From an uncultured Kiloniellales bacterium (GTDB lineage: Bacteria; Pseudomonadota; Alphaproteobacteria; Kiloniellales; JAKSDN01), in contig CAMYKD010000008.1 of assembly GCA_947258885.1 (NCBI GenBank), forward strand, positions 1 through 54,140: a DNA stretch of 54,140 nucleotides, given 5' to 3'. Positions 1 through 54,140 of this stretch are shown piece after piece. Below the pieces are notes generated by a model. The model saw nothing but the letters and a program-made list of their open reading frames with translations. It did no database searches and was not told the DNA's origin. Each line of letters begins with the position of its first letter. Positions within the stretch are counted from its first letter, which is position 1. Made by a program: the position numbers and the translations under genes.

Positions 1-1004
1 TCGTAGATCGCGTTGAGCAGCGCGCCGGCATAGAGGATCGTGACGATGCCGTAGCCGCCGTATGCGCCGCCGGTCTGCTCGACCTCGCAGGCGCAGGCGG
101 TGAGCTTGCCCTCCCGGGTCATGCCGACCTTGATCTTGATCCGTGTGCGCGGCCGTCCGCGGTGGGTGAGCGCGGTCTCCTCGCGGCTCAGCTTCATCCG
201 CACCCTGCCCTTGGCGGCCCGCGCCAGCAGGCAGGCGACGATCTCGAAGTTGAGGGTTTCCGTGCGGGCCCCAAAGCCGCCGCCGATAAAGGGCTTGATG
301 ACGCGGATCCGGGATTCGTCCATGTCCAGGCACTGCGCCACCCGCAGATGGACGTAGAAGGGCACCTGGCTCACCGAATGGAGGGTGATGCGGTCGCGCT
401 CCGCGTCGTAGTCGGCGAGGGCCGCATGGGGTTCCATGTGCACGTGCGTGACTTCGGCGCAGTCGTAGCTTTCCTCGCGGACGAGGTCGGCCGCGGAAAG
501 GCCGGCGTCCACCTCGCCGAATTCGTGGTGGATCTCCCGTTCCAGGTTTCCGGGACGGTCGTCGTGCAGATCGACCGCGCCGGGCTGCCGCGCCTTGCCG
601 GCCTCGTAGTAGGCCGGCAGCTCGCGCACCTCCAGGCGAATCAGGCGCAGCGCCTCTTCGGCCGTCTTTTCGTCGACCGCCGCGACCGCCGCCACCGGCT
701 CGCCCCGGTAGCGCACCCGGTCGCGGGCCAGCGGGTACTCGTTCTGGGCGATCGGAAGGATCCCGTAGGGCTTGTCGCAGTCGTTTCCGGTGATCACCGC
801 GACCACGCCGGGCAGGGCGCGGGCCTTCGAAACGTCGACGCCGAGAAGCTCGGCGTGGCTATGGGGGCTGCGGAAGATCCGTCCAACGAGCGCGCCCGTG
901 TGGTCCAGGTCGGCCGTGTATTTGGCCCGGCCGCTCACCTTCTCGATGCCGTCGACGAGCGGCGCCCGCCGACCCACCATCGGCTTCTTGTCGGGGGGGC
1001 TCAA
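1..1004 (-). CDS. hcrA: 4-hydroxybenzoyl-CoA reductase alpha (molybdopterin) subunit, 3' end cut by window edge
   Basis: Reading the minus strand from a TTG at 1004 gives 334 residues running off the window with no stop. The N-terminus carries [23 protein letters not shown], then [20 protein letters not shown], and further in [13 protein letters not shown], which are hallmarks of the large molybdenum-binding subunit of the xanthine dehydrogenase family. Next to HcrC it fits the reductive removal of the 4-hydroxyl of 4-hydroxybenzoyl-CoA to give benzoyl-CoA. The TTG overlaps the hcrC stop and is preceded by GGAGGG at good spacing; an ATG eight codons later (980) is the alternative. The third subunit, HcrB, is not in the window. 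Another aromatic aldehyde or CoA-ester hydroxylase of this family is possible. Confidence 0.85.
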
Positions 1005-1471
1005 AGTGCGCCCTCCGCCGCCGACTGGACCGCTTCGATAATCTTCACATAGCCGGTGCAGCGGCAGATGTTGCCGCTCAAGGCCGCGCGGATCTCCGCC
1101 TCCGAAGGCCGCGGATTGCGCCGGAGCAGCCCGCTCGCCGCCATGATCATGCCTGGGGTGCAGTATCCGCACTGGCTGCCCAGTTTCTCGTGGAAGCCCT
1201 TCTGCATGAGGGACAACCGCCCGTCGGTGGCACAGCCTTCCACGGTTTCGACATGGCGACCCGCGCAGGCGTGGGCCAGCGAGATGCACGACAGGCGCGG
1301 CCGGCCGTCGACCAGCACCGTGCAGGCGCCGCACTCGCCGCCGTCGCAGCCGATCTTGGTGCCGGTGAGGCCGGCGACCTCGCGCAGATAGTCGACCAGA
1401 AGCATGTTGGCGGATACGGCGTCCTCGCGTCCGCTGCCGTTCACCGTCAGGCGCAAGATGGATTTCGCCAT
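1001..1471 (-). CDS. hcrC: 4-hydroxybenzoyl-CoA reductase gamma subunit (2x[2Fe-2S])
   Basis: A 156-residue iron-sulfur subunit of a molybdenum hydroxylase. Cys42, Cys47, Cys50 and Cys62 form the plant-type [2Fe-2S] site; Cys101, Cys104, Cys136 and Cys138 (QCGYCTPG and ICRCTG) form the second cluster. It passes electrons between HcrA and HcrB in dehydroxylation of 4-hydroxybenzoyl-CoA. The start follows GGAGA by five bases. It is the first gene of a minus-strand operon with hcrA, behind a clear promoter and a 13-bp inverted repeat. Sequence alone cannot separate HcrC from CoxS or other XdhC-type small subunits; the benzoyl-CoA setting makes HcrC most likely. Confidence 0.87.
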
Positions 1472-1484
1472 GCGTGTCTCCGTA

Positions 1485-1513
1485 CTAGATTGTTCGGTAC
1501 CCGAACAATCTAG
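1485..1513. promoter_or_regulatory. 13-bp perfect inverted repeat, operator candidate for hcrCA
   Basis: CTAGATTGTTCGG, three bases TAC, then its exact reverse complement CCGAACAATCTAG. It overlaps the predicted transcription start and lies 14 bases upstream of the hcrC start codon. The arms and position fit a dimeric repressor (MarR, TetR or Rrf2 type); which one is not shown by the sequence. There is no T-tract, so a terminator is unlikely. Confidence 0.7.
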
Positions 1514-1516
1514 GCC

Positions 1517-1545
1517 ATCCTATTTCAGTGGCGATTTCGAGGCAA
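1517..1545 (-). promoter_or_regulatory. Putative promoter of hcrCA
   Basis: On the minus strand TTGCCT (1540-1545), a 17-base spacer and TAGGAT (1517-1522) form a sigma70-like promoter. The predicted start, near 1510, falls inside the adjoining inverted repeat, so a protein bound there would block initiation. Confidence 0.55.
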
Positions 1546-1595
1546 CAGGAATCTTGGCAGCCACCGAACGCCAGGGACGCCGACCGTTCGAGGCT

Positions 1596-2318
1596 TCAGA
1601 TGTACTGACCGCCGTCGATCCGCAGGACCTCGCCGGTGATCAGGGCCGCCGCGTCGGACAGGAGGAACATCACGCCGCCGGCGATGTCGGCCGGTGTCGC
1701 CAAGCGGCCGATGACGTTTTCCTTCAGCGCCTGGGCGCGAAACTCCTCGGGCAGCTGCTCGGCCATCTCGGTCAGGACCATGCCCGGGGCAATGGCGTTG
1801 ACCGTGATGCCCTTGCGGCCCAGCTCGCGGGCCGCGGTCTTGGTCAGGCCGATCAGTCCCGCCTTGGCCGCCGTGTAGTTGGCCTGTCCGAACTTGCCGC
1901 GCAGGCCGTTGATCGAGGTGATGTTGACGATGCGCCCGCCACCGGCCTCGGCCATGGCGGGCGTCACGGCGCGGATCGTGTTGAAAGCGCCCGTCAGATT
2001 GACGGAGATCACCTGCGACCACTCCTCGTCGCTCATCTTGACGATCGAGCGGTCGCGGGTGATGCCCGCGTTGTTGACCAGCAGGGTTGCCGGCTTCGGC
2101 AGGGACCCAACGGCCGCGGCGACGGCGTCGGAATCGGAGATGTCCACCCGATGGGTAGTCACCGGCATGTTTGAGTCTTGATCGTCGCTTGCGGCCCAAT
2201 CGAAGGAATGAACCTCGGCCCCGCCCGTCGCAAGGGCTTCGGCAATGGCGCGGCCGATGCCCCGTGCGCCGCCGGTGACGAGGGCGACGCGCCCGGAAAA
2301 ATCGAAGCTGCTCTGCAT
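1596..2318 (-). CDS. SDR-family dehydrogenase/reductase (FabG-like)
   Basis: A 240-residue classical short-chain dehydrogenase. TGGARGIG at residues 15-22 binds NAD(P), NNAG follows near residue 91, and the Ser/Tyr/Lys catalytic set is in SINGLRGKFGQANYTAAK. It ends in IDGGQYI, typical of FabG/PhaB-like enzymes. A 3-hydroxyacyl-CoA or alicyclic alcohol substrate is plausible because the gene lies between hcr and kor genes, but the substrate cannot be read from the sequence. It is transcribed away from korA, sharing the region 2319-2459. Confidence 0.85.
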   Translation of the reverse strand: MQSSFDFSGRVALVTGGARGIGRAIAEALATGGAEVHSFDWAASDDQDSNMPVTTHRVDISDSDAVAAAVGSLPKPATLLVNNAGITRDRSIVKMSDEEWSQVISVNLTGAFNTIRAVTPAMAEAGGGRIVNITSINGLRGKFGQANYTAAKAGLIGLTKTAARELGRKGITVNAIAPGMVLTEMAEQLPEEFRAQALKENVIGRLATPADIAGGVMFLLSDAAALITGEVLRIDGGQYI

Positions 2319-2335
2319 TCTTCGATGACCTCATC

Positions 2336-2367
2336 TTGACGAGTGGACTAAACTGGTATTAGAGTAC
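2336..2367 (+). promoter_or_regulatory. korA promoter region with GTAWTWNRGTAC element
   Basis: TTGACG at 2336-2341 and TATTAG at 2357-2362 form a possible -35/-10 pair with a short 15-base spacer. The 12-mer GTATTAGAGTAC (2356-2367) covers the -10. Equivalent 12-mers occur at 5763, 14734 and 27298. Confidence 0.55.
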
Positions 2368-2379
2368 GATTATGCGTAT

Positions 2380-2393
2380 TTGACCTTAATCAG
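2380..2393. promoter_or_regulatory. FNR/AadR-like site upstream of korA
   Basis: TTGACCTTAATCAG matches the TTGAT-N4-ATCAA consensus of the FNR/CRP family with a C at position 5 and a G at the end. It lies 67 bases before korA. Suggests anaerobic control; not proven. Confidence 0.45.
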
Positions 2394-2459
2394 AGCTATG
2401 GGTTCTGTCAAGGCAGTACCCTCATAGCGGTCCGTTCCAACGGCAAACGGTGAACGGCA

Positions 2460-4199
2460 ATGGGTGCGAAGGCCGACCAGACAAACAGCCTATCGATCGC
2501 GCTGACAGGAAGCGGCGGTGCCGGTGTCATAACCGCCGGCAACATGTTGCTGGAGGCTGCTGCCAAGGCCGGCTGCTATGGACTCTTCGCGCGCTCCTCG
2601 GGGCCGCAGATTCGGGGCGGCGAGGCGGCGGCGATGGTCCGTTTGGCGAACGAGCCGGTTGTCGCGCCCGGCGACGTCTTCGATATCCTGATCGCCATCG
2701 ACTGGCACAACATAGACCGCTTCGCCGTCGAGCTGCCGCTTTCGACTGTGAGCTTGGTCATCGCCGACCCGTCCCAAGGGGCGGTGCCCGAGGTCATCGC
2801 GGCGCGCGGCGCGCGTATCGCCGAGCTGCCCCTGAGGGACCTGGCCAAGACGGTTGCCAAGGGCCGGCCCAACATGATCGCGCTCGGCGCCGTTGCGGGC
2901 CTGATCGGACTGCCGGGCGAGGTCGCCGACGACGTCATGGCGCGGACCTTGAAGAAGCGCGGCGACGAGGCTCTCGCCGCCAGCCGCGACGCCTTCGCCC
3001 TTGGTGTCGAGGCGGCGGGGGCGATGTCCTTCGACGGCCCCGATCTGTGGACCCGGGCCGCCACCCGGGAGCGCTGGATCATCAACGGCAACGAGGCGGC
3101 GGGCCTGGGCGCCGTCCGCGGCGGCGTCCGCTTCGTCGCGGCCTATCCGATCACGCCGGCCACCGACCTGCTGGAATGGATGGCGCTCAATCTGCAAAGG
3201 CTCGGCGGCGCACTGGTCCAGGCCGAGGACGAGCTCGCCTCGATCAACATGATCATCGGCGCATCCTATGGCGGAACGCCGGCGCTGACGGCGACCTCGG
3301 GGCCCGGCCTGGCGCTCATGTCGGAGTCGCTCGGCTTGGCCGTCGCCGCCGAGGTGCCGGTCGTCGTCGTCGACGTCATGCGCGGCGGCCCCTCGACCGG
3401 CATCCCGACCAAATCGGAGCAGAGCGACCTCAACATCGCCCTGTTCGGCCTGCACGGCGACGCGCCGCATCTGGTCCTGGCACCGACCTCGATCAGCGAC
3501 TGCGTGTTCACCACGCAATGGGCCGTCAGCCTTGCAGAAACGCTGCAGAGCCCGGCGATCGTGCTGTCGGACCAGCTGCTTGGACAGACGCGCGCGATCG
3601 TCGACCGCCCGGCCGACATTGCCTTCGTTTCGCAGCGGGTGACCGCGGAAGCCGCCACGGTCGAGGATTTTCGGCGTTATGGTCTTGCCGCGGGAGGGAT
3701 TTCGGCGATGGCGATCCCCGGATCTCCGGGGCGTCAGTACACCGCCGACGGCCTCGAGCACGACGAGTCGGGCCTGCCCTCGAGCCGGGCCGGCGATCAC
3801 GTCTCCCAGCTCGATAAACGCGCCGCCAAGCTCGATGGATTCGACTACGGCAACCACTGGGCCGAGATCGAGGGCGACGGCAGGCTCGCGGTCGTCGCCT
3901 GGGGTTCGTCGACCGGCGCCGTGCGCGAGGCCTTGGCCCGGCTCGGCAGCCGCGGTCACGAGTTCCGCCTGGTGTCGCCCCGCCTCTTGTCGCCGCCGCC
4001 GCCGGCCCGCTGGGCCGAGGCCCTGGAGGGTGTCGAACGCGCGCTGGTCGTCGAACTCAATCACTCGGCACAGTTCTACCGGTATCTGAAGGGATATTGC
4101 GACCCGCCCTGCCCCGTCGACGTCTACCATCGCCCGGGACCGCTGCCCCTGCGCGCCGGTGAGCTGGTTGCCGAGATCGAGAAGTGGAGCCGATCATGA
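2460..4199 (+). CDS. korA: 2-oxoacid:ferredoxin oxidoreductase, fused gamma-alpha subunit
   Basis: 579 residues. The first ~190 form the gamma domain (GSGGAG at 17-22, then ARSSGPQIRGGEAAA), followed by the alpha domains with YPITPATD near residue 229 and the conserved RGGPSTGIPTKSEQSDL segment. With KorB it oxidises a 2-oxoacid, probably 2-oxoglutarate, with CoA and TPP, and reduces ferredoxin. In Thauera and Magnetospirillum a korAB pair beside the benzoyl-CoA reductase genes recharges the ferredoxin used for ring reduction, and the same role is inferred here. It overlaps korB by ATGA. The substrate (2-oxoglutarate or another 2-oxoacid) is inferred from context. Confidence 0.88.
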   Translation: MGAKADQTNSLSIALTGSGGAGVITAGNMLLEAAAKAGCYGLFARSSGPQIRGGEAAAMVRLANEPVVAPGDVFDILIAIDWHNIDRFAVELPLSTVSLVIADPSQGAVPEVIAARGARIAELPLRDLAKTVAKGRPNMIALGAVAGLIGLPGEVADDVMARTLKKRGDEALAASRDAFALGVEAAGAMSFDGPDLWTRAATRERWIINGNEAAGLGAVRGGVRFVAAYPITPATDLLEWMALNLQRLGGALVQAEDELASINMIIGASYGGTPALTATSGPGLALMSESLGLAVAAEVPVVVVDVMRGGPSTGIPTKSEQSDLNIALFGLHGDAPHLVLAPTSISDCVFTTQWAVSLAETLQSPAIVLSDQLLGQTRAIVDRPADIAFVSQRVTAEAATVEDFRRYGLAAGGISAMAIPGSPGRQYTADGLEHDESGLPSSRAGDHVSQLDKRAAKLDGFDYGNHWAEIEGDGRLAVVAWGSSTGAVREALARLGSRGHEFRLVSPRLLSPPPPARWAEALEGVERALVVELNHSAQFYRYLKGYCDPPCPVDVYHRPGPLPLRAGELVAEIEKWSRS

Positions 4200-5035
4200 C
4201 GAGCAGTCCCGCGCCGATGCCTGGCCTCACCGCCCGCGACTACAAGTCCGAGGTCAAGCCGGTCTGGTGCCCCGGCTGCGGCGACTACTCGGTTCTTTTG
4301 GCGATCACCAAGGCCTTGGCCGAGCTCAAGCTGCCGCCCGAGAAGGTTTCGGTGATATCCGGGATCGGCTGCTCGTCCCGCATGCCCGCCTACATGAACT
4401 CCTATGGATTCCACGGCGTGCACGGCCGCGCGGTGGCGCTCGCCACCGGGCTCAAGCTGTCGCGCCCGGACCTGACGGTACTGGTGACCGGCGGCGACGG
4501 CGACGGATTCTCCATCGGCGGCAATCATTTCCTCCACGCCTGCCGGCGCAACGTCGACCTCACCTATATCGTCATGGACAACCGGGTCTACGGCATGACC
4601 AAGGGTCAGCCCTCGCCGACGACGGAACCGGACTGGGACAGCGCGTTGTCCCCGGGCGGTACCGGGCTTCGGCCGTTCAATCCGCTGGTGATTGCACTTG
4701 CCTCGGGTGCCAACTTCATCGCCCGGGGATTTTCGGGAGACTCCAACGGCACGGCCAGGCTGATTGTCGAGGCGATCAAGACGCCAGGATTTTCTTTTGT
4801 CGAGATCCTAAGCCCCTGCATTACGTTCCGCCAAGACCAGCGCGGGTGGAAGAAGATCGTGCGCCCCGCACCCGTCGATCCGACCGAAGATATCGGCCGC
4901 GCGGCGCGGCGCCTGATGACGGACGACGGCTTCAATCTCGGTATACTCTACGTAGGTGGGCGAGAACCCTATCGACTTCAGCTGGAGGGTGGCGAGCGGG
5001 AACCGGCGGAGCTGGAATCGCAGTTCGTCGTCTGA
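4196..5035 (+). CDS. korB: 2-oxoacid:ferredoxin oxidoreductase beta subunit
   Basis: 279 residues. WCPGCGDY supplies Cys25 and Cys28, and GIGCSSR supplies Cys59, ligands of the single [4Fe-4S] cluster. The TPP/Mg motif GDGDGFSIGGNH is near residue 100, followed by YIVMDNRVYGMTKGQ. The chosen ATG overlaps the korA stop and has GGAG six bases upstream; a GTG four codons earlier is possible. The C-terminal ~35 residues are acidic and less conserved. It forms the catalytic heterodimer with KorA. Confidence 0.88.
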   Translation: MTSSPAPMPGLTARDYKSEVKPVWCPGCGDYSVLLAITKALAELKLPPEKVSVISGIGCSSRMPAYMNSYGFHGVHGRAVALATGLKLSRPDLTVLVTGGDGDGFSIGGNHFLHACRRNVDLTYIVMDNRVYGMTKGQPSPTTEPDWDSALSPGGTGLRPFNPLVIALASGANFIARGFSGDSNGTARLIVEAIKTPGFSFVEILSPCITFRQDQRGWKKIVRPAPVDPTEDIGRAARRLMTDDGFNLGILYVGGREPYRLQLEGGEREPAELESQFVV

Positions 5036-5072
5036 CGGCGCGACGCCGGCGTGCGGAGAAAGGGACTATCGG

Positions 5073-5594
5073 GTGACTAATCGAATTACCATCGAATCAG
5101 TGGTCGATCTCCTGGCCCACGCCAAGGCCATGGAAACCGAAGCCCTGGAGCGATATCTGGACCTGGCCGAGCAGATGGAGGTGCACCATAACCCTGAGGT
5201 CGCCGCGCTGTTCCGCAAGATGGCCCGGGTCGAGGGCCTGCACGTGGAAAAGATCCTCGAAAAGGCCGGCGACAAGACCCTGCCGCACATTCCGCCTTGG
5301 GAGTATCAGTGGTTGGAAAGCGAGTCCGCGGAAGCGATCACGGTCGAGGACGCGCATTACCTCATGACCCCCCATCACGCTCTTACCTTGGCGCTCCGCG
5401 CGGAGCGGCGTGCCTTCGATTTCTATTCGCGGGTCGTTGCAACGGCGGCGCCGGGAGAGGTCTTGGAGCTGGCGCGCGAGCTGATGGAAGAGGAAGGCGA
5501 GCACGTCGGGTTGATCGAACAGTGGCTCGCCAAGGTGCCGGAGCCCGACGAGGACTGGGCCGAGGATCCCGACCCTCCCCTGTTGCAGGAATAG
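5073..5594 (+). CDS. Ferritin-like diiron / rubrerythrin-type protein
   Basis: 173 residues, mostly helical, with two pairs of Glu/ExxH segments: METEALERYLDLAEQME, RVEGLHVEKI, LRAERRAFDFYSRV and MEEEGEHVGLIEQW. This is the four-helix ferritin-like pattern with two ExxH motifs as diiron ligands. A GTG start preceded by AGGGA seven bases upstream is preferred over longer forms that would overlap korB. It is probably co-transcribed with korAB (37-base gap). An inferred role is protecting the oxygen-sensitive ferredoxin/OFOR chemistry from peroxide or O2, or storing iron; there is no C-terminal rubredoxin domain, so it is not a full rubrerythrin. Confidence 0.75.
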   Translation: MTNRITIESVVDLLAHAKAMETEALERYLDLAEQMEVHHNPEVAALFRKMARVEGLHVEKILEKAGDKTLPHIPPWEYQWLESESAEAITVEDAHYLMTPHHALTLALRAERRAFDFYSRVVATAAPGEVLELARELMEEEGEHVGLIEQWLAKVPEPDEDWAEDPDPPLLQE

Positions 5595-5762
5595 GCCGCT
5601 CGCCACTCCGCGGGCACCTCCGTCGTCGTTTTCCGGTCCATCCTTTCGTTCCTTATCGTTGGCAGCAGGATGGCCCCGCCTTTGTCGGGTCTGTCCGTGC
5701 GCCGCGGTGGAACCCTGGGCCGGGCAAGTTCCCAAAAACCCTATGGACACCGGCATAAAAAC

Positions 5763-5774
5763 GTATTACGGTAC
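5763..5774 (+). promoter_or_regulatory. GTAWTWNRGTAC element upstream of had operon
   Basis: GTATTACGGTAC within an AT-rich stretch (5757-5790) 98 bases before had; TATTAC could be the -10. It matches the elements at 2356, 14734 and 27298. The rest of the 277-base gap from 5595 holds no gene that I can support. Confidence 0.6.
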
Positions 5775-5871
5775 TTAATTATTGTTTTGCCTGTCTAACG
5801 TGATCGGCCGGGAGCGCCGCAACGCCTTGAAAGGGGTGAAGATAGCGAAACGCCGTTAGGGAGAGCACAGA

Positions 5872-6939
5872 ATGACAGTGTCTGCTCACCGTTGGACGAT
5901 GAACGCGGTCGGCGAACCGATGACCCGGATGGACTTCTCGCCGGCGGCGCCCAGCGACGACGAGGTCACCATCGAGATCGCCGGCTGCGGCGTCTGCCAT
6001 ACGGATCTCGGCTACCTCTACGACGGGGTGCGCACCAACCACGAGCTTCCCTTGACCCTGGGTCACGAAATATCGGGAACCGTCGTTGCCGCGGGGACGG
6101 ACGCCGAAGCCTGGAACGCCAAGAGCGTGATTGTCTCCGCCGTCATCCCCTGCGGCCAGTGCGACCTCTGCGCGCGCGGCAAGGGCACGATCTGCCGCGG
6201 CCAGAAGATGCCCGGCAACGACATCCACGGCGGCTTCGCCTCGCACATCACGGTACCGGCGAGGGGGCTTTGCGAGGTGGACACGGCGCGTCTTGCCGCC
6301 CGGGGGATGAGCCTGGCCGATGTCTCGGTCGTGGCCGACGCCGTCACCACGCCCTACCAGGCCGCGATGCAGGCGGAGGTCGCGCCCGGCAGCCTCGCCG
6401 TCGTGATCGGCGTCGGCGGCGTCGGCGGCTATGCGGCCCAGGTCTGCAGCGCCCTTGGCGCCACGGTGGTCGCCGTCGACGTGGACGACGCCAAGCTGGA
6501 GACGATTGCCCGCTACGGCGCGTCCGCCACCTTCAACGCCCGCGAGATCTCGGGCCGCGACCTCAAGAAGGCGGTCGGCGGCTTCGCGAAGGAGAACGGT
6601 CTTCCCGCCACCGAATGGTTCATCTTCGAATGCTCCGGCAGCGCGGCCGGTCAACAGACCGCCTTCGGGCTGCTGGTCCACGGCGCCACCCTGAGCGTCG
6701 TCGGCTTCACCATGGACAAGCTCGAGATGCGGCTCTCCAACCTCATGGCCTTTCACGCCCGGGCCTTGGGCAACTGGGGCTGCACGCCCGACCTCTATCC
6801 CGGCGCCTTGGACCTGGTGCTCGACGGCAAGGTCGAAGTGCTTGCCTTCGTCGAGCAGCACCCGCTGGAGGAGATCAACCGCATTTTCGAAGCCGCCCAC
6901 GCCCATAAGCTGACACGGCGCGCCATCCTGGTGCCCTGA
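5872..6939 (+). CDS. had: 6-hydroxycyclohex-1-ene-1-carbonyl-CoA dehydrogenase
   Basis: 355-residue Zn-dependent medium-chain dehydrogenase. Cys42 (GCGVCHTD) and His65-Glu66 are at the catalytic zinc, Cys94, Cys97, Cys100 and Cys108 at the structural zinc, and [12 protein letters not shown] is the NAD-binding turn. It oxidises the hydroxy product of the dienoyl-CoA hydratase to 6-oxocyclohex-1-ene-1-carbonyl-CoA. The order had-oah-dch-bcr follows the Thauera/Magnetospirillum type of benzoyl-CoA pathway, not the Rhodopseudomonas badHI type. It has its own promoter region with the shared 12-mer. Confidence 0.9.
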
Positions 6940-6974
6940 CACCGATCGAACGCGCTTTCGAGGAGTGACACCGA

Positions 6975-8120
6975 ATGCCTGATCCAGACACCGTCATCGC
7001 CAGCTCCAAGCCGGAGACCCTGGTCGACCACAACCTGGTCCCCGAGGCGGAAACCGTCGTCCCCGGCATCTTGTACGAAAAGCGGGCCGCCAGGCGGCCC
7101 GACGGGTCGGTGGCGGAGGGCCTCTACAACGCCTGGATCACGCTGGATAATCCCAAGCAATACAACGCCTACACCACGGAGATGGTGAAGGGGGCCATCC
7201 TCGCCTTCCGCCGCGCCTCGGTGGCCCGCGAGGTCAACGCCGTCGTCTTTACCGGGGCCGGCGACAAGGCCTTCTGCACCGGCGGCAACACCAAGGAATA
7301 CGCCGAGTACTACGCGGGCAATCCGCAGGAGTACCGGCAGTACATGCGGCTCTTCAACGACATGGTCTCCGCCATCTTCGGCTGCGACAAGCCGGTGATC
7401 TGCCGGGTCAACGGCATGCGCATCGGCGGCGGGCAGGAGATCGGCATGGCCTGCGACTTCTCGGTCGCCCAGGACCTGGCCAACTTCGGACAGGCGGGCC
7501 CGAAGCACGGCTCGGCCGCGATCGGTGGCTCGACGGACTTCCTGCCGGTCATGATCGGCTGCGAGCAGGCCATGGTCTCGGGCACGCTCTGCGAGCCCTT
7601 TTCGGCCCACAAGGCCTATCGGCTCGGCATCGTCTCCGGCATCGTTCCGGCGTTGAAGGTGGACGGCGCATTCGTTCCCAATCCGACCGTCGTCACCGAC
7701 CGCATGTTCGACGAATTCGGGCGCATCGTGCACGGCGAGTTCAAGGCCGGCGCCGAGTTCAAGGCCGGGCGGGAGACGATCAAGGCGGGCGAGACCGACC
7801 TGAGCCAGCTCGACGAGGCGGTCGAGGCCCTCTGCGCGAAGCTCCTCGGGACCTTCCCCGAGTGCATGACCAAGAGCCTGGAGGAGCTGCGCAAGCCCAA
7901 GCTCGAGGCCTGGAACAAGAACAAGGAGAACTCGCGCTCGTGGCTCGCCCTCAACATGATGAACGAGGCGCGCACCGGCTTCCGGGCCTTCAACGAGGGC
8001 ACCCGGGAAACCGGCCGCGAGATCGACTTCGTCAAGCTGCGCCAGGCGCTCGCCGTCGGTACGCCCTGGACGCCCGAGCTGATCGAGAGCCTGATGCCCG
8101 GAGCCGGCCGCGATGACTGA
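6975..8120 (+). CDS. oah: 6-oxocyclohex-1-ene-1-carbonyl-CoA hydrolase
   Basis: 381-residue crotonase-superfamily protein with an N-terminal extension, then GLYNAWITLDNPKQYNAYTTEMV and the oxyanion-hole segments FTGAGDKAFCTGGNTKEYAEYYAG and RVNGMRIGGGQEIGMACDFSVAQD. It adds water twice to the cyclic enone and opens the ring hydrolytically to 3-hydroxypimelyl-CoA. The length and the TGGNTKEYAEYY signature fit Oah. It starts 35 bases after had and overlaps dch by eight bases. Confidence 0.92.
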   Translation: MPDPDTVIASSKPETLVDHNLVPEAETVVPGILYEKRAARRPDGSVAEGLYNAWITLDNPKQYNAYTTEMVKGAILAFRRASVAREVNAVVFTGAGDKAFCTGGNTKEYAEYYAGNPQEYRQYMRLFNDMVSAIFGCDKPVICRVNGMRIGGGQEIGMACDFSVAQDLANFGQAGPKHGSAAIGGSTDFLPVMIGCEQAMVSGTLCEPFSAHKAYRLGIVSGIVPALKVDGAFVPNPTVVTDRMFDEFGRIVHGEFKAGAEFKAGRETIKAGETDLSQLDEAVEALCAKLLGTFPECMTKSLEELRKPKLEAWNKNKENSRSWLALNMMNEARTGFRAFNEGTRETGREIDFVKLRQALAVGTPWTPELIESLMPGAGRDD

Positions 8121-8883
8121 GGCGCCGCTCGAGGTCTGGCGCGAGCGCGACGGCCGGCTTCTGCGCCTGCGCCTCAACCGGCCCAAGGCGAACATCGTCG
8201 ACGCCGAGATGATCGCGGCCCTGGACGCCGCCTTTGCCGGCCTCGAAGAGAACCGGGACGCGCAGGCCGTACTGCTCGACCACGCGGGCCCGCACTTCAG
8301 CTTCGGCGCCAGTGTCGAGGAGCATCTGCCCGGCCAGTGCGCCGGCATGCTCAGGGGCCTGCACGCGCTGATCAAGCGGATGCTCGCCGCGCCGGTGCCG
8401 ATCCTGGTCGCGGTCCAGGGTCAATGCCTCGGCGGCGGCCTCGAGGTGGCCATGGCCGGGCACATGATCTTCGCCGCTCCCGACGCCATGCTCGGACAGC
8501 CGGAGATCAAGCTGGCCGTCTTTGCGCCGGCGGCGAGCTGTCTGCTGCCCCGCCTCGTCGCCCGCCAGCACGCCGAGGATATGCTCTATTCGGGGCGCAG
8601 CATCACCGGCGCGCGGGCGGCCGAGATCGGCCTCGTCCTGCAGGTGGACCCGGACCCGGAGAGCGCCGCGCTCGCCTACTTCGACGAGCACTTGGCGGGC
8701 CTTTCGGCGAGCACACTGGGCTTTGCGATCGACGCGGCGCGGGGAAGATTCCGCGACGAGATCGGCGCCGACCTGGACCGTGTCGAGGCGCTGTATCTCG
8801 AGGGTTTGATGAACACCCGAGATGCCGTCGAGGGGCTGGATGCCTTCGTCGCGAAGCGCGCCGCCAAATGGGAGCATCGCTGA
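8113..8883 (+). CDS. dch: Cyclohexa-1,5-dienecarbonyl-CoA hydratase
   Basis: 256-residue crotonase fold. FGASVEEHLPGQ and the GQCLGGGLEVAMAGHMIFAAPDAMLGQPEI segment form the CoA-ester oxyanion hole. It hydrates the dienoyl-CoA made by benzoyl-CoA reductase to 6-hydroxycyclohex-1-ene-1-carbonyl-CoA. The overlap with oah and the three-base gap to bcrC make it part of one operon. Family assignment is clear; the exact substrate follows from the pathway context. Confidence 0.9.
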   Translation: MTEAPLEVWRERDGRLLRLRLNRPKANIVDAEMIAALDAAFAGLEENRDAQAVLLDHAGPHFSFGASVEEHLPGQCAGMLRGLHALIKRMLAAPVPILVAVQGQCLGGGLEVAMAGHMIFAAPDAMLGQPEIKLAVFAPAASCLLPRLVARQHAEDMLYSGRSITGARAAEIGLVLQVDPDPESAALAYFDEHLAGLSASTLGFAIDAARGRFRDEIGADLDRVEALYLEGLMNTRDAVEGLDAFVAKRAAKWEHR

Positions 8884-8886
8884 GCC

Positions 8887-9948
8887 ATGAGGAAGGTGTC
8901 CGAGATCGTCGAATTCTGTCAGGAGCTCTGCGAGGACCTGACCTTCGCGGCCGCGCGCGAGTGGAAGGACGCCGAGCCGGGCCGCAAGGTCGTCGGCTAC
9001 ATGCCCGTCTACGTGCCGCGGGAGCTGATCCACGCGGGCGGCATGCTGCCGCTGGGAATCCTCGGCGGGGGCGACAACCTGGAGGTCATCCACGGCGACG
9101 CCTACTATCAGAGCTACATCTGCCGGATCCCGCGCTCGACCGTTGAGCTCGCCGTGACCAAGCGTCTCGATTTCGTCGACGGCATGCTGTTCCCCTCGAT
9201 CTGCGACGTCATACGCAACCTTTCGGGCATGTGGAAGATGATGTTCCCGGAGGTCTACACCCGCTATTTCGACGTGCCGCAGAACTACAAGGACGAGATC
9301 GGCGGGAACTATTACGAGCACGAGTTGATGGAGCTGAAGCAGGGGCTCGAGGGCGTCTGCGGCCGCAAGATCGGCGACGACGACCTGCGGCGCTCGATTG
9401 CGGTCTACAACGAGAACCGCCGGCTGGTGAACGCGGTCTACGATTTCCGCACCAGGGAGCCCTGGAAGGCGCCGTCCTGGGAGGTCTATCTCCTGATCCG
9501 CGCCGGCATGGTGCTGCCGGTCGAGGCGCACTCGCAGCTCATCGAGGAGTACCTCGCCGCGGCCGAGGCCGAGGACCGGCCCATGCGCGACAACTGCCGT
9601 ATCATTCTGCAGGGCTCGTTCTGCGAGCAGCCGCCCTTGAACCTGATCAAGTCCATCGAGCTCGCCGGCTGCTACATCGTCGACGACGACTACATGCTGG
9701 TCACGCGCTGGCTGCTGGAGGACGTGCCGAGCGACGGCGACCCGATCCGGAACCTGGCGCAGGCCTTCATCAAGCATTCCACGGAAACGGCGGCCAAGTA
9801 CGAACCCGACGGCGCGCGCAAGGGCAAGTACCTGGTCGACGCGGTGCGCACGCGTGCCGCCGAGGGCGTGATCTTCGCCGCGCCCAGCTTCTGCGACCCG
9901 GCGCTCGCAGGCCGGAACATTCGCCGACACCATCAAACTGTGGGGTGA
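8887..9948 (+). CDS. bcrC: Benzoyl-CoA reductase subunit C, 3' end damaged by internal deletion and frameshift
   Basis: 353 residues in the open frame. The body is typical BcrC/BadD of the 2-hydroxyacyl-CoA dehydratase D-component family: GYMPVYVPRELIHAGGMLPLGILGG, YQSYICRIPRSTVELA, then QGSFCEQPPLNLIKSIE and GVIFAAPSFCDPAL. After PAL (codon ending 9906) the frame reads into AGRNIRRHHQTVG and stops. In the +1 frame from 9911 the usual family C-terminus [14 protein letters not shown] appears, and its TGA (9953-9955) overlaps the bcrB ATG, the normal coupled arrangement. Roughly 30-35 residues expected between CDPAL and AGTFADT are absent, so about 100 bases not divisible by three appear to be missing. 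The product may be inactive or altered, or this may be an assembly error. Confidence 0.88.
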   Translation: MRKVSEIVEFCQELCEDLTFAAAREWKDAEPGRKVVGYMPVYVPRELIHAGGMLPLGILGGGDNLEVIHGDAYYQSYICRIPRSTVELAVTKRLDFVDGMLFPSICDVIRNLSGMWKMMFPEVYTRYFDVPQNYKDEIGGNYYEHELMELKQGLEGVCGRKIGDDDLRRSIAVYNENRRLVNAVYDFRTREPWKAPSWEVYLLIRAGMVLPVEAHSQLIEEYLAAAEAEDRPMRDNCRIILQGSFCEQPPLNLIKSIELAGCYIVDDDYMLVTRWLLEDVPSDGDPIRNLAQAFIKHSTETAAKYEPDGARKGKYLVDAVRTRAAEGVIFAAPSFCDPALAGRNIRRHHQTVG

Positions 9949-9951
9949 AGC

Positions 9952-11262
9952 ATGAGCACCGCAACCGAACGGGACGAGGTCGTCAAAGAGCCTTCGATGT
10001 TGAAGCAGAAGGAGATGATCGCCGACAACTACGACAGGTTGACCCGCGCCCAGGAGCTCGGCCTGAAGGTCTCGTCGACCTACGTTCCCGGCAACCTCAA
10101 CGAGCTCGTCATGTGCTTCGACATGCTCAACAACCTGCCCGAGATCAACGCGATCCAGAACGGCATGCGCAAGAAATCGGGCGGCCTGATCATGGACGCC
10201 GAGAAGATGGGCCACTCGGAGGATGTCTGCACCTACGTCAAGGCCGACATCGGCAACATGGCCAAGGGCGCGATCGCCCCGAACGGCAAGCCCATGCCGG
10301 TGCCCGACCTGCTGCTGCTCTCCTACACCGGCTGCTTCACCTTCATGAAGTGGTTCGAGTTGCTGCGCGACCAGTACGGCTGCCGCACCGTGATGCTGCA
10401 CGTCCCTTACGAGGGCGATGGCAAGATCACCCAGAACATGCGCGACTATGTCGTCAAGCAGCTGAAGGAGGAGGTGATCCCGACCTTCGAGGAGGTCTCT
10501 GGGGTCAAGTTCGACATCGATCGCCTGCGCGAATACCTGCGCAAGTCGGCCGAGGCCGAGGACAACTTCGTCTGGGTGCTCGAGAGCGCCAAGAGCAAGC
10601 CGAGCCCGATCGACGCCTATTTCGGCGGCGTCTTCTACATCGGTCCCATCTTCACCGCCTTCCGCGGCACCGACGACGCGGTCGAATACTACGAGATCCT
10701 GCGCAAGGAGATCGAGGGCCGGCTGGCGGCCGGCGAAGGGCCGGTCACGCCGGAAGGCGACATGAGCGAGGAGAAGTACCGCCTGGTCGTCGAGGGCCCG
10801 CCCAACTGGACCAGCTTCCGGGATTTCTGGAAGATGTTCTACGACGAGGGCGCCGTCGTCGTGGCCAGCACCTATACCAAGGTCGGCGGCGTCTACGACT
10901 ACGACGGCTTCCGCCACGACCCGGATAAGCCCCTGGAGAGCCTCGCCGATTACTGCCTCGGCTGCTACACCAACCGGAACCTGCCCACCAGGGTCGACAT
11001 GATCGAGAGCTATATCGACCAGTACGAGGCCGATGGCTTCCTCGTGAACTCGATCAAGAGCTGCAACAGCTTCTCGGCCGGACAGCTGATGATGATGCGC
11101 GAGGTCGAGAAGCGCACCGGAAAGCCGGCCGCCTTCATCGAGACCGATCTTGTGGACCCGCGCTACTTCTCGCCGGCCAACGTCAAGAACCGGTTGGAAA
11201 GCTACTTCCAGATGATCGAACAGAAACGGCGCGGCGGCGGCCCGCCGGCCCGGGCCGCCTGA
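9952..11262 (+). CDS. bcrB: Benzoyl-CoA reductase subunit B
   Basis: 436 residues, full length for BcrB/Bad[16 protein letters not shown] leads into the HgdB-like fold; [36 protein letters not shown] and [21 protein letters not shown] hold conserved cysteines for cluster binding. With BcrC it forms the module that binds benzoyl-CoA and carries out the two-electron ring reduction. Its ATG overlaps the original bcrC stop. No defect is visible. Confidence 0.93.
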
Positions 11263-11282
11263 CTCGGCCGGAGGAGACCGCC

Positions 11283-12599
11283 ATGAAGTGCTACATCGGC
11301 ATCGACCTCGGCTCGACCACGACGAAGGCGGTCCTCATGGACGCCGGCATGGAGGTCCTCGGGCAGGGCATCACGAATTCCCGCTCCAACTACGAGACGG
11401 CGGCCGCGGTGGCCAAGCAGGAGGCCCATATCGGCGCCCGCCTCACCCTCTTCCGCCGCGGCCTCGGCGATGCCGTTACCGGCAAGAACGCAAACGAGCT
11501 GATGGAGGACCTGGAGCTCAACATCCGCCTGGAACAGTTCCTGGAGCAGCTCGAGGACCTGCGCGCGACCTGCGCGAGCCACATCCGGAACGGCCAGGCG
11601 GGCGTGCTCGAGGCCTTGACGGAGGTGTTCGAGCGCATCAACGCCGAGGCGCCCGGGATGTTCCAGCGCGGCGCCAGGCGCAGGTCCGATTTCTTCCGGG
11701 ACATCGCGGGCTCCCGCGTCATGCACATCGGCGAGGAGGTGGCGAAGACCGCCGGCGTCTCCTTCGAAACGCTGCTCAACCTCTACGACAAGTCCATCAT
11801 CGACGTCGAGAACCGCCCGCCGGAAGGCGATATGGCGGCCAAGTACCGGCGGGCGCTGCATAGGGTGGTGGAGAGCGATCCGCACCTGAAAGTGGACGAG
11901 GCGACCGCGCAGGACGCCATGAGCAAGGCCGTCGCGCTGGAGCTGGAGGAGACCTATGTGGTCGGCACCGGTTACGGCCGGGTCACGCTGCCGTTTCCGA
12001 AGGAGCACATCCGCTCCGAAATACTCTGTCACGGCCTCGGCGCGCACATGATGTACCCCGAGACCCGCACGGTCCTCGACATCGGCGGCCAGGACACCAA
12101 GGCGATCCAGGTGGACCCGCAGGGCATCGTCGAGAACTTCCAGATGAACGACCGCTGCGCCGCCGGCTGCGGGCGCTATCTCGGCTACATCGCCGACGAG
12201 ATGAACATGGGGCTGCACGAGCTCGGCCCGATGGCCATGAAGGCCACGAAATCGGTACGCATCAACTCGACCTGCACCGTCTTTGCCGGCGCCGAGCTGC
12301 GCGACCGCCTCGCCCTGGGCGAGAAGCGCGAGGACATCCTGGCCGGTCTCCACCGCGCCATCATCCTCCGCGCCATGTCGATCATCTCGCGCTCGGGCGG
12401 GGTCACCGACGAGTTCACCTTCACCGGCGGCGTGGCCAACAACGAGGCCGCGGTCAAGGAGCTGCGCAAGCTGATTCACGAGAACTACGGCGACATCACC
12501 ATCAACATCAACCCGGCGTCCATCTACACCGGCGCCCTCGGGGCCGCCGCCTTCGCCCGGCGTGCCGTCGAGAACGGAGCGGGGGAGACGGCGCCATGA
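11283..12599 (+). CDS. bcrA: Benzoyl-CoA reductase subunit A (ATPase)
   Basis: 438 residues of the BadF/BcrA/HgdC ASKHA ATPase family. The phosphate-binding loop is [15 protein letters not shown] near the N-terminus, with [12 protein letters not shown] and [12 protein letters not shown] later. [13 protein letters not shown] contains the cysteine that helps ligate the [4Fe-4S] cluster shared with Bcr[11 protein letters not shown] follows. It couples ATP hydrolysis to electron transfer into BcrBC. It has a clear GGAGGAG ribosome site in the 20-base gap after bcrB and overlaps bcrD by ATGA. Confidence 0.93.
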
Positions 12600-13447
12600 C
12601 CATCACCGCGGGGATCGACGTCGGCACAGGCGCCGTCAAGGCCGTGATCTTCGACGTGGCCGACGGCGGCGCAGGAGAGACCAGGTGGCTTGGCCGTCAT
12701 ACCGCCAAGGTCCGGCAGCGCGACCCCTTGAAGTTGGCGCGCGAGGCCTTCGAGGCAGCCGCGGAGATTGCCGGCGTCGACCAGGACGATATCGCCTACA
12801 TCGCCACCACGGGCGACGCCGAAAGCCTGACCTTCGCCACCGGTCATTTCTACTCCATGACCACGCACGCGCGCGGCGGCATTTTTCTGGAACCCTCGGC
12901 CCGGGCCATCCTGGATATCGGTGCGCTCCACGGCCGCGCCATCATCATCGACGAGCGCGGCAAGGTGTTGGGCTACCGCATGACCTCCCAGTGCGCCTCT
13001 GGATCGGGGCAGTTCCTTGAGAACATCGCGCGGTATCTCGGCATCACGCAGGAGGAGATCGGCGAGCTCTCCAAGCAGGCGGACAACCCGGAAAAGGTCT
13101 CGTCGATCTGCGCCGTCCTGGCCGAGACCGACGTCATCAACATGGTCTCGCGTCAGATATCGGCATCGAACATTCTGAAGGGCATCCATCAGTCGATGGC
13201 GATGCGGCTGGTCAAGCTCCTGCGCGCCATCAAGGTGCGGGAGGGTACGGTCCTGATGACCGGCGGCCTCGCCCTCGACATCGGGCTCCTGGCCGCCCTC
13301 AACGAGGCGATGGCGGAGCAGAAAATCGCCGTCAAAGGCCTGAACCACCCCGATTCGATCTACGCCGGCGCAATCGGCGCCGCGATCTGGGGCGGATTCC
13401 GCCACGAGAAACTGGCGCGCCTCGGCCAGCTCGCGAAAGCATCCTAG
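12596..13447 (+). CDS. bcrD: Benzoyl-CoA reductase subunit D (ATPase)
   Basis: 283 residues, the shorter BadG/BcrD paralogue of Bcr[16 protein letters not shown] is the phosphate-binding loop, [12 protein letters not shown] the second, [18 protein letters not shown] carries the cluster cysteine, and [13 protein letters not shown] the adenosine motif. It pairs with BcrA as the ATP-driven electron activator of the complex. The ATGA overlap with bcrA indicates translational coupling. Confidence 0.93.
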
Positions 13448-13474
13448 GCGCGCGCCGATCAGGAGACCCTCTAA

Positions 13475-13720
13475 ATGGCCTTGATGATCACCGACGACTG
13501 CACCGGCTGCGATGCCTGCCTCGATCCCTGTCCCAACGACGCGATCGCTTTCGGCGATCCGATCTACGTCATCGATGCCTTCAAGTGCACCGAGTGTGTG
13601 GGGGCCGAAGACGAGCCGCAGTGCGAGCTGGTCTGTCCTGCCGACTGCATCGTGCCGAACCCGGATTTCGAGGAGAGCCGCGAAGAACTGCAGGCGAAGT
13701 ACGACGCCCTGCACAGTTGA
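13475..13720 (+). CDS. fdx: 2[4Fe-4S] ferredoxin, electron donor of benzoyl-CoA reductase
   Basis: 81 residues. Cluster I: Cys9, Cys12, Cys15, Cys19. Cluster II: Cys38, Cys41, Cys50, Cys54, with eight residues between the second and third cysteine. The long loop and the C-terminal acidic helix (PDFEESREELQAKYDAL) are features of the Allochromatium/Thauera-type low-potential ferredoxins (BadB homologues). Last gene of the had-bcr operon. It would carry electrons from KorAB to BcrAD. It abuts the convergent Rrf2 gene with no gap. Confidence 0.92.
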   Translation: MALMITDDCTGCDACLDPCPNDAIAFGDPIYVIDAFKCTECVGAEDEPQCELVCPADCIVPNPDFEESREELQAKYDALHS

Positions 13721-14158
13721 TCAGGCGTTCACGGGCTCGTTCTTGCCGGCGGCGTTGCGGTGTATCAGCTTGAGCAGCGTTGCGAGGGTGATGGACTTCA
13801 ACGTCGAGACGGCGGTCTCGTCGATCTCGTTCATGACCTGGCCGAGGGCCCGGCCGATGTCGGAGCCGTCCCCGCCTTCGGGGTGCCGGCCCGGTTTGCG
13901 TCCGATATCCTCGAACATGTGGACCACCTCGTAGAGCGTGACCCGCTTGGCGTTGCCGGAAAAACGGTAGCCGCCGCCGGCGCCGCGCATGGATTCGACC
14001 AGCCCGGCGCGAACCAGATCGCGCAGCACCTTGGCCAGGTGGTTGGCCGAGATCCCGTACTTCTCGGCAATGTCGGGGGCCGAGATCTGGCGATCCGGGT
14101 CCTGCGCCAGCTCGAGGACCGCAAAGAGCGCGCAGCGGGTTGCCTGTTGCAGTCTCAC
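13721..14158 (-). CDS. badM: Rrf2-family transcriptional regulator, BadM-like
   Basis: 145 residues. The N-terminal winged helix MRLQQATRCALFAVLELA ... ISAPDIAEKYGISANHLAKVLRDLVRAGLVESMRGAGGGYRF is the Rrf2 signature. Only one cysteine (Cys9) is present, so the three-cysteine cluster site of IscR/NsrR/RirA is missing, as expected for a ligand- or partner-sensing BadM type. In Rhodopseudomonas palustris BadM is a repressor of the benzoyl-CoA reductase operon. It is transcribed from 14 kb back towards bcr, 12 bases after the GNAT gene, starting with GTG. It is the only regulator in the aromatic part of the window, so it is the first candidate to bind the GTAWTWNRGTAC elements. Confidence 0.82.
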   Translation of the reverse strand: MRLQQATRCALFAVLELAQDPDRQISAPDIAEKYGISANHLAKVLRDLVRAGLVESMRGAGGGYRFSGNAKRVTLYEVVHMFEDIGRKPGRHPEGGDGSDIGRALGQVMNEIDETAVSTLKSITLATLLKLIHRNAAGKNEPVNA

Positions 14159-14170
14159 GGCCTCGTCCGC

Positions 14171-14662
14171 CTACCCGTGACTGCCCGCGAAACCATCGAG
14201 CGACATCTCCAACTGGATGAACGGCCCTCCCATCATCCCCTGCGAACGGAAGAAAGCCATGTTGAGCTCGTCGTCGCGGGCGAGCATGGTGCGTACCGTA
14301 TCGACGCCGCTCTCGGCCAGGCAACGGCACATGGCTTCGAAAAGCCGGCTGCCGATCTTGTTGAGGCGCGCCGCCGGGTCGACGCCGAGCGCGAAGATCC
14401 ATCCGCTGGGCGGCGAGCCGAACTCCCAGGCGCGGACCTCACCAATGATGAAGCCTATGACCCCCGAGTCCTCGCCTTCGGCGATCAGGAAGAAACGATT
14501 GGGACGCTTGCCATAGCGCTCGAACATGTCTGCCCAATAATCGGGCTTGGTCATGCCCGTGATGCGCGAATCGAGCCGGGTCACGGCAGGGACATCCGCG
14601 ACGGCCGCGGCCCGGATGACAAGATCACCGGCAAGCTCGGTCGTTCCCACCGCCTCGGGCAT
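14171..14662 (-). CDS. badL: GNAT-family N-acetyltransferase, BadL-like
   Basis: 163 residues from the ATG with GGAGGGG just upstream; a longer 183-residue form from 14722 is open but has no ribosome site. LVIRAAAVADVPAVTRLDSRITG opens the domain, and ALGVDPAARLNKIGSRLFEAM resembles the acetyl-CoA pyrophosphate loop, although the usual QGxGxG/A is changed to LNKIGSR. In Rhodopseudomonas palustris a GNAT gene (badL) also lies beside badM. It shares the segment (I/L)Dx(R/K)(I/L)TG with two other GNAT genes at 27375 and 27877. Substrate unknown: aminobenzoate or a protein lysine are both possible. Confidence 0.75.
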   Translation of the reverse strand: MPEAVGTTELAGDLVIRAAAVADVPAVTRLDSRITGMTKPDYWADMFERYGKRPNRFFLIAEGEDSGVIGFIIGEVRAWEFGSPPSGWIFALGVDPAARLNKIGSRLFEAMCRCLAESGVDTVRTMLARDDELNMAFFRSQGMMGGPFIQLEMSLDGFAGSHG

Positions 14663-14696
14663 GGCCCCTCCGTACCCCGCCGACCCTCGATCGCTC

Positions 14697-14725
14697 TTGA
14701 CAGAATGTCGCTGCTTCCGCAAAAT
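14697..14725 (+). promoter_or_regulatory. Putative boxCB promoter
   Basis: A consensus -35 TTGACA (14697-14702), 17 bases, then CAAAAT (14720-14725). The predicted start near 14732 lies at the edge of the GTAATTTGGTAC element. Confidence 0.5.
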
Positions 14726-14733
14726 GTAAATAA

Positions 14734-14745
14734 GTAATTTGGTAC
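14734..14745. promoter_or_regulatory. GTAWTWNRGTAC element between badL-like and boxC genes
   Basis: GTAATTTGGTAC in an AT-rich stretch between divergent transcription units, 84 bases before boxC and 72 before the GNAT start. Matches the elements at 2356, 5763 and 27298. Confidence 0.6.
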
Positions 14746-14828
14746 CTATTTAAGTTTTACGTCGCGCTGAACCCTGATGCCACGATCACGCATCAGGAAA
14801 ATGCCCAAGGAAGACCATCGGGAGGACA

Positions 14829-16478
14829 ATGATCGATTTCGCCACCCATCCGGACGACTACAAGCATTGGCGCCTGAAGACCGAGGGCCCGGTGGCCACG
14901 TTGATCATGGACGTCCAGGAGGACGGCGGGCTCGAGCCGGGCTACGCTCTCAAGCTCAATTCCTATGATCTCGGCGTCGACATCGAGCTCTATGACGCCG
15001 TGCAGAGGCTTCGCTTCGAGCATCCGGAGGTCCGCGCCGTGGTCATCACCTCCGGCAAGGACCGCGTCTTCTGCTCCGGCGCCAATATCACGATGCTGGG
15101 CCGGTCCAGCCACGCCCACAAGGTGAACTTCTGCAAGTTCACCAACGAGACCCGGAACGGCATCGAAGACGCCACGCGGCACTCGGGCCAGACCTACATC
15201 TGCGCCATCAACGGCACGGCCGCGGGCGGCGGCTACGAACTGGCGCTGGCCGCCGAGCACATCATTCTCATCGATGACGGGTCCAGCGCCGTCTCGCTGC
15301 CCGAGGTGCCGCTCCTGGCCGTGCTTCCCGGCACCGGCGGACTCACCCGCGTCGTCGACAAGCGCCGCGTCCGCCGGGACCGCGCCGATTTCTTCTGCAC
15401 GGTCACCGAGGGCATCAAGGGCAAGCGCGCCGTCGAATGGCGGCTGGTCGACGAGGTCGTGCCGCGCTCCAAGCTGGAGGAGACCGTGGCCGCCCGGGCG
15501 AAGCAGTTCGCCGAGCGTTCGGACCGGCCGAGCGACGCCAAGGGCATCGAGCTGACGCCCCTTGGGCGCCAGATCACGGCCGATGGCATCACCTACGACA
15601 ACGTGGCCGTTCAGCTCGACCGGGAAGGCCGGGTCGCCAGGATCAACATCGCCGGGCCCGCCGAGGCGCCGCCGCGGGATGTCGGAGCGATCCACGCTGA
15701 GGGCGCCGCCTTCTGGCCGCTGGCGCTCGCCCGCGAGCTGGACGACGCGATCCTGCACCTGCGCACCAACGAGCCCGAGCTGGGCACCTGGGTCATCTCC
15801 ACCAGCGGCGAATCCGACATGGTGGCGGCCGCCGACGAGGCGCTCGTCGCCAACGCGGACGATTGGCTGGTCCGGGAAATCACGCTTTACCTGAAGCGGG
15901 TGCTCAAGCGCCTGGACGTGACCTCGCGCAGTCTTATCGCCTTGATCGAACCGGGCAGCTGCTTCACGGGGACGCTCCTGGAGCTGGCCTTGGCGGCTGA
16001 CCGCAGCTACATGCTCGACGGTGTCCTCGACGGCGACAACCGGCCGCCGGCCACGGTCCGAGCGACCGCCATGAACTTCGGCCCCCTGCCCATGTGCAAC
16101 GACCTGACGCGCCTCGAGTCCCGGTTCCTGAACGACCCCGACCGTGTCGAAGAGCTGCGCTCGGCGATCGGCAAGGACCTGGACGCCCCTGCGGCGGACG
16201 AGCTGGGCTTGGTGACCTTCATCCCCGACGACATCGACTGGGAGGACGAGGTGCGGATCGCCATCGAGGAGCGGTCCAGCTTCTCCCCGGACTCCCTGAC
16301 GGGTATGGAGGCGAGCCTCCGATTCGCCGGACCCGAGACCCTCGAGAGCAAGATCTTCGGACGCCTGACCGCCTGGCAGAACTGGATATTCCAGCGCCCC
16401 AACGCGGTCAGCGAGGAAGGCGCCCTCAAGCGCTTCGGGACCGGCCTGAAAGCATCGTTCGACGTGAAGCGCGTCTAG
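14829..16478 (+). CDS. boxC: Benzoyl-CoA-dihydrodiol lyase (2,3-epoxybenzoyl-CoA dihydrolase)
   Basis: 549 residues, two crotonase-related halves. The first has DRVFCSGANITMLGRSSHAHKVNFCKFTNETRNG and AINGTAAGGGYELALAAEHIILIDD; the second is a degenerate repeat with CFTGTLLELALAADRSYML. Length and these segments are diagnostic of BoxC, which opens the epoxide ring of 2,3-epoxybenzoyl-CoA with loss of formate to 3,4-dehydroadipyl-CoA semialdehyde. It heads the boxC-boxB pair. It is the first step after the oxygenase in the aerobic hybrid pathway. Confidence 0.93.
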   Translation: MIDFATHPDDYKHWRLKTEGPVATLIMDVQEDGGLEPGYALKLNSYDLGVDIELYDAVQRLRFEHPEVRAVVITSGKDRVFCSGANITMLGRSSHAHKVNFCKFTNETRNGIEDATRHSGQTYICAINGTAAGGGYELALAAEHIILIDDGSSAVSLPEVPLLAVLPGTGGLTRVVDKRRVRRDRADFFCTVTEGIKGKRAVEWRLVDEVVPRSKLEETVAARAKQFAERSDRPSDAKGIELTPLGRQITADGITYDNVAVQLDREGRVARINIAGPAEAPPRDVGAIHAEGAAFWPLALARELDDAILHLRTNEPELGTWVISTSGESDMVAAADEALVANADDWLVREITLYLKRVLKRLDVTSRSLIALIEPGSCFTGTLLELALAADRSYMLDGVLDGDNRPPATVRATAMNFGPLPMCNDLTRLESRFLNDPDRVEELRSAIGKDLDAPAADELGLVTFIPDDIDWEDEVRIAIEERSSFSPDSLTGMEASLRFAGPETLESKIFGRLTAWQNWIFQRPNAVSEEGALKRFGTGLKASFDVKRV

Positions 16479-16500
16479 GATTGGGGAGCGGGCACCGAGC

Positions 16501-17916
16501 ATGAGTATCGACTATCAGGAAAGAATCCCGAACAACGTCAATCTGGCCGACGACCGGCGGCTACAGCGGGCCTTGGAGAAATGGCAGCCGGGCTACCAGC
16601 AATGGTGGGCCGAGTTGGGGCCGACCGAGAGCGCCAGCACGGACGTCTATCTGCGAACGGCGGTAAGCGTCGATCCGGGCGGCTGGGCCAACTACGGCTA
16701 TGTGCGCATGCCGGAATACCGCTGGGGTATCTTCCTGTCGCCGCCTGAGCAAGGCCGCCAGGTCAATTTCGGGGCCCACAAAGGCAAGCCGGCGTGGCAG
16801 GAGGTGCCGGGCGAGTACCGGGCCGAGCTTAGGCGCCTGATCGTGACCCAGGGCGACACCGAGCCGGCGTCGGTTGAGCAGCAGCGGCATCTCGGCCTGA
16901 CTTGCCCGTCGCTTTACGATCTGCGCAACCTGTTCCAGGTCAATGTCGAAGAGGGCCGGCACCTCTGGGCCATGGTCTACCTGCTTCACGCGCACTTCGG
17001 CCGCGACGGCCGAGAGGAGGCGGAGGCCATGCTGGAGCGCCACTCGGGCGACCCGGACAAGCCGCGCATACTTCACGCCTTCAACGAGGCGACGCCCGAC
17101 TGGCTGTCGTTCTTCATGTTCACGTTCTTCACCGACCGGGACGGAAAGTACCAATTGGCGTCGCTCGCGGAGTCTGGGCTCGACCCGCTGTCGCGCACCT
17201 GCCGTTTCATGCTGACCGAGGAAGCGCACCACATGTTCGTGGGCGAAACCGGCGTGCAAAGAGTGGTGCAGAGGGCCTGCGAGCTCATGAAGGAGCACAG
17301 GACCGACGACGTGCGCAGGTACGGCGCCATCGACCTGCCGACCATCCAAAGGTACCTGAATTTTCACTTCAGCGTGTCGGTGGACCTGTTCGGTCAGGAG
17401 CTTTCCACCAACGCCGCCAACTACTTCACCATGGGCCTCAAGGGCCGGTTTCGGGAGACGCGGATCGAGGACGACCACCTGCTGGAGAACGGCACCTACC
17501 AGGTCCCCGAGATCAGGGGCGACAAGGTGGTGTTCACCGAGCAGAGCGCGCTGACCGCCGTCAACGAGCGCCTGCGCGACGACTACATCCGCGACTGCCA
17601 ACGCGGCGTGGACAAATGGAACCGCACGATCCGCGACGCCGGCATCGACTTCGAGCTGATCTTGCCGCACCGCGCCTTCCACCGCGGTATCGGCACCTTC
17701 GCCGACATCAAGGCGACGCCGGACGGCAGGATCATCACCGAGGCGGAGTGGGATCACCATCACGCGGACTGGCTGCCCACGGAGGATGACAAGGCCCACG
17801 TGGTCTCCCTCATGAAAGCCGTAACCGAACCCGGCAAGATGGCGAGCTGGATCGCGCCGCCGGCCAAGGGCATCAACGGTCAGCCGCGAGAGTTCGAGTA
17901 CGTACGTTTCAATTGA
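16501..17916 (+). CDS. boxB: Benzoyl-CoA 2,3-epoxidase, oxygenase subunit
   Basis: 471 residues. Diiron helices are visible: FQVNVEEGRHLWAMVYLLHAHFG near residue 150 and CRFMLTEEAHHMFVGETGVQRV near residue 237. The N-terminal block NVNLADDRRLQRALEKWQPGYQQWW and the PGGWANYGYVRMPEYRWGIFL segment are BoxB hallmarks. It inserts one oxygen atom of O2 into benzoyl-CoA, using electrons from BoxA, a flavin/iron-sulfur reductase. I find no boxA or boxD (semialdehyde dehydrogenase) in the window, so they must lie elsewhere or be replaced. Confidence 0.93.
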   Translation: MSIDYQERIPNNVNLADDRRLQRALEKWQPGYQQWWAELGPTESASTDVYLRTAVSVDPGGWANYGYVRMPEYRWGIFLSPPEQGRQVNFGAHKGKPAWQEVPGEYRAELRRLIVTQGDTEPASVEQQRHLGLTCPSLYDLRNLFQVNVEEGRHLWAMVYLLHAHFGRDGREEAEAMLERHSGDPDKPRILHAFNEATPDWLSFFMFTFFTDRDGKYQLASLAESGLDPLSRTCRFMLTEEAHHMFVGETGVQRVVQRACELMKEHRTDDVRRYGAIDLPTIQRYLNFHFSVSVDLFGQELSTNAANYFTMGLKGRFRETRIEDDHLLENGTYQVPEIRGDKVVFTEQSALTAVNERLRDDYIRDCQRGVDKWNRTIRDAGIDFELILPHRAFHRGIGTFADIKATPDGRIITEAEWDHHHADWLPTEDDKAHVVSLMKAVTEPGKMASWIAPPAKGINGQPREFEYVRFN

Positions 17917-18061
17917 AGGGCGATATCGCGGGTGTTCTATCCACTGGACGCCGGCGCCGCGGAGAAGGAAAATGACGGTAAGAAAAATGTCTGGTAATTG
18001 AAGCGGTTAGAAGAATCGACCACGTGACCGCGCGGCAACAGGGGGACCGGGGGAGAAGCTC

Positions 18062-19639
<1,578 letters not shown>

Positions 19640-19675
19640 CGGAATGGATGGAAACCGGGGCGCGGAGGGGGGAGG

Positions 19676-20599
19676 ATGATCGAAAAGCTGGTGGACCTCC
19701 GCGATGCGATCGCCGAACACCTGCGCGCCGGCGACAAGGCCGTCCTGGGCGCCTGTCTGGAACCGGACGTCCCCTTTGCCGCCACCCACGAGATCATTCG
19801 CCAGGACCTTCGGGACCTGAACGTCATCGCGCCCATCTCCGATGCCTCGACGGATATGCTGATCGGCGCCGGATGCTGCACCGAGGTCACCGGCGCGTGG
19901 GTCGGCAACGTGTCGGGCGGGCTCGGCCATAACTATCGCCGGGCCTACGAGACGGCGGAACCGCACAAGCTTACGGTCCACGACCATTCCAATTTCTCCA
20001 TCGGCATGGCCTTGATGGCCGGCGCATACGGCATGCCCTATGCGCCGATGCGCTCGATCCTGGGCTCCGACATCCTGCGCTCGAACCCGGAGTTCCGCCT
20101 AGCCGAGAATCCCTTCTCCGAGGCCGCCGAGCCGGTCGTGTTGGTGCCGCCGCTCAAGCCCAATGTGGCCATTCTGCCGGTGCAGCGGGCCGACCGCTTC
20201 GGCAACCACCACCACTGGGGCAGCCGGGGCTTGGTGTTCGAGGCCGCGATGGCGGCGGAAAAGGTCATCCTGCTGGCCGACGAGATCGTCGAGCCCGAGG
20301 TCATCACCTCGGACCCGAGTCGGGTCCTTATCCCCGGCTACCTGGTGAGCGCTGTCTGCCATGTGCCCGCGGGCATGCATCCCTCCCCCATGACCGGACG
20401 GTGGCAGCGGGACAACGAGTTCTTCAACGAGTACCACCGCCAGTCCCGCAGCCGGCAGGGCTTCCTGGAATGGCTGGACGAGTGGGTGCTGAGCCTGCCC
20501 GACCACGCCGCCTACCGCGAGAAGCTGGGCGCGCGCTTGGAGCGCCTGCGGATCGTCGGCGCCGCACCGGCGGCCGAAACCAATTTCGCGGCGGCCTGA
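19676..20599 (+). CDS. CoA-transferase-like protein, subunit A (GctA/IpdA-type)
   Basis: 307 residues of the family I CoA-transferase alpha fold (glutaconate CoA-transferase GctA and the steroid-ring hydrolase IpdA). Visible: ASTDMLIGAGCCTEVTGAWVGNVSGGLGHNYRRA and LPVQRADRFGNHHHWGSRGLVFEAAMAAEKVILLADE. It lies 36 bases after the benzoate-CoA ligase with GGGGGGAGG before the ATG, and is followed by its partner. Possible roles are CoA transfer to an aromatic or dicarboxylic acid, or hydrolytic opening of a cyclic dione-CoA. The substrate is not readable. Confidence 0.75.
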   Translation: MIEKLVDLRDAIAEHLRAGDKAVLGACLEPDVPFAATHEIIRQDLRDLNVIAPISDASTDMLIGAGCCTEVTGAWVGNVSGGLGHNYRRAYETAEPHKLTVHDHSNFSIGMALMAGAYGMPYAPMRSILGSDILRSNPEFRLAENPFSEAAEPVVLVPPLKPNVAILPVQRADRFGNHHHWGSRGLVFEAAMAAEKVILLADEIVEPEVITSDPSRVLIPGYLVSAVCHVPAGMHPSPMTGRWQRDNEFFNEYHRQSRSRQGFLEWLDEWVLSLPDHAAYREKLGARLERLRIVGAAPAAETNFAAA

Positions 20600-20603
20600 G
20601 GCG

Positions 20604-21362
20604 ATGGCGGACTACTCGATCCAGGAGCTCATGATCGTCGCGGCGGCGCGCGAGATTCGCGATGGCGAGGTCGTCTTCGTCGGCATGCGGCTGCCGATCA
20701 CCGCCTACGGCGTGGCGCGGCTGACCCACGCGCCCAACGCCGTCGGTCTGTTCGAATGCGGCATCGTGCGCTACGGACCCGCCGACGGCATGCTCTACAC
20801 CATGGGCGATCCGCCGAACCAGCTGGGCGCCGCCTGGGCGACCGGTCTCGTCCAGGTGATGAGCCTGCTGCAGCGCGGCCGGGTCGATGCCGGCTTCATC
20901 GGCGGCGCCGAAATCGACCGATTCGGCAATATCAACACCTCCTATATCGGCGGCATCGGGAACCCCACGATCAAGCTGCCGGGTTCCGGCGGCGCCGCCG
21001 ACATCGCCGCCATGTCGAAGCGCCTGCTGGCGATCATGAACCACGAGAAACGCCGCCTGGTGCAAAGGGTGGATTACGTCACGTCGCCGGGATACCTGGA
21101 CGGCGGCGAGTCCCGCAAGAAAGCCGGCCTCGACGGCGGACCCGCGGCGGTCATCACCGATCGTGCTATTCTCAGGCCTCACGGGTCGGACAACGAGCTG
21201 CATCTGGCCTCGGTCCACGAGGGCCACGACGTCGACGAGGTGCGCGGGCAGACCGGATGGGACTTGAAGGTCCTGCCCGATCTGGACGAGACGCCACCGC
21301 CCACGGCGGAGGAGCTCGCGGCGCTGCATGAAATCGACAAGGACGGATTCTGGCGAAGATGA
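20604..21362 (+). CDS. CoA-transferase-like protein, subunit B (GctB/IpdB-type)
   Basis: 252 residues. YSIQELMIVAAAREIRDGEVVFVGMRLP and LFECGIVRYGPADGML match the beta subunit of glutaconate CoA-transferase-like proteins; the Glu of FECG occupies the position of the catalytic glutamate in true CoA-transferases. GFIGGAEIDRFGNINTSYIGG and the C-terminal VITDRAILRPHGSDNELHLASVHEGHDVDEVRGQTGWDLKV are also typical. Partner of the gene four bases upstream. Whether it is a transferase or an IpdAB-like hydrolase needs biochemical evidence. Confidence 0.75.
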   Translation: MADYSIQELMIVAAAREIRDGEVVFVGMRLPITAYGVARLTHAPNAVGLFECGIVRYGPADGMLYTMGDPPNQLGAAWATGLVQVMSLLQRGRVDAGFIGGAEIDRFGNINTSYIGGIGNPTIKLPGSGGAADIAAMSKRLLAIMNHEKRRLVQRVDYVTSPGYLDGGESRKKAGLDGGPAAVITDRAILRPHGSDNELHLASVHEGHDVDEVRGQTGWDLKVLPDLDETPPPTAEELAALHEIDKDGFWRR

Positions 21363-21490
21363 CCCGCATGAGATGACAGAAGCCCCAGGTTTCGCATAGC
21401 ATTTCGGAAAGGCTTGACGGGGCTTGCCGACAAAACAAGAGCGAAACCGCCAAACCCGCTGGGAGACTAATGGACAAGGGAGATGCGACA

Positions 21491-22702
21491 ATGACCAAGA
21501 AATCAGAGAACTCGCGCCGGCACTTTATCGCCGGGGCCGCGGCGACGGCCGGCCTGGCCGCCGCCGGCAGCTTCGTACCGACGCGTTTCGCCATCGGGGC
21601 CGCGGCACCGGTCAAGGTCGGCATTCTGCTGCCCTACTCGGGCACCTATGCGATGCTCGGCAATTCGATCACCAACGCGCTGAAGATGCGGATCGATCAG
21701 GCCGGCGGGAAGCTGGCCGGCCGCGCGGTCGAGTATGTGGCGCTCGATAGCGAAATGTCCGTGCCGAAAGCGCCGACCAACACCAACAAGCTGATCAAGA
21801 AGGAAAGAGTCGACTTCCTGGTCGGTCCGGTCCACTCCGGCATCGCCGCTGCGATGGCCAAGATCGTCGGCCCGCGCAACGCCCCGATCATGATCGTTCC
21901 CAACGCCGGGCACAACGGCATCACCGGGTCGCTCTGCGCGTCGAACATCTTCCGCACCTCGTTCTCCAACTGGCAACCGGCCTTCCCGGGCGGCAAGGTC
22001 ATGGCCGACGACGGCCACAAGACCTGCGTCACGATCGCCTGGAAATACGGGGCCGGCATCCAGATGATGGCCGCCGGAAAGGAGAACTTCGAGAAACACG
22101 GCGGCAAGGTGGTCAAGGACATCCAGGTCCCCTTCCCGAAAGTGGAATTCCAGGCCTTCCTGTCCGAGATCGCCTCGATCAAGCCGGATGCCGTGTTCTC
22201 GTTCTTCTCGGGCGGCGGCGCCGTCAAGTTCGTGAAGGACTACGCGGCCGCGGGCCTCAAGGACAGCATTCCGCTCTACGGTCCGGGCTTCCTGACGGAA
22301 GGCGTCTCCAAGGCGCAAGGGGCGGCGGCCGAGGGCATCAAGACGACGCTCCACTACGCCGCGAACCTGGACAACGACGCCAACAGAAAGTTCCGGGCCG
22401 ACTACGAGAAGGCCTACGGCACATCGGCCAACGTGTTCTCGGTCCAGGGCTTCGACACCGGCTCGCTTCTGCTGCAGGCCATGGCCGCGGTCGGCGGCGA
22501 TACGGGTGCGACCAAGGACCTGATCTCGGTCATGGAGGGCGCCACAATTGCCGACAGCCCGCGCGGCGCGTGGAAGATGTCCAAGGCCCACAACCCGATC
22601 CAGGACATCTATCTCCGGCGGGTGAAAAGCGGCGAGAACCTGGTCCTCGGCGTTGCAGCCAAGGACCTCGAGGACCCCGCCACGGGATGCTCGATGGGCT
22701 GA
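21491..22702 (+). CDS. Liv-type ABC transporter substrate-binding protein, Tat-exported
   Basis: 403 residues. SRRHFIAGAAATAGLAAAG near the N-terminus is a twin-arginine signal (RRxF plus hydrophobic stretch). The mature part VKVGILLPYSGTYAMLGNSITNALKMRIDQAGGKLAGR is the periplasmic-binding fold of the branched-chain amino acid family. Together with the four transporter genes after it and the neighbouring benzoate-CoA ligase, uptake of an aromatic acid is likely. ATG at 21491 has GGGAG about nine bases upstream; an in-frame ATG at 21470 with GGGAG closer is an alternative. Confidence 0.85.
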   Translation: MTKKSENSRRHFIAGAAATAGLAAAGSFVPTRFAIGAAAPVKVGILLPYSGTYAMLGNSITNALKMRIDQAGGKLAGRAVEYVALDSEMSVPKAPTNTNKLIKKERVDFLVGPVHSGIAAAMAKIVGPRNAPIMIVPNAGHNGITGSLCASNIFRTSFSNWQPAFPGGKVMADDGHKTCVTIAWKYGAGIQMMAAGKENFEKHGGKVVKDIQVPFPKVEFQAFLSEIASIKPDAVFSFFSGGGAVKFVKDYAAAGLKDSIPLYGPGFLTEGVSKAQGAAAEGIKTTLHYAANLDNDANRKFRADYEKAYGTSANVFSVQGFDTGSLLLQAMAAVGGDTGATKDLISVMEGATIADSPRGAWKMSKAHNPIQDIYLRRVKSGENLVLGVAAKDLEDPATGCSMG

Positions 22703-22807
22703 CGGAAAGCGGTTTCCCAAGTCCCCATGCCGCCGGTCCCGCCGGGGGCATGGGGGCCGGCTGCTTTGTCGTCGTCCCGTCATTGAGCAATCCGCTGCAC
22801 CCGCGCC

Positions 22808-23674
22808 ATGGACCTGACAACCTTCCTTATCCAGACGCTCAACGGCGTGCAGTACGGGTTTCTGCTGTTTCTGGTCGCCAGCGGGCTGACCCTGATCTTC
22901 GGGATCATGGGGATCATCAATCTGGCCCACGGCGCCTTCTATATGCTCGGCGCCTACATCGTCTATTGGCTGATGGGCTATACCGACAATCTGCTGGTCG
23001 CGGTCCTGCTGGGCCTTCCGATCATGTTGGCGGTCGGCTATCTGATCGAACGCTTCGCCATCTCGTATCTCTATAACCGCGATCACCTCTATCAGGTTCT
23101 CCTGACCTACGGCCTGATCCTGATTTTCAACGAACTGCAGAAGATCTTCTGGGGGACGGACTTCTACAGCGTGCCGGTGCCGTCGCTGCTCGGGGGCAGC
23201 GTCCCGCTGACCGAAACGCAGGTCTACCCGGTCTATCGGCTGTTCATCTCATTGATCTGCATGGCCATTGCCGCCGGGATGTATGTTCTGATCGGCCGTA
23301 CACGGCTCGGCATGATGATCCGGGCCGGGGCCTCCAACCGCGAGATGGCCCAGGTCCTGGGCATCAACATCGGGCGTGTGTTCGCCATCGTCTTCAGCCT
23401 CGGCGCCGCGCTCGCCGCTTTCGCCGGCATGGTGGGCGCGCCGATCAGCTCGGTCTATCCGGGAATGGGCGACCAAATCCTGATCATCTCCTTCGTCGTC
23501 GTGGTGATCGGCGGCATCGGTTCGGTCAAGGGCGCTTTTGTCGGCGCCATGTTGATCGGGCTGGTCGATACTTTCGGCCAGGTCCTGTTGCCCGACTTCG
23601 CGTCGGTCGTCGTCTATGCGGTCATGGCGCTGGTTCTGTTGTGGCGCCCGCAGGGTCTTTTCGGCAAGGCATGA
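22808..23674 (+). CDS. livH: Liv-type ABC transporter permease (LivH)
   Basis: 288 residues, about eight hydrophobic segments. LIFGIMGIINLAHGAFYMLGAYI and FVVVVIGGIGSVKGAFVGAMLIGLVDTFGQVLLPDFASVVVYAVMALVLLWRPQGLFG are LivH landmarks, including the EAA-like loop ASNREMAQVLGINIGRVFAIVF. It forms the channel with LivM for the substrate captured by the preceding binding protein. Confidence 0.9.
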   Translation: MDLTTFLIQTLNGVQYGFLLFLVASGLTLIFGIMGIINLAHGAFYMLGAYIVYWLMGYTDNLLVAVLLGLPIMLAVGYLIERFAISYLYNRDHLYQVLLTYGLILIFNELQKIFWGTDFYSVPVPSLLGGSVPLTETQVYPVYRLFISLICMAIAAGMYVLIGRTRLGMMIRAGASNREMAQVLGINIGRVFAIVFSLGAALAAFAGMVGAPISSVYPGMGDQILIISFVVVVIGGIGSVKGAFVGAMLIGLVDTFGQVLLPDFASVVVYAVMALVLLWRPQGLFGKA

Positions 23675-23687
23675 GCGAGCCGCCGCC

Positions 23688-24722
23688 ATGTCCTTGAAGA
23701 CCCCCGTGACGATCTTTCTGCTGATCGCCGTCGCGGGCTTGGCGGCCTTTCCGCATTTCAGCGACGAGTTCTATCTGGAATTCTTTACGCATCTCATGGT
23801 CATGGGCATTTTCGCCATGAGCCTCGATTTGTTGATCGGATATACCGGGCTGGTCAGCTTCGGCCATGCCGCTTTCTTCGGCCTTGCGGGATACCTGCTT
23901 GCCATCGTCACGCCGCAGGACGAGGCCGTTGCGCTTTGGCTTTCGCTGCCGGTCTGTCTTGCCGGCGCTGCGCTCGCGGCGCTGGTGATCGGTTGGTTCT
24001 CGGTGCGCACGTCGGGAATCTACTTCATCATGATCACCCTCGCCTTCGCCCAGATGCTGTTTTACTACTTCAACGAGAACGAAGCGCTCGGCGGTTCGGA
24101 CGGAATTTTCATCTTTTCCAAGCCGTTCGTCGGCTTTGGCGATTGGCAGATCATCGACCTCGCCAACCCGACCACCGTCTACTACTTCGTGCTCGCCTCG
24201 CTGGTCGTGTGCTACCTGCTGCTCACGGTGATGCTCAGGGCGCCCTTCGGCCAGGTGATCCAAGCGATCCGCGCCAACGAGCACCGCACCCGGGCTCTGG
24301 GGTACGACACGCAACGCTACAAGCTCGTGGCCTTTGTGATCGCCGGCACCATGGCCGGGTTCGCGGGCTATCTGGAGGCCGTCTCCACCGGCATCGTCAG
24401 CCCGGGCCACCTCCACTGGCACAACAGCGGCTTGGTGATGATGCACGTCATCCTCGGCGGCATGGGCACTCTCTACGGCCCCATCCTGGGGGCCTTCATC
24501 CTCGGCCTTCTGCATGATCAGGTGCAGGAAGTGACCGAGCACTGGCATCTGGTCCAGGGTGTCTTCGTGATTTTCGTGGTCCTGTTCCTGCCCCGTGGCA
24601 TCGCCGGACTCGTCGGCCGCCTGTTCGGGCGCGCGCGCGACCTGGATACGGAGGAAACCCGGGTCGCGGACGACGACGAGCACAAAGTGGGCGCCGAGCC
24701 CAACGGGGAGCGGACGAAATGA
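23688..24722 (+). CDS. livM: Liv-type ABC transporter permease (LivM)
   Basis: 344 residues from the ATG 13 bases after livH. MSLDLLIGYTGLVSFGHAAFFGLAGYLLA is the LivM motif; IQAIRANEHRTRALGYDTQRYKLVAFVIAGTMAGFAGYL is the coupling loop. The charged C-terminal tail after VGRLFGRARDLDTEE extends past the last helix. It overlaps livG by ATGA. Confidence 0.9.
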   Translation: MSLKTPVTIFLLIAVAGLAAFPHFSDEFYLEFFTHLMVMGIFAMSLDLLIGYTGLVSFGHAAFFGLAGYLLAIVTPQDEAVALWLSLPVCLAGAALAALVIGWFSVRTSGIYFIMITLAFAQMLFYYFNENEALGGSDGIFIFSKPFVGFGDWQIIDLANPTTVYYFVLASLVVCYLLLTVMLRAPFGQVIQAIRANEHRTRALGYDTQRYKLVAFVIAGTMAGFAGYLEAVSTGIVSPGHLHWHNSGLVMMHVILGGMGTLYGPILGAFILGLLHDQVQEVTEHWHLVQGVFVIFVVLFLPRGIAGLVGRLFGRARDLDTEETRVADDDEHKVGAEPNGERTK

Positions 24723-25477
24723 TCGAGCCGATCCTCACGACCCGCGATCTCAGCAAGTCCTTCGGCGGACTGGTGGCGGTCAACAACGTGACGCTGGATT
24801 TCGCGCCGGGGCGGGTGCACGCCATTATCGGTCCCAACGGAGCCGGCAAGACGACCTTGATCAACCTGCTGTCGGGCGACCTGCCGCCCAGCGGCGGAAG
24901 CATCACCTTCAAGGGCCGGAACATTACCAGGTTGCCGGCATTCGAGATCTCGCGGATCGGGCTCGGGCGCAGCTATCAAAAGACCAACATTTTCCCGCAG
25001 TTCACCTGCTTTCAGAACTGCTGGCTCGGTGCACAGTCGCGGCTCGAGACATCGATGAAGTTCTTTCGCCCGGCGGCCGCGTATGCGGAGGTGCACGCCC
25101 GCGCCGAGCGCGCCCTCGACCTGTGCGGACTCACCCACCGCCGTGATCTGCCGCCGGCCCAGATCAGCCACGGCGAGCAGCGCCAGCTGGAGATCGGCAT
25201 GATGCTGGCGACGGAGCCGGAGGTGTTCCTGCTGGACGAGCCCCTGGCCGGCATGGGACCCCAGGAGTCGGAGGCCGTCGTCAGGCTTTTGAACGACCTG
25301 GCGAGGGACCATACCCTGATCTTGATCGAACACGACATGGATGCGGTCTTCGCCGTCGCCGATCTCCTGACCGTGATGGTCGACGGCAGGGTTCTGGCCA
25401 CGGGCACGCCGGAAGAGATCCGGAGCAACGCGGAAGTCCAGGACGCCTACCTGGGCAGCGGGGAGGGCAAGGCGTGA
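24719..25477 (+). CDS. livG: Liv-type ABC transporter ATP-binding protein (LivG)
   Basis: 252 residues. Walker A GPNGAGKTT, the LivG-type signature ISHGEQRQLEIGMMLATEP, Walker B VFLLDEPLAGM and the switch histidine LILIEHDMDAV. Supplies energy to LivHM. It overlaps livF by four bases (GTGA). Confidence 0.92.
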   Translation: MIEPILTTRDLSKSFGGLVAVNNVTLDFAPGRVHAIIGPNGAGKTTLINLLSGDLPPSGGSITFKGRNITRLPAFEISRIGLGRSYQKTNIFPQFTCFQNCWLGAQSRLETSMKFFRPAAAYAEVHARAERALDLCGLTHRRDLPPAQISHGEQRQLEIGMMLATEPEVFLLDEPLAGMGPQESEAVVRLLNDLARDHTLILIEHDMDAVFAVADLLTVMVDGRVLATGTPEEIRSNAEVQDAYLGSGEGKA

Positions 25478-26193
25478 ACGCCAAGGCTCCCATTCTCGAA
25501 GTCAATGGTCTGCACACCTACTATGGTTCCAGCCACATCCTGCACGGCGTGGATTTCGCCGTTCACCGTGGCGAGGCCGTGAGCTTCATGGGCCGTAACG
25601 GCATGGGAAAGACGACGACCATCCGCTCGATCTTCGGACTCACGCCACCGAGGCGCGGCGAGGTCCGGATCTTCGGCGAGGATGCGACCGGTGCACCTCC
25701 GCACGTCATCGCCCGAAACGGCTTCGCCCTCGTCCCGGAAGGCCGCGGCATCTTCCCGAACCTTTCAGTGGCCGAGAATCTGATCATGGCGGCCCGCGCC
25801 GGCCAAGGCGGATCCATGGCCTGGACCCTGGAGCGGGTCCTCGAAATATTTCCGCGCTTGGCCGAACGCCTTCGCAGCCTGGGCGACCACCTCTCGGGCG
25901 GGGAGCAGCAGATGCTGTCGATCGGCCGGGCGCTGATGACCAACCCGGACCTGCTGGTGCTCGACGAGGCGACCGAGGGCCTGGCCCCCTTGATCCGACG
26001 GGAGATCTGGTCTGTGATCCGGCGGATCAAGACCGCCGGCATCGCCACGATCATCGTGGACAAGGACGTGAGCGCGCTGCTGTCGGTTTGCGACCGTTGC
26101 CTGATCCTGGCCAAGGGCCGCGTGGTCTACAGCGGCAGTTCCGCGGAGCTGAAGGAGAACCCCGGAATTCACCAGAAATATCTGGGTGTCTGA
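25474..26193 (+). CDS. livF: Liv-type ABC transporter ATP-binding protein (LivF)
   Basis: 239 residues from a GTG overlapping the livG stop. Walker A GRNGMGKTTT, signature LSGGEQQMLSIGRALMTNP, Walker B LLVLDEATEGLAPL. The usual EHD switch is replaced: IIVDKDVSALLSV has Lys-Asp where LivF proteins normally have Gln-Asn or Glu-Gln/His, so the H-loop histidine is absent, as in many LivF proteins. Last gene of the importer operon. Confidence 0.9.
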   Translation: MNAKAPILEVNGLHTYYGSSHILHGVDFAVHRGEAVSFMGRNGMGKTTTIRSIFGLTPPRRGEVRIFGEDATGAPPHVIARNGFALVPEGRGIFPNLSVAENLIMAARAGQGGSMAWTLERVLEIFPRLAERLRSLGDHLSGGEQQMLSIGRALMTNPDLLVLDEATEGLAPLIRREIWSVIRRIKTAGIATIIVDKDVSALLSVCDRCLILAKGRVVYSGSSAELKENPGIHQKYLGV

Positions 26194-26200
26194 TCACCCA

Positions 26201-26665
26201 TCACCGTGTGAACTCGATCTTTCCACCGGGCAGCAGGTAGAGCACCAGGGCCTCTCCCTCCGAGACGGTGGGGTGGTGGGCCGAGCCCGGTTCGTTCACG
26301 CACCAGCCGGCGCCCTGCCCATCGAACTTGGCCGTGGGCGTTACCGGCATGGTCATGCAGATCTCGCCCGCGGGATGGGAATGGTGCGGTCCGACGATGT
26401 CGCGGAGCTGGACTACATCGACGCTCAAGTCGTGGGTTTCGGGACCGGGCTCGATGACCCGGCCGAACCGCCGCCCCTCGCCGCCCTGGCTGCACATCCA
26501 GCCGTCCCGGATGGCCTCGTGACAAGCCGCCTCGATTGCCCCAAAGGTTTCGCCCTCGGGCGAGAAGCGGCGGTTGAGATCCTCGGCGAGGCTTTGATCG
26601 ACGGCGCGGCCGGCGATCGCCTCCATGACCGGTTTCATCAACGATCGAAACTGTTCCTTCTCCAT
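26201..26665 (-). CDS. DUF4863 / 4-hydroxylaminobenzoate lyase-family protein
   Basis: 154 residues. The C-terminal half is cupin-like: VVQLRDIVGPHHSHPAGEICMTMPV with HxH and Glu, a metal-site pattern, then GSAHHPTVSEGEALVLYLLPGGKIEF. It resembles the PnbB 4-hydroxylaminobenzoate lyase family (DUF4863), members of which occur in aromatic-acid clusters. Nitrobenzoate metabolism is not otherwise indicated here, so its role in benzoate or aminobenzoate handling is open. Probably in an operon with the thioesterase upstream on the same strand. Confidence 0.65.
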   Translation of the reverse strand: MEKEQFRSLMKPVMEAIAGRAVDQSLAEDLNRRFSPEGETFGAIEAACHEAIRDGWMCSQGGEGRRFGRVIEPGPETHDLSVDVVQLRDIVGPHHSHPAGEICMTMPVTPTAKFDGQGAGWCVNEPGSAHHPTVSEGEALVLYLLPGGKIEFTR

Positions 26666-26702
26666 GTAAAACCCTTTCGTGCTTGGCGCTGTGGGGCCGC
26701 GA

Positions 26703-27161
26703 TCACGCTTCCCCGCAGGCCGTCTGGTAGTCGCGGATACGCTCGAGAATCCCCTCGGGGATCGGTGTGGGCTTGAACGCAGGTCTGGAGATCAGACAAG
26801 AGGTCACCTTGACCCGAAACAATTCCCGGCCGTCGTCGTATCTGCCTGTGATGCCAAAGGTAATCGAGCTGCGCCCCACGCGGTCGATCCGGAGTTCGGT
26901 CACCACGTCGTCGTCCGGGCCCGGGGCGTCGAGAAAATCCATTTCGGCGCGCACCGTCGGCATTCCCAGGGACATCTCGCGGTTCAGCTTAATCCAGGTG
27001 ATGCCGAGGACCTCGCGGTTCCAGGCCTCCAAGGTTTCCATGGCGTAGTCGAGAACGCGCGGTGTGTAGATGATGCCGGCGGGATCGCAGTCCCCCCACT
27101 TGACCTTTCGCGTGAGGTTGAAGGCGGACGAATTCGCCGGCCCCCTATTGTCTTTCGCCAC
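26703..27161 (-). CDS. Hotdog-fold acyl-CoA thioesterase (4-hydroxybenzoyl-CoA thioesterase-like)
   Basis: 152 residues. The N-terminal VKWGDCDPAGIIYTPRVLDYAMETLEAW carries the GDCDPAGI motif with the catalytic Asp of the Pseudomonas-type 4-hydroxybenzoyl-CoA thioesterase/YbgC group. In a box/bcr cluster it may release aromatic acids from stalled CoA esters and so recover CoA. Its start region faces the GNAT pair, with the 12-mer at 27298 between them. Confidence 0.8.
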   Translation of the reverse strand: MAKDNRGPANSSAFNLTRKVKWGDCDPAGIIYTPRVLDYAMETLEAWNREVLGITWIKLNREMSLGMPTVRAEMDFLDAPGPDDDVVTELRIDRVGRSSITFGITGRYDDGRELFRVKVTSCLISRPAFKPTPIPEGILERIRDYQTACGEA

Positions 27162-27278
27162 GGCACGCCCCTCCTTGGACCGCCCGGGAGTCCGGCGCCG
27201 ATCTCGGCCTGCCCCGGTGCGGCTCTATTGTAAGCCACGAACACTGCGGCCACCATCACGACCGGCACACCGTATCCG

Positions 27279-27307
27279 TTGACCCCTACCCAAATGCGTA
27301 ATATAGT
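27279..27307 (+). promoter_or_regulatory. Promoter of the tandem GNAT genes
   Basis: TTGACC (27279-27284), 17 bases, TATAGT (27302-27307): a good sigma70-type promoter. The -10 is inside the GTAATATAGTAC element. Confidence 0.6.
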
Positions 27308-27309
27308 AC
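27298..27309. promoter_or_regulatory. GTAWTWNRGTAC element upstream of tandem GNAT genes
   Basis: GTAATATAGTAC overlapping the -10 hexamer, the clearest repressor-like placement of the four copies. Also lies upstream of the divergent thioesterase gene. Confidence 0.62.
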
Positions 27310-27374
27310 CGAAATATTCTTTTAGTCCAGCCACGCGAGGCGAAAAGAACTCGCAAAGCCCGGGAGACAGGCCC

Positions 27375-27845
27375 ATGGGCGCAGACGCAGATAAGGACTC
27401 CCGCCTTCGGCCTTTGAGGCCGGAGGACCTCGAGCCCGTGGTCGAGATCGACAGGCGGATTACCGGCCGGTCGCGTCGGGTGTTCTTCGAAAAGCGGCTG
27501 GCGGCGGCGCTCGCCGACAGCGGCGGGTTCATCTCGGTGGCGTTGGAGGACGGGAACGGCGCGCTGATCGGGTTCTCGATCGCCCGCGTGCAGTCGGGCG
27601 AGTTCGGCGACGACCGGCACGTCGCCGTGATCGACGTGATCGCGGTCGATCCCGACAGCCGGAAGCACGGGCAGGGGACGCTGCTGCTCGAGGAAATCAC
27701 CAGATACGCGCGCAAGCGCGGCATCGACGAGCTGCGCACCCAGGTCGACTGGGGCGAGGGCGGGCTGATCGAGTTCTTCGGCGCGTCCGGCTTTGTCCTG
27801 GCGCCGAGCCAGGTGCTCGAACGCGCGACGGCGCGCAACCTTTGA
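27375..27845 (+). CDS. GNAT-family N-acetyltransferase (first of tandem pair)
   Basis: 156 residues from the ATG with GGGAG upstream. LRPLRPEDLEPVVEIDRRITGRSRRVFFEKRL leads into the GNAT core; IDVIAVDPDSRKHGQGTLLLEEI includes the acetyl-CoA loop KHGQGT. It shares the IDxRITG segment and a GEFG turn with its downstream neighbour and with the BadL-like protein. Co-located with benzoate activation genes, so regulation by acetylating the benzoate-CoA ligase, or detoxifying aminobenzoates, is possible but unproven. Confidence 0.8.
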   Translation: MGADADKDSRLRPLRPEDLEPVVEIDRRITGRSRRVFFEKRLAAALADSGGFISVALEDGNGALIGFSIARVQSGEFGDDRHVAVIDVIAVDPDSRKHGQGTLLLEEITRYARKRGIDELRTQVDWGEGGLIEFFGASGFVLAPSQVLERATARNL

Positions 27846-27876
27846 AACGGCATCGACCCGAGGAAAGGCGAGACCC

Positions 27877-28425
27877 ATGGCGACGACACCTGATCCCGGG
27901 ATCACGACGCCCCGTCTGGACGCCGGCGTGCCGGACTACAGCGACACGAACGGCGACGATTTCGAGGCGCTGTCGCGGGACCGGATCCCGGTCCGCTCTC
28001 TAAGGGACGACGATCTCGATCCCATCGTCAGAATCGACGCTAAGCTGACCGGGCGAGATCGCCGCGCCTATTTCGAGGCCAAGCTGCGCGAGGTGATGAG
28101 CGAGACCGGCGTGCGGATCTCATTGGTCGCCGAAGTCGATGAACAGGTGGCCGGCTTCATCATGGCCCGGGTCGACTACGGGGAGTTCGGCCGGGCGGAG
28201 TCGGCGGCCGTCATCGACACCATCGGCGTCGAGCCGGGGCTTGGCCATCACGGCGTCGGTACGGCCCTGCTCTCCCAACTGCTCGCCAATCTGGACGTGC
28301 TGCATGTCGAGCGGGTCCGGACGAGGGTCACCTGGAACAACTTTCCGCTCTTGGGCTTTCTCGGCCGGAACGGATTCTCGCCAGCGCAACAACTGGTCCT
28401 GATCAAGCCGATCGATCCCGCCTGA
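27877..28425 (+). CDS. GNAT-family N-acetyltransferase (second of tandem pair)
   Basis: 182 residues; ~40-residue N-terminal extension, then VRSLRDDDLDPIVRIDAKLTGRDRRAYFEAKLREV, strikingly parallel to the preceding gene. The acetyl-CoA loop is VEPGLGHHGVGTALLSQLL. The pair looks like a tandem duplication followed by divergence. The ATG follows AGGAAAGGCGAG. It ends 46 bases before the convergent dehydrogenase. Confidence 0.8.
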   Translation: MATTPDPGITTPRLDAGVPDYSDTNGDDFEALSRDRIPVRSLRDDDLDPIVRIDAKLTGRDRRAYFEAKLREVMSETGVRISLVAEVDEQVAGFIMARVDYGEFGRAESAAVIDTIGVEPGLGHHGVGTALLSQLLANLDVLHVERVRTRVTWNNFPLLGFLGRNGFSPAQQLVLIKPIDPA

Positions 28426-28471
28426 CCGTTCGTCGTGTCCGGGGCCCTCGACCGCACGCCGGATCGAAAGG

Positions 28472-29398
28472 TCAGGCTCCGTCGTCCGATGCCTCCAAGA
28501 CCTCCGGAAATCCAGGCGCGCGCAGCTCGGTGCCGAGCGCGTCCTCCAGAAGCTTCACCACCATGGGCGACCAGGCGGCCCCTCCGTAGCGGGCGTGGGC
28601 GCGCCTGAAGATCTGTTCGGTCAACCCGGCCAGCTCGAGCGGAACGCCGAACTCGCGGCCGAACTGCCGGGCGAAGCCGAGATCCTTGCAGGCAAGATCC
28701 AGGGTGAAGCCGATGTCGTAGCTGCCGCTCAGGATCACCTGGCTTTCCGTCTCGTGGACGAAGCTGTTGCCCGAGCTCGCCTTGATCGCCTCGAAGGACT
28801 GCTTCAGATCGAGGCCGCCCTTCTCCGCCAGCATCAGCGCCTCGCCCGCGGCGACCAAGTGGATGAAGGCGAGCATGTTGGTGATGACCTTGGTCACCGA
28901 CGCGCTGCCCAGCGGTCCCATGTGGAAGACCGCGCCGCCCATCGCCCGCAGCGCCGGCAGGTGCGCCTCGAAGACCGCCGTGTCGCCGCCGGCCAGGACC
29001 GTGATCTCGCCGGAGGCCGCCTTGTGAACCCCGCCCGTCACCGGGGCCTCAAGGGTCGCGATGCCCTGTCCGGCGGCGATCCCGGCAAGGCGCTCGACCT
29101 CGTGCTGGTCGTTGGTGCTCATCTCGATCCAGGTGCCGCCCGCGCCGAGGCCCTCGAAGGCGCCGGCCGCGCCGGTCAGCACCTCGACCGCGGCGGCGGG
29201 CGACGGCAGGCAGGTGATCACGCTGTCGGCCGCTTCGGCCGCGTCTTTCGGCGAAGCCGCCCAGCCGGCGCCCATCTCGATCAAGCTCTCCGCCGCTTGC
29301 TTGTCGAGGTCGTGAACCGTGACCGCGAACCCTGCGCGCAGCAGACTGGCGGCCAGGTGCTTGCCGAGATTGCCAAGGCCTATGAACGCATACCTCAT
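28472..29398 (-). CDS. NAD(P)-dependent beta-hydroxyacid dehydrogenase (3-hydroxyisobutyrate dehydrogenase family)
   Basis: 308 residues. YAFIGLGNLGKHLAASLLRAGFAVTVHDLD is the Rossmann motif; EAPVTGGVHKAASGEITVLAGGD is the substrate-binding signature (GG); KVITNMLAFIHLVAAGEALMLAEKGGLD contains the catalytic lysine. Likely oxidises or reduces a short hydroxyacid such as tartronate semialdehyde or a sugar-acid fragment. Last gene of the minus-strand sugar-acid operon. A second ATG two codons upstream (29404) is equally open. Confidence 0.82.
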   Translation of the reverse strand: MRYAFIGLGNLGKHLAASLLRAGFAVTVHDLDKQAAESLIEMGAGWAASPKDAAEAADSVITCLPSPAAAVEVLTGAAGAFEGLGAGGTWIEMSTNDQHEVERLAGIAAGQGIATLEAPVTGGVHKAASGEITVLAGGDTAVFEAHLPALRAMGGAVFHMGPLGSASVTKVITNMLAFIHLVAAGEALMLAEKGGLDLKQSFEAIKASSGNSFVHETESQVILSGSYDIGFTLDLACKDLGFARQFGREFGVPLELAGLTEQIFRRAHARYGGAAWSPMVVKLLEDALGTELRAPGFPEVLEASDDGA

Positions 29399-29444
29399 CC
29401 GCATGTTCCCTTGTATCGGGCCGCTCGGGCGGGCTTCAGTGCCG

Positions 29445-30647
29445 TCAGGTTTCGCCGGTGACGCCGACCGGCCTTTCCAGCGATTCCAAATGAAGCGCTG
29501 TGCCGGTGTAGGGGTGCTTTGCGGCCACCTCCTCGTTCAACTCGACACCCAGGCCCGGGTCGCTCGACGGAATGACGTAGCCGTTCTGCCACTTCATGGG
29601 CTTCGTCAGGATCTCGCCGTGGAATCCGCCCCAGGTCTGGATGCTCTCCAGGATCAGGAAGTTGGGCGAACACGCGCTAATCTGGACATTCGCGGCGCCT
29701 TCGATGGGGCCGCAGTAGAGATGCGGCGCGATCTGCGCGTAGTGGGCCTCGGCCATGCCTGCGATCTTCTTGGCCTCCAGCAGGCCGCCGACCCGCCCCA
29801 GCGCCATCTGCAGGATCGACGCCGCCCCGGTCTCGAGCACGCGGGCGAACTCGTACTTGGTGACGAGCCGTTCGCCCGTCGCGATCGGGATGCTGGTCTG
29901 GCGCGCGACCTTGGCCGTCTCCTCCGGCATTTCCGGCGGCGTCGGCTCTTCGAACCAAAGCGGCTCGTAAGGCTCCAGGCGCTTTGCCAGCCGGATCGCA
30001 CCGGAGGCCGTGAACTGGCCATGGGTCCCAAAGAGCAGATCCGCGGCCCCGCCGACGGCGGCGCGGATCTTCTTCACGAAGGCTTCCGAGCGCTCCAGCA
30101 CCTCCATAGAGGGCTGCCGGGGATCGTAGGCGGAGTAGGGTCCAGTCGGATCGAACTTCACGGCGGTGAAGCCCTGCTCGACGCATTGGGCCGCGCGCTC
30201 GGCCGCCAGGTCGGGGTCGGCGTAGACGTCCGCCTTGTCCCCCTCCTTCGGATAGAGGTAGGTGTAGGCGCGCAGCTTATCGTGGACCTGCCCGCCGAGG
30301 AGCTCGTAGACCGGCTTGTCCAGCTCCTTGCCGATGATGTCCCAGCAGGCCATCTCGATACCGCTGAGCACGCCGACTAGCGAGACGTCGGGGCGCTGGG
30401 TGTAGCCCCGGCTGTAGACCGCGCGCCAGAGCCGCTCGATCTTGAAAGGGTCCGCGCCGATCACATGGCGTTCGCAGACGTCCTCGATCATCCGCGCGAC
30501 CGTGTGCGGGCCGAAGGTCGCGGTGTAGACCTCGCCGACGCCCGACACGCCGCTGTCCGTCGTCAGCTTCAGGAAGATGAAGTACTGGCCGCCGAAATGG
30601 GGTGGCGGGTTTCCCACGACATAGGTCTTGACGTCGGTGATCTTCAT
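29445..30647 (-). CDS. Enolase-superfamily acid-sugar dehydratase (galactonate dehydratase-like)
   Basis: 400 residues of the mandelate racemase/muconate lactonizing family. MKITDVKTYVVGNPPPHFGGQYFIFLKLTTDSGVSGVGE opens the capping domain. AVKFDPTGP, LLFGTHGQF and WFEEPTPPE mark the barrel's metal and base positions. Closest by eye to D-galactonate dehydratase-type enzymes. Substrate not assignable from sequence alone. 40 bases separate it from the genes on both sides. Confidence 0.8.
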   Translation of the reverse strand: MKITDVKTYVVGNPPPHFGGQYFIFLKLTTDSGVSGVGEVYTATFGPHTVARMIEDVCERHVIGADPFKIERLWRAVYSRGYTQRPDVSLVGVLSGIEMACWDIIGKELDKPVYELLGGQVHDKLRAYTYLYPKEGDKADVYADPDLAAERAAQCVEQGFTAVKFDPTGPYSAYDPRQPSMEVLERSEAFVKKIRAAVGGAADLLFGTHGQFTASGAIRLAKRLEPYEPLWFEEPTPPEMPEETAKVARQTSIPIATGERLVTKYEFARVLETGAASILQMALGRVGGLLEAKKIAGMAEAHYAQIAPHLYCGPIEGAANVQISACSPNFLILESIQTWGGFHGEILTKPMKWQNGYVIPSSDPGLGVELNEEVAAKHPYTGTALHLESLERPVGVTGET

Positions 30648-30687
30648 GAGCGGTTGTCCCGTCCTTCCCTTCGCCCTGGACGCTCCG

Positions 30688-31788
30688 TCAGGCGAGCTCG
30701 CTGATCCGGTGCTCTGCCGAGGCGAGCCACGCGGGATTGATCTCGACGCCCCAACCGGGTGCGTCGGGGATCTGCACCTTGCCGTCGCGCGCCTGCAAGG
30801 CCGGGCAGAAAAGGCCTTCCTGCCAGGGGTAGTACTCGGTCGGTTCGATCGAGAACTCGACGTAGGGTCCGGCGTTCTCTACGGCGCCCATCATGTGCAG
30901 CGTGAAGACCGTGACCATCGACAGATTGGCGGAATGCGGGGTGCAGGGCAGTCCGCCCGCCTCTGCCATCTTCGCCACCCGCAAGGTGCGGGTCAGGCCG
31001 CCGAGATAGCAGATATCCGGCTGGACGACGTCGACGGCCCGCAGCTCGATCATCCGGCGCCAGGTCGCCAGGTCGCAATCCTGCTCGCCGCCGGTCACGT
31101 CGAGGTCGAGCGCCTCGGTGACCTGACGGGTCCACTCCAGCTCCCAGTAGGGGCAGGGCTCCTCGAAATGGCAAACGCCGTTGTCCTGGAGCATCCGGCC
31201 GACCTCGATCGCCTTCTTGGGCGTGTAGCAGCTGTTGGCGTCGACCAGCAGGGATACGTCCTCGCCGAGGGCTTCGCGGACCGCCGGGACGATCGCCTCG
31301 CTGCGGCCTGGCCATTCGTCCTGGTCGTGGCCGCACTCCCTGCCGACGCGGAATTTGAAGGCTCCGTATCCCTGTGCGTCCCGGAGACGGACGAACCGCT
31401 CCGCCTCGTTTTCGGGCGTGATATCCCGGCGCATGCTGGAGGCATAGACCGGGAAGGGCCGCGGCCGGCCGCCGAGCAGCTCGCAGACGCTCTTGCCCTC
31501 GCGCTTGCCGCGCAGGTCCCAGAGCGCCGTGTCCAGGCCCGCCAGCGCCCGGCGAAGATAGGAGCCGGGAAACTTGTGCTCCTTCTCGGGGATGGCGTCG
31601 ACGAGGGCGTCTATGTCGAGCGCGTCCCGGCCGAGCGCGTGCGGCGCGATCTGGCGGTGCAGGACCAGCGCCGTGATGTCGGCATTGTAGGGCGAGACCT
31701 GCCCCCAGCCCTCGGCGCCGTCGCCGGTGCTGACCCGCACCATGCCGACGAACTCGTTGCTGAAGGTCTCGATGCTCCGGATTCTCAC
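30688..31788 (-). CDS. Enolase-superfamily mandelate racemase-like protein
   Basis: 366 residues from a GTG with GGAGG four bases upstream. [37 protein letters not shown] begins the capping domain; KFRVGRECG (KxR base pair), [20 protein letters not shown] and [10 protein letters not shown] supply the metal ligands and the opposite side; [18 protein letters not shown] closes the barrel. Probably a sugar-acid dehydratase or epimerase. It follows the alcohol dehydrogenase by 17 bases. Confidence 0.8.
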
Positions 31789-31805
31789 GGGACCTCCGCC
31801 GCAGA

Positions 31806-32885
31806 TCAGAACAGGATCACGTTGCGCAGCGCCTCGCCCCGCCTCGCGGAGGCGACGGCCTCGTTGATTTCCTCGAGCGGATAGCGCCCGGAGATGAGCT
31901 CGTCGAGCTTGAGACGGCCCTGCCGGTAGAGGTCCACCAACTTCGGCACGTCGACCTGCAGTCGCGCCGAGCCCATCTTGCTGCCCAGGACACGCTGGCC
32001 CTCGTTGGCGAAGGTGGCTGGGTCGAACGCCGCCGTCACGCCCGAGGCCGGCATGCCCACGATCACCAGGGTGCCGCCACGGCACAGCAAGCCAAAGCCC
32101 TGCTCGATTGCCGCCTTCGCGCCTACGGTGACGAAGACGTAGTCGGCGCCCCGGCCCTCGCTGAGTGCGCGTACGGCCTGCGCCGCGTCCTCCTTGGCCG
32201 GGTTGACGGTGTCGGTGGCGCCGAAGCTCTTGGACGCGGCCAGCTTGTCGTCGGACAGATCGATGGCGATGACGGTCCTGGCGCCGCCGAGGACTGCGCC
32301 CTGCACGCTGTTCAGCCCGACGCCGCCCGTGCCGACGACCGCCACGGTGCTGCCCGGGCGGACCTCGGCGGTGTTGACGACGGCACCCAGCCCGGTGATG
32401 ACGCCGCAGGCGAGCAGGGAGGCGCTGTCGAGCGGCAGGTCCTCGGGGACCCGCACGACCTGCGAGGCGTCCACGACGACACGCTCGGCGAAGGCGCCGG
32501 TTCGAAGGCCCTGATGGATGGTGTCGCCGTCCTTCGAGCGAAGCGGTCCGTCCTCGTCCAGGCGAAAGGTCGTCTCGCACATGACGGGCTGGCCCTGCGA
32601 GCAGAAGTGGCAGCACCCGCAGGAGCGGATCAGGGTGACGACGACGTGGTCGCCGGAATCGAACCCCGTGACGCCGGGTCCGACCTCCTCGACGACACCC
32701 GCCGCCTCGTGCCCGTAGACCGCCGGCAAGACACCGCCCCAGGCACCGTCCATATAGAGTATGTCACTGTGGCAGATCGCGCAGGCGGCCAGCTTGACCT
32801 TGATCTCGCCGGCCTGTGGCGAGGCGATCTCGATCTCTTGGACGACGAGCGGCTTGCCGAACTCGTGGCACACGGCTGCTTTCAT
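31806..32885 (-). CDS. Zn-dependent alcohol dehydrogenase (class III/MDR-like)
   Basis: 359 residues. [14 protein letters not shown] and [15 protein letters not shown] hold the catalytic zinc ligands, [16 protein letters not shown] the structural zinc cysteines, and [20 protein letters not shown] the NAD-binding loop. [39 protein letters not shown] places it near class III/aryl-alcohol type enzymes. First gene of the four-gene sugar-acid operon; a perfect palindrome lies 63 bases upstream of its ATG. It could also serve an aromatic alcohol. Confidence 0.82.
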
Positions 32886-32947
32886 GGCGGCGATGTCTCC
32901 CCGTGTCGACTGCCATAGGGCACCGGCCGAATGGAAGTAAACGGCCC

Positions 32948-32963
32948 GTTGCGTGAACGCAAC
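32948..32963. promoter_or_regulatory. Palindromic operator candidate upstream of sugar-acid operon
   Basis: GTTGCGTGAACGCAAC: seven-base arms, exact reverse complements around GA. Size and position suit a LacI-, GntR- or IclR-type regulator, but no such regulator gene is in the window. Confidence 0.5.
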
Positions 32964-33106
32964 AGGACAAATCCCGACGTCCGGAACAAATCTCCCTCGC
33001 CGCCGCCAGGTCGGGTCTGTCACAAGGCGCAACCGGGGCTTTGAAACGCAGAGAGACCTGCGTTGGCGGGACTCCGGAGAGGAGGCATCTGTCTTCGCCC
33101 GGTTTT

Positions 33107-33120
33107 TGATCTATGTCATT
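33107..33120. promoter_or_regulatory. Imperfect FNR-type site upstream of nfnA-like gene
   Basis: TTGATCTATGTCAT keeps TTGAT of the FNR consensus and eight of ten specified positions. It sits 114 bases before the gene. The surrounding 349-base gap (32886-33234) also has an imperfect inverted repeat TTACCGG/CCAGTAA at 33168-33181. Confidence 0.3.
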
Positions 33121-33234
33121 GCCGGTCGGACTGTTTTGGCCAATATGGCCGATAGAGGAGTGTAATTTACCGGCCAGTAAGGTTCCTCAGCCAGAATCCC
33201 TTAGCGTTAATTCGCATACAGATGGAGGCTGCTC

Positions 33235-34242
33235 TTGGCACGTAAGAGCGGTAAGCCCAAAGCCAAGACCGAAGAGCAGCCCGAGAGCCCCGAGCCCGGA
33301 CACGAGGCAAGAGGCACGCCGGGGTTCGAGATCGTCGCCCGAGAGGATTTCTCGGACGTGACGTTCCTGCTCGAAGTTCGTCATCCAGCGATGGCGAAAG
33401 CGGCACGACCGGGGCAGTTCGTCATCGTCATCACGCATGAGCACGGCGAGCGCATTCCGCTCACCATCGCGGATTTCGACCGCGACAGGGGAACGGTTAC
33501 CCTGGTCATTCAGGCTGTCGGCAAGACCACCAAGGAGATGCAGCAGATCTGCCGGGTCGGGACCGCGCTCCACGGCGTGGTCGGTCCCATGGGCCTGCCC
33601 AGCCATATCGGCGACGCCAAGAAGGTGATCTGCGTGGGCGGCGGACTGGGCGTGGCGCCGGTCTATCCTCAGGCGCGTGCGTTCAAGGAGGGCGGCGCCT
33701 ACGTCATCGGCGTGGTCGGCTTCCGGAACAAGGACCTGGTGTTCTGGGAGGACAAGTTCCGAGCCTGCTGCGACGAGCTGATCATCTGCTCCGACGACGG
33801 ATCCGTAGGTATCAAGGGGCTCGTCACCAAGGGCATAGAAGCGGCCATAGACAAGCACCCGGATATCGACGAAGTGGTTGCCATCGGCCCGCCCGTCATG
33901 ATGAAGGCCTGTGCCGAGGCGACGCGTCCCCACGACATCAAGACCATGGTCAGCCTGAACCCGATAATGGTCGACGGCACGGGGATGTGCGGCGGTTGCC
34001 GGGTAAAGGTCGGCGGAAAGGTGATGTTCGCCTGTGTCGACGGCCCGGACTTCGACGGCCATGACGTCGACTTCGACGACCTCATGAACCGTTTGCGGCG
34101 CTTCGTCTCGGAGGAGAAGCGCGCGATGGAGAAGTGGCAGGAAAACTGCAAGCGCCTGAACCAGGAGCCCTACACCCCCGACACCGTCGCAGAACGCGGC
34201 GGTAGCGGGAGCGCGGCAGCCGGGACCGGGCGACCGAGCTGA
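33235..34242 (+). CDS. nfnA: NfnA/SudA-like FAD- and [2Fe-2S]-containing oxidoreductase subunit
   Basis: 335 residues from a TTG with GGAGG six bases upstream. After a charged ~33-residue extension absent from standard NfnA, a ferredoxin-reductase fold follows: RPGQFVIVI, ERIPLTIADF (FAD), CVGGGLGVAPVYPQARAF (NAD(P)). NPIMVDGTGMCGGCRVKVGGKVMFACVDGPDFDGHDVDF has the Asp and three Cys of the NfnA/PyrK-like [2Fe-2S] site. In known NfnAB this subunit exchanges electrons with NADH. Here it heads a five-gene redox operon with an OFOR. Confidence 0.83.
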   Translation: MARKSGKPKAKTEEQPESPEPGHEARGTPGFEIVAREDFSDVTFLLEVRHPAMAKAARPGQFVIVITHEHGERIPLTIADFDRDRGTVTLVIQAVGKTTKEMQQICRVGTALHGVVGPMGLPSHIGDAKKVICVGGGLGVAPVYPQARAFKEGGAYVIGVVGFRNKDLVFWEDKFRACCDELIICSDDGSVGIKGLVTKGIEAAIDKHPDIDEVVAIGPPVMMKACAEATRPHDIKTMVSLNPIMVDGTGMCGGCRVKVGGKVMFACVDGPDFDGHDVDFDDLMNRLRRFVSEEKRAMEKWQENCKRLNQEPYTPDTVAERGGSGSAAAGTGRPS

Positions 34243-34293
34243 GCAGAGATCAGGGAGTCGCCGGCTAGCGGCGATCCGAGCGGGGACAACGAG

Positions 34294-35796
34294 ATGCCTA
34301 AGAAGACGATACGGACCATTCCGCAAAACCGTGCGCCCATGCCGGTGCAGGACCCGGCGGAGCGGGTCGAGAATTTCGCGGAAGTCGCCCTCGGCTTTGG
34401 CCTGGAGGACGCCCTCATCGAGTGCGCCCGGTGTCTCGATTGTCCGGCGCCGGCTTGCGTGGACGGCTGTCCCGTTGGCATCGATATTCCCGCCTTCATC
34501 ATGAAGATAATCGACAAGGACTATCACGGCGCCTACGAGATCCTCAGCGAGGCCAATCTCCTGCCGGCGATCTGCGGCCGGGTCTGCCCCCAGGAGGACC
34601 AGTGCGAGGGCGTCTGCCCGGTCGGCGACACCTTGGAGCCGGTCGCCATCGGCAGGCTGGAGCGCTGGGTCGGCGATGAGGCGATCGAGAAGGGTTGGAG
34701 CAACGTTCCCTACGTCGAGCCCAACGGCTTCAAGATCGGCATCATCGGCTCGGGCCCCGCCGGCATGGCCTGCGCCGCGGACATGGCCAAGGCAGGCTGC
34801 GACGTTACGATCTATGAGGCGCTGCACGAGCCGGGCGGCGTGTTGCGCTACGGCATTCCGGAATTCCGCCTGCCGAACGACGTGGTCGACGCCGAGATCG
34901 CAAACATTTTGAAGCTGGGCGTGAAGATCGAGTGCAACACGCTGGTCGGGCGGCTGTTCACGATCGAGCAGATGCGCAACGAAATGGGCTTCGACGCCGT
35001 CTTCATTGGGACCGGCGCCGGCTACCCGAAGTTCATGGGAATTCCGGGCGAGTCCCTGAACGGCGTGCTCTCCGCGAACGAGCTCCTGACTCGCTGCAAC
35101 CTGATGAACGCGGGGAAATTCCCCAACTACGACACGCCCTTGGATCTCGGCAGGCGCGTGTCGGTGATCGGCTCCGGCAACACGGCGATGGACGCGATGC
35201 GGGTCTCGCTGCGGCTGGGCGCCGAGAAGGTCTACTGCGTCTATCGCCGCACCAGGGACGAGAGCCCGGCGCGGCTGGAGGAGCTGCACCACGCCGAAGA
35301 GGAAGGCATCGAGTTCCACTGGCTGACGGCACCCGTCGAGATCCTCGACGACGGCGAGGGCAACGTGCGCGCGATGCGCTGCCTGCGCATGGAGCTGGGC
35401 GAACCCGACGACTCGGGCCGGCGGCGCCCCATCCCCATCGAGGGCAGCGAGTACGAGTTCGAGACCGACATGGTGGTCTATGCGATCGGCACCAACGCCA
35501 ATCCCATCCTCGGCCAAACCTCGAACATCAAGCTCAACAAGTGGGGCTATATCGAGACCGACGAGAATCTCGCCAGCTCCTTGGCGGGTGTCTTCGCCGG
35601 CGGCGACATCGTAACCGGCGCCGCCACGGTCATCCTGGCCATGGGCGCGGGACGCAAGGCCGCGCGGAGCATGAAGGCCTACCTCGGAATCCGCGACACC
35701 GCGGCGGTCTATCTCTCGGAGCGGAGCGGCAGCGAAGGCACGCTGTTCGGCATCCCCGCGGCAGAGAGAAATTTCGCCCGCATCCGCCTCGCCTAG
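34294..35796 (+). CDS. nfnB: NfnB/GltD-like NADPH and FAD subunit with two N-terminal [4Fe-4S] clusters
   Basis: 500 residues. CARCLDCPAPACVDGCPVGIDIPAF and ICGRVCPQEDQCEGVCPVG are the paired cluster motifs of GltD/NfnB. GSGPAGMACAADMAKAGCDVTIYEA binds FAD, GSGNTAMDAMRVSLRLGAEKVYCVYRR binds NADPH, and FAGGDIVTGAATVILAMGAGRKAARSM is the C-terminal FAD turn. With NfnA it could form an electron-bifurcating ferredoxin:NADP oxidoreductase. The glutamate synthase large subunit is absent, so nitrogen assimilation is unlikely. Alternatively it is the FAD/NADP subunit of a 2-oxoglutarate:NADP oxidoreductase, as described from Azoarcus evansii. Confidence 0.85.
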   Translation: MPKKTIRTIPQNRAPMPVQDPAERVENFAEVALGFGLEDALIECARCLDCPAPACVDGCPVGIDIPAFIMKIIDKDYHGAYEILSEANLLPAICGRVCPQEDQCEGVCPVGDTLEPVAIGRLERWVGDEAIEKGWSNVPYVEPNGFKIGIIGSGPAGMACAADMAKAGCDVTIYEALHEPGGVLRYGIPEFRLPNDVVDAEIANILKLGVKIECNTLVGRLFTIEQMRNEMGFDAVFIGTGAGYPKFMGIPGESLNGVLSANELLTRCNLMNAGKFPNYDTPLDLGRRVSVIGSGNTAMDAMRVSLRLGAEKVYCVYRRTRDESPARLEELHHAEEEGIEFHWLTAPVEILDDGEGNVRAMRCLRMELGEPDDSGRRRPIPIEGSEYEFETDMVVYAIGTNANPILGQTSNIKLNKWGYIETDENLASSLAGVFAGGDIVTGAATVILAMGAGRKAARSMKAYLGIRDTAAVYLSERSGSEGTLFGIPAAERNFARIRLA

Positions 35797-35818
35797 ATCA
35801 ATCAGGACAGGCCCCCCA

Positions 35819-37777
35819 ATGGACAGACAGACGCTCAAAGAACCCCGCCAAGAGCAAGTGCGGCGCGCGCGGGTCGCAAAACCCAAAGCGGTGTCGACTC
35901 GCAAGACCGGGCAACGCCGAGGGCCGCGCGCAGCGCCCAAGCAAGCGGTGACGCTCAAGGAGCACGTCGTCGAGATCGTCAGCGACTCGGGCGAAGGCGC
36001 ACAGCGCTGCGGCCAGTCATTCGGGTCGGTCGCGGCGCGCATGGGCAACGGCATCTGGACCGTCGAGATCATTCCCGCCGAGATCCAGCCCCCGGCGCGC
36101 AGCATCGCCGGGGCCAGCGGGAACCGGATCCGCGTGGCCTCGGAGCGGGTCACCAACGGCGGCGACGAGGCCGACCTGGTGGTGGCCTTCAACGAGCAGG
36201 TGCTGCTCGGGCGCTACCGCGCCAAGGAGCTCAAGCCGGGCTGCGTAATCCTGTTGGAGGACAAGTGGCGCACGGATCCCGACGCCGACATCGCCGTTTC
36301 CTACGCCCATGTCTATGACGAGCTCGTGGCCGAAGGCTACAAGGTCCACGAGATTCCGATGGAAAGCGAGTGCGTCAAGTACGTCCCCGACCCGCGGCGC
36401 GGCAAGAACATGTTCGTCCTCGGTCTGCTCTGCAGCATCTACAGCCTCGACCTGGAGATGGCCCGCGAGCAAATCCGCTTCGTCTTCCGGAAGAAGGACG
36501 CCAAGGTCATCGATTTGAACCTCGAGCTGCTGGAGGCGGGCCACGACTGGGCCGAGGAGAACCTAGACATCAAGTATGCGATCCCGGCCTCCAAGCCGAA
36601 GGATCCCCAGATCGTGATGAACGGCAACACCGCGCTCGCCCTCGGCGTCCTGGCCTCGGGCATGGAGGTCTGCGCCATGTACCCGATCACGCCGGCCACC
36701 TCGGCGTCGCACTACCTGAGCGACATCTTCGAGCGGGTCGGCTGCGTGGTGCATCAGGCGGAGGACGAGATCGCCGCCTGCGCCTTCGCCATCGGCGCCT
36801 CCTATGCGGGCAAGTGCGCCGTGACCATCACCTCGGGCCCGGGGCTGTCCCTGAAGCAGGAAGGGATCGGCTTGGCCGTGATGAGCGAGATCCCGCTCGT
36901 CGTGGTCGACGTGCAGCGTGGCGGCCCGAGCACCGGGCAGCCGACCAAGGCCGAGCAGGGCGATCTGTTGTCGGCCTGCTTCGGCGGCCACGGCGACGCG
37001 CCGAAGGTGGTCATGGCGGCCTCGACGATCGAGGACTGCTTCTACTCGGTGATCATGGCGCGCAAGATCGCCGAGACCTTCAACATGGTGGTCATGGTGC
37101 TGACCGACGCCAGCCTGGCGACCGCTCAGCAGCCGTTCCCGCGGCCGGACTTCAACGAGCAGTGGCTTGCCCCGCCGATCGACCAGAGCGCGGTTCCGGA
37201 AGGTGCCAGCCCCTACGACTGGGATCCTCGGACCGGCCTGGCCCCCAGGTTCATTCCCGGACAGCCCAACGGCATGCACTGCCTGACCGGCCTGGCGCAC
37301 GACCGTCTGAGCCACGTCGCCTACGACCCGGAGATCAACCAGGAGGGCATCCGCAACCGGAGCCTGAAGCTGGCCACCTTCCAGAAGACCTTGAAGGCCC
37401 CTGCGATCTTCGGCGACGAGGACGGCGATCTGCTGATCGTCGGCTGGGGCAGCACGAAGGGCGCCATCGAGGAGGCTGTCGAACGCCTGCGCGCGGATGG
37501 GAAGCGGGTGTCGTCCCTGCACTTGAAGTTTCTCCAGCCCATGCCCTCGGGCATGAAGGACATGTTCCGCCGGTTCGACAAGGTGATGACGGTGGAGAAC
37601 ACCTGGAGCGACAGCCTGGACAGCGAGGTCTTCGACGAGGACAGCCGCCGCTATGCGGGCCTGGCCCTGCTCCTGCGCGCGCGGTTCCTGGTCGACGTCG
37701 ACTGCTGGGGCGAGGTCAAGGGACAGTCGATCAAGCCCGGGAAAATCGTGCGGGCCGTTCTCGAGCGGCTGCCGTAA
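35819..37777 (+). CDS. 2-oxoacid:ferredoxin oxidoreductase, fused gamma-alpha subunit (second copy)
   Basis: 652 residues. Residues 1-45 are a basic, Arg/Lys/Pro-rich tail not usual for the family. The gamma domain follows (VSDSGEGAQRCGQSFGSVAARMG), then alpha domains with MYPITPATSASHYLSDIFERVG and RGGPSTGQPTKAEQGDLL. About 70 residues longer than KorA at 2460, from the tail and an insert of ~30 around IPGQPNGMHCLTGLAHDRLSHVAYDPEINQ, a segment typical of the longer 2-oxoglutarate/KorA-type alpha subunits. It continues the nfnAB operon, 22 bases downstream. Confidence 0.87.
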   Translation: MDRQTLKEPRQEQVRRARVAKPKAVSTRKTGQRRGPRAAPKQAVTLKEHVVEIVSDSGEGAQRCGQSFGSVAARMGNGIWTVEIIPAEIQPPARSIAGASGNRIRVASERVTNGGDEADLVVAFNEQVLLGRYRAKELKPGCVILLEDKWRTDPDADIAVSYAHVYDELVAEGYKVHEIPMESECVKYVPDPRRGKNMFVLGLLCSIYSLDLEMAREQIRFVFRKKDAKVIDLNLELLEAGHDWAEENLDIKYAIPASKPKDPQIVMNGNTALALGVLASGMEVCAMYPITPATSASHYLSDIFERVGCVVHQAEDEIAACAFAIGASYAGKCAVTITSGPGLSLKQEGIGLAVMSEIPLVVVDVQRGGPSTGQPTKAEQGDLLSACFGGHGDAPKVVMAASTIEDCFYSVIMARKIAETFNMVVMVLTDASLATAQQPFPRPDFNEQWLAPPIDQSAVPEGASPYDWDPRTGLAPRFIPGQPNGMHCLTGLAHDRLSHVAYDPEINQEGIRNRSLKLATFQKTLKAPAIFGDEDGDLLIVGWGSTKGAIEEAVERLRADGKRVSSLHLKFLQPMPSGMKDMFRRFDKVMTVENTWSDSLDSEVFDEDSRRYAGLALLLRARFLVDVDCWGEVKGQSIKPGKIVRAVLERLP

Positions 37778-37792
37778 CAAGAGGTGACGATC

Positions 37793-38761
37793 ATGGGAAT
37801 TCCCGTCAGCGAGTGCCTGTTGAAGCTGATGGCCGAGGGCTACACCCTCGACGACTACCGGGGCGACATACCGCCGCGCTGGTGCACCGGCTGCGGCGAC
37901 AACGGCATCCTCGCGGCCGTCCAACGCCTGTGCCGCGACGAGCAGCTGCCGCCGGAACGGACCGTGTTCGTGTCGGGGATCGGCTGCTCGAGCCGGTTCC
38001 CGCACTACATGAACGCGTATGGATTCCACGGCTTGCATGGCCGGGCCCTGCCGGTCGCCGAAGGGGTCAAGCTGAGGCGGCCCGACCTCCATGTCTTCGT
38101 GTCGACCGGCGACGGCGACTGTTGCAGCATCGGCGCCGCGCACTGGATTCATGCGATTCGCTACAACATGGATATGACCGTGCTGATGCATGACAACCAG
38201 ATCTACGGTCTGACCAAGAAGCAGGCCTCGCCGACATCGCCGCGCGGCGTGAAGAGCAACACCACGCCCAGGGGCACATACCTCGATCCGCTCAATCCGC
38301 TGAGCGTCACGTTGGGGGTCGCGAACGTGTCCTTCGTTGCCCAGGCGGCCGATTGGATTCCCGAGCTGCTCTACGACATCATCTCCGAAGCGTACCACCA
38401 CAAGGGCTTCTCCTTCGTGCGCATACTGCAGAGGTGTCCCGAGTTCATGCCGCACCAGTTCGATCCCTGGGTGCAGAATCCGGATAAGATGCTTCTGCTG
38501 ACGCACGAGAAGGGCGTCCAGCTCAGCGCCGGCCTCTCCAAGGTCTATCGGAAGCAGGAGGCCCACGACCCCGGCGACCTGCATCGGGCCCGGGAGATCG
38601 CCTCGCTGTCCGAACAGATCCCCGTGGGGATCCTGTACCGGGACAGCGATGTCCCCTGCTACGAGGACGTGCGCATGGTGGACCGGCTGCATACACCCGA
38701 CGTGATCAAGGGGGTGCTCGAGGAGGAGTTCGACAAGTTCACGATCTGGCCTTCGGAGTGA
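37793..38761 (+). CDS. 2-oxoacid:ferredoxin oxidoreductase beta subunit (second copy)
   Basis: 322 residues from the ATG preceded by GAGG (a GTG three codons earlier is open). WCTGCGDNGIL and GIGCSSRFPHYMNAYGFHGLHGRALP supply cluster cysteines and the TPP loop; STGDGDCCSIGAAHWIHAIRYNMDMTVLMHDNQIYGLTKKQ is the TPP/Mg motif. About 40 residues longer at the C-terminus than the KorB at 4196. Forms the catalytic pair with the gene upstream. Confidence 0.88.
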   Translation: MGIPVSECLLKLMAEGYTLDDYRGDIPPRWCTGCGDNGILAAVQRLCRDEQLPPERTVFVSGIGCSSRFPHYMNAYGFHGLHGRALPVAEGVKLRRPDLHVFVSTGDGDCCSIGAAHWIHAIRYNMDMTVLMHDNQIYGLTKKQASPTSPRGVKSNTTPRGTYLDPLNPLSVTLGVANVSFVAQAADWIPELLYDIISEAYHHKGFSFVRILQRCPEFMPHQFDPWVQNPDKMLLLTHEKGVQLSAGLSKVYRKQEAHDPGDLHRAREIASLSEQIPVGILYRDSDVPCYEDVRMVDRLHTPDVIKGVLEEEFDKFTIWPSE

Positions 38762-38864
38762 CTCGCGGCGTTGGCTGGATCGGATGCGCCTGGAACCCCC
38801 GGGAGGAATGGCCCGCGGGCAAGGTTTCGAGGCCGGACGGAAAGAGCATGAATCGGACGACGAC

Positions 38865-41102
38865 ATGAACGGGAATCTTTCGAAGCTTACCAGCTTTCAC
38901 GTGACGGGGATAAAGCCCGCCCTCGAAGCGGAAGACGCCGGGGAGCGGAGCTTTCGCCCGGCGCTCTTCGCCGGATACGGCGACTTGACGAAACTCCGGT
39001 ACGATTACCCCGTGGTGCTGGTCGAGAGCGCTGCCGGTAGCAAATTCGCGCAGTCGCTTTCGGATGTCGTCGACGGGATTCTGAGAGAGATCGCCCCCCA
39101 GGGCGCCGCCGGCGAACGTCTGAGGAAGCATGTCCTGAAGCTGGAGGAAGAGTTGCGGGGCCTCGTCTCGCAAAAAGACGGCGCCTCACTCCTCGATCTC
39201 TGGGACGCTGCGGAGAAGAGCCTGCTCACCCGAACCGAGAAGGCCGCCCGGGATCTGCTGCGCGACAGTCTGGAGCGTGCCCGCAACGCATTGCACGTCG
39301 ACGGTGAGGTCCTCGACTGTGACGAAGCGACGCCTACTCGGTTCATCACCCGCGGCTGGAACGTGGTCCAGGCCGCCAAGATCCATGCGGTCAAGAAACG
39401 GATCGAGCACCTCGTCCTCAAGCTCTCCGACATCTTGAGGGCCGACTACATGAAGACGGAGGAGGCGCGGTCCGCGGAGATATTCAGGGCGTCCGTCGGA
39501 ACCGCCTACGACGAGGCCTTCGACTTCTCCGCGATGTCCGGCATCCTGGCCAAGGAACGCGCCGGAGACCTGCTGCCGGACAGTCGCCGGCAGCGGGTAC
39601 AGGCGGCCCTAACGGTTCTCCAGGCGCAGAGGTTCCATGCGCCGCTGCACGACTTCGAGCAGACGGTCGTCCGGCAACCGCTCTATGATTTTGTCTTCGA
39701 CAGCTGCGCGGCGGCGCTCGAGGCGTTCCGGGGCCGGCTGCCCGAGATGGTCGAGGTCATTAAGGCCATGTCCATCGCGGAGCTGGAAATCCAGAACCTG
39801 TATCGGGAGTCCAGGCACGAGCCGTTTTTCGAGCGCTTCGACGAAGGGGCGCTCGGACCGGACGATCTGGCGCTGTTCCCATCCTATCTTATCTGCCTGC
39901 GCGACGAACGCATCGACCCGGCGGAGGCCGGGCGAATCTTCGAGTTGCTCAACTCGGACCTGCCGGCGAAGATCCTGGTCCAAACGGACGACCTGTTGCG
40001 GAACTTGTCGCTCAGCGCGGGCCAGACATCGTCGGTCGGCGGTCTGGAACTCGGGACCATGGCCCTCGGCCTCAACAAAGCCTTCGTTCTCCAGGCCACC
40101 AATGCCAGCTTGTACAAGCAGAGAGAGCAGATCGTGAACGGGCTGAGACGAGACGGCCCCGCCTTGTTCAGCGTATTCTCGGGCGCGATGCCGCGCGTCG
40201 CCGGCGTGACACCCTATCTTCTGGCGGGCGCGGCGGAAGAGTCGCGCGCCTTCCCGGTCTTCGCCTACGACCCTGCCGCGGGCCCCGATTGGGCCTTGCG
40301 GTTCCGCATCGACGACAATCCGCAGGCCGAGGCCGACTGGCCGGTCCACAGGATGATGTACGAGGACCGGGATCTCCAAGGCACCTCGGAAAAGGCGGCC
40401 TTCACATTCGTCGACTTCGCCTTGTGCGACGGGCGCCATGGTGCGGATCGTGTGCCGGTCGCCCGCGGCGATTGGCACGACGACATGATTCCGGTGGTCG
40501 AACATCTCGATCTGGCCGAGGGGCACGCACCGGACAAGATCCCCTATGTGCTCATGGTCGACGAGAACGACCGGCTTCAGAGGGTCGTCGTCGACGACAA
40601 GCTGATCCGCGCCGCGCGTCGTTGCGGCGCCATGTGGCACAGCCTCCAGGAGCTCGGCGGGATCAACAACTCCCACGCCCGGCAGCTGCTCGACCGGGAA
40701 CGGGAGGTCTGGGAGCAGGAAAAGGGCGAGGAGCTCGCGAAGCTGGCGAAGCGCGCCGAGCCGGCCGGCGACGCATCGCCTGCCGTCGCGCCGCCGCCGC
40801 CCGCTGCGCCCGTAGAAACGACGATCGAGGTCGAGGCGGCGGCCGAAGCGCCTTCGGACGAGCCCTACGTCGAAACACCCCGCTGCACGACCTGCAACGA
40901 GTGCACCGAGTTGAACAGCAAGCTCTTCGCCTACGACGAGAACATGCAGGCCTATATCGCGGATCCGGACGCAGGCCCCTATCGGCAGCTGGTGGAGGCG
41001 GCCGAAAGCTGTCAGGTCAGCATCATCCATCCGGGCAAGCCGAGAAACCCGAACGAGCCGAACCTGGACGAACTGCTCGAGCGTGCGGCACCGTTCAACT
41101 GA
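38865..41102 (+). CDS. Large protein of unknown function with C-terminal single-cluster ferredoxin domain
   Basis: 745 residues from ATG 38865; in-frame ATGs at 38784 and 38808 would add up to 27 residues, and no start has a good ribosome site. Residues ~1-380 are helical and mostly unfamiliar. Around residues 390-500, ELGTMALGLNKAFVLQATNASLYKQREQIVNGLRRDGPALFSVFSG and AFPVFAYDPAAGPDW recall the tail of the TPP domain of NifJ-type pyruvate:ferredoxin oxidoreductases, but no GDG/TPP motif is seen, so this part would not be catalytic. A Pro/Ala-rich linker (~643-668) leads to CTTCNEC (Cys674, 677, 680), GPYRQLVEAAESC and IIHPG, one [4Fe-4S]. Last gene of the nfn-OFOR operon; probably an electron-transfer or scaffold subunit. 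Confidence 0.75.
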   Translation: MNGNLSKLTSFHVTGIKPALEAEDAGERSFRPALFAGYGDLTKLRYDYPVVLVESAAGSKFAQSLSDVVDGILREIAPQGAAGERLRKHVLKLEEELRGLVSQKDGASLLDLWDAAEKSLLTRTEKAARDLLRDSLERARNALHVDGEVLDCDEATPTRFITRGWNVVQAAKIHAVKKRIEHLVLKLSDILRADYMKTEEARSAEIFRASVGTAYDEAFDFSAMSGILAKERAGDLLPDSRRQRVQAALTVLQAQRFHAPLHDFEQTVVRQPLYDFVFDSCAAALEAFRGRLPEMVEVIKAMSIAELEIQNLYRESRHEPFFERFDEGALGPDDLALFPSYLICLRDERIDPAEAGRIFELLNSDLPAKILVQTDDLLRNLSLSAGQTSSVGGLELGTMALGLNKAFVLQATNASLYKQREQIVNGLRRDGPALFSVFSGAMPRVAGVTPYLLAGAAEESRAFPVFAYDPAAGPDWALRFRIDDNPQAEADWPVHRMMYEDRDLQGTSEKAAFTFVDFALCDGRHGADRVPVARGDWHDDMIPVVEHLDLAEGHAPDKIPYVLMVDENDRLQRVVVDDKLIRAARRCGAMWHSLQELGGINNSHARQLLDREREVWEQEKGEELAKLAKRAEPAGDASPAVAPPPPAAPVETTIEVEAAAEAPSDEPYVETPRCTTCNECTELNSKLFAYDENMQAYIADPDAGPYRQLVEAAESCQVSIIHPGKPRNPNEPNLDELLERAAPFN

Positions 41103-41148
41103 CCGCCCGTGGCGAATCCGTGACCCGCTGATCCAACGCCGAAAGGAT

Positions 41149-41637
41149 TCACTTCGGGGGCGACTTGGTTTCCTGCCACCGCGCCAGGGCGCCGTGTGCG
41201 TTCTGTTCGGCCTCTGCGGCATAACCGGCGGCCGAGTCCGTGGGTGCGGCCAGCTCGATCACATATCCGTTGGGGTCCCTAAAATAGATCGAGTGGATGA
41301 AGCCGTGGTCCGCGACGCCGCGGGTCTCGATGCCGGCCGCCTTGCCCTTCTCGAACAGTTCATGCTGGGCTTCGCGGTCGACCTCGAGCGCGATGTGGAG
41401 GTCGTAGTCGTGCTGCGCCTTGAACTCGAAGGGGCGGCCCGGCGCTTCGAAGAAGGCGAGGAACGACCCGTCGCCGAGCCGATAGAAGCTGTGCAGGACG
41501 CTGGTCTTGCGGCCCGTCTTCGTCTCCGTGATTTCGAAGGCGTCGGCCAGAGGCAGGCCCAGGAAGTCCTCGTAGAAGCGGCGCGTTTCCTCGGAATCGC
41601 GGCAGCGGTAAGCGTTGTGGTGCAGCCCTTTGATCAT
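41149..41637 (-). CDS. VOC-superfamily (glyoxalase/extradiol-dioxygenase fold) protein
   Basis: 162 residues. GLHHNAYRCRDSEETRRFYEDFLGLPL opens the first betaalphabetabetabeta unit with a metal-type His; YDLHIALEV gives a second His and YFRDPNGYVIELA the terminal Glu. All three point to a metal-dependent enzyme. The function could be aldoketomutase, ring-cleaving dioxygenase or CoA-epimerase; nothing in the sequence decides. Convergent with the large ferredoxin-like gene, 46 bases apart. Confidence 0.8.
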   Translation of the reverse strand: MIKGLHHNAYRCRDSEETRRFYEDFLGLPLADAFEITETKTGRKTSVLHSFYRLGDGSFLAFFEAPGRPFEFKAQHDYDLHIALEVDREAQHELFEKGKAAGIETRGVADHGFIHSIYFRDPNGYVIELAAPTDSAAGYAAEAEQNAHGALARWQETKSPPK

Positions 41638-41699
41638 CGATAGTCCCCCTCCTCAGGCGCGGCCGGGGCCCGCCTGCGCAGGGGGCCGTATTGGCGCCA

Positions 41700-42013
41700 G
41701 TCTAGACGACACACGCCGCAAGGGACAATCACCCGCCGAACCGCGCGACATTCCCATTGTCGGCGACATGCGCGGCACGGGGCTGCTGGCCTGCGTCGAG
41801 TGCGTGATCGGCCAGGAAAGCCAGGATCCGCTGATTCCGGATCGACGCGTATTGTCAGGTGCCGGGCCTGTTCGCGCGCGCCCTATTCAACATGTGCGTG
41901 CTCTGGCCGCCCCTGATCGTCAGGCGCAGGTCGACGGCCTTGTGGACCTGTTGCGCGTGGGCATGGACCGCGCCATGGCGGTCGTCCGCCGCGAGGGTTT
42001 TTGGGAGGCTTGA
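41700..42013 (+). pseudogene. Remnant of a class III aminotransferase C-terminus
   Basis: GDMRGTGLLACVECVIGQ (41762 onward) matches the vRGxGLlaGvE segment of class III aminotransferases. Near 41855 the recognisable reading moves to another frame (GLFARALFNMCVLWPPLIV), then returns near 41925 to QVDGLVDLLRVGMDRAMAVVRREGFWEA and a stop. The order is right for the last ~100 residues, but at least two frameshifts and no N-terminus make it a decayed gene. The upstream 60 bases hold nothing else I can support. Confidence 0.6.
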
Positions 42014-42036
42014 ACGCCGGGCTGCGCCGGTCATAC

Positions 42037-42050
42037 TTGACTTGTATCAA
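42037..42050. promoter_or_regulatory. FNR-type site upstream of ubiT
   Basis: TTGACTTGTATCAA differs from the FNR consensus TTGAT-N4-ATCAA at one position. It is 78 bases before the chosen ubiT start, compatible with class II activation at about -41.5. Confidence 0.65.
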
Positions 42051-42127
42051 TGTTCCGGGCCGCGGCATGTTGCATTCTAGCCGCCCCGGCCGTTGCCGGA
42101 AAGGTTGGCAATCGCGCTGGTGCACCC

Positions 42128-42832
42128 ATGACGAACGAGCCAAATCGCGGGACAATGTCTCTGTCGCCCGTCCTGCTGGCCGGGTTCGTGTTGCGTCCGC
42201 TGCCGCCGGTCCTCCTGCAGCCGGCCTTGGATCTCGCGATGAGTCTGATGCGGCGGCGGCACTCGGACGTCTTCGAACGCCTGGATACTCTGGAGAACGC
42301 ATCCTTCCTGATCGACCCCGTGGATCTGCCGTTCTGTTTCGCGCTGCGCCTGGGCCCACCCGCGCCGCGCCTCTCGGCGGTCGGGACGGCGGACGACATG
42401 GAGTCGCCCAGCGCCGCCCTCCGCGGCCCGCTCCTGGTGCTGATCCGGCTGCTCGAGGGACGCATGGACGGCGATGCGGCGTTCTTTTCCCGCGACCTCG
42501 CGGTCGAGGGCGACATGGAGGCCGTGTTGACCCTTCGCAACGCGGTCGACAGCGGTGGGATCGACCTCGCCGAGGACCTGCTGTCGCTTTTCGGTCCTCT
42601 GAACGGGCCGGCCAGGCGGGCGTTGGGCGTGGCAGAGGCGCTTTTCGCACGCGCCGAACGGGACCTTGAAACGGTCCGGGCGGCTTTTGTCGCTCCCGTG
42701 GAGGGGCGGTGCGATACGCAGACCGCGCGGCTGCGCGATCTTGAGGACAATCTGGCAGACCTGCGGACCCGGATGCCGCGCGCGAACGTGTCCGGCACGC
42801 GCGCTGCCAAACACGGGGCGGCACGGCTGTGA
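42128..42832 (+). CDS. ubiT: Anaerobic ubiquinone biosynthesis accessory factor UbiT (SCP2 domain)
   Basis: 234 residues. LLAGFVLRPLPPVLLQPALDLAMSLMRRRHSDVFERLDTLENASFLIDPVDLPFCFALRLG and LEGRMDGDAAFFSRDLAVEGDMEAVLTLRNAVD are SCP2-like lipid-binding features of UbiT (YhbT). UbiT is needed for O2-independent ubiquinone synthesis and probably presents the hydrophobic precursor. The chosen ATG leaves room for the FNR site upstream. The C-terminal ~60 residues are extra relative to the E. coli protein. Overlaps ubiU by GTGA. Confidence 0.85.
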   Translation: MTNEPNRGTMSLSPVLLAGFVLRPLPPVLLQPALDLAMSLMRRRHSDVFERLDTLENASFLIDPVDLPFCFALRLGPPAPRLSAVGTADDMESPSAALRGPLLVLIRLLEGRMDGDAAFFSRDLAVEGDMEAVLTLRNAVDSGGIDLAEDLLSLFGPLNGPARRALGVAEALFARAERDLETVRAAFVAPVEGRCDTQTARLRDLEDNLADLRTRMPRANVSGTRAAKHGAARL

Positions 42833-43821
42833 GCCGAACGCCCTTGGAGCTGGTCTGTCCGGCGGGAACGCCCGGCGCCCTTCGCGCGGCGGTGGACGCG
42901 GGCGCGGACGTGGTCTACCTGGGCTTCCGCGACGAGACCAACGCACGGAACTTCCCGGGCCTCAACTTCAGCCGCCCGGAGCTGCGCGACGGCTTGGCCT
43001 ACGCGCACGAGCGCGGCTGTAGGATCTATGTCGCCGTCAACACCTTCGCCACCGCCGGCAATCCGGGTCCCTGGCACCGGGCGGTGGACGACGCGGCGGA
43101 GCTGGGAGCGGACGCGCTGATCCTGGCCGATATCGGCCTGCTGGACTACGCCCGGCGCCGGCATCCGGAGACACGGCGCCATCTCTCCGTGCAGGCCTCG
43201 GCCTCCAATCCCACCGCCATCGCCTACTACCACGAGACTTTCGGCGTGCAGCGGGTGGTGCTGCCGCGGGTCCTGACCGTAACGGAGATCGCCCGGCTCA
43301 ACGCGCAGATTCCAGTGGAGACAGAGGTCTTCGCCTTCGGCGGCATGTGTGTCATGGCCGAGGGGCGCTGCGCGCTTTCCGCCTATGCCACCGGGCGTTC
43401 GCCCAACATGAACGGCGTCTGCTCCCCCGCCAGCCACGTCCGCTACGAACAGGGAGTGGGCGGGATGGTCTCGCGCCTCGGCCGCTTCACCATCAACGAG
43501 TTCCCGGACGGCGAGCCGGCGGGCTATCCGACCCTGTGCAAGGGCCGCTTTGTGACCGGCGGCTGCGCCGGCTACCTGTTCGAGGAGCCGACCTCGCTGG
43601 ACGCCAGCGCGGTCTTGTCGGAGCTCATGGCCGCCGGGGTCCGGGCGCTGAAGATCGAGGGCCGGCAGCGCGGCCGCGCCTATATCGCCGAGGTCGTCGC
43701 GGCCTTCCGGCGCGCGGTCGACGCGGCGGCGCGCGGCGATCCCGTGCCGCCCCTCGGCCTCGGCGGCATGACCGAAGGCCTGCGCAAGACGACCGGCGCC
43801 TACACGAAGACCTGGCGGTGA
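42829..43821 (+). CDS. ubiU: O2-independent ubiquinone hydroxylation protein UbiU (U32 family)
   Basis: 330 residues from a GTG overlapping ubiT. ELVCPAGTPGALRAAVDAGADVVYLGF begins the U32 barrel. Cys residues in GGMCVMAEGRCALSAY, GVCSPASH and YPTLCKGRF correspond to the four [4Fe-4S] ligands of UbiU. With UbiV it hydroxylates the ubiquinone ring using prephenate instead of O2 (known for the E. coli proteins). It provides quinone for anaerobic respiration with nitrate or similar. Confidence 0.9.
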   Translation: MSRTPLELVCPAGTPGALRAAVDAGADVVYLGFRDETNARNFPGLNFSRPELRDGLAYAHERGCRIYVAVNTFATAGNPGPWHRAVDDAAELGADALILADIGLLDYARRRHPETRRHLSVQASASNPTAIAYYHETFGVQRVVLPRVLTVTEIARLNAQIPVETEVFAFGGMCVMAEGRCALSAYATGRSPNMNGVCSPASHVRYEQGVGGMVSRLGRFTINEFPDGEPAGYPTLCKGRFVTGGCAGYLFEEPTSLDASAVLSELMAAGVRALKIEGRQRGRAYIAEVVAAFRRAVDAAARGDPVPPLGLGGMTEGLRKTTGAYTKTWR

Positions 43822-43829
43822 GGACGGCG

Positions 43830-44753
43830 ATGACGCCTGCGGCCAAACTGACCCTCGGTCCGGTGCTGTACAACTGGCCGGCCGAGGTCAAGCGCGACTT
43901 CTACTTCCGGATCGCCGACGAGGCCGCCGTCGATGTCGTCTATCTCGGCGAGGTGGTCTGTTCCAAGCGCTCGTCCTTTTTCGGTCCCTATGTCCCCGAG
44001 GTGGCAGAGCGTTTGGCGCGCGCCGGCAAGGACGTCGTGCATTCGACCTTGGCGCTGATCATGAACGAGCGCGAGATGGAGACGGTCCGCGCGCTGGCCG
44101 CGGCGCCGGACCTGCGGGTCGAGGCCAACGACATCTCGGGCGCCGCGCTCCTGGCCGGCCGGCCGCACGTCATCGGCCCCTTCGTCAACGTCTACAACGA
44201 GGGCACCCTGGAGGTCCTGGTGCGGGGCGGCGCGGACCGTATCGTGCTGCCCTGCGAGCTGCCGGTGGGTTCGCTCGAGGTCCTCGGCCGGGCGGCCGGG
44301 GGCGCCGAGCTCGAGCTCCAGGTCTTCGGCCGGCTGCCGCTCGCGCTCTCCGCGCGCTGCTACCATGCCCGCGCCCACGACGTGCACAAGGACGGCTGCC
44401 GCTACGTCTGCGAGGAGGACCCGGACGGTATGGCGCTCGAGACCCTGGACGGCGATGGTTTCCTCGCCGTCAACGGCACGCAGACCTTGTCCCATACCCT
44501 CTGCTGCCTGCTGCGCGAGCTCGAGGCGCTTCGGGATCTGGGCATCGGCTGTTTCCGCCTGTGGCCGCAGTCCGTCGACATGGTCGCGGTCGCCGGGATC
44601 TTTCGGGGCGTCCTGGATGGCCGCGACGACCCGGCCGAGGCCGAGGCTCGGCTCGGCGAGCTGGTCGACATCGCGCCCTTCTCGAATGGCTTCTACCACG
44701 GCCGCGAAGGCGCCGTTCTGGTCGCGGGCGGGACTTTCTCTCCGGCTGGATAG
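43830..44753 (+). CDS. ubiV: O2-independent ubiquinone hydroxylation protein UbiV (U32 family)
   Basis: 307 residues. LTLGPVLYNWPAEVKRDFYFRIADEAAVDVVYLGEVVCSKRSSF has the first cluster Cys; ARCYHARAHDVHKDGCRYVCEED has the CX12CX3C set. These four cysteines match the [4Fe-4S] site of UbiV. Partner of UbiU, eight bases downstream. The ATG at 43830 is preceded by AGGA. Confidence 0.9.
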   Translation: MTPAAKLTLGPVLYNWPAEVKRDFYFRIADEAAVDVVYLGEVVCSKRSSFFGPYVPEVAERLARAGKDVVHSTLALIMNEREMETVRALAAAPDLRVEANDISGAALLAGRPHVIGPFVNVYNEGTLEVLVRGGADRIVLPCELPVGSLEVLGRAAGGAELELQVFGRLPLALSARCYHARAHDVHKDGCRYVCEEDPDGMALETLDGDGFLAVNGTQTLSHTLCCLLRELEALRDLGIGCFRLWPQSVDMVAVAGIFRGVLDGRDDPAEAEARLGELVDIAPFSNGFYHGREGAVLVAGGTFSPAG

Positions 44754-44772
44754 GCGGCGAAAAATCGCAATG

Positions 44773-44801
44773 CGGTCGGACAGACCCTGTTCTACCGACC
44801 G
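44773..44801. terminator. Possible bidirectional hairpin between ubiV and DUF4197 gene
   Basis: CGGTCGG, 15-base loop, CCGACCG between convergent genes. No T-run, so only a weak terminator candidate. Confidence 0.35.
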
Positions 44802-44825
44802 TCGTCTCGGCCGCGGGGCCGGCGC

Positions 44826-45587
44826 TCAGTTGGCGCCGAAGACCTTCTTCAGCAGATCCGTCGTGCGGGCCGCCGGGTCGCTGCGAATCGCGGCCTCCTC
44901 CTTGGCGATATAGAAGAATATGCCGTCGAGCGCCTTGCCCACCACGTAGGCCGTCAGGTCGGCCTTGACGTCCGGCACGAAAGGGATCGCCTCGTAGCGG
45001 CCCATCATCTCATCGTAGGAGCGGACCGCGCCGACCTCGGAGAGGCTCTTGTCGACGACCGGGGTCATGCGCTCGGCCAGCGGCGGAGACATCTTATCCT
45101 TGAAGTACTGCGTGGCGGCGTCGTCGGGCCCCTTGTAGATCTTCTCGGCGTCGTCCAGCGTCATCTCGCTGATTGCCCGCAAGAACATCGCCTTGGCCTC
45201 GGGCGCCGCGGCCTCGGCGCCCCGGTTCAGCTTGACCTCCAGATCGTCGCCCAGCTCCGCCATGCCGACGCGCTTCAGCATGGACTGGACGTCCTTCAGC
45301 GCGCCGGGCAGGGGGATATGGATCTCGGGGTCGGCGTTGAATCCGTCCGGCGCGCCGACCTGCCGCACCACCCGTTCCGATCCGACCTGGAGCGCCTCGC
45401 GCAGGCCGGCCGCGATCTGGTCGCCGCCCAGGGCCTCGGAGCCGGGCAGCGACTTTCCGTAGTCGCCGAGGGTCTCCTTCGCCTTGTCGAACAGGCTGCC
45501 CTGGCCCAGCGCGCCACTGCTTGCCGCCAGCGACAGCAGGGCGGCCACGGCGAGCAGGCCGATCCTTGTGTTGGTCGAACCCAACAT
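44826..45587 (-). CDS. DUF4197 family exported protein
   Basis: 253 residues. An N-terminal signal peptide (GLLAVAALLSLAASSGALGQ) is followed by an all-helical domain: GLREALQVGSERVVRQVG, DPEIHIPLPGALKDVQSMLKRVGM, FLRAISEMTLDDAEKIYKGPDDAATQYF, then ALDGIFFYIAKEEAAIRSDPAARTTDLLKKVFG. This is the DUF4197 pattern; function unknown, periplasmic. The ATG has AGGGA seven bases upstream; longer open forms lack one. In the 285-base gap upstream (45588-45872) I see no gene. Confidence 0.82.
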   Translation of the reverse strand: MLGSTNTRIGLLAVAALLSLAASSGALGQGSLFDKAKETLGDYGKSLPGSEALGGDQIAAGLREALQVGSERVVRQVGAPDGFNADPEIHIPLPGALKDVQSMLKRVGMAELGDDLEVKLNRGAEAAAPEAKAMFLRAISEMTLDDAEKIYKGPDDAATQYFKDKMSPPLAERMTPVVDKSLSEVGAVRSYDEMMGRYEAIPFVPDVKADLTAYVVGKALDGIFFYIAKEEAAIRSDPAARTTDLLKKVFGAN

Positions 45588-45872
45588 TTTTCGATCCCTT
45601 TCGGTTTTGCCGGTCACGCCGGTCGCTGACCCGCGCATCGGGTCATGGTTCCTATGGTTAAAGTAGATGGAATTGCTCGGTGCCTCAACCACCCGAAGCC
45701 CGAGAAAGGCGCGGGTGGCGAATCCGGACACCGCGCCCCCATCGCCCCGGCCGGCTCCGGTGTGCTGTCAGGGTGGCATGGCTCGCCGGGCCGGGAGTGG
45801 TTGCCTTAACCGGGCGATCGGATGATGATGGCCGCGGAACCGGGGGCCGAAAACATCGCATGAGGGGGCGCC

Positions 45873-46121
45873 ATGCCGGGCAAGCTGCTCGACATCATCA
45901 TCAAGCTGCTGGTGGCCTCACTCGGTGTGGGGTTCGTGCTTTCGCTTTTCGACGTCAACCCCTGGGCCTATGTCGGACGGCTCGGCCCCTTGTCGCAGGA
46001 CGCGGTCGACCTGGGCACGCGGCTGTTCCGCTGGGCCTGGACCTTCGTGATCCGTGGCGCCGCCGTCATCGTGCCGCTCTGGCTGATTTACGTGTTGCTC
46101 ACCTACCTGCGTCGCCGCTGA
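45873..46121 (+). CDS. Small two-helix membrane protein (DUF6460-like)
   Basis: 82 residues. Two hydrophobic stretches, LDIIIKLLVASLGVGFVLSLF and WTFVIRGAAVIVPLWLIYVLLTYL, around a short polar segment. Strong GAGGGGG ribosome site. Resembles DUF6460 proteins of alphaproteobacteria. No function can be assigned. Confidence 0.75.
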   Translation: MPGKLLDIIIKLLVASLGVGFVLSLFDVNPWAYVGRLGPLSQDAVDLGTRLFRWAWTFVIRGAAVIVPLWLIYVLLTYLRRR

Positions 46122-46174
46122 CGCGCGGCGGCGCGTGGAACGGCGGGTGCCGCCCCTTTTCCCGGGCCCGACGA

Positions 46175-46576
46175 TCAACTCTTGCCGCTAGGTCCCGTCG
46201 GGCGTTGCCAGGCCTTCGCCGCCAGACTCCGGCACAGCTGGCTCACCGCCTCCTGGTGCCGCTCGTCTTCGATGTGCGAGAAATTGCGCGAGACTTCCAG
46301 GCACAGACGCTGGCGTCCGGTAAGTCGTGTCTCGCCACCGTTTTCGAGCCCTTCGAAGAAGTAGCTGACGTCGGCACCCAGGACTCGGGCAATCTCGTAG
46401 AGCCGGCCGGCCGAGACGCGGTTGATGCCCCGTTCGTACTTGTGGGCCTGTTGATAGGTGACGCCGATCATCTCGGCGAGCTGCTGCTGTGTCAGGCCGA
46501 GTTGAGTGCGCAACTGGCGGATCTTCAGGCCGACATGCCGTTCGACCTGCTGATATTCGGGAGGAGATTTTTTCAC
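46175..46576 (-). CDS. XRE-family helix-turn-helix regulator
   Basis: 133 residues from a GTG giving MKKSPPEYQQVERHVGLKIRQLR, then GLTQQQLAEMIGVTYQQAHKYERGINRVSAGRLYEIARVLGADVSYFFEGLE, a Cro/C1-type HTH. A TTG at 46621 would add 15 residues. The C-terminal half (LCLEVSRNFSHIEDERHQEAVSQLCRSLA) is helical. Likely controls itself: the palindrome ATCTATTAGAT lies 50 bases upstream and recurs at 47437. Confidence 0.82.
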   Translation of the reverse strand: MKKSPPEYQQVERHVGLKIRQLRTQLGLTQQQLAEMIGVTYQQAHKYERGINRVSAGRLYEIARVLGADVSYFFEGLENGGETRLTGRQRLCLEVSRNFSHIEDERHQEAVSQLCRSLAAKAWQRPTGPSGKS

Positions 46577-46625
46577 AGGTTCGACCACGCTAGTTGCCAA
46601 GGTTGTATTCAAATCTCTCAAGCCA

Positions 46626-46636
46626 ATCTATTAGAT
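46626..46636. promoter_or_regulatory. Palindrome ATCTATTAGAT upstream of XRE gene
   Basis: Five-base arms around a central T, in an AT-rich island (46622-46800) in otherwise GC-rich DNA. The same 11-mer is at 47437. No coding sequence is supported in 46622-46953. Confidence 0.5.
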
Positions 46637-46953
46637 CAGATTCTAATTTAAATGCAATAAAAATGTATAGTTAAATTGATGGATTAATAAATCAAACAAC
46701 ATCATGAATGCGCATACACTATATTGCCGCACAATATTTATTCAGTTAATTTATTTATTAAAGTACATATTATGAAATTTACATTGATTTCTTGATCCCC
46801 TGGTACGTCGCACAGTTCGTCGCTGGCTTGCAGAGGTGATCGGCCTTGGGAACGACGGAACTCCGAATAGGCAGGTCGCTACCGTACGGCTTCGAACATC
46901 GGAGTACCGGCCGGCCGGGCATTGGGACCCCCTACCGACAAGCGCGGAGCGGG

Positions 46954-47379
46954 TCAGGCGATCAGGCGGAATAACGTCGCGCTTGTTGGATAGAGGGCAG
47001 GCTCGCCGCCTGCCCGGCGATAGGCATCGCTGCCCAGAACCGCGCCGTCGCGATGACCCGGCAGTCCAGCGGATAGGCCGCCGCCCCAGGCTTGGTTCAA
47101 GACCTGAGCCATGAAGCCGGCCGAGGGGCCGGACGGTCCCTGCGCAGTCGCGGCCTCGAGGTGCGGGTTTGATGTCCGTCGATCGGCCCTTGGCACCGGG
47201 TCGCGGTCGGAACGGCCAAGTTCGTGGCGCCGGGGGGGCGCTTGGAACCGGTGCGGTGCCGTCTCAGGCGGTGCGGGCTTCCGAGGCGTCGCAATTTCCT
47301 GCCCCGGTGCGCCTGGTCGGGCGGCGCGGGAGGGCGGCAATGGCCCTGATAGGGGCGTCAATTCGGATGGGTTGCTCAT
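46954..47379 (-). CDS. Proline-rich hypothetical protein
   Basis: 141 residues. The N-terminal 85 are Pro/Arg/Ala-rich and low in complexity; the C-terminal 50 (GFMAQVLNQAWGGGLSAGLPGHRDGAVLGSDAYRRAGGEPALYP) look more like a folded segment. No signal peptide or known domain recognised. The start is uncertain (an ATG at 47412 is in frame; neither has a good ribosome site). It lies between two AT-rich islands; coding potential is moderate. Confidence 0.45.
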   Translation of the reverse strand: MSNPSELTPLSGPLPPSRAARPGAPGQEIATPRKPAPPETAPHRFQAPPRRHELGRSDRDPVPRADRRTSNPHLEAATAQGPSGPSAGFMAQVLNQAWGGGLSAGLPGHRDGAVLGSDAYRRAGGEPALYPTSATLFRLIA

Positions 47380-47435
47380 ATCACCAGGACCATTGCAGGA
47401 AGCATTTAACATCGCATAAAATTTTATATGTATTG

Positions 47436-47448
47436 CATCTATTAGATG
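47436..47448. promoter_or_regulatory. Palindrome CATCTATTAGATG upstream of hypothetical gene
   Basis: Six-base arms around a central T; contains the same ATCTATTAGAT found before the XRE gene. Lies in an AT-rich island (47400-47600) between the proline-rich gene and the GGDEF-EAL gene. No gene is supported in 47380-47705. Confidence 0.5.
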
Positions 47449-47705
47449 AAAACGCCAGAAATCCGCAGAAATTTGCGTTAACTATATCGATTAACCAGAA
47501 GAAATGTGACCGTTAATGGTTAATTGTTTTGGCGATACTGTATTTTCATTTGCTATGTTAATAATAAAGATCGTATTTATGACGGATTTCAGAATTTGTT
47601 AATAGTCATCTGTGTATCGTCTTCTCAAGGCTGCCGCACAAAGGCCGGCCAACGAGCAGGGCTCCTCGGTCAGAGAGCCCGCACTTCAGGTAGGAGAGCC
47701 CGGCC

Positions 47706-49460
47706 GTGCTACGGTCCGCCAAGCGGGAAGACAGTCTATCCGAATTGGCTGGTATCTTAACCGCCATAGAGGCTGCGGGCGACGTTCTCTACGATTGGGA
47801 CCTGGCGACCGACCGCCTCCAGTGGGCCGGGGCGGCCGGCGGCCTGTTCGGTGAAATACCGCAAGACGTGCCTCAAAGCGGTGACGAAATTAACGGCCGC
47901 ATCAATCCCGAGGATGTGCCGCGGCGAATGAACGCGCTTTCGGCGCACTTCACCGGGGCTGCAGAATACGATTGCGAGTACCGGATCCGCAGCGAGGGGG
48001 GCGGGTTCCAATGGGTGCATGACCGGGGCGCGGCGGAATTCTCGGCGACAGGAACCCCGGTGCGAATGGTCGGGGTGCTACGCCTGGTGACCCGGCGCAA
48101 ACAGCACGAGGCGCGCCTCGAGTATCTCGCGAACTTCGATGGCCTGACCGGACATTTCAACAAACTGCGCCTGCGCGAGGCACTCGAGCAGGCCCTGGCC
48201 CAAGGCCTCCGGTTCGGCCAGGACGGCGCCTTCCTGGCGCTCGGGTTGGACCAAATGGGCAGGATCAACGCCGCCTACGGCCACGAGGCGGGCGACCGGG
48301 TCCTATTCGACATTGCCCAGCGTCTCGACCGCTCCCTGCGCAGCGTGGACGTGATCGGGCGTCTGGACAGCGACCGCTTTGGGATCGTGCTGACGGCCTG
48401 CGGAGACCAACGAGCCCACCGGGCGGCCGAACGGGTGCTCCAAACCGTGCGCCAAGCGCCGGTCAAGATCGGCGGCCGACAGGTCCACGTCTCGGCCTCC
48501 GTCGGGGTCGTGCTCTTTCCGGCCCATGCCAGAACCTCGTTCGACGTGATCACCAAGGCGGAGGGTGCGCTCATGGCCGCCAAGGCGGCCGGCCGCGACT
48601 GCATCAGGGTCTATGAAATGACCGAGGAGCAGCGCCGCGGGCACCTCGACAACATGGCGGTCGGCGAGGAGGTCAAGTTGGCCATCAAGGACAACCGGCT
48701 CAGCTTCGCCTACCAGCCGGTGGTCGACGCTGGCAGCGAGCAAGTGCGCTTCTACGAGTGCCTGCTACGCATGCGCACGCCCGGTGGCGCGCTGGTTTCG
48801 GCTGACCGGTTCGTGCCGGTGGTCGAGCAACTCGGGCTGATGCGCAACCTCGACCGGCGGGCACTCGATCTGGCGATCCACGACCTCGAAACCTATCCGG
48901 AAATCGAGCTGGCCCTGAACATCTCGGGCTTGACCGCCGCCGACCGCTCCTGGCTGCGCACGCTCGTCGCCCGCCTCAAGGGCCGGCCCGAGCTGGCGCG
49001 GCGGTTGATCGTCGAAATCACGGAGACCGCCGCGCTGCAGGATATCGAGGAATCGGCCAAGTTCGTGACCGCGGTTCGGGATCTCGGCTGCCAGGTTGCC
49101 GTCGACGACTTCGGCGCGGGGTACACGACCTTCCGCCATCTCAAGGCCCTGACCGTCGATGTGGTCAAGATCGACGGGTCCTTCGTTCGCAATATCAGCA
49201 GTAGCACGGAGAATCAGATCTTCGTCCGGAACCTCCTGAGCCTCGCCAGGACTTTCAACCTCGTCACGGTGGCCGAATGCGTGGAGACCGCCGAGGACGC
49301 GTCCTATCTGTTGCGTGAAGGTGTGGATCTGCTTCAGGGATACTACTTCGGCAAGCCCCAGATGAGGCCGCCGTGGAAGCTGGAAGCCGAGGACGCTCTT
49401 TACGCCGAGGCGGAGAGCGAACTCCCGTATCGCCTGCCGCCCCAACTCGCCGCCAGGTAA
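47706..49460 (+). CDS. PAS-GGDEF-EAL protein (cyclic-di-GMP related)
   Basis: 584 residues. A PAS domain (~10-130; DWDLATDRLQWAGAAGGLFG ... GGGFQWVHDRGAAEF), a GGDEF domain (~145-300) whose active motif is degenerate (DSDRF near residue 221 instead of GGDEF), and an EAL domain (~325-560). EAL motif reads YECLLRM; the downstream ALNISG, EITETAAL and DDFGAGYTTF match active phosphodiesterases, so c-di-GMP hydrolysis is possible while synthesis is not expected. ECL instead of EAL keeps the metal-binding Glu. No membrane helix, so cytoplasmic. Confidence 0.88.
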   Translation: MLRSAKREDSLSELAGILTAIEAAGDVLYDWDLATDRLQWAGAAGGLFGEIPQDVPQSGDEINGRINPEDVPRRMNALSAHFTGAAEYDCEYRIRSEGGGFQWVHDRGAAEFSATGTPVRMVGVLRLVTRRKQHEARLEYLANFDGLTGHFNKLRLREALEQALAQGLRFGQDGAFLALGLDQMGRINAAYGHEAGDRVLFDIAQRLDRSLRSVDVIGRLDSDRFGIVLTACGDQRAHRAAERVLQTVRQAPVKIGGRQVHVSASVGVVLFPAHARTSFDVITKAEGALMAAKAAGRDCIRVYEMTEEQRRGHLDNMAVGEEVKLAIKDNRLSFAYQPVVDAGSEQVRFYECLLRMRTPGGALVSADRFVPVVEQLGLMRNLDRRALDLAIHDLETYPEIELALNISGLTAADRSWLRTLVARLKGRPELARRLIVEITETAALQDIEESAKFVTAVRDLGCQVAVDDFGAGYTTFRHLKALTVDVVKIDGSFVRNISSSTENQIFVRNLLSLARTFNLVTVAECVETAEDASYLLREGVDLLQGYYFGKPQMRPPWKLEAEDALYAEAESELPYRLPPQLAAR

Positions 49461-49552
49461 CGGCGGACGGTCGCGGCAGGCCCTAGTACGTGCCGGGGCG
49501 CCATCGACGCCGGGCCGGGCAGGATGTGACCAGCACCAGCGGCGGCGGACCT

Positions 49553-50173
49553 TCAGCCTTTCCTGTCGTCCTGTGTCAGCGCGTCCAGCTGCTTTCGCAG
49601 CAACTCGACCTGCTGTTTGAGTTGGCCGAGGGTTTCCTGGTCCATCGCCGGCCCCCCGTCGGGTTGCCCCGTGTCCTCGGGTTTCTTCGATGTCTCGGGC
49701 GGCGTCTCGGCGAAGGGCGAGAACATCTTCATGGTGTTTTCGAAGAGCGCCAGGTTCTGTTTGCCCATTTCCTCCAGATTATTGAAAGGGAACATGCCGC
49801 CGAAGGTCTCCCGCATGGATTCGCGCATGCGGTCCTGATTGGTGGCGAAGGCCCCCATCATATGCTCCAGATAGCGCGGCACGACCCATTGGAGGTTGTC
49901 GCCGTAGAAGCTGATCAGTTGGCGCAGGAAATTGATGGGCAAGAGGTTCTGGCCCTTCGACTCCTCCTCGACGATGATCTGGGTGAGCACCGGACGCGTG
50001 ATGTCCTCGCCGGTCTTGGCGTCGTAGACCACGAAATCGATGCCGTCCTTGACCATCTGGCACAGGTGATCGAGGGTCACGTAGCTGCTGGTCGCCGTAT
50101 TGTAGAGCCTGCGGTTGGCGTACTTTTTTATGGTGATCGGCCCGCTTTTGTCGGCCGTTTTCTTGTCACCCAT
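49553..50173 (-). CDS. phaR: Polyhydroxyalkanoate synthesis repressor PhaR
   Basis: 206 residues. ITIKKYANRRLYNTATSSYVTLDHLCQMVKDGIDFVVYDAKTGEDITRPVLTQIIVEEE is the diagnostic PhaR N-terminal DNA-binding/accumulation domain; a helical C-terminal part with KQQVELLRKQLDALTQ follows. PhaR represses phasin and other PHA genes and leaves DNA by binding PHB granules. It sits beside phasin-like, PhaC-like, phaA and phaB genes. A likely operator is at 50249. Confidence 0.92.
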   Translation of the reverse strand: MGDKKTADKSGPITIKKYANRRLYNTATSSYVTLDHLCQMVKDGIDFVVYDAKTGEDITRPVLTQIIVEEESKGQNLLPINFLRQLISFYGDNLQWVVPRYLEHMMGAFATNQDRMRESMRETFGGMFPFNNLEEMGKQNLALFENTMKMFSPFAETPPETSKKPEDTGQPDGGPAMDQETLGQLKQQVELLRKQLDALTQDDRKG

Positions 50174-50248
50174 CCATTTGTCTCTCGTCTTCGGTCATCG
50201 GGTGGCAGCTAGCCTACCACCCTGCCAGCGTTTTGTGTCCATCGTTTT

Positions 50249-50258
50249 TTGCACTGCA
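50249..50258. promoter_or_regulatory. Candidate PhaR-binding site between phaR and phasin-like gene
   Basis: TTGCACTGCA. The reverse complement TGCAGTGCAA is found upstream of phaA at 51952. TGC/GCA-rich sites are typical of PhaR in Paracoccus and Rhodobacter. Confidence 0.55.
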
Positions 50259-50329
50259 TTGAAAACACGCTGCGCCGCGGTAGGAGGCTCTCGTCCCGCC
50301 CCCCGCTGGTCTTCGCCCGGGCGCGCGGC

Positions 50330-50335
50330 TATACT
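50330..50335 (+). promoter_or_regulatory. -10 element of a probably leaderless phasin-like transcript
   Basis: TATACT ends eight bases before the ATG at 50344. The predicted start is within two bases of the ATG, so the mRNA would have no 5' leader; no ribosome site is seen. Confidence 0.45.
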
Positions 50336-50343
50336 CGCCCGCA

Positions 50344-50799
50344 ATGTCGGACACCCCGGATATCGACGAGCTGGCAAAGCGCTATTTGGACCTTTGGCAG
50401 GACCAGTTGAGCGCCCTGGCCGGCGAGCCGGAGTTTGCCGACATGATGACCCGGCTGATGGGCTCGAGCCCCGGGGCGATGCCTGGGGCGGCGGCTTGGG
50501 CCGCGTGGCCGGCCGCATTGGCCGGGCTGGTTCCGGGAGCGGCGGGCAGGCAGGCGGGCGATGACAAGGACGAAGAACAGGCGGGCACCGCCGGCAAGGC
50601 CGGCAAGGCTGGCTCCGGGGCGAGGCCGGGGTCGTCTGGGGCCAAGGCCGCTGCCGCTGCACCTGGGCATGGCGGCGCTGACATGGTCGAGCTCTCTCGG
50701 CGCCTTGCCGTTCTTGAGGAACGGGTCGCTGTCCTTGAATCCGGCCTTGGGCGAGACCGCGGCGACATTCAGGGCAGATCTCGAAAACGTCGAACTTGA
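50344..50799 (+). CDS. Small PHA-associated (phasin/PhaE-like) protein
   Basis: 151 residues: MSDTPDIDELAKRYLDLWQDQLSALA resembles the N-terminus of PHA-granule-associated proteins; a long Ala/Gly/Lys-rich middle and a short coiled coil at the end (ELSRRLAVLEERVAVLESGL). Located between phaR and a PhaC-like gene, so a granule or synthase-partner role is inferred. Its 3' part overlaps the next gene in another frame. Confidence 0.6.
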   Translation: MSDTPDIDELAKRYLDLWQDQLSALAGEPEFADMMTRLMGSSPGAMPGAAAWAAWPAALAGLVPGAAGRQAGDDKDEEQAGTAGKAGKAGSGARPGSSGAKAAAAAPGHGGADMVELSRRLAVLEERVAVLESGLGRDRGDIQGRSRKRRT

Positions 50800-51841
50800 C
50801 GCCATGGCCCGGGCGGTCGAGGGCGCGGCGCGCGGGCGCATGCGCGACCTGATCGCCGGCATCCAGGTCTACCGGGCCCATCCCTTTCGGCGCACCCTGC
50901 CGGATCCCCCGGAGGTCTGGAGCGAGGGGTCCAGCCGCCTGCTCGACTACGGCGGGCCGGAAGGCCGGGGCATGCCCCTGCTGATCGTGCCCTCGCTCAT
51001 CAACCGGGCCTATATTCTCGATCTGACGGAACGAACGAGCCTGCTGCGCTGGCTCGGAGCCGAGGGCTTCCGCCCTTTCCTCGTCGACTGGGGCCGGCCG
51101 GGCCCGGAAGAGCGTTGCTTTGCCCTGACCGACTATATCGCCGGCCGGCTGGAGCGGGCGCTGGACTGGGTCCTCGCGACGGCCGTCCGGCCGCCGCTGG
51201 TGGTCGGATACTGCATGGGCGGGTTGCTGGCTCTGGCCCTGGCCCTGCGCCGCCAGAGCGACCTCGCGGGGCTCGCGCTCCTGGCCACGCCCTGGGATTT
51301 CCACGCCGGCCAAGTTGCGCAGGGGCGGTTCGTCGCCGCCAGCCTGACGTCCTTCTCGCCGCTGCTGGAGGCGCTCGGCGAGCTGCCGGTCGATGCGATC
51401 CAGGGCCTCTTCGCGGCGCTCGACCCGCAGCTCGTCATTCGCAAGTTCCTCGCCTTCTCGCGCCTCGACCCCGGCGGGGCCAAGGCCGCCGCCTTCGTGG
51501 CGCTGGAGGACTGGCTGAACGACGGCGTGCCGCTCGCCGCGCCGGTGGCGCGCGAATGCCTGGCGGGGTGGTACGGCGAAAACACCACTGCCCAGGGCCG
51601 CTGGCGGGTCGCCGGCCGGGCCGTCGCGCCGGGCGCGCTGGACCTGCCCACGCTTTGCCTGATCCCGGGCCAGGACCGGATCGTGCCGCCGGGCTCCGCC
51701 GCCGCCCTGGCCGCGGCGATACCCGGGGCCGAGAGCCTGACCCCGGCCGCCGGGCATATCGGCATGGTGGCGAGCGCCCGCGCCCCGAAGCAGGTTTGGC
51801 GGCCCCTGGCCCACTGGCTCGCGGCCCGCCAGCCCGGCTAA
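50561..51841 (+). CDS. PhaC-like alpha/beta hydrolase (short PHA synthase/depolymerase relative)
   Basis: 426 residues from ATG 50561; starts at 50669 (390 aa) or 50804 are also possible. YGGPEGRGMPLLIVPSLINRAYILDLTERTSLLRWLGAEGFRPFLVDWG and VVGYCMGGLLALALALR match PhaC-type hydrolases with Cys in the nucleophile elbow (GYCMGG, near residue 217); PTLCLIPGQDRIVPPGSA and GHIGMV hold the Asp and His. At ~400 residues it is shorter than class I synthases (~570-600), so it may not be the main polymerase. The start overlaps the phasin-like gene by up to 239 bases out of frame. Confidence 0.75.
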   Translation: MTRTKNRRAPPARPARLAPGRGRGRLGPRPLPLHLGMAALTWSSSLGALPFLRNGSLSLNPALGETAATFRADLENVELDAMARAVEGAARGRMRDLIAGIQVYRAHPFRRTLPDPPEVWSEGSSRLLDYGGPEGRGMPLLIVPSLINRAYILDLTERTSLLRWLGAEGFRPFLVDWGRPGPEERCFALTDYIAGRLERALDWVLATAVRPPLVVGYCMGGLLALALALRRQSDLAGLALLATPWDFHAGQVAQGRFVAASLTSFSPLLEALGELPVDAIQGLFAALDPQLVIRKFLAFSRLDPGGAKAAAFVALEDWLNDGVPLAAPVARECLAGWYGENTTAQGRWRVAGRAVAPGALDLPTLCLIPGQDRIVPPGSAAALAAAIPGAESLTPAAGHIGMVASARAPKQVWRPLAHWLAARQPG

Positions 51842-51909
51842 TCGGACTCGAATCCTCAAGGTGACGCTTGTCCAGCGGCCCGGCGCCATGCGACCATGGC
51901 AATAGGCGC

Positions 51910-51937
51910 TTGCAAATGCAGGCCGGATTACTATAAG
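51910..51937 (+). promoter_or_regulatory. Putative phaA promoter
   Basis: TTGCAA (51910-51915), 16 bases, TATAAG (51932-51937). TGC-rich candidate PhaR sites overlap the -35 (TGCAAATGCA) and lie downstream (51952). The predicted transcription start is near 51944. Confidence 0.5.
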
Positions 51938-51951
51938 TCTATGGTTTATTG

Positions 51952-51961
51952 TGCAGTGCAA
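51952..51961. promoter_or_regulatory. Candidate PhaR-binding site upstream of phaA
   Basis: TGCAGTGCAA, the reverse complement of the 10-mer upstream of phaR at 50249. It lies just after the predicted start of transcription. Confidence 0.55.
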
Positions 51962-52041
51962 CATTGGCGCCCCGCTCCGGCCGAGGGTCGCGCCGCAACC
52001 GCAGACAGGCCGCAAACGGCAGATTTAGGGAGAATTCGACC

Positions 52042-53217
52042 ATGACCGACGTAGTGATCGCCGGCGCCGCCCGGACCCCGGTGGGCGCCTTCAACGGCGG
52101 GCTTGCCAGCGTTGCCGCCTCCTACCTCGGCACCGTCGCCATCAAGGAGGCGATGGAGCGCGCCAAGGTGGACGCCGCCGAGGTGGACGAGGCCATCCTG
52201 GGCCAGATCCTGACCGCAGGCACGGGCCAGAACCCGGCGCGCCAGGCCGCTCTGGCCGCCGGCATCCCGGCGGAGAAGACCGCCTATCAGATCAACCAGC
52301 TCTGCGGCTCCGGCCTGCGCACCGTCGCGCTCGGCTACCAGGCGATCCAGGTGGGCGACGCCGGGATCGTCGTCGCCGGCGGCCAGGAGTCCATGAGCCA
52401 GGCGCCGCACGTCGCGCACCTGCGCAACGGCACCAAGATGGGCGACCTGAAGATGGTCGACACCATGATCAAGGACGGCCTGTGGTGCGCCCTCAACGGC
52501 TACCACATGGGCAACACCGCCGAGAACGTCGCCAAGCAGTGGCAGATCACCCGCGAGGAGCAGGACGCCTTCGCCGCGGCCTCGCAGCAGAAGGCCGAGG
52601 CGGCCCAGAAGGCCGGCACGTTCAAGGACGAGATCGTGCCGGTCACGATCAAGAGCCGCCGGGGCGAGACCGTGGTCGACACCGACGAGCACCCCAAGCA
52701 CGGCACCACGGCCGAGAGCCTGTCCGGCCTGCGCGCCGCCTTCGACAGGGACGGCACGGTGACCGCCGGCAACGCCAGCGGCATCAACGACGGGGCCGCG
52801 GCGGTCGTGCTCATGAAGGCGGACGAGGCCGCCCGGCGCGGCGCCCGGCCGCTGGCGCGGATCGTCTCCTGGGCGACCTGCGGGGTCGATCCGGCGATCA
52901 TGGGCACCGGGCCGATTCCGGCCAGCCGCAAGGCGCTGGAGCGGGCCGGCTGGACCGTCGGAGACCTCGACCTGATCGAGGCCAACGAGGCCTTCGCCGC
53001 CCAGGCGCTGGCGGTCAACAAGGACCTCGGCTGGGACACCGGCAAGGTCAACGTGAACGGCGGCGCCATCGCGCTGGGCCACCCGATCGGCGCGTCGGGC
53101 GCCCGGGTCCTGGTCACGCTGCTGCACGAGATGGCCAGGCGCGACGCCAAGAAGGGCCTGGCCACCCTGTGCATCGGCGGCGGCATGGGCATCGCCATGT
53201 GCGTCGAGCGCGACTGA
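52042..53217 (+). CDS. phaA: Acetyl-CoA acetyltransferase (beta-ketothiolase)
   Basis: 391 residues. NQLCGSGLR holds the acyl-enzyme Cys (residue 88), GHPIGASG the catalytic His and LCIGGGMG the second Cys near 377. Full thiolase length. Condenses two acetyl-CoA to acetoacetyl-CoA for PHB synthesis; it can also run in degradation. AGGGAGA precedes the ATG. Followed by two hairpins and phaB. Confidence 0.93.
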
Positions 53218-53277
53218 CCGGTCCACCGGACCGGGTCCTCGGAAACCGAGCGGGCCGCCTCTCCCCTGGGCGGCCCG
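53218..53277 (+). terminator. Tandem GC hairpins between phaA and phaB
   Basis: CCGGTCC/GGACCGG with a 3-base loop (53218-53234) and CGGGCCGCC/GGCGGCCCG with a 9-base loop (53251-53277), both perfect. No T-tract follows, so they may be mRNA-stabilising or attenuating rather than a strong terminator. Confidence 0.5.
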
Positions 53278-53414
53278 GCGGAATGTACTAATCGGTCCGG
53301 CGCAGTGACCACTGGCGATAGCGGCTGAAATATGGTTTGATGGCGGACCGGCTTGTCGGGGGGCTCCGGCGCGACAAAGGACGCTAGGGGCAACAATATT
53401 TGGGAGGAAAAGGC

Positions 53415-54140
53415 ATGGCGCGAGTAGCTCTGGTCACCGGCGGCACGCGCGGCATCGGGGCCGCGATTTCCGTCGCCCTGAACGCCGCCGGCTACAAGGT
53501 GGCGGCGACCTATGGCGGCAACGACGAGGCGGCCGACAAGTTCAAGGACGAGACCGGCATCGCGGTCTACAAGTGGGACGTCTCGGACTTCGAGGCCTGC
53601 AGTGCGGGCGTCGCCCGGGTCCAGGCGGACCTCGGGCCGGTCGACGTGCTGGTCAACAACGCCGGCATCACCCGCGACACCACGCTGCACAAGATGACGG
53701 TCGACCAGTGGCAGGCGGTCATCAGCACCAACCTGGATTCGCTGTTCAACATGACCCGCAACGTGATCGAGAACATGCGCGCGAAGGGCTTCGGCCGGAT
53801 CATCTCGATCTCCTCGATCAACGGCCAGAAGGGGCAGTTCGGCCAGGCCAACTACTCGGCCGCCAAGGCCGGCCTGATCGGCTTCACCAAGGCGGTGGCC
53901 CAGGAGAACGCGGCCAAGGGCATCACGGTGAACGCGGTCGCCCCGGGTTATATCGGCACCGAGATGGTGCGCGCCGTGCCCGAGGAGGTGCTCAAGTCCA
54001 AGATCCTGCCGCTGATCCCGGTCGGCCGCCTGGGCGAGCCCGAGGAGGTCGCGAAATGCGTGGTCTTCCTGGCCGCCGACGACGCCGGCTTCATCACCGG
54101 CGCGACCCTCTCGACCAACGGCGGCCAGTACATGGCCTGA
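53415..54140 (+). CDS. phaB: Acetoacetyl-CoA reductase
   Basis: 241 residues, complete: the stop is the last codon of the window. TGGTRGIGAAI, NNAGITRDTTLHKM, SSINGQKGQFGQANYSAAKAG (Ser-Tyr-Lys) and GYIGTEMV are PhaB hallmarks of the SDR family. Reduces acetoacetyl-CoA to (R)-3-hydroxybutyryl-CoA with NADPH. GGGAGGAAAAGG precedes the ATG. The SDR at 1596 shares the INGxxGxFGQANY segment and could have a similar substrate type. Confidence 0.92.
   Translation: MARVALVTGGTRGIGAAISVALNAAGYKVAATYGGNDEAADKFKDETGIAVYKWDVSDFEACSAGVARVQADLGPVDVLVNNAGITRDTTLHKMTVDQWQAVISTNLDSLFNMTRNVIENMRAKGFGRIISISSINGQKGQFGQANYSAAKAGLIGFTKAVAQENAAKGITVNAVAPGYIGTEMVRAVPEEVLKSKILPLIPVGRLGEPEEVAKCVVFLAADDAGFITGATLSTNGGQYMA

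Follow-up and report, generated by a model that had tools for sequence, protein, structure and literature searches.

How should a benzoyl-CoA reductase operon be read when the gene for one of its subunits leaves its frame close to the end, and the usual ending of the family still stands legible in another frame? The question arises in a 54,140-nt stretch of DNA from an uncultured Kiloniellales bacterium, referred to here as the window. A sequence-only reading had proposed three answers: a reductase that functions with a shortened C subunit, an anaerobic route only just lost with the box route kept, or an assembly that collapsed at this place. The answer that we favour, with reasonable but far from complete confidence, is that the window carries a class I (BCR-type) operon with a recent 101-nt loss-of-function deletion in bcrC. 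The weights that we attach to this reading and to that of an artefact are judgements and not computed odds.

The bcrC frame and its surroundings

The operon for the BCR-type anaerobic benzoyl-CoA pathway occupies 5872-13447 with all genes on the forward strand, in the order had, oah, dch, bcrC, bcrB, bcrA, bcrD. The open frame of bcrC (8887-9948, +; 353 aa) is normal through residue 340, including the SFCDPAL motif (C336-DPAL), and then runs on as AGRNIRRHHQTVG; its product comprises 340 normal residues and 13 unrelated ones. The stop is now the TGA at 9946-9948, 3 nt ahead of the bcrB ATG at 9952. In the +1 frame, GCC at 9911 opens the 14-residue ending of the family (AGTF...; 9911-9955 with its stop, +), which is also found in the sister genomes; this ending closes with a TGA at 9953-9955 that overlaps the bcrB ATG. 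The coordinates and the reading of both frames given earlier are confirmed by the translation, and the estimate of about 100 missing bases, not a multiple of three, can be made exact: alignment with two congeneric genomes, G001 (locus L099) and G002 (L100), leaves a single gap of exactly 101 nt, or 33 codons and 2 bases, after position 9906 (junction 9906-9907, +).

Both sisters, which are 93-97% identical to the window here, are whole at this site. The bcrC of G001 (L002, L099; L005) is intact, its open frame encoding 390 aa; the contig of G002 (L004, L100) begins within bcrC, yet spans the site of the deletion and is intact there. Set against these close relatives, the loss is frame-breaking, as is asked of a pseudogene. 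The aligned stretches (2411-17728 against G001, 9553-25218 against G002) contain further indels of 3 nt in an oxidoreductase gene and of 18 nt near the end of an Rrf2-type gene (−), the rest being intergenic by the lists of open reading frames, and the 101-nt gap is the sole frame-breaking coding indel found in them.

The gene is recognizable in every other respect. It passes the TIGR02263 cut-off (603.1 bits against 421.15), but it covers just profile positions 3-342 of 380 and falls short of full length, the C-terminus being missing from the frame. With an intact BcrC, such as that of G001, it shares the operon order, the invariant cysteines and the coupling to bcrB, and residues 1-340 are 93% identical to those of L005, whereas residues 341-389 are deleted or out of frame. 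Judged by its sequence, this is a bcrC gene by descent, but its predicted protein is incomplete as a BcrC.

The remainder of the operon is intact, as the earlier reading held: each of the six other genes covers its NCBIfam model from the first position to the last, and none shows a frame-breaking indel in comparison with the sisters. They are had, encoding 6-hydroxycyclohex-1-ene-1-carbonyl-CoA dehydrogenase (5872-6939, +; TIGR03201, 1-349 of 349); oah, 6-oxocyclohex-1-ene-1-carbonyl-CoA hydratase (6975-8120, +; TIGR03200, 1-360 of 360); dch, cyclohexa-1,5-dienecarbonyl-CoA hydratase (8113-8883, +; TIGR03189, 1-251 of 251); and bcrB (9952-11262, +; TIGR02260, 1-413 of 413), bcrA (11283-12599, +; TIGR02259, 1-432 of 432) and bcrD (12596-13447, +; TIGR02261, 1-262 of 262), the three genes with which bcrC shares the operon. 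With 3 nt between the new bcrC stop and the start codon of bcrB, the translation of bcrB is probably unharmed.

Upstream of the operon lies a 2-oxoacid:acceptor oxidoreductase pair (2460-5035), followed by a gene for a rubrerythrin-domain protein (PF02915; 4956-5594), which thus stands beside the operon of an oxygen-sensitive reductase; its frame overlaps the preceding gene, and its start is therefore uncertain. Between this gene and had, the window contains 100 nt (5614-5713) that are absent from G001. An Rrf2-family regulator gene (13721-14158, −; TIGR00738, 107.5 bits) is located between the bcr and box genes. Its product could respond to Fe-S or redox state and regulate either set, and its 3' end differs by 18 nt and more from those of the sisters.

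Downstream, at 14829-19639, are boxC, boxB and a gene of the benzoate-CoA ligase family; the first two, at 14829-17916, span the whole of their NCBIfam models, and the ligase covers positions 2-506 of 508. The box route had been described as kept, and to the extent of these three genes it is. In none of the three genomes, this one, G001 and G002, however, does a boxA (TIGR03224) reach the NCBIfam cut-off; the best scores are 41.8, 41 and 27.3 bits against a required 459.2. BoxB may depend on a different reductase, or the boxA gene may be divergent or unassembled.

The genome assembly (4.91 Mb in 236 contigs, 97.3% complete) holds one bcrC and no second copy. Searched with the missing DNA, it returned 43 matches, two of which are the flanks of the junction (9866-9906 and 9907-10005), while the best of the other 41 reached E 0.0065 over 20 bases; a query with the missing tail peptide matched only 9899-9952. 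The lack of an intact copy elsewhere, another mark of a pseudogene, thus holds within an assembly that is 97.3% complete.

Origin of the gap: organism or assembly

Is the DNA missing from the organism, or from its assembled genome? The main alternative to a real deletion is that bcrC is intact in the organism and that the consensus reflects a chimeric read, a gap closed wrongly or the allele of a minor strain. We regard this as a serious possibility, though a less probable one. The deletion is seen only in the assembly consensus, which counts against a real loss, and the genome is spread over 236 contigs and is probably a metagenome assembly, judging from the sister L005, which is a MAG. The lesion also stands alone in an operon on which selection appears undisturbed. 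Upstream of the lesion, bcrC has a dN/dS of 0.097 against G001, compared with 0.061 for bcrB, 0.183 for bcrA and 0.069 for bcrD (pairs found by blastn). When amino-acid changes are polarised by the majority of up to four outgroup loci, two of those in bcrC fall on the branch of the window, seven on that of the sister and two are ambiguous; L100 covers 117 bcrC codons, and korA, korB, boxC and boxB were without an outgroup. The ratio of bcrA is the highest (0.183, 0.212), yet only 3 changes fall on the window branch against 11 on the other, and had (9 against 5) and dch (8 against 5) show slightly more changes on the window branch than on the sister's. Relaxed selection, a further mark of a pseudogene, was thus found neither in bcrC upstream of the lesion nor in the other bcr genes, as expected if the event was very recent. 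The absence of decay in the gene and its operon implies that the lesion is recent or absent from the organism; it fits an intact gene in the organism equally well and to that extent counts against a real loss.

The structure of the junction bears on both accounts. Its position is unambiguous: it cannot slide by even one base, and its ends share no base. There is consequently no repeat for an assembler to collapse, and collapse between direct repeats is rejected; of the earlier suggestion of an assembly collapse, what survives is the possibility of some other read or assembly artefact. The same absence of microhomology counts against a real deletion, deletions without any microhomology not being the commonest kind. 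The deleted stretch is among the regions whose 25-mers are more widely shared between species (404 of 15,224 windows are as high or higher, a measure biased by the uneven length of the compared loci around bcrC), which likewise counts against a real deletion and is in favour of a mistaken assembly; stretches in bcrA, bcrB and oah, however, are shared more widely still and are undamaged. Nor do the flanks speak for a mixture, since the window matches the sisters about equally well before and after the junction. They belong to one lineage by this measure, and a chimera of two species is unsupported.

The deletion is bracketed by an inverted repeat, which could form a stem of 10 bp with a 2-nt bulge. 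Such a stem could favour a polymerase jump in the library, as an artefact would have it, but it could favour a real deletion equally. A hairpin-guided deletion was not upheld as an explanation: stems this good or better form at 401 of 15,179 positions in L099 and 336 of 15,629 in L100, that is at 2-3% of positions, and the test is post hoc. A two-step origin by way of a second GCGCTC in the sister sequence, read by eye, is possible and less simple.

Set beside frameshifted bacterial pseudogenes (PMC11017572), the bcrC lesion likewise consists of one frame-breaking change in an otherwise normal gene, with no feature to distinguish it from them, whether their origin is real or technical; for it as for them, the two kinds of cause have to be separated. 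It is an ordinary frameshifting deletion, a further example of a well-known kind. A literature search on benzoyl-CoA reductase and on bcrC pseudogenes or frameshifts, judged by titles and the beginnings of abstracts, yielded nothing on a broken bcrC.

The lost C-terminal segment

Could the reductase work with its 353-residue BcrC? Such a protein is very unlikely to be functional, because the missing part is one of the best conserved and covers a helix, the last strand and the last helix. In 40 intact sequences, chosen by the analyst from 63 loci with a complete frame found by script and aligned for the models, the lost region (341-389) has 24 invariant positions out of 49, compared with 103 out of 340 upstream. 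Residues 361-386 alone have 22 of 26 positions invariant, next to a maximum of 23 for any stretch of that length, reached from residue 60, and YAENSGQMQPIRE, which lies in the lost segment, is invariant in these 40 sequences at 12 of its 13 positions.

Neither does a short form occur naturally where we looked. The earlier reading had put the usual distance between CDPAL and the ending at 30-35 residues; among 83 loci (L002-L084), made up of the best 80 of 257 relatives and three further loci, 81 have a distance of precisely 35. L002 and L005, and L003 and L010, are probably the same records, leaving 79 distinct loci. The remaining two loci, L049 and L063, have short tails because they are cut by contig ends. 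In an even sample across the class, 15 of 385 genomes match at the strict threshold of E 1e-80 or better; the window's own match stops at query residue 344 of 389, while the other 14 reach 387-389. A shared short C-terminus, which would have spoken for an active truncated enzyme, was therefore found neither in the best 80 of 257 relatives and the three added loci nor among the 14 class-wide genomes.

A structure predicted for an intact relative (mean pLDDT 75.7) places a helix at 338-352, a strand at 356-359 and a helix at 372-387 in the lost region, with a loop below pLDDT 50 at 363-370. Its fold is shared over nearly the whole length with MbdN of 3-methylbenzoyl-CoA reductase (9g87_B; Z 39.7, rmsd 2.8, 364 aligned) and BzdN (8s02_B; Z 33.7, rmsd 3.1, 361 aligned), although sequence identity over the structurally aligned residues is only 30% and 22%, and it also resembles 2-hydroxyisocaproyl-CoA dehydratase (3o3m_D; Z 36.4, rmsd 2.9, 360 aligned). 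For the window protein, the model preserves the fold elsewhere (9gai_B; Z 35.5, rmsd 2.6, 334 aligned) but lacks the C-terminal strand and helix that MbdN (9g87/9gai) and BzdN (8s02) have, and its last three blocks drop to pLDDT 48, 47 and 31.

According to the consulted part of the BzdN study (PMC11971306), Cys327 is one of the six cluster ligands, and the N-terminal end of helix 327-343 forms part of the cluster cavity. HMMER aligns this cysteine with BcrC Cys336, which the window bcrC retains; the break follows four residues later. In the same alignment with the L005 BcrC, the BzdN ligand cysteines 73, 100 and 327 correspond to Cys79, 106 and 336, and the other ligands, 36, 263 and 293, to P40, M270 and E300 (position read by hand). 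BcrC has invariant cysteines of its own in the 40 intact sequences, C246 and C262, and BCR-type enzymes may hold a cluster different from that of BzdN.

We propose that the 101-nt deletion breaks BcrC just after this predicted ligand position, so that the mutant subunit would keep Cys336 but be deprived of most of the helix starting there and of the final strand and helix of the C-terminal alpha/beta domain, with 13 unrelated residues gained. Such a subunit should fail at the cluster cavity or in its pairing with BcrB. There are strong grounds to infer that the deletion kills the BcrC subunit.

A working truncated enzyme has in its favour the retained ligand cysteine, the purifying selection on upstream bcrC and its partner genes, and a fold modelled largely as before. 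The loss of an invariant stretch, the absence of short relatives in the samples above and a new tail modelled with very low confidence weigh so heavily on the other side that we consider the first of the earlier answers highly improbable. That the enzyme should remain active, perhaps through a changed cluster or electron path, in spite of a C subunit without the last strand, the last helix and YAENSGQMQPIRE, is scarcely to be expected. Programmed or accidental frameshifting would restore the 14-residue ending, which is indeed readable in the +1 frame to its own stop, but we give it almost no credence: even a perfect shift still omits about 34 residues, YAENSGQMQPIRE included, and the 81 relatives whose C-terminus is complete (from the best 80 of 257 and the three added loci) all do without one.

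A recent deletion in bcrC and its consequences

A recent loss-of-function deletion therefore remains the best supported reading, and of the earlier answers the one that fits best is a route that has just been lost, the word 'just' agreeing with the undisturbed dN/dS. We infer that the deletion is present in living DNA, that the protein is dead and that the event was recent; the loss in the living population is a presumed one.

Whether real or an artefact, the gap leaves knowledge of the enzyme itself unchanged. If it is an artefact, it shows that losses of this type in assembled genomes need to be followed into the reads. Reads are needed in any case before the bcrC deletion can count as a loss in nature. 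The operon would still pass as complete in a family search, the broken protein scoring 603 bits against a cut-off of 421. If the deletion is real, benzoyl-CoA reduction through this operon would stop: BcrB, BcrA and BcrD could still be made, and the predicted operon would yield these subunits but no working reductase. It would then represent a fresh null mutation that separates possession of the bcr operon from the ability to reduce benzoyl-CoA, in a lineage equipped with aerobic box genes as well.
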